Positions 1 to 17,124 of a stretch of DNA of 17,124 nucleotides are shown here, one piece after another. A program made the translations under genes and the position numbers. The stretch covers positions 1 to 17,124 of the forward strand of contig JASLMY010000095.1 of the NCBI GenBank assembly GCA_030746295.1. The letters are read 5' to 3'. The notes below the pieces were generated by a model, which did not search any database, had not been told where the DNA came from, and saw only the letters and a list, made by a program, of their open reading frames with translations. How positions within the stretch are numbered: position 1 is the first letter of the stretch; every line of letters starts with the position of its first letter. This stretch comes from Alphaproteobacteria bacterium (GTDB lineage: Bacteria > Pseudomonadota > Alphaproteobacteria > GCA-2731375).

Positions 1-259
1 CGACTTCCAGCCCGTCCTCGGGCCGGAAACGGATGCCGGCGGCGATCCCCTTCCAGCAGACCGCGTCGAGGACCGCCTTCTCGTCCTTGAGCGACATGTA
101 GAGATGGCCCGAGCGCGCTTGGGTGAAGCCCGAGATCTCGCCGCGGACGCGGACATAGGCGAAACTCTCCTCGACCACCCGCTTCAGGCGGAAGGAGATC
201 TCGGAGACGCTGTATTCCGGCAGGTTTTGGGCCGGGGCGGCGGCGGGCGGCTCGGTCAT
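1..259 (-). CDS. xseA: Exodeoxyribonuclease VII large subunit, N-terminal part (runs off the window)
   Basis: The reverse strand from an ATG at 259 reads about 86 residues before the window edge. It contains EYSVSEIS, a [10 protein letters not shown] stretch, [10 protein letters not shown] and [10 protein letters not shown], which are the hallmarks of the N-terminal OB-fold DNA-binding domain of XseA. The full protein (usually 400-500 residues) joins several small XseB subunits to degrade single-stranded DNA into oligonucleotides in the cytoplasm. Only the binding domain is visible; the catalytic part lies outside. The gene is divergent from purD, with 101 bp between the start codons, an arrangement known in Alphaproteobacteria. 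Identification is by motif and is firm. Confidence 0.93.
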
Positions 260-360
260 CGGGCTGTGTCCCTCTGGCCCGCTATGATACAAGATCGGAA
301 CAAGGAACAGAAAGCCCGCGCCACTGGCTAAGCGGGCCGGTCAGGGAGGGCAGCCAAGCC

Positions 361-1626
361 ATGAACGTCCTCGTCGTCGGCTCCGGCGGCCGCGAGCATG
401 CGCTGGTCTGGGCGCTCGCCGCTTCGCCGCTGGTCGACGCGCTCTACTGCGCCCCCGGCAACGGTGGCATCCAGGCCGACGCCACTTGCGTCGACATCGA
501 CGCCATGGACGCCGACGGCATCGTCGGCTTCTGCCGCTCCGAGGAGATCGAGTTCGTCGTCGTCGGGCCCGAGCAGCCGCTCGTTGCCGGCTTGGTCGAC
601 CGGCTGGACGCGGCCGGCATCAAGGCCTTTGGGCCGAGCGCCGCGGCCGCCCAGTTGGAAGGCTCCAAGGCCTTCACCAAGGACCTCTGCGCCGCCCACG
701 GCATCCCGACCGCACCCTATCGCTGCTTCCGTGGCCTCGACGCGGCCAAGGCTTACATCGAGGCAGAGGGCGCGCCGATCGTCGTCAAGGCCGACGGCCT
801 CGCCGCCGGCAAGGGTGCCATCGTTTGCGAGAGCGTGGCCGAGGCGACGGCGGCGGCCGAGGCGATCCTCGGCGGGCAGTTCGGCGCGGCGGGGGCCGAG
901 ATCGTCGTCGAGGGCTTTCTCGACGGCGAGGAGGCGAGCTTCTTCGCCCTTGCCGACGGCCGCCACGTCCTGCCGCTCGCCACCGCCCAGGACCACAAGC
1001 GGGTCGGCGACGGCGACACCGGTCCCAACACAGGCGGCATGGGCGCCTACTCGCCGGCCCCGGTGATGACCGAGGCCATGGTCGACCAGACCATGAACCG
1101 CATCATCCTGCCGACGGTCGAGGCGATGGCGGCGGCGGGCCGGCCCTTCAAGGGGGTGCTCTACGCCGGCCTGATGATCACGGCCGAAGGGCCGCAGTTG
1201 ATCGAATACAACGTCCGTTTCGGCGACCCGGAGGCCCAAGTGCTGATGCCGCGCCTGCGCTCGGACCTGCTGCCGGCGCTGATCGCCTGCGCCGACGGCG
1301 TCCTCGATCATGCCGACCTGCGCTGGCGCGAAGAGGCGGCGCTGACCGTGGTGATGGCGGCCGACGGCTATCCTGGCGCCTATCACAAGGGCAGCGAGAT
1401 CCGGAACCTGGCCGCAGCCGGCGAGCTGCCCGACATCACCATCTTCCACGCCGGTACCCGCGCCGACGGCGGCCGTATCTATGCCAATGGCGGCCGCGTC
1501 TTGGGGGTGACGGCACTGGGGCCTGAGATCGCCACGGCGAAGGCACGCGCCTATGAGGCGGTCGACGTGATCGACTGGCCGGCGGGCTTCTGCCGCCGCG
1601 ACATCGGTTGGCGGGTGGCCGGCTGA
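361..1626 (+). CDS. purD: Phosphoribosylamine-glycine ligase (GAR synthetase)
   Basis: This 421-residue cytosolic ATP-grasp enzyme joins glycine to 5-phosphoribosylamine using ATP, step two of de novo purine synthesis. The length matches the family (about 420-430). The N-terminus has the GxGGREHA signature (residues 7-14). The ATP-grasp region shows [11 protein letters not shown], then [10 protein letters not shown], then the metal-binding [10 protein letters not shown] segment. An AGGGAGGG ribosome site at 343-350 precedes the ATG by 10 bases. In the 101-bp gap to xseA a TATGAT at 283-288 could serve as a -10 (its reverse complement TATCAT could serve xseA), and a 6-bp GCCCGC/GCGGGC hairpin (314-337) lies in the leader; no purine riboswitch is apparent. 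The gene looks complete and ordinary. Confidence 0.97.
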
Positions 1627-1695
1627 CTGGACCCAAGGCGCAATAGTTGAGAGAATGCGGCCCGTGGGTAGGGGCGGCCCGCGAGGGGTAGGGCT

Positions 1696-2811
1696 ATGAG
1701 CAATCAGATTACTTACGATTCCACCTACGCCGTCGTCGATCCGACGGATTTCCGCCGCATGATCGAGGTCGACCGTTACGGCCGGCGCTCGGACGCGTTC
1801 GACGCCATTATCTCGGCGACGCACGACCACTTCTGGGACCCGTTGGACCCGGCCTATGTCGATTTCTCGATCCCGTTCGATGCCACTGCCGAGTACATGA
1901 TGCCGCCGGAGCGGATGCAGGAGTTCCGCGCCCCTGTCGTGCAAGAGCTGGATCAGGAGCGGAAGTTCGGCCTCTCCAGCCGCATCACCCACTGGCTCTT
2001 GTCCTCGATCCTGCACGGCGAGCAGGCCGCACTTTCGCTCTCGGCCGGGCTCTGCAGCCTGCTGATGGACCCGGGCGCCCAGGAATACGCCGCCAACCAG
2101 GCCCGCGAGGAGGCACGCCACGTCACCGCCTTCGCTCGCTACATCGAGGTCCGTTGGGGCGAGCCGCTGGAGATCGGCCAGGTTCTGGGCGACCTCCTGA
2201 CGGACCTCGTCACCACCGAGGTCGTCTGGAAGAAGCTCGTCGGCATGCAGATGCTGTTGGAAGGCTTGGCCATGGGCGCCTTCGCCAACCTGCATGCCAA
2301 TACGAACGACCCGGTGCTGCGGCGCCTGGTGCAGCTGGTGATGACGGACGAGGCCTTCCACCACAAGTTCGGTAAGATCTGGGCCGAGCGCACCATGCCG
2401 CACATGACCGCGGCCGAGCGCGACGAGATCGAGGATTGGGCCGCCGAGGTCTTCGAGGTCCTGCTCTTCAACCTCGTCAACATCCGCCAGAAGCAGGTCA
2501 TCTATCCCGAGTTCGGTCTCGACTGGGAGGAGGTGCGCGAAGGCGTACGCGAGGTCTATGACGATGCCGACCGTCGCAACGAGCTGAAGGAAGGCACCAA
2601 TGTCTTCCGCGTTCTGACCAAGACGCTCCTCAAGGCCGGCATCATCACCGAGCGGACTCGCGGCCTCTATGCCGGCTGGGTCGACATGGCCGAGCTCGAG
2701 GCGGAAGGCGAGGTCATGGTCGGCGACGCCATCGCCGCCGACGGCATCGAGTTCCTGCGCGCCATCAACAAGAACCGCCGCGCCATCGCCAGCAAGAGCG
2801 CCGTCGCCTGA
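1696..2811 (+). CDS. Ferritin-like diiron-carboxylate protein, function unknown (possible oxygenase)
   Basis: A 371-residue, probably cytoplasmic, mostly helical protein. It shows the two-fold E...ExxH pattern of a diiron four-helix bundle: E109 (in HGEQ), E139-x-x-H142 (EARH), E189 (in LLEG) and E219-x-x-H222 (DEAFHH). The spacing matches ferritin-like, ribonucleotide-reductase-R2-like and N-oxygenase/hydroxylase families. No signal peptide or membrane segment is evident. It starts at ATG 1696 behind GAGGGG (1683-1688). It lies 69 bp after purD and 120 bp before the two kinases, same strand. Established: such centres activate O2 for hydroxylation, desaturation or N-oxidation. Inferred: given the acyl-CoA ligase downstream, a lipid-like substrate is plausible, but none can be named. 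The specific family was not recognised with certainty. Confidence 0.75.
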   Translation: MSNQITYDSTYAVVDPTDFRRMIEVDRYGRRSDAFDAIISATHDHFWDPLDPAYVDFSIPFDATAEYMMPPERMQEFRAPVVQELDQERKFGLSSRITHWLLSSILHGEQAALSLSAGLCSLLMDPGAQEYAANQAREEARHVTAFARYIEVRWGEPLEIGQVLGDLLTDLVTTEVVWKKLVGMQMLLEGLAMGAFANLHANTNDPVLRRLVQLVMTDEAFHHKFGKIWAERTMPHMTAAERDEIEDWAAEVFEVLLFNLVNIRQKQVIYPEFGLDWEEVREGVREVYDDADRRNELKEGTNVFRVLTKTLLKAGIITERTRGLYAGWVDMAELEAEGEVMVGDAIAADGIEFLRAINKNRRAIASKSAVA

Positions 2812-2821
2812 GGCGTTTCCC

Positions 2822-2841
2822 CAACGATTCGGAAATCGTTG
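2822..2841 (+). terminator. Perfect 8-bp hairpin between diiron gene and kinase operon
   Basis: CAACGATT (2822-2829) pairs perfectly with AATCGTTG (2834-2841) around a CGGA loop, ten bases after the diiron gene stop. No T-run follows, so it is not a classic intrinsic terminator. It could attenuate transcription, stabilise an mRNA 3' end or be an operator. Confidence 0.35.
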
Positions 2842-2858
2842 CCGACCGTCCCGGCGGG

Positions 2859-2889
2859 TTGTTCCGGGCGGGGAGGCTTGTGCTAGCAT
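2859..2889 (+). promoter_or_regulatory. Candidate promoter for the kinase-kinase-ligase operon
   Basis: TTGTTC at 2859-2864 is followed, 19 bases on, by TAGCAT at 2884-2889, preceded by a TG one base upstream (extended -10). Transcription would begin near 2896. This argues that the kinase starts at ATG 2932 rather than at the upstream in-frame ATG 2893. Sequence match only; moderate to weak. Confidence 0.35.
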
Positions 2890-2931
2890 CCCTTGCAGTC
2901 GGGTACGCCTCGGAGGCCTCGGAAGACAGCG

Positions 2932-3996
2932 ATGACCCAGTTGGAGGACACGTTCGCCGGCACCATGGCGGTGCGCGAGCAGCACCGTTTCGATCCGGCC
3001 CGCCTGCAGCGCTACATGGAAGCACATGTCGAGGGCTTCTCCGGCAGCCTGGAGGTGGAGCAGTTTCGGGGCGGCCAGTCCTGCCCGACCTACAAGCTCT
3101 CCGCCGGCGGCAAGAGCTATGTCCTGCGCCGCAAGCCGCCCGGTAAGCTGTTGCCCTCGGCGCATGCCGTCGACCGCGAGTGCCGGGTCATCAGCGCCCT
3201 CTACGACACGCCGGTGCCGGTGGCCAAGAGCTACGCCCTCTCAGAGGACGAGAGCATCGTCGGCACCGCCTTCTACATCATGGAATGGGTCGAGGGCCGG
3301 GTCTTCTGGGAGCCGACCCTGCCGGGCCTCTCGAAGGCCGAGCGCGGCGCCGTCTACGACGCCATGAACGAGGTCTTGGCCGAGCTGCACAAGGTCGACT
3401 ACGAGGCCGTGGGATTGGGCGATTTCGGCCGCCCCGGCGACTACTGCGCCCGCCAAATCTCGCGCTGGACCAAGCAGTACAAGGCTTCGGAGACGGAGAA
3501 GATCGAGGCCATGGAGCGGCTGATCGAATGGCTGCCCGAGAACATACCCGGCCCCGACGAGACCACGGTGGTGCATGGCGACTATCGCCTCGACAACATG
3601 ATCTTCCACCCGACCGAGCCGCGGGTCCTGGCGGTCCTCGACTGGGAGCTCTCGACGCTGGGCCACCCCTTGGGCGACTTCACCTATCAGCTGATGGGCT
3701 GGCGCCTCGGCGGCGATCTCTTCCGCGGCGTCGCCGGCGCCGACCTCGAGGCCCTCGGCATCCCGAGCGAGGCGGAATACGTTGCCGCCTATTGCCGGCG
3801 CACCGGGCGCGACGGAATCGACAACCTGGAATGGTACCTCGCCTACAACATGTTCCGGCTCGCCGGCATCCTGCAGGGCATCATGGGCCGGGCGCTCGAC
3901 GGCACGGCGGCCAGCGAGCACGCCTTCGAGCAGGGCAGGCGGGCGCGGCCGATCGCGGAAGCCGCCTGGGCCCAGGTCGAGGCCCTGGCCGGATGA
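2932..3996 (+). CDS. APH/ACAD10-11-like phosphotransferase, copy 1
   Basis: A 354-residue cytosolic kinase of the aminoglycoside-phosphotransferase fold. The N-lobe has the EQFRGGQSCPTY glycine loop (residues 43-54) and a likely ATP-lysine in the RRKPPG segment (K68). The catalytic loop is HGDYRLDN (215-222, D217 as base, N222 for metal) and the second metal motif is DWE (237-239). SETE and RLIEWLPEN stretches are typical of the subfamily annotated as phosphotransferase family protein. ATG 2932 is preferred because GGAAGACA lies just upstream; an in-frame ATG at 2893 would add 13 unconserved residues. Family knowledge: relatives (LvaA, ACAD10/11 N-domains) phosphorylate hydroxyacyl-CoAs, not antibiotics. 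The next gene is a paralogue with overlapping start. Exact substrate is unknown. Confidence 0.85.
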   Translation: MTQLEDTFAGTMAVREQHRFDPARLQRYMEAHVEGFSGSLEVEQFRGGQSCPTYKLSAGGKSYVLRRKPPGKLLPSAHAVDRECRVISALYDTPVPVAKSYALSEDESIVGTAFYIMEWVEGRVFWEPTLPGLSKAERGAVYDAMNEVLAELHKVDYEAVGLGDFGRPGDYCARQISRWTKQYKASETEKIEAMERLIEWLPENIPGPDETTVVHGDYRLDNMIFHPTEPRVLAVLDWELSTLGHPLGDFTYQLMGWRLGGDLFRGVAGADLEALGIPSEAEYVAAYCRRTGRDGIDNLEWYLAYNMFRLAGILQGIMGRALDGTAASEHAFEQGRRARPIAEAAWAQVEALAG

Positions 3997-5045
3997 GCGA
4001 GGCCCACGACGGCGTCGAGATCGTCCCGGTCCGCGAAGCGCACCGCCTGGACGAGGCCGCCCTGGCGCGCCACCTGACGACCCATCTCGACGGATTCGAG
4101 GGCCCGCTCAGGGTCAGCCAGTTCGAGGGCGGGCAGTCGAACCCGACTTATCTGTTGCAGACGCCGGGTTGCCAATACGTCATGCGCAAGAAGCCGCCCG
4201 GCGAGCTCTTGCCCTCGGCGCACGCGGTCGACCGAGAATACCGAGTGATGACCGCACTGGCCGAGACCGACGTACCGGTGCCCGAGACACTGCTTTTCGT
4301 CGAGGACGAGAGCATCGTCGGCACGCCATTCTTCATTATGCAACGGGTCGCCGGCCGAGTCCTCGTCGATCCCTTGCTGCCCGGCCTCTCGGCCGCCGAC
4401 CGGCGCGCCCTTTACGACCACTTCGCCGAAGTTCTGGCTGCATTGCACACGGTCGACCACGAGGCGGTGGGACTTGGCGACTTCGGCCGCCCCGGCAGCT
4501 ACTACGCCCGCCAGATCGGCCGCTGGACCAAGCAGTACCGCGCTTCGGAGACCGAGGACATCCCGGCCATGGACCGCCTGATCGAATGGTTGCCGGAGAA
4601 CGTGCCGGAATCGGACACGGTCTCGATCGTGCACGGCGACTACCGGATCGGTAACTGCATCGTCCACCCGACCGAGCCCCGGATCGTCGCGGTCCTGGAC
4701 TGGGAGCTCTCGACGCTAGGCCACCCGCTGGCCGACCTCTCCTATGCCTGCATGGGCTATCACGCCGACCTGGGCCATATCGAGAGCTTCATCGGCATCG
4801 ACTTCGAGGCCACGGGCATTCCCACCGAAGCCGCCTTCGTCGCCCGCTACTGCGCCGCCACCGGCCGCGAGGAAATCGAGAACTGGAGCTTCTACGTCGC
4901 TTTCTCGCTCTTCCGCATAGCGGCGATCGTGCAGGGGGTCTACAAGCGCGGCCTCGACGGCATCGCCTCCTCCGAGCGCGCCATCGGCTTCAAGGACGAC
5001 TGCCGGCTCCGCGCCGAGCAGGCCTGGGAGCTGGTGCGGGATTGA
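3993..5045 (+). CDS. APH/ACAD10-11-like phosphotransferase, copy 2
   Basis: A 350-residue paralogue of the preceding gene, starting inside its stop (ATGA, 3993-3996), so translation is probably coupled. Shared blocks include GGQS-PTY, RKPPGxLLPSAHAVDRE, DESIVGT, AVGLGDFGRPG and RWTKQYxASETE. The catalytic loop is HGDYRIGN (214-221) and the metal motif DWE (236-238), so kinase residues are intact. It differs from copy 1 mainly in the C-terminal substrate half (CMGYHADLGHIESF versus QLMGWRLGGDLFRG) and in IG for LD in the catalytic loop. This suggests an old tandem duplication with substrate divergence or a heterodimer. The frame is also open upstream through copy 1, but that part reads as an arginine-rich shadow and is not coding. 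Cytosolic; substrate unknown, hydroxyacyl-CoA plausible. Confidence 0.85.
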   Translation: MSEAHDGVEIVPVREAHRLDEAALARHLTTHLDGFEGPLRVSQFEGGQSNPTYLLQTPGCQYVMRKKPPGELLPSAHAVDREYRVMTALAETDVPVPETLLFVEDESIVGTPFFIMQRVAGRVLVDPLLPGLSAADRRALYDHFAEVLAALHTVDHEAVGLGDFGRPGSYYARQIGRWTKQYRASETEDIPAMDRLIEWLPENVPESDTVSIVHGDYRIGNCIVHPTEPRIVAVLDWELSTLGHPLADLSYACMGYHADLGHIESFIGIDFEATGIPTEAAFVARYCAATGREEIENWSFYVAFSLFRIAAIVQGVYKRGLDGIASSERAIGFKDDCRLRAEQAWELVRD

Positions 5046-5061
5046 GCCTCGGGGGCGGCCG

Positions 5062-6609
5062 ATGACGATGCAGCTGACGCAGGCGCTGAAACGGGCCGCC
5101 CAGATCAACCGAAACGGCATTGCCACCGAGTTCGGTGAGCGACGGCGGTCCTGGTCCGAGTTCGCCCGGCGGGTGGCCAGGCTCGCCGGCGCCCTTCGCG
5201 GGCTCGGCATCGCGCCGGGCGACCGGGTGGCGATCCTGGCTCTCAACTCGGACCGCTATCTCGAATATTTCTTTGCCGTCGCCTGGGCCGGCGGCGTCTT
5301 CGTGCCGGTCAACACTCGCCTCGCCGGGCCCGAGGTCGTCTACTGGCTGAACGATTCCGAGAGCCGGGTCCTCTTCCTCGACGATAACTTCCACCACCTC
5401 TTCGAGGAGATCCGCGCCGAGCTGGAGACGATCGAGAACGTCGTCTACATGGTCGACGACGCCTCGCCCCAGGGCATGCTGCCCTACGAGGAGCTGGTCG
5501 CCGGCGCCGAGGCGGCCCCGGACGCGCTTGCCGGCGGCGGCGACCTCGCCGGCATCTTCTACACCGGCGGCACCACCGGCCGCTCCAAGGGCGTGATGTT
5601 GAGCCATACCAACCTCGTCTCCAACGCCTTCAACATGATGCCGGCGATGCAGTTCACCGAGGCCTCGTCCTATCTGCACGCGGCGCCGATGTTCCATCTG
5701 GCGGACGGCGCCTGCACCTTCGCGGTGACCATGACCGGGGGCCGGCACAGCTTCATCTCCAGCTTCGATCCGGCCGCGGCGCTGGAGGCTCTCGACCGCT
5801 ATCGGGTCAGCAACGGGCTCTTCGTGCCGACCATGATCAACATGATGGTGCAGCACCCGGACGTCGGCCGCCACGACCTCTCGCATCTGAGGCGGGTGAT
5901 GTACGGCGCCTCGCCGATGCCCGACGCGGTGCTGGCCCGGGCCATGGCGCTGATGCCGGAGGTCGCCTTCTGGCACGGCTACGGCCAGACCGAGGCGGCG
6001 CCGGCCCTGACCCAACTGGCGCCCGAGCATCACGAGACGCGCCGGGGCTCGATCGGCCGCGCCGTCCTCGGCGCCGAGATCCGGATCTTGGATACCGACG
6101 ACCGCGAGCTGCCACGGGGGCAGGTCGGCGAGATCTGCGGCCGCGGCCCCAACGTTATGCTCGGCTACTGGAAGCAGCCGGAGCTGACCGCCGAGACGCT
6201 TCGCGGCGGCTGGCTGCATACCGGCGACGGCGGCTACATGGACGCGGACGGCTTCGTCTACATCGTCGACCGGTTGAAGGACATGATCATCTCGGGCGGC
6301 GAGAACGTCTACTCGGCCGAGGTCGAGAACGCCATCCACCAGCACGCCGCGGTGGCGGAGTGCGCCGTCATCGGCGTGCCGGACAGCGACTGGGGCGAGC
6401 GGGTCCACGCCGTCGTCCGGTTGCTCGAGGGCGAGACGCTCTCCGAGGCGGCGTTGATCCACCATTGCCGGGGCCTGATCGCCAACTACAAGTGCCCCCG
6501 AAGCGTCGACTTTCGCGACGAGCCCCTGCCCTTGAGCGGCGCCGGCAAGATCCTCAAGACCGAGCTCAGAAGACCCTTCTGGGAGGGCCATGAGAAGCAG
6601 GTCAACTGA
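5062..6609 (+). CDS. AMP-forming acyl-CoA synthetase (fatty-acid-CoA ligase family)
   Basis: A complete 515-residue ANL-superfamily ligase that activates a carboxylic acid with ATP to an acyl-adenylate and then to a CoA thioester. The P-loop is YTGGTTGRSKG (167-177), the adenylate motif GYGQTE (306-311), then TGD (387-389), the hinge DRLKDMIISGGENVY (403-417) and the C-terminal catalytic lysine in SGAGKILK (K496). It starts 16 bases after the kinase stop, so it is very likely cotranscribed. A second in-frame ATG lies two codons in. The family includes long- and medium-chain ligases; chain length cannot be read from sequence. Next to two APH-like kinases, the layout resembles levulinate-type pathways, in which an acid is CoA-activated and then phosphorylated on a hydroxyl. 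Confidence 0.9.
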   Translation: MTMQLTQALKRAAQINRNGIATEFGERRRSWSEFARRVARLAGALRGLGIAPGDRVAILALNSDRYLEYFFAVAWAGGVFVPVNTRLAGPEVVYWLNDSESRVLFLDDNFHHLFEEIRAELETIENVVYMVDDASPQGMLPYEELVAGAEAAPDALAGGGDLAGIFYTGGTTGRSKGVMLSHTNLVSNAFNMMPAMQFTEASSYLHAAPMFHLADGACTFAVTMTGGRHSFISSFDPAAALEALDRYRVSNGLFVPTMINMMVQHPDVGRHDLSHLRRVMYGASPMPDAVLARAMALMPEVAFWHGYGQTEAAPALTQLAPEHHETRRGSIGRAVLGAEIRILDTDDRELPRGQVGEICGRGPNVMLGYWKQPELTAETLRGGWLHTGDGGYMDADGFVYIVDRLKDMIISGGENVYSAEVENAIHQHAAVAECAVIGVPDSDWGERVHAVVRLLEGETLSEAALIHHCRGLIANYKCPRSVDFRDEPLPLSGAGKILKTELRRPFWEGHEKQVN

Positions 6610-6620
6610 GCCATTCTCGC

Positions 6621-6661
6621 CCGTCTCGTGCCGCCGGGCGCTGCCGGCGCGGGTGAGACGG
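6621..6661 (+). terminator. Nested GC-rich hairpin after the acyl-CoA synthetase
   Basis: CCGTCTC (6621-6627) pairs with GAGACGG (6655-6661), and inside it CGCCGG (6632-6637) pairs with CCGGCG (6644-6649). It begins 12 bases after the stop codon. No T-tract follows, so a factor-dependent end or RNA-stabilising structure is as likely as an intrinsic terminator. Confidence 0.45.
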
Positions 6662-6720
6662 CCAATTGGCGGCGGCTCCATTGACGACGATCAAGGGGTA
6701 GTGCTGCGGAATTCGCGAGA

Positions 6721-6757
6721 GTTGTGTAAAGTGTATAAAGTAGTTGTGCCGGCACAA
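6721..6757 (+). promoter_or_regulatory. AT-rich promoter-like segment with a 14-bp perfect palindrome upstream of the FecR gene
   Basis: TATAAA at 6734-6739 stands out in a GC-rich background and is preceded by near-repeats (GTGTAAAG and GTATAAAG). Directly downstream, TTGTGCC-GGCACAA (6744-6757) is a perfect inverted repeat that would cover the start of transcription if TATAAA is the -10. This is where a repressor would bind. No convincing -35 was found (TTGACG at 6681-6686 is too far upstream). Regulator unknown. Confidence 0.45.
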
Positions 6758-6792
6758 GGTCGAGGCGCCCGAGTAGAGGGGGAGGGAAGCCG

Positions 6793-7239
6793 ATGCGTAT
6801 CGTAGCTGTGGCAGCGCTGCTGGTCGCGGCGTTATGGGTTGGGCCGTCGGCGGCGGCGGAGGATGCCATCGGCAGCGTCAAGACGGTCGAGGGCAGCGCC
6901 CATGTCGAGCGCGCCGGCAAACGCGAGGCGGCCAAGGTCGGCACCGCGGTATTCCGCCACGACGCCCTGCAGACCGGCAAGGACGGCAGCATGGGCGTGA
7001 CGCTGAAAGACGAGACCATGATCTCGGTCGGACCCAACACCGAGCTCCATCTCGACAGCTTCGCCTTCGAGCCCGAGGAAAAGAAATACTCGTTCGTCAC
7101 CCGGATTAGCCGCGGCACCCTCTTCTATGTCTCCGGCCTGATCGCCAAGCTGTCGCCGCAGTCGACCAAGGTGGTGACGCCAGGCGGCACGGTGGGCGTC
7201 CGCGGCACCCGCTTCGTCGTCCGGGCCGGCGGCAAGTAG
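6793..7239 (+). CDS. Secreted FecR-domain protein (periplasmic)
   Basis: A 148-residue protein with a cleavable signal peptide (MRIVAVAALLVAALW, likely cut after the AAA at 20-22) followed by a single FecR domain: VGTAVFRHDALQTGKDG (about 49-65), ISVGPNTELHLDSFAF and GTVGVRGTRFVV near the C-terminus. Unlike true FecR sigma regulators it has no cytoplasmic anti-sigma helix and no transmembrane anchor, so it should be free in the periplasm. A strong purine-rich ribosome site (GAGGGGGAGGGAAG) precedes ATG 6793. Seventeen bases separate it from the OmpA-domain lipoprotein, so the two are probably one operon. Small FecR-domain proteins of this sort occur near CHASE2 cyclases, one of which is encoded nearby on the other strand; a signalling partnership is inference. 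Confidence 0.85.
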   Translation: MRIVAVAALLVAALWVGPSAAAEDAIGSVKTVEGSAHVERAGKREAAKVGTAVFRHDALQTGKDGSMGVTLKDETMISVGPNTELHLDSFAFEPEEKKYSFVTRISRGTLFYVSGLIAKLSPQSTKVVTPGGTVGVRGTRFVVRAGGK

Positions 7240-7255
7240 AAGGGAGCGGGAGGCC

Positions 7256-7873
7256 ATGACACCCAACCGTTTCCCCGCCGCCCTGACGGCGGCCATCCTG
7301 GCGACGCTGTTGCTGCTGGCCGGTTGCGGCGGCCTTCCCGACAACGCGGTAGTGCTGCTGGCGAACGCGGACGGCAGCGTCGGTGAGGTCGAGGTCGCCA
7401 ACGCCGGCAAGAGCCAGGTCCTCAGCAAGGTCAACGAGGGTACCGAGCTTCGCGCCAAGCAGGCTCCTGGCGAGGTCTTCGTCGCCAAGCAGGAAGACGT
7501 CGACAAGGTCTTCGGCAAGGCGATCGCCGCCAGCCCCGAGCCGCCGGTCAGGTTCCTGATCTATTTCGAGAGCGGCGGTGCCGTGCTGACGTCTGAGTCA
7601 GAGCAGCAGCTGCCGAAGATTCTCGAGGCCATCGGCGCCCGTCCCGCGCCCGAGGTCGATATCAGCGGCCACGCCGACCGCGCCGGCTCGACGGAGTTGA
7701 ACAACAAGCTGGCGCTCGAGCGAGCCCAGGCGGTCAGGGAGCGAATCGTCGCCATCGGCGTCGACCCGGCCCGGATCTCGGTCTCCTCGCACGGCGAGAA
7801 CAACCCCTTGATCCCGACCGAAGACGACGTCGCCGAGCCGCGCAACCGCCGGGTCGAGGTGGTCGTCAAATAG
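7256..7873 (+). CDS. OmpA-domain lipoprotein (peptidoglycan-binding)
   Basis: A 205-residue protein with a lipoprotein signal ending in the lipobox LLAGC (lipidated C24). A linker of about 80 residues follows, then an OmpA-like C-terminal domain (about 95-205): IYFESGGAVLTSES, DISGHADRAGSTELNNKLALERAQAV (the NxxL...RA peptidoglycan-binding region), SSHGENNPL and RNRRVEVVVK. It should be anchored in a membrane by its lipid and bind diaminopimelate of peptidoglycan. GGGAGG lies just before ATG 7256. It shares an operon with the FecR-domain gene. It converges on the amidohydrolase with only 34 bp between stops. It resembles Pal in fold but not in its N-terminal half, and no tol genes are present, so it is not called Pal. 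Confidence 0.88.
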   Translation: MTPNRFPAALTAAILATLLLLAGCGGLPDNAVVLLANADGSVGEVEVANAGKSQVLSKVNEGTELRAKQAPGEVFVAKQEDVDKVFGKAIAASPEPPVRFLIYFESGGAVLTSESEQQLPKILEAIGARPAPEVDISGHADRAGSTELNNKLALERAQAVRERIVAIGVDPARISVSSHGENNPLIPTEDDVAEPRNRRVEVVVK

Positions 7874-7907
7874 GCCGCCGGGGACGGGGTGGCACCGGTC
7901 TTTCTAA

Positions 7908-8750
7908 TCAACCCGGCGCGGGCGCCCAATCGTATACGCGCTGCAGGGTCCGGCCCATCAGATCGGCGCGGTCGCCGTCCGACAGGCGGTCGGTGAGGCG
8001 GAACGGCTCCACCCCCTCGGCATAGGTCAAGAGGTTGACCGCCCGGGTCCAGTCGGTGCCCCAGATGCAACGCTCGAAGCCGAAGGCGTCGAAGATGCGG
8101 CCGAGCGGCTCCCAAATGTCATCGTAGGGGAAGGGCTCGTGCGACAGGGTGCAGGCGCCGGAGATCTTCACCGCGACGTTGTCGTACGTCGCCAGATCGA
8201 GAAGCTTGGGTACGTCGGCGAACGGTTCCGGCGGCGCCGGCGGCTCGAACGGCTGCTGGAGGCCCAGGTGATCGATGACCAAGCTCGTCTCGGGGTTCTT
8301 GGCGGCGAGCTTCGCGGCCTGCCCCAGGCGGCCCCAACACAAGAGGTTGACCGGCAGGCCGCAATGCGCGGCGGCAGCGAGCGCCCGGTTGATGCCGGGA
8401 TCGTCTGCGTCGCTCGAAACCCCCTCGACCAGCATGATGCGGACGGCGACGGTGCCCGCCATCGCGGCCCAGTCGGCGATCGTCTCGGCCACGCCCGGAT
8501 CGCTCGTGTCGACGGGCTTGACCAAGGCGAAGCGGTCCGGATGCGCTGCCTGGACGCTGACCGCATAGCTGGCATCGTATCGGTACATGGTGAAGGCCGA
8601 GACCAGTAGGGCGCCGTCGACGCCGACCGCGTCCATCGCCCCGACCATGTCGTCGCCCGTAACCTCGGGCGGGCCGGCGAGGACCGCCGCCCAGGGTCGG
8701 CCCGGGTGGTCGCGTTCGTAGGCGTGGACTTGCGCGTCGATCGTCAGCAT
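7908..8750 (-). CDS. Amidohydrolase-2 family metal-dependent hydrolase
   Basis: A 280-residue TIM-barrel hydrolase or decarboxylase of the amidohydrolase-2 type. Visible metal or active-site positions are IDAQVH at the N-terminus (H9; the usual HxH is QxH here), VIDHLGL (H161), VKISG (about 195-199) and WGTDW (D233). ATG 8750 is preferred over the in-frame ATG at 8759 because GGAAGG lies nine bases before the first and directly abuts the second. No signal peptide; cytosolic. Relatives hydrolyse lactones and amides or decarboxylate aromatic acids; the substrate cannot be inferred. It lies 190-200 bp downstream of the cyclase on the same strand, so cotranscription is uncertain, and it may be unrelated to the signalling genes around it. 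Confidence 0.8.
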   Translation of the reverse strand: MLTIDAQVHAYERDHPGRPWAAVLAGPPEVTGDDMVGAMDAVGVDGALLVSAFTMYRYDASYAVSVQAAHPDRFALVKPVDTSDPGVAETIADWAAMAGTVAVRIMLVEGVSSDADDPGINRALAAAAHCGLPVNLLCWGRLGQAAKLAAKNPETSLVIDHLGLQQPFEPPAPPEPFADVPKLLDLATYDNVAVKISGACTLSHEPFPYDDIWEPLGRIFDAFGFERCIWGTDWTRAVNLLTYAEGVEPFRLTDRLSDGDRADLMGRTLQRVYDWAPAPG

Positions 8751-8887
8751 GGCTTGCATCCTTCCACTTGGCGGGTGGAGACCCGAATCTCATTGCGCTC
8801 GGCAGTCCACTCCTGTGGCCGTTTGATCGCGACCGACCGCCGCACCATTCCCGCAGACACGGTCGAAGTCTAGCGAAAGCGACAGTT

Positions 8888-8909
8888 CGGCGGGAATAGC
8901 CGCCCGCCG
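8888..8909 (-). other. 7-bp hairpin in the 190-200 bp gap between cyclase and amidohydrolase
   Basis: CGGCGGG (8888-8894) pairs with CCCGCCG (8903-8909). It follows the cyclase stop by about 40 bases on the minus strand, with no T-run. The rest of 8751-8949 holds no supported gene; the open frames there are extensions or shadows. Confidence 0.3.
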
Positions 8910-8949
8910 GCGTCGCCATCGGCCGGGTCGCCGCCACGGCGTGCTGGCG

Positions 8950-11097
8950 CTATTTGCTGGCGAAGACGATTGTGGCGCCGTGCTCGCCGGCCTCCAGGCG
9001 CTCGAGGTGGAAACGGACCAAGGGGTCGTCGGGGCACTGACGGCCGAGGGCGCGGAAGGCCTCCTGCGCCCCGGGGTCGGATGCCTCCAGCAGCCCGAAG
9101 GCCTCGAGGTAGGCGTCGGTCTCGGGCGCCTGCATCCGTGCCGGCGGCAGCGGCTCGAAGGTCGGCACGGCCTCGCGCTTGCCGACCAGCATCAGGGTCC
9201 CGATCGGCCGGCCTTGGAACTGGGGGCAGCCGGCGACGGTGCTGGCGGCGACGCAGATATTGGTGCCGAGCTGGCGGTTGGCGTTTTCCAGGCGCGAGGC
9301 GGTGTTGACCGCATCGCCGAGGGCGCGATAGTCGAACAGCGACTTGCCGCCGACGTTGCCGATGGTGACGAGGCCGGTGTTGACGCCGATCCGGGTGCGC
9401 CCCAAGGGCAGTCCACGCTGTTGCCGCTCGGCCGCGAAGTCGCTGGCGAAGGTGTCCATCTCGAGGGCGCAGGCGACGGCGCGGGCGGCGTGGTCGTCTT
9501 GCTGCACCGGGGCCGAGAACATCACCGCGACGGCGTCGCCGATGATCCGGTCGAGGGTGCCCTCGTGCGCCAGCGCGATTTTGACCATGCCGTCGAGATA
9601 GTCGTTCAAGACCTCAACCACGGCGTCCGGCTCCGAGCCTTCGACCATGGCCGTGAAGCCGGCGAGATCGGTCAGCACGAACGAGCACTCGCGGCGCTCG
9701 CCGCCGAGGCTGAGCGCGTCGGGGTGATCGATCAGGTGCTGCACCAGGTTGGGCGAGATGTAGCTGGAGAAGGCTTGCCGGATCCAGCGCTGCTGGCGCT
9801 CGCTCTGGATATGGCGGGGCAGAGAGCAGGCGAGGTAGAGGGCCACCGTCGCCAGTGCCGGCAGCACCGGGTCGACGAGCAATCCATAGGCACTGAAGGC
9901 ATGCCAGGACGCGAAGACGGCGGCGCCGCCGACCAGTATCGCGATCACCGCCGACCAGATGGCGCCGAGATAGGACAGCATCACCAGCAGTAGGATCCAA
10001 AGACCGAGCAGGAACAAGGCCTCGGCGGCGCTGGCCCAGTCGGGGCGGATCAGGAAGGACCCCTCCAATACCTGCTCCACGGCCTGGGCGTGGACCTCGA
10101 CACCGGCGGCGAAGCCGAAGGGGGTGAACCGCAGGTCCTTGAGGCCGGCGGCCGAGGTGCCGACGAAGACGATGCCGTCCTTGAGCGTGTCTTTCTCGAC
10201 CTTCCCCGCCAGCAACCGCCAGGCCGGGAGGTAGCGGGCCGTAGACGGCTCCGAATAGTGCAGCCAGAGCTGCCCCGTCGGATCAGTCGGGATGACGAAA
10301 GGACCGGTCTTGACCGAGAGGATGCCCGTCTCCTCGCCGAAGCGGTCGGCACCGCTGGCACCGGCCGACTTGACGAAGTAGCTCTTGGCGCCGGCGGCGA
10401 GCCTGAGGGCCTCGCTCATCAGCGTGGGGTGGATTTCGTCGCCGATCCGCACCAGCACCGGTATCCGGCGAATGACGCCGCCGGCATCGCCGGTGAAGTG
10501 AAGGGCGGCATTGCCGGCCACGGCTCGCTGGAACATCGGCAGCGAGACCACGGCCCCCGCTGCCGTCGGCAGGAACGGCCTCGGGTCGCCGCCGGCGGTG
10601 GCAACTCCTGCCTTCCTGTCCGGGGCGCCGTTGATCCCCGGTGCGTCGGCCAAGGCAAAACCGATGACCACTCGGCGCCCTGCCAACGCCTCGGCGAATT
10701 GGCGATCGGGATCGGTGAGGCCCTCGATCAGCTCGGCGACGGCGGGCCGTTCGGCCCAGGGCGCCAGCATTGCTTCCGGCGAATGGCGATCCGGCTCGGC
10801 AAAGATGACGTCGAAGGCGACGACCTTGGCCCCGGCCTCGAACAGTCGCTCGACGATCTCGGCCATTCGCGCCCTGGGCCAGGGCCACTGGCCGAGGCGG
10901 CTGAGGCTTTCGTCGTCGATGTCCAGGATCTTGACGCCGACGTCTCGGTAGGGCCGAGGCTGCCAACGTTGGTAGCTGTCGAAGGCGAGATTGCGGAGCG
11001 CCGCGGTCTCTCGCGGCTCGATGACGAGCGTGGTCAGCGCCAAGGCCAGCACCACGAGCGATGTCCAAAAGCCGGCATTGCGCAACATGCCCCGCAT
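8950..11097 (-). CDS. CHASE2-domain class III adenylate/guanylate cyclase, membrane-bound
   Basis: A 715-residue sensor enzyme. From ATG 11097 there is one N-terminal membrane helix (about 8-26), a periplasmic CHASE2 sensor domain (about 35-345; VKILDIDDESLSRLGQWPW and the later GIVFVGTSAAGLKD are typical), three more helices (about 358-425) and a cytosolic class III cyclase domain (about 465-650). Metal aspartates are D477 (LTDLAGFT) and D521 (IIGDAV). The transition-state pair N598 and R602 is in GDAVNTASRLE. The base-selecting lysine position is R517 (LDRIIGD), so nucleotide preference is uncertain. A TTG at 11124 extends the frame but overlaps a TTGACA box and lacks a ribosome site. The likely product is cAMP, acting with the divergent HD-domain protein as a possible hydrolase. 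Confidence 0.9.
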   Translation of the reverse strand: MRGMLRNAGFWTSLVVLALALTTLVIEPRETAALRNLAFDSYQRWQPRPYRDVGVKILDIDDESLSRLGQWPWPRARMAEIVERLFEAGAKVVAFDVIFAEPDRHSPEAMLAPWAERPAVAELIEGLTDPDRQFAEALAGRRVVIGFALADAPGINGAPDRKAGVATAGGDPRPFLPTAAGAVVSLPMFQRAVAGNAALHFTGDAGGVIRRIPVLVRIGDEIHPTLMSEALRLAAGAKSYFVKSAGASGADRFGEETGILSVKTGPFVIPTDPTGQLWLHYSEPSTARYLPAWRLLAGKVEKDTLKDGIVFVGTSAAGLKDLRFTPFGFAAGVEVHAQAVEQVLEGSFLIRPDWASAAEALFLLGLWILLLVMLSYLGAIWSAVIAILVGGAAVFASWHAFSAYGLLVDPVLPALATVALYLACSLPRHIQSERQQRWIRQAFSSYISPNLVQHLIDHPDALSLGGERRECSFVLTDLAGFTAMVEGSEPDAVVEVLNDYLDGMVKIALAHEGTLDRIIGDAVAVMFSAPVQQDDHAARAVACALEMDTFASDFAAERQQRGLPLGRTRIGVNTGLVTIGNVGGKSLFDYRALGDAVNTASRLENANRQLGTNICVAASTVAGCPQFQGRPIGTLMLVGKREAVPTFEPLPPARMQAPETDAYLEAFGLLEASDPGAQEAFRALGRQCPDDPLVRFHLERLEAGEHGATIVFASK

Positions 11098-11211
11098 GGG
11101 GGGGCCAGTCGCGGCGTTTGTCAAGACAGATCGGAAAACGGGAGGGCGGCTTTACATGTCAATTTAGTGTATTACATATCGGCGACTGGGGTGCACAGGA
11201 AGTCAAAATCC
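11098..11211. promoter_or_regulatory. Divergent promoter region between cyclase and HD phosphohydrolase
   Basis: This shared upstream region is AT-rich from 11151 to 11180. Forward: TTTACA (11151-11156) with ACATAT 17 bases on (11174-11179) is a weak promoter pair, and AGGAAGT (11197-11203) is the ribosome site for ATG 11212. Reverse: TTGACA occurs twice, as the complement of 11157-11162 and of 11119-11124, but neither has a good -10. TGTA-T-TACA (11168-11176) is a small operator-like inverted repeat inside the forward promoter. Confidence 0.4.
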
Positions 11212-12069
11212 ATGTTCAATGCGACCGAAATCGTGATCGACGCCTTCGTCGAGCGGCTGCAAGAGAAATACCAGCGGGTCTATGGCCTTTTGGAGCCGGA
11301 GTATCCGAGCATTTTGGCCTTCGTCGGCCGCATGGCGTTGGAGAACATCGCCAACAGCGACGCGCCGTATCACGACGTCGGCCACACCTGCATGGTCACC
11401 GACGTCGGCCAGGAGATCTTGAGGGGCCGGCACATCACCGAAGGCGACGTCTCGCCTGGCGACTGGCTCCACTTCGTCATCGCCCTGCTCTGCCACGACA
11501 TCGGCTACGTCCGCGGCGTCTGTCACGGCGACGGTGACGGCAGATACGTGATTGACGCCCGAGGCGAGACCACGACCCTACCGCCGGGCGCGACCGACGC
11601 CTCGTTGACGCCCTATCACGTCAACCGCTCCGAGATTTTCGTCAGAGAGCGTTTTCGAAAGGTGCCCAAAGTCGACGTCGAGGCGGTGCTCGTCAACATC
11701 GAGCACACCCGTTTCCCGGTGCCCGAGGACGAGGCCCACAAAGGCACCGACAGCTTTCCGGGCTTGCTGCGCGCCGCCGACCTGATCGGCCAGTTGGCCG
11801 ATATCGACTATCTGCGCAAGGGACCGGCGCTTTTCGCCGAATTCCAGGAGACCGGCATGAACGCGCGGCTGGGCTACAGGACGCCGGCCGATCTCAGGGC
11901 CGCCTATCCGAAATTCTTCTGGGGCAACGTAGAGCCTTACATCGGATCGGCAATCCGCTATCTGCGCGTCACCCAGCAGGGCAAGCTCTGGGTCGCCAGT
12001 CTCTATGCGCACGTCTTTTCCGAAGAGCACCAGGCCCCGTCGCTGGGCGCCGAGCGGGCCATCGCCTAG
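11212..12069 (+). CDS. HD/PDEase-like metal-dependent phosphohydrolase (putative cyclic-nucleotide phosphodiesterase)
   Basis: A 285-residue soluble, all-helical protein with an HD-superfamily metal site. YHDVGHTCMVTDV (53-65) resembles the YHNxxHAxDV signature of class I cyclic-nucleotide phosphodiesterases. LCHDIGYVRG (94-102) gives the HD pair H95/D96, EHTRF (164-168) adds further histidine, and AADLIGQLADIDYLRK (188-203) gives a late metal aspartate D190. No sensor domain or membrane segment is present. ATG 11212 has AGGAAGT nine bases upstream; the long upstream open frame is antisense to the cyclase and is rejected. It is divergent from a class III cyclase, fitting a make/break pair for one cyclic nucleotide; that role is inferred. 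Its TAG stop overlaps the stop of the convergent reductase gene. Confidence 0.78.
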   Translation: MFNATEIVIDAFVERLQEKYQRVYGLLEPEYPSILAFVGRMALENIANSDAPYHDVGHTCMVTDVGQEILRGRHITEGDVSPGDWLHFVIALLCHDIGYVRGVCHGDGDGRYVIDARGETTTLPPGATDASLTPYHVNRSEIFVRERFRKVPKVDVEAVLVNIEHTRFPVPEDEAHKGTDSFPGLLRAADLIGQLADIDYLRKGPALFAEFQETGMNARLGYRTPADLRAAYPKFFWGNVEPYIGSAIRYLRVTQQGKLWVASLYAHVFSEEHQAPSLGAERAIA

Positions 12070-12983
12070 CCGCGTCCGTCGGCGAACGGCTTGAGGACGC
12101 CCCAGGCGACCCGGTGGAAGGGCGTCTCGACGCCCGTGGCGGCGCCGAGCCGGCAGACGGTGCCGGCCAGCCAGTCGACTTCGAGGCGGCGGCCCCGCTC
12201 GAGATCGACCGTCAGCGAGGCCTTCCAGCTCTCTTTCATACCCTGAACGAAGGCGAGACTGTCCCGGACGTCGCCGTCGTCGAGGCCGATGCCCTGGCCG
12301 TTGGCGACGGCGACGACCTCGCGCATCGCCATCTCGGCGAGCGCCCAGGTCTCGGGCTGGTTTCGGATCCGCTCCAGCGGCAGCCGGGTCATGGCGCTGA
12401 TGCTGCTCATCGGCGCCAAGCCCAGGAACTTGCGCCAGAGCTCGAGGCGGATGTCGTCGCTAACCCGGGTCTCGACGCCGGTGCCGTCGAGCTCGGCCGC
12501 GAGCGCATCGAGCCGGGGGCTCGGGCCGCCGCCGAGTTCGCCGAGCGTCAGGCCGTTCATCGAGTTGTGCTGCACCACGCCCGGCGCGGCGATCTCGGCG
12601 TTGATCAGCACGACGCCGCCGGCGACCCGCTCGGGCCCGTAGGCGGCGCCGACGATGTCGATGGCCTCGACCCCGTTCTGCAGGCAGATCACCAGCGTCT
12701 CAGGCCCGACGAGCGGCCGGATGCTCTCGACCGCGGCCTCGACGTCGTAGAGCTTGACGGCGAAGAGGACGGCGTCGACGGCGCCGATCTCGGAGACCTC
12801 GTCGGTCGCCGTCGCCGGCGCGATGTGCAGGTCGCCGACCGGGCTCGTGACCTTCAGCCCGTCCTGCCGGATCGCCGCCAGGTGCGCCCCCCGGGCGACG
12901 AAGGCGACCTCGTGCCCGGCGCTCGCCAGGCGGGCCCCGATGTAGCCGCCGATGGCGCCCGCTCCCATCACCGCTATTCTCAT
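12066..12983 (-). CDS. Ketopantoate-reductase-family NAD(P)H dehydrogenase
   Basis: A 305-residue cytosolic oxidoreductase of the 2-dehydropantoate 2-reductase (PanE/ApbA) family. The Rossmann motif GAGAIGGYIG is at 7-16, QNG at 102-104, the catalytic lysine K185 in ELWRKF, and the C-terminal acid E268 in RLEVDWLAG. Length matches the family. Two asparagines that bind ketopantoate in E. coli PanE (N180, N184) align with L189 and S193, so the true substrate may be another 2-oxo acid; panE is therefore not assigned. ATG 12983 is chosen because MRIAVMGAG starts the fold and GGGGAGAGG lies just upstream; the frame extends 53 codons further without family resemblance. It converges on the HD gene, the two stops sharing the palindrome CTAG (12066-12069). 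Confidence 0.85.
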   Translation of the reverse strand: MRIAVMGAGAIGGYIGARLASAGHEVAFVARGAHLAAIRQDGLKVTSPVGDLHIAPATATDEVSEIGAVDAVLFAVKLYDVEAAVESIRPLVGPETLVICLQNGVEAIDIVGAAYGPERVAGGVVLINAEIAAPGVVQHNSMNGLTLGELGGGPSPRLDALAAELDGTGVETRVSDDIRLELWRKFLGLAPMSSISAMTRLPLERIRNQPETWALAEMAMREVVAVANGQGIGLDDGDVRDSLAFVQGMKESWKASLTVDLERGRRLEVDWLAGTVCRLGAATGVETPFHRVAWGVLKPFADGRG

Positions 12984-13021
12984 TGCCTCTCTCCCCGCCA
13001 GCTTCTTGTACAGGAGGCTAA

Positions 13022-13030
13022 AGCATATCA
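13022..13030 (-). promoter_or_regulatory. Possible extended -10 for the reductase gene
   Basis: On the minus strand TGATATGCT reads as TGN plus TATGCT (-10, 13027-13022). Transcription would begin near 13015, about 33 bases before the ATG at 12983. No good -35 is visible. Confidence 0.3.
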
Positions 13031-13059
13031 GCTCGGGCGCCGGCCCGCCCATCGACGAT

Positions 13060-13088
13060 TTGATTGGCCACCGCCGTTCGACTATAGA
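13060..13088 (+). promoter_or_regulatory. Sigma-70-type promoter for the SEC-C small gene
   Basis: TTGATT (13060-13065), a 17-base spacer, then TATAGA (13083-13088) form the best promoter in the window. Transcription should start near 13095. A small GGCGG/CCGCC hairpin (13103-13118) lies in the leader, followed by the strong ribosome site GGAGGAGGT (13127-13135), five bases before ATG 13141. Confidence 0.6.
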
Positions 13089-13140
13089 AAGCCCCCGCCC
13101 GCGGCGGAATTGGCCGCCAACGGGGCGGAGGAGGTGCGTC

Positions 13141-13218
13141 ATGGCAAAGAACGAGCACCGCGACTGCGAACCCTGCTTTCGAGCCGATGAGCAAGCGTCG
13201 CAAGGGGTTCCCGTCTGA
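13141..13218 (+). CDS. 25-codon ORF with strong ribosome site; probable 5' part of the SEC-C gene or a leader peptide
   Basis: ATG 13141 follows GGAGGAGGT at ideal spacing and encodes [13 protein letters not shown] followed by 12 more residues. It overlaps the SEC-C frame, whose own ATG at 13187 lacks a good ribosome site. A +1 shift at TTT-C (codon 13, 13177-13180) would read GAG CCG ATG and join the SEC-C frame exactly. So this is either the true N-terminus split from the rest by an indel or recoding, or a short translated leader. It has a CxxC pair (C9, C12). Confidence 0.45.
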
Positions 13219-13382
13219 GGCCCGCGTCAAGCGCGGCCACCGCGTCGTCCACGGCGACAAGGATCTCGTGGAGAAGCTGGGCCGGAACGATCTCTGCCCC
13301 TGCGGCTCGGGACGGAGATTTCAAGCGTTGCTGCCTCCGGAGCGAGCGCTACCAGGGCGCCGAGCGGGACCACTACTTTTAG
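13187..13382 (+). CDS. Small SEC-C zinc-motif protein, reading frame interrupted
   Basis: From ATG 13187 the frame reads [19 protein letters not shown]..., then [15 protein letters not shown], the first half of the SEC-C zinc motif (CxC...CC, found at the SecA C-terminus and in many small proteins). After F45 (TTT, 13319-13321) the original frame loses the motif and runs to 13522 with low-complexity arginine-rich sequence. A +1 shift at TTT-C restores KRCC and a plausible ending RDHYF with TAG at 13380-13382. The intact product would be 64 residues, or 79 with the upstream segment. Possible explanations are a one-base insertion (sequencing error or pseudogene) or +1 recoding. Role in the family is unknown; the motif binds zinc. 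Promoter and ribosome site look good. Confidence 0.7.
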
Positions 13383-13389
13383 GGAGTGA

Positions 13390-13453
13390 CGGGTCGACCC
13401 GGTCGGCCCGATGGTGGCCTGCGCCCGCGATTCGGCCGCCGCCGTTGGCGGCG
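13390..13453. other. Two inverted repeats between the SEC-C gene and the ACAD operon
   Basis: CGGGTCGACCCG (13390-13401) is a perfect 12-bp palindrome eight bases after the SEC-C stop. CGCCGCC (13437-13443) pairs with GGCGGCG (13447-13453) over a GTT loop. Neither is followed by a T-run. They may end the SEC-C transcript or regulate the operon starting at 13519. The rest of 13383-13518 shows nothing else. Confidence 0.35.
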
Positions 13454-13518
13454 TCGGGAACTCCGGCTATTGATAGGCCGCTCGGCCGCTCCGGCCGGGG
13501 AACCGACGAGGCGGTGGC

Positions 13519-14634
13519 ATGAGCGATGAGATGGCGGCATTCGCTGAGGCCGAGGTCGCCGGCCGCGACGATCTGGTGGGCGCGGAGACGGTGCCGGCGG
13601 CGCTCTGGCGCGGCTTCGGCCGGGCCGGGCTCTTCGCCCTCGGCTTGCCCGAGAGCTATGGCGGCCGTGGCGGCGGCTACGCCGAGATCGCCGCCGCCGC
13701 CGCCACGCTCGCCGCCGTCGGCGGCTGCCTCGGGCTGGCCACCTCCTATTCCCTGCAATGCCTGGTGCCGCGCTTCTTCGTCCTCGGCTTCGGCGACGAG
13801 CGCCAGAAGAAGGCGCTGCTGGGGAAGTTGGCGACGGCCGAGATCACGGTCTCGGTGGCGATCTCGGAGCCCGAGGCAGGCGCGCATCCCAAGCACCTGG
13901 CGACCGCCGCCCGACGCGACGGCGACGCGGTCGTCATCGACGGCGCCAAGCACTGGCTCACCAACGGGCCGATGGCGGATCTCTTCATCGTCCTCGCGGT
14001 CAGCGGCCAAGAGGCGGCCAGAAAACGCTTCTCGGCCTATCTGGTGCCGCGCTCGACGCCGGGCCTGGAGATCGTGCCGATGGCGCCGCTCGGCTTCCTC
14101 GAGCCTTCGCCGCACTGCGGCCTCCGGCTCGACGCTTGCCGGCTTCCCGCCGATGCCCGGCTTGGCCCCGAGGGCGGCGCCTTCGAGGCCATGGCGGGGC
14201 CGCTGCGCGATTTGGAGGACGCGGTGATGACGGGCGCACTGGCCGGTGCTGCGCGCTGGCAGCTCGACCGCCTCGGTGAGCTGGCGGCGGCCAAGGGGCT
14301 CGACGACGGGGAGGCGCTCGAAACCCTGGGCGGCCTCGCGGAACGCCTGGCCGTGCTCGAGGCGGCGGCGCTGCGGGCAGCGGCCGAGCTCGACGCCGCG
14401 CCGCTCGGCGAGCCGCCGAGCTCGGCCATCGCCGGCGGCTTCCGGCTGATCGCCGGGCGCTTCCAGGAGATCGTCTCCGGCTTCGTCCGGGACCATGAAA
14501 TCGGTGGCGATCCGGCCCTCGAGCGGGTAACAAGGGACCTCACCAAGTCGCTCGGAATCGCCCTCCAGGCCCGAGGCGCCCGGCGGCGAAAGCGGGGCGC
14601 GGCCCTGATCGGAGCATCCAAGGGAACGTCATGA
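13519..14634 (+). CDS. Acyl-CoA dehydrogenase-like flavoprotein, catalytic region degenerate
   Basis: A 371-residue protein of acyl-CoA dehydrogenase (ACAD) length and layout: helical N-domain with [16 protein letters not shown] (41-56), the flavin-binding middle domain [13 protein letters not shown] (115-127) and [10 protein letters not shown] (141-150), then a C-terminal helical domain. Normal ACADs end with a GGxGY...ERxxRD...YEGT segment whose Glu or another helix supplies the base. Here the end is [21 protein letters not shown], with no YEGT and a basic tail (RGARRRKRG). Alpha,beta-dehydrogenation by the usual mechanism is therefore doubtful; a nitroalkane-oxidase-like or structural role is possible. 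Its stop overlaps the moxR-type start (ATGA, 14631-14634), so it is the first gene of a coupled three-gene operon. Confidence 0.8.
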
Positions 14635-15599
14635 ACGCCAATCGGCAAGAGAAACTGGCCAGCGTCGAGAGCATCACCGAGGGGCTGCGCAGCGTCGACT
14701 ACATCGCCTCGCGCCGCATCGCCACCTCGATCTTCGTCGCCGCCAGCCTGCAGAAGCCGATCCTGGTCGAGGGGCCGGCCGGCGTCGGCAAGACCGAGCT
14801 GGCGCTCTCCACCGCGGCTTGGCTCGATCTGCCGCTGATCCGCATGCAGTGCTACGAGGGCCTCGACGAGGCCAAGGCGCTCTACGAGTGGAAATACGGC
14901 AAGCAGCTTCTCTACACCCAGATTCTGAAGGAGAAGCTGGGCGACGTGATCGACGGCACCAAGAACCTGGACGAGGCCCTGGAGCGCCTGCGCCACCAGG
15001 GCGACGTCTTCTATTCCGAGCAGTTCCTGGAGCCGAGACCGCTTCTGAAGGCGCTCCGCCAGGACCATGGCGCGGTCCTGCTGATCGACGAGATCGACAA
15101 GTCGGACGAGGAGTTCGAGGCCTTCCTCTTGGAGATCCTCTCCGACTACCAGGTCTCGATCCCCGAGATCGGCACCGTCAAGGCGACGACGCCGCCCTTC
15201 GTTTTCCTGACCTCGAACAATACCCGCGAGATGGGCGACGCGCTGAAGCGGCGCTGCCTGCATCTCTTCATTCCCTTCCCCGACAGCCGCACCGAGGAGC
15301 GCATCGTCGCCGCCCGCCTGCCCGAGATCGCGAAAGACCTCAACCGGCAGCTCGTCGCCTTCATCCAGCAACTCCGCTCGGAGGACCTGAAGAAGCTGCC
15401 CTCGCTCGCCGAGACGCTTGATTGGGCCCGCGTCCTGATGCTCTTGAACGCCGATCAGCTGGAGGTCGAGCTCGTCCGCGACACCCTCAACGTGCTGCTG
15501 AAATTCGAGGTCGATATCGAGCAGGTCTCGCCCCGGGTCGTGGAGATGACCCGCAAGTCGGCGCGCGAGGCGGGCATCGGCGATGCAGCCCGCGCTTGA
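14631..15599 (+). CDS. MoxR-family AAA+ ATPase (CoxD-like)
   Basis: A 322-residue cytosolic AAA+ ATPase. Walker A is GPAGVGKT (48-55), Walker B VLLIDEID (149-156), sensor 1 LTSNNTRE (193-200), an arginine finger candidate in ALKRRCLHLF (R207/R208), and a sensor 2 region near SLAETLDWARVL (258-269). MoxR ATPases work with VWA-domain partners to insert metals or remodel enzymes; CoxD does this for the copper-molybdenum CO dehydrogenase. AAGGGA (14620-14625) precedes the ATG. The gene overlaps the ACAD-like gene before it and the VWA gene after it (17 bases), typical of a MoxR/VWA pair. No CO dehydrogenase gene is in the window, so the client is unknown. Confidence 0.92.
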   Translation: MNANRQEKLASVESITEGLRSVDYIASRRIATSIFVAASLQKPILVEGPAGVGKTELALSTAAWLDLPLIRMQCYEGLDEAKALYEWKYGKQLLYTQILKEKLGDVIDGTKNLDEALERLRHQGDVFYSEQFLEPRPLLKALRQDHGAVLLIDEIDKSDEEFEAFLLEILSDYQVSIPEIGTVKATTPPFVFLTSNNTREMGDALKRRCLHLFIPFPDSRTEERIVAARLPEIAKDLNRQLVAFIQQLRSEDLKKLPSLAETLDWARVLMLLNADQLEVELVRDTLNVLLKFEVDIEQVSPRVVEMTRKSAREAGIGDAARA

Positions 15600-16932
15600 C
15601 CGCTTTCTGAAGGCGCTCCGCGCCGCCGAGGTCCCGGTCTCGGTGCGCGAGACGCTGGAGGCCTACCAGGTCACCGGCATCGTCGGCTTCGACGACCGCC
15701 GCCGCCTGAAGGACGCCCTCGCCGTCACGGTGGCCAAGTCGGCGGATGAGAAGGACCGCTTCGATGCCTGCTTCGACCTCTTCTTCGATCGCGAGGCGGC
15801 GGCGGCGCCGGCTCTGCCGACGGCGCTCGATGACGAGGGAAGTACCGAGCTCGAGATCGAGGCGCCGGAGATCGTCGAGCTATTGAACCAGGCCAATGTC
15901 GAGGCCATCGCCGCGGCCATGGAGGCGGCGGCGAACCGGGCCGGCGTTGCCGAGATCCGCTACACCACCCAGCGCGGCATCCTGGCCCGGCGGATGCTGG
16001 ACGAGATGGGGCTGCGCCAGTTGGAGCAGATGATCTGGGGCCTGCGGCGCCAGGGCCGGCCCGCCGGCCTGGCTCAGGCGCAAGCCTTGGAGGCCGGCCG
16101 CACTTACCTGTTGGAGGAGGCGCGGCGCTTCGTCGACCGCCAGATCCAGCTCTACGCGGTGCCGAACTCCGAGCGGCTGAGAGAGGAGTTCCTGGAGGAG
16201 TCGCGGCTCTCCAGCCTCGAGATCCGCGACCTCGATCGGATGCAGCGGATCGTCCGCCGCATGGCCAAACGCCTGGCCGAGAAGCACACCCGGCGGCTGC
16301 GCCGGCTCAAGCGCGGCCGCCTCGACATCGCCCGCACGATCCGCCGCAACATGGGCCACGACGGCGTGCCCTTCGAGCTCTATTGGCGGCAGCGGCGGAT
16401 CGACAAGCCCAAGGTGGTGGCGATCTGCGACGTCAGCCGCTCGGTCAGCCAAGCGGCCCGCTTCCTGCTGCTCTTCCTCTACAGCCTGAACGAGGTCTTG
16501 GCCGAGGTTCGGGCCTTCGCCTTCTCCGACCGCCTGGCCGAGGTCAGCCAGACGCTCGACGAGGAAACGGCGGAAGAGGCGATCATCCAAGTGCTGGACA
16601 AGATCGGCTTCCGGCCGACCGACTACGGCCGCATGCTGGAGGACTTCGAGGCCGACTACCTCGGCGACGTCGACCGCAAGACCACGGTGATCATCCTTGG
16701 CGACGGGCGCTCCAACAACACCGACCCGCGCGCCGACTTGCTGGAGGCGATCTACCGGCGCGCCAAGCGGGTGATCTGGCTCAACCCCGAGCCCAGGCCC
16801 TTCTGGGGCAGCGGCGACAGCGAGATGCCCCGCTACGTCCCCTACTGCCACATCGCCAAGGTCTGCAACACGGTCAAGCACCTGGAGCGGGTCATCGACG
16901 ATTTGCTGATCGCCGCCGCCCGCGGCGGTTGA
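15583..16932 (+). CDS. CoxE-type VWA-domain protein, MoxR partner
   Basis: A 449-residue soluble protein. The N-terminal half (about 1-260) is helical and charged, with an arginine-rich segment (RLRRLKRGRLDIARTIRRNM, 238-257) that is standard in the VWA_CoxE family. The VWA domain (about 275-400) has the metal-ion-dependent adhesion site D283-x-S285-x-S287 (CDVSRSVS), a TDYG segment (346-349) that may give the threonine ligand, and the late aspartate D374 in ILGDGRSNN. The C-terminus ends PYCHIAKVCNTVKHLERVIDDLL. ATG 15583 overlaps the ATPase stop, so translation is coupled. The pair most likely acts as a maturation chaperone. A 6-bp CCGCCG/CGGCGG hairpin (16913-16928) spans the stop region. 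Confidence 0.9.
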   Translation: MQPALDRFLKALRAAEVPVSVRETLEAYQVTGIVGFDDRRRLKDALAVTVAKSADEKDRFDACFDLFFDREAAAAPALPTALDDEGSTELEIEAPEIVELLNQANVEAIAAAMEAAANRAGVAEIRYTTQRGILARRMLDEMGLRQLEQMIWGLRRQGRPAGLAQAQALEAGRTYLLEEARRFVDRQIQLYAVPNSERLREEFLEESRLSSLEIRDLDRMQRIVRRMAKRLAEKHTRRLRRLKRGRLDIARTIRRNMGHDGVPFELYWRQRRIDKPKVVAICDVSRSVSQAARFLLLFLYSLNEVLAEVRAFAFSDRLAEVSQTLDEETAEEAIIQVLDKIGFRPTDYGRMLEDFEADYLGDVDRKTTVIILGDGRSNNTDPRADLLEAIYRRAKRVIWLNPEPRPFWGSGDSEMPRYVPYCHIAKVCNTVKHLERVIDDLLIAAARGG

Positions 16933-16976
16933 TAACGGGAATTCAAAGAGCTGATTTGCGAGACGGACCCCGCTGG

Positions 16977-17056
16977 CGTCATCGCGAGCGGAGCGAAGCG
17001 ATCCAGATTCGAAGTCGATACACTGGATCGCGTCGTCGGCTTCGCCTCCTCGCGAT
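16977..17056. repeat. Imperfect-palindrome dispersed repeat (REP/MITE-like)
   Basis: CGTC followed by ATCGCGAGCGGAGCGAAGCG, ending ATCCAG (to 17006), forms the left arm. The right arm CTGGATCGCG...GGCTTCGCC...CTCGCGAT (17023-17056) is its reverse complement with a few inserted bases. The wording CGTCAT-GCGAG-GCGAAGC-ATCCAG matches a dispersed intergenic repeat family I recall from Alphaproteobacteria. It sits about 45 bp after the VWA gene. The flanking 17057-17124 holds no supported gene; a GTG at 17107 may start one beyond the window, but only 17 bases are visible. Confidence 0.7.
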
Positions 17057-17124
17057 TGTCTGTTTGCGATTGCCTATGATCGAGCGTCCCGTGAGGATCG
17101 GGATGCCGTGAGCGGGGTGGCCAC

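Follow-up and report, generated by a model that had tools for sequence, protein, structure and literature searches.

Which reactions could unite a ferritin-like diiron protein, two kinases and an acyl-CoA ligase in one gene cluster? This question is raised by positions 1696-6609 of contig JASLMY010000095.1, where the corresponding genes (DI, K1, K2 and LIG) lie within the window, i.e. the whole stretch of 17,124 nt that was analysed. We consider it reasonably probable that the operon encodes the first half of a pathway for 4-hydroxyacyl-CoA breakdown resembling LvaA-LvaC and ACAD10-ACAD11. LIG would produce the CoA ester of a 4-hydroxy acid (or of a keto- or lactone-derived acid), and K1 and K2 would phosphorylate the 4-hydroxyl of this ester, perhaps divided by chain length or stereochemistry. 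A remote LvaC-type dehydrogenase (ACAD) would then eliminate the phosphate and deliver a 2-enoyl-CoA to β-oxidation, while DI would be an oxygenase that was joined to the operon in one lineage. The gene identities, the intact active sites, the gene order shared with a second genome (G302) and the class-wide linkage of kinase and LvaC are read from the sequences; the substrate position, the order of the steps and any role of DI are what we infer from them.

Gene order and the ligase

The features of the window are summarized in Table 1. The four genes are consecutive and lie on the same strand, and the last three are tightly packed, as the initial annotation had noted; the open reading frames give a 4 nt overlap of the K1 stop and the K2 start and 16 nt between K2 and LIG. 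Its description of the products as a diiron protein, two intact APH-fold kinases and a CoA ligase likewise agrees with Pfam and NCBIfam matches and with the motifs. An alternative start of K1 is an upstream TTG at 2893. A consensus scan of the DI-K1 stretch revealed neither a promoter nor a terminator. In the reading given above, the operon would be transcribed as a single unit. A notable RNA fold in this gap was considered and rejected, because folding of the whole stretch does not go beyond that of shuffled sequences (z -0.64).

Table 1. Coordinates of the features in the window and the basis of their assignment.
Feature	Position	Strand	Basis and remarks
purD (phosphoribosylamine-glycine ligase)	361..1626	+	NCBIfam TIGR00877, 538 bits; directly upstream of DI
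DI, putative ferritin-like diiron oxygenase/oxidase, 371 aa	1696..2811	+	ORF; Pfam AurF (weak)
DI-K1 intergenic stretch, 120 nt	2812..2931	+	8-bp perfect hairpin at 2822-2841
K1, ACAD10/11-LvaA-type kinase, 354 aa	2932..3996	+	Homology to ACAD11 and 3dxp, tree, motifs
K2, second ACAD10/11-LvaA-type kinase, 350 aa	3993..5045	+	Homology to ACAD11, tree, motifs
LIG, acyl-CoA ligase, 515 aa	5062..6609	+	Pfam AMP-binding and AMP-binding_C; NCBIfam PRK06187
ACAD-like protein	13519..14634	+	Pfam; counterpart of the post-K1 gene in L120
AAA ATPase, presumably MoxR-type	14631..15599	+	Pfam AAA_5; same syntenic block as the ACAD-like gene
CoxE-type VWA protein	15583..16932	+	Pfam VWA_CoxE; same syntenic block, cf. 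L120

The full order DI-K1-K2-LIG was found again in a single further genome, G302 (identities of 72/80/69/59%), where the genes are packed more tightly (gaps of 26, -4 and 17 nt in G302/L333). This recurrence of all four genes without rearrangement indicates that the arrangement is more than chance. Its conservation, which the initial annotation proposed to test, extends to G302, but it was not found beyond the taxonomic order of the window.

LIG scores 301.9 bits against Pfam AMP-binding and 525.9 bits against NCBIfam PRK06187 (cut-off 476). The earlier proposal that it makes the CoA ester is plausible: LIG is the direct neighbour of K2 both in the window and in G302, but elsewhere in the order its homologues are located on contigs other than that of K1. 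The ligase tree places the window and G302 proteins in one group together with ligases encoded away from K1 and leaves their sisterhood undecided. Less related ligases (31-48% identity) are encoded close to further kinases of this family, and a same-strand ligase is present within 4 kb of 18 of the 142 kinase genes, compared with about 4% expected; two of these 18 are the window's own kinases, which share one ligase.

Kinases, their dehydrogenase partner and purD

K1 and K2 match Pfam APH with 174.6 and 182.5 bits, respectively. Their best solved homologues are 3dxp, a bacterial protein named 'putative acyl-CoA dehydrogenase' (E=3.9e-143 for K1, E=5e-126 for K2), and mouse ACAD11 (8v3v; E=3.4e-89 and E=3.5e-85 to its kinase domain). 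Both alignments span nearly the full length of the kinases, and the PKL motifs HGDxxxxN and DWE are intact, with HGDYRLDN and LDWE in K1 and HGDYRIGN and LDWE in K2, including the catalytic Asp and Asn. This combination assigns both proteins to the ACAD10/11-LvaA kinases; HGDxxxxN is found in 141 of the 142 family members collected. In PMC12440821, arginines implicated in CoA binding are placed beside the αC Glu and in the region before the catalytic loop, and arginines occupy the equivalent positions of K1 (R82, R174) and K2 (R81, R173). R86 of that paper apparently corresponds to R83 in the HMMER chain numbering, while D220 and R176 differ by +1 instead, and this arginine match is therefore based on the described position. 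A point against this function is that Cys replaces Asn within GQSNPT in K1; Asn occupies this position in 127/142 family members and Cys in 4/142, including that of G071, and K1 of G302 also carries Cys.

K1 and K2 share 202 identical residues over 354 aligned positions. In the kinase tree, K1 falls into the clade that holds most purD-linked kinases, and K2 is placed apart from it, which argues against K2 being a recent copy; a recent K1-K2 duplication was rejected on these grounds. 3dxp belongs to the same large, weakly supported clade as K1.

The signature R-x4-R-x2-HCMR was used to recognize LvaC-type ACADs; R626, H634 and R637 are named for the partner ACAD, together with a catalytic Asp. 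Among 289 alphaproteobacterial genomes, several of them near-copies (e.g. G037, G166 and G264) and with counts uncorrected for kinship or genome size, 98 of the 103 kinase genomes have a close LvaC-type ACAD homologue and 98 of the 104 genomes with such an ACAD have the kinase. As a point on the other side, 37/39 genomes bearing DI and 47/51 bearing LIG are kinase genomes as well. An ACAD with the HCMR signature is encoded within 6 kb of the kinase at 42/125 loci, against a roughly counted expectation of about 0.5% per kinase; a false match at L187, which does not end in HCMR, was dropped from the counts. The signature and a following DGPxEVH are present in ACADs of all 15 other genomes compared from the window's order; in G302, the LvaC-type gene is C18:40660-41865. 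Sneathiella litorea (L122) combines purD-K1-K2 with an LvaC-type ACAD. This class-wide neighbourhood and co-occurrence support a function of K1 and K2 as 4-hydroxyacyl-CoA kinases. Together with the homology to 3dxp and ACAD11 and the retained CoA-implicated residues, they provide good support for the kinase part of the initial annotation.

Within the 17 kb window, the signature search detected no LvaC-type ACAD, and such a gene is presumably located elsewhere in the same genome. The ACAD-like gene at 13519-14634 was considered for this role and rejected, because Pfam and the signature search found neither the ACAD C-terminal domain nor the LvaC signature. Its product matches L120:8938-10089 at 42%, the gene after K1 in a locus with the order purD-K1-ACAD-MoxR-CoxE. 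It is part of a syntenic block and at most a candidate member of the pathway.

At 39/83 loci, the best match to K1 has purD upstream at a distance of at most 300 bp, and at 7 more purD is within 5 kb; in the other 37/83 regions, there is no purD within 5 kb or the region ends too soon. Class-wide, purD is followed by K1, not by DI. It has no evident place in a 4-hydroxyacyl-CoA pathway, and an open-access literature search (titles and summaries) returned nothing on point for a purD-kinase link. Both this link and the LvaC-type partner add to the earlier picture of the locus.

Two other functions of the kinases have to be weighed here. K1 could be a housekeeping kinase that serves purine metabolism or a neighbouring process, or whose substrate is a metabolite of growing cells, its likeness to acyl-CoA kinases being a family inheritance. 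The frequent position directly downstream of purD, which includes genomes of 1.4-1.7 Mb, favours this idea, but we regard it as unlikely, since an LvaC-type ACAD is encoded no more than 6 kb from 29/48 of the kinases linked to purD, kinase and ACAD also co-occur genome-wide and the kinase motifs match ACAD11; moreover, the conserved order around xseA-purD could alone carry the link. The APH fold, together with weak NCBIfam matches to APH(3') and Mph(A), could instead point to aminoglycoside or macrolide phosphotransferases of the antibiotic type. This is extremely improbable and was rejected, because the scores stay far below the curated cut-offs (34.4 and 38.4 bits versus 205 for APH(3'); 23.3 versus 550) and because the matches to the ACAD11 kinase domain and 3dxp are nearly full-length.

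The diiron protein and its link to the kinases

DI matches Pfam AurF weakly but above the cut-off (34.4 versus 29.6 bits); 68 of 70 homologues match this model at E<=0.01, and the DI family comprises at least 5,626 homologues at E<=1e-5. The residues E109, E139xxH142, E189 and E219xxH222 are invariant in the 70 homologues. Sequence and a predicted helical model are consistent with a 2-His/4-carboxylate ferritin-like diiron center (E, ExxH, E, ExxH on a helical bundle) with predicted metal binding.

The linkage of DI to the kinase was found in one order only, and the earlier suggestion that DI may install or process the hydroxyl is unproven, as 79 of the 80 DI loci collected across genomes have no such kinase nearby (59/80 have flanks of 2.5 kb or more on either side). 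K1-K2, with LIG, could thus constitute the hydroxyacyl-CoA module alone, DI being an independent oxygenase that came to lie upstream by chance in one lineage, and we give this explanation a little less than an even chance. It agrees with the varied neighbours of DI at these 80 loci, with the 120 nt that separate DI from K1 in the window, and with the DI tree, where the proteins of the window, L124 and L003 do not form one clade. Among the 15 genomes of the order, DI (E<=1e-120) is missing from 7 and K1 is present in 14, and DI is not near K1 in four of the eight DI-bearing genomes (G002, G294, G295 and G300). However, DI is encoded just upstream of K1-K2 in the other four, the kinase-adjacent DIs represent two or more supported clades, and the DI-K1 gap shrinks to 26 nt in G302 and to 77 nt in G071, where the run is ACAD(HCMR)-luciferase-like-DI-K1-K2; DI and K1 share the strand in all three genomes. 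On balance, we lean slightly towards DI acting on an acyl substrate related to that of the operon.

Two more specific proposals for DI receive little credence. As a C-4 (γ) oxygenase of fatty acids or acyl-CoAs, DI would allow the operon to install a 4-hydroxyl and then to remove it through the kinase and elimination steps. K1 and K2 would each handle one enantiomer, and the whole would form an oxygen-dependent bypass by which β-oxidation gets past a blocked carbon chain. This is a doubtful extension, and a search of open-access titles and summaries found nothing on point linking diiron proteins to 4-hydroxyacyl-CoA. Even less probable is that DI is an N-oxygenase or halogenase similar to AurF/CylC and that the operon serves to make or modify a specialised metabolite, although the Pfam AurF matches and the AMP-binding ligase could be cited for it. 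AurF and CylC, as described in PMC12101540, carry QExxH and HxxDExxH with a third His ligand. DI has E138-E139-x2-H142 and V215-x2-D218-E219-x2-H222 instead, so that V215 replaces the third His and EExxH the QExxH motif; measured against that description, DI has neither the 3-His/4-carboxylate set of AurF nor the CylC motif pair, and their chemistry was rejected for it. In addition, none of the window proteins scanned against Pfam matched a carrier-protein or synthase family.

The initial interpretation is partly supported, and the locus is best described as a genuine variant of the LvaA-LvaC/ACAD10-11 pathway, restricted to one lineage and with a putative diiron step. Should this reading hold, a split form of the ACAD10/11 route, linked to purD, would be widespread among Alphaproteobacteria, and in one lineage it would be tied to a ligase and a diiron oxygenase. 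It would provide separable enzymes and a tandem kinase pair in which preferences for stereochemistry or chain length can be compared, and it would suggest a candidate class of substrates for the large diiron family. The conserved purD link would remain a puzzle for the pathway.

Comparison with known systems

The ligand residues of DI align with those of the cyanobacterial aldehyde deformylating oxygenase ADO (profile E=1.5e-4), which acts on fatty aldehydes. The matched ADO chains have about 212-265 aa in comparison to 371 aa for DI, and DI reaches 19.8 bits against an NCBIfam ADO cut-off of 222.65. The 50 VIA-align matches listed for DI are R2-type proteins, with other families possible beyond these. 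R2lox and ribonucleotide reductase R2 share 8-17% identity with DI among the matches listed, and their Foldseek E values are no better than 1.3e-3; none of the Foldseek matches of DI reaches E 0.001. No function follows from this likeness. AurF (2jcd) ranks fourth in Foldseek and shares the Pfam family with DI, which differs in the ligand and motifs discussed above.

For the kinases, the closest systems are ACAD10/ACAD11 of mammals, for which papers of 2024-2025 describe a route that handles 4-hydroxy acids (PMC11342911 and PMC12440821), and LvaA-LvaC of the Pseudomonas putida lva operon. Kinase family, catalytic residues and CoA-contact residues are the same as in K1 and K2, and the kinase family has an LvaC-type ACAD as its genome-wide partner. 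As in lva, where the ligase LvaE is encoded with the kinase, the AMP-forming LIG stands beside a kinase; kinase and ACAD are likewise separate genes, but no LvaC-type ACAD is part of the operon here, so that the window holds kinases and ligase, not the lva combination of kinase, ACAD and ligase. What the window operon has in addition to lva and ACAD10/11 are the tandem kinases, the diiron gene and the link to purD.

Gene layout and conservation of the four-gene run

The ferritin-like diiron protein (DI), the two kinases of the ACAD10/11-LvaA type (K1 and K2) and the acyl-CoA ligase (LIG) are encoded where the initial annotation had placed them, all on the plus strand. DI and K1 are separated by 120 nt, the last 4 nt of K1 are shared with K2, and 16 nt lie between K2 and LIG. 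A consensus scan of positions 300-7900 detected no promoter, and two terminator-like sites on the plus strand, both within K2.

Annotated features of the window
Feature	Positions	Strand	Remark
Partial gene at the window start, presumably xseA		opposite to the four genes	OB-fold Pfam matches
purD	361-1626		precedes DI
DI	1696-2811	+	ORF and start analysis
K1	2932-3996	+	ORF and start analysis
K2	3993-5045	+	ORF and start analysis
LIG	5062-6609	+	ORF and start analysis
FecR-domain protein, then OmpA-family protein	6793-7873		between LIG and the remaining block
CHASE2 and adenylate/guanylate cyclase catalytic domain protein	8950-11124	-	724 aa
ORF	11203-12069		HD-like His/Asp motifs by eye; no Pfam match
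ACAD' (acyl-CoA dehydrogenase-like)	13519-14634		

Conservation of the four-gene order, which the initial annotation had named as a check on its proposed cassette, was borne out in part: the order is complete in genome G302, but among the best 80 of at least 587 DI loci only L003 (from G001) has kinases close to DI. DI has varied neighbours in these 80 loci; by eye, many loci of the Reyranella type have a purC-like gene, and genes resembling GNAT and ClpA occur in those of the Sneathiella type. In G302 (L333), DI, K1, K2 and LIG are 72%, 80%, 69% and 59% identical to those of the window, with gaps of 26, -4 and 17 nt; an MFS transporter follows LIG, and purD and xseA are located farther upstream.

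In the order that includes G071 (15 genomes examined), K1 is present in 14 and DI in 8 genomes at E<=1e-120, while an acyl-CoA dehydrogenase (ACAD) with the R-x4-R-x2-HCMR signature of the LvaC type, the proposed kinase partner, is found in all 15. K2 directly follows K1 in 13 of the 14 K1-bearing genomes, and the contig ends in the fourteenth. In four genomes (G302, G071, G001 and G301), K1 has DI upstream on its own strand, the end of DI being no more than 2.5 kb away; in G001 and G301 one gene intervenes. In the other DI-bearing genomes, G002, G294, G295 and G300, DI is not near K1. G071 contains a single run of HCMR-type ACAD, luciferase-like flavoprotein, DI, K1 and K2. At L124 (5117-11080), an LvaC-like ACAD (RLAPARLTHCMR), a luciferase-like flavoprotein, DI, K1 and K2 form a single run, possibly a catabolic cluster. 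In the DI tree, one supported group contains the DI of the window and row P0006, and another contains those of L124 and L003; thus, recruitment or replacement of DI next to K1 occurred more than once, or the gene was often lost.

The kinases and their link to purD

K1 and K2 match mouse ACAD11 (8v3v) with E values of 3.4e-89 and 3.5e-85, respectively; for the bacterial protein 3dxp the values are 3.9e-143 and 5e-126. Aligned with one another, the two kinases have the same residue at 202 of 354 positions. PMC12440821 names the catalytic D220, as well as N225, and describes two arginines with modelled contacts to CoA: one is next to the glutamate of alpha-C, the other is R176. By alignment, the K1 equivalents are D217, N222, R82 and R174, all of which are kept in K2; the match of the first arginine rests on its described place, because the paper's number for it differs from the chain numbering by another offset than the numbers of the other residues do. 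Residue 51 of K1 is Cys where the GQSNPT motif usually has Asn, a variant seen in 4/142 kinase family members, including K1 of G071, and likewise in K1 of G302. According to passages of PMC11342911, the ACAD10/11 kinase domains are 29% identical to LvaA, the ACAD10 domain can be replaced by a bacterial orthologue, and ACAD10 prefers the R form.

K1 matches occur in 103 of 289 alphaproteobacterial genomes at E<=1e-60. We examined 83 regions, comprising the best matches of 81 of these 103 genomes (L122, L124-L203), L003 and L120 (from G003). In 39 regions purD is encoded on the strand of the kinase and no more than 300 bp upstream of it, and in 7 more it is within 5 kb; the stretch examined contains no purD in 36, and one further region starts too near the contig end. 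A second kinase directly follows in 13/83 regions, and DI is present in two (L003, L124). The block xseA(-) purD(+) K1(+) [K2(+)] recurs in L120, L122, L126, L128, L133, L136-L141 and others, many of these purD-K1 loci having an LvaC-type ACAD a few kb on, on the other strand; together they are in effect a split ACAD11 locus beside a purine gene.

A rapidly computed tree of 142 kinase genes plus 3 references places K1 in a large, weakly supported clade; of the 48 kinases linked to purD, this clade contains 44. The rows closest to K1 come from G071, G005, G001, G191 and G285. K2 and other second kinases fall outside this clade, and the starred branches require at least two changes of the second-kinase label, which indicates that tandem pairs join older subfamilies and are not recent copies.

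Candidate dehydrogenase and ligase partners

Phosphate-binding residues of ACAD10/11 and LvaC are given as R626, H634 and R637 in passages of PMC12440821. A six-frame scan of the loci for R-x4-R-x2-HC-x-R yielded 48 ORFs, of which 46 read RLGPGRIHHCMR or RLGPGRVHHCMR and one is a variant (L124); the L187 ORF, a false match, was set aside. An HCMR-type ACAD lies within 6 kb of a kinase in 42 of 125 kinase-bearing loci, against a chance expectation of roughly 0.5% per kinase, and on the opposite strand for 38 of the 52 kinase genes concerned. Among 289 genomes, a close ACAD homologue (E<=1e-120; signature present in 8/8 loci checked) occurs in 104, a kinase in 103 and both in 98. This co-occurrence is weak on its own, since the counts ignore kinship and the kinase-bearing set also takes in 37/39 DI genomes and 47/51 LIG genomes; adjacency is the stronger evidence. 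Outside the purD context, kinase and LvaC-type ACAD form same-strand pairs about 18-170 bp apart (L296, L303, L196); in L144 and L150, K1, with purD upstream, and the ACAD are convergent, with gaps of about 58 and 162 bp.

The signature scan found no LvaC-type ACAD within the 17-kb window. ACAD' was rejected as the missing partner, having neither the signature nor a match to the C-terminal ACAD domain. It is the counterpart (42%) of the L120 gene between K1 and MoxR-CoxE. One possible reading of the window is that it corresponds to L120's purD-K1-ACAD'-MoxR-CoxE block, into which DI and the segment beginning with K2 have been placed.

For 18/142 kinase genes, a ligase on the same strand is located no more than 4 kb away; two of these genes are the window's pair, which share one ligase. 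Against a rough expectation of about 4%, the binomial p for 17/141 is 9e-5, a value inflated by near-copy genomes. Examples are L268 and L270, each with a ligase-kinase pair, and L277, L279 and L283, where kinase, ACAD and ligase form a run. In the ligase tree, LIG of the window and of G302 share one unresolved group with sister-genome ligases located elsewhere; that of G300 directly precedes an AAA ATPase gene and a gene that is CoxE-like by eye.

Proposed pathway and relation to known systems

Most likely, LIG would activate a 4-hydroxy acid, K1 and K2 would phosphorylate the 4-hydroxyl of the CoA ester, and an LvaC-type ACAD encoded elsewhere in the genome would yield the 2-enoyl-CoA. For DI, activity on a related acyl substrate and a bystander role are about equally likely, with the arrangements in G302 and G071 tilting us slightly towards involvement. 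In the open-access papers searched, we found no prior description of the purD link or of a diiron-kinase-ligase operon. The kinase chemistry itself is already known from LvaA (lva operon; Rand 2017, as cited in PMC12440821 and PMC11342911) and ACAD10/11.
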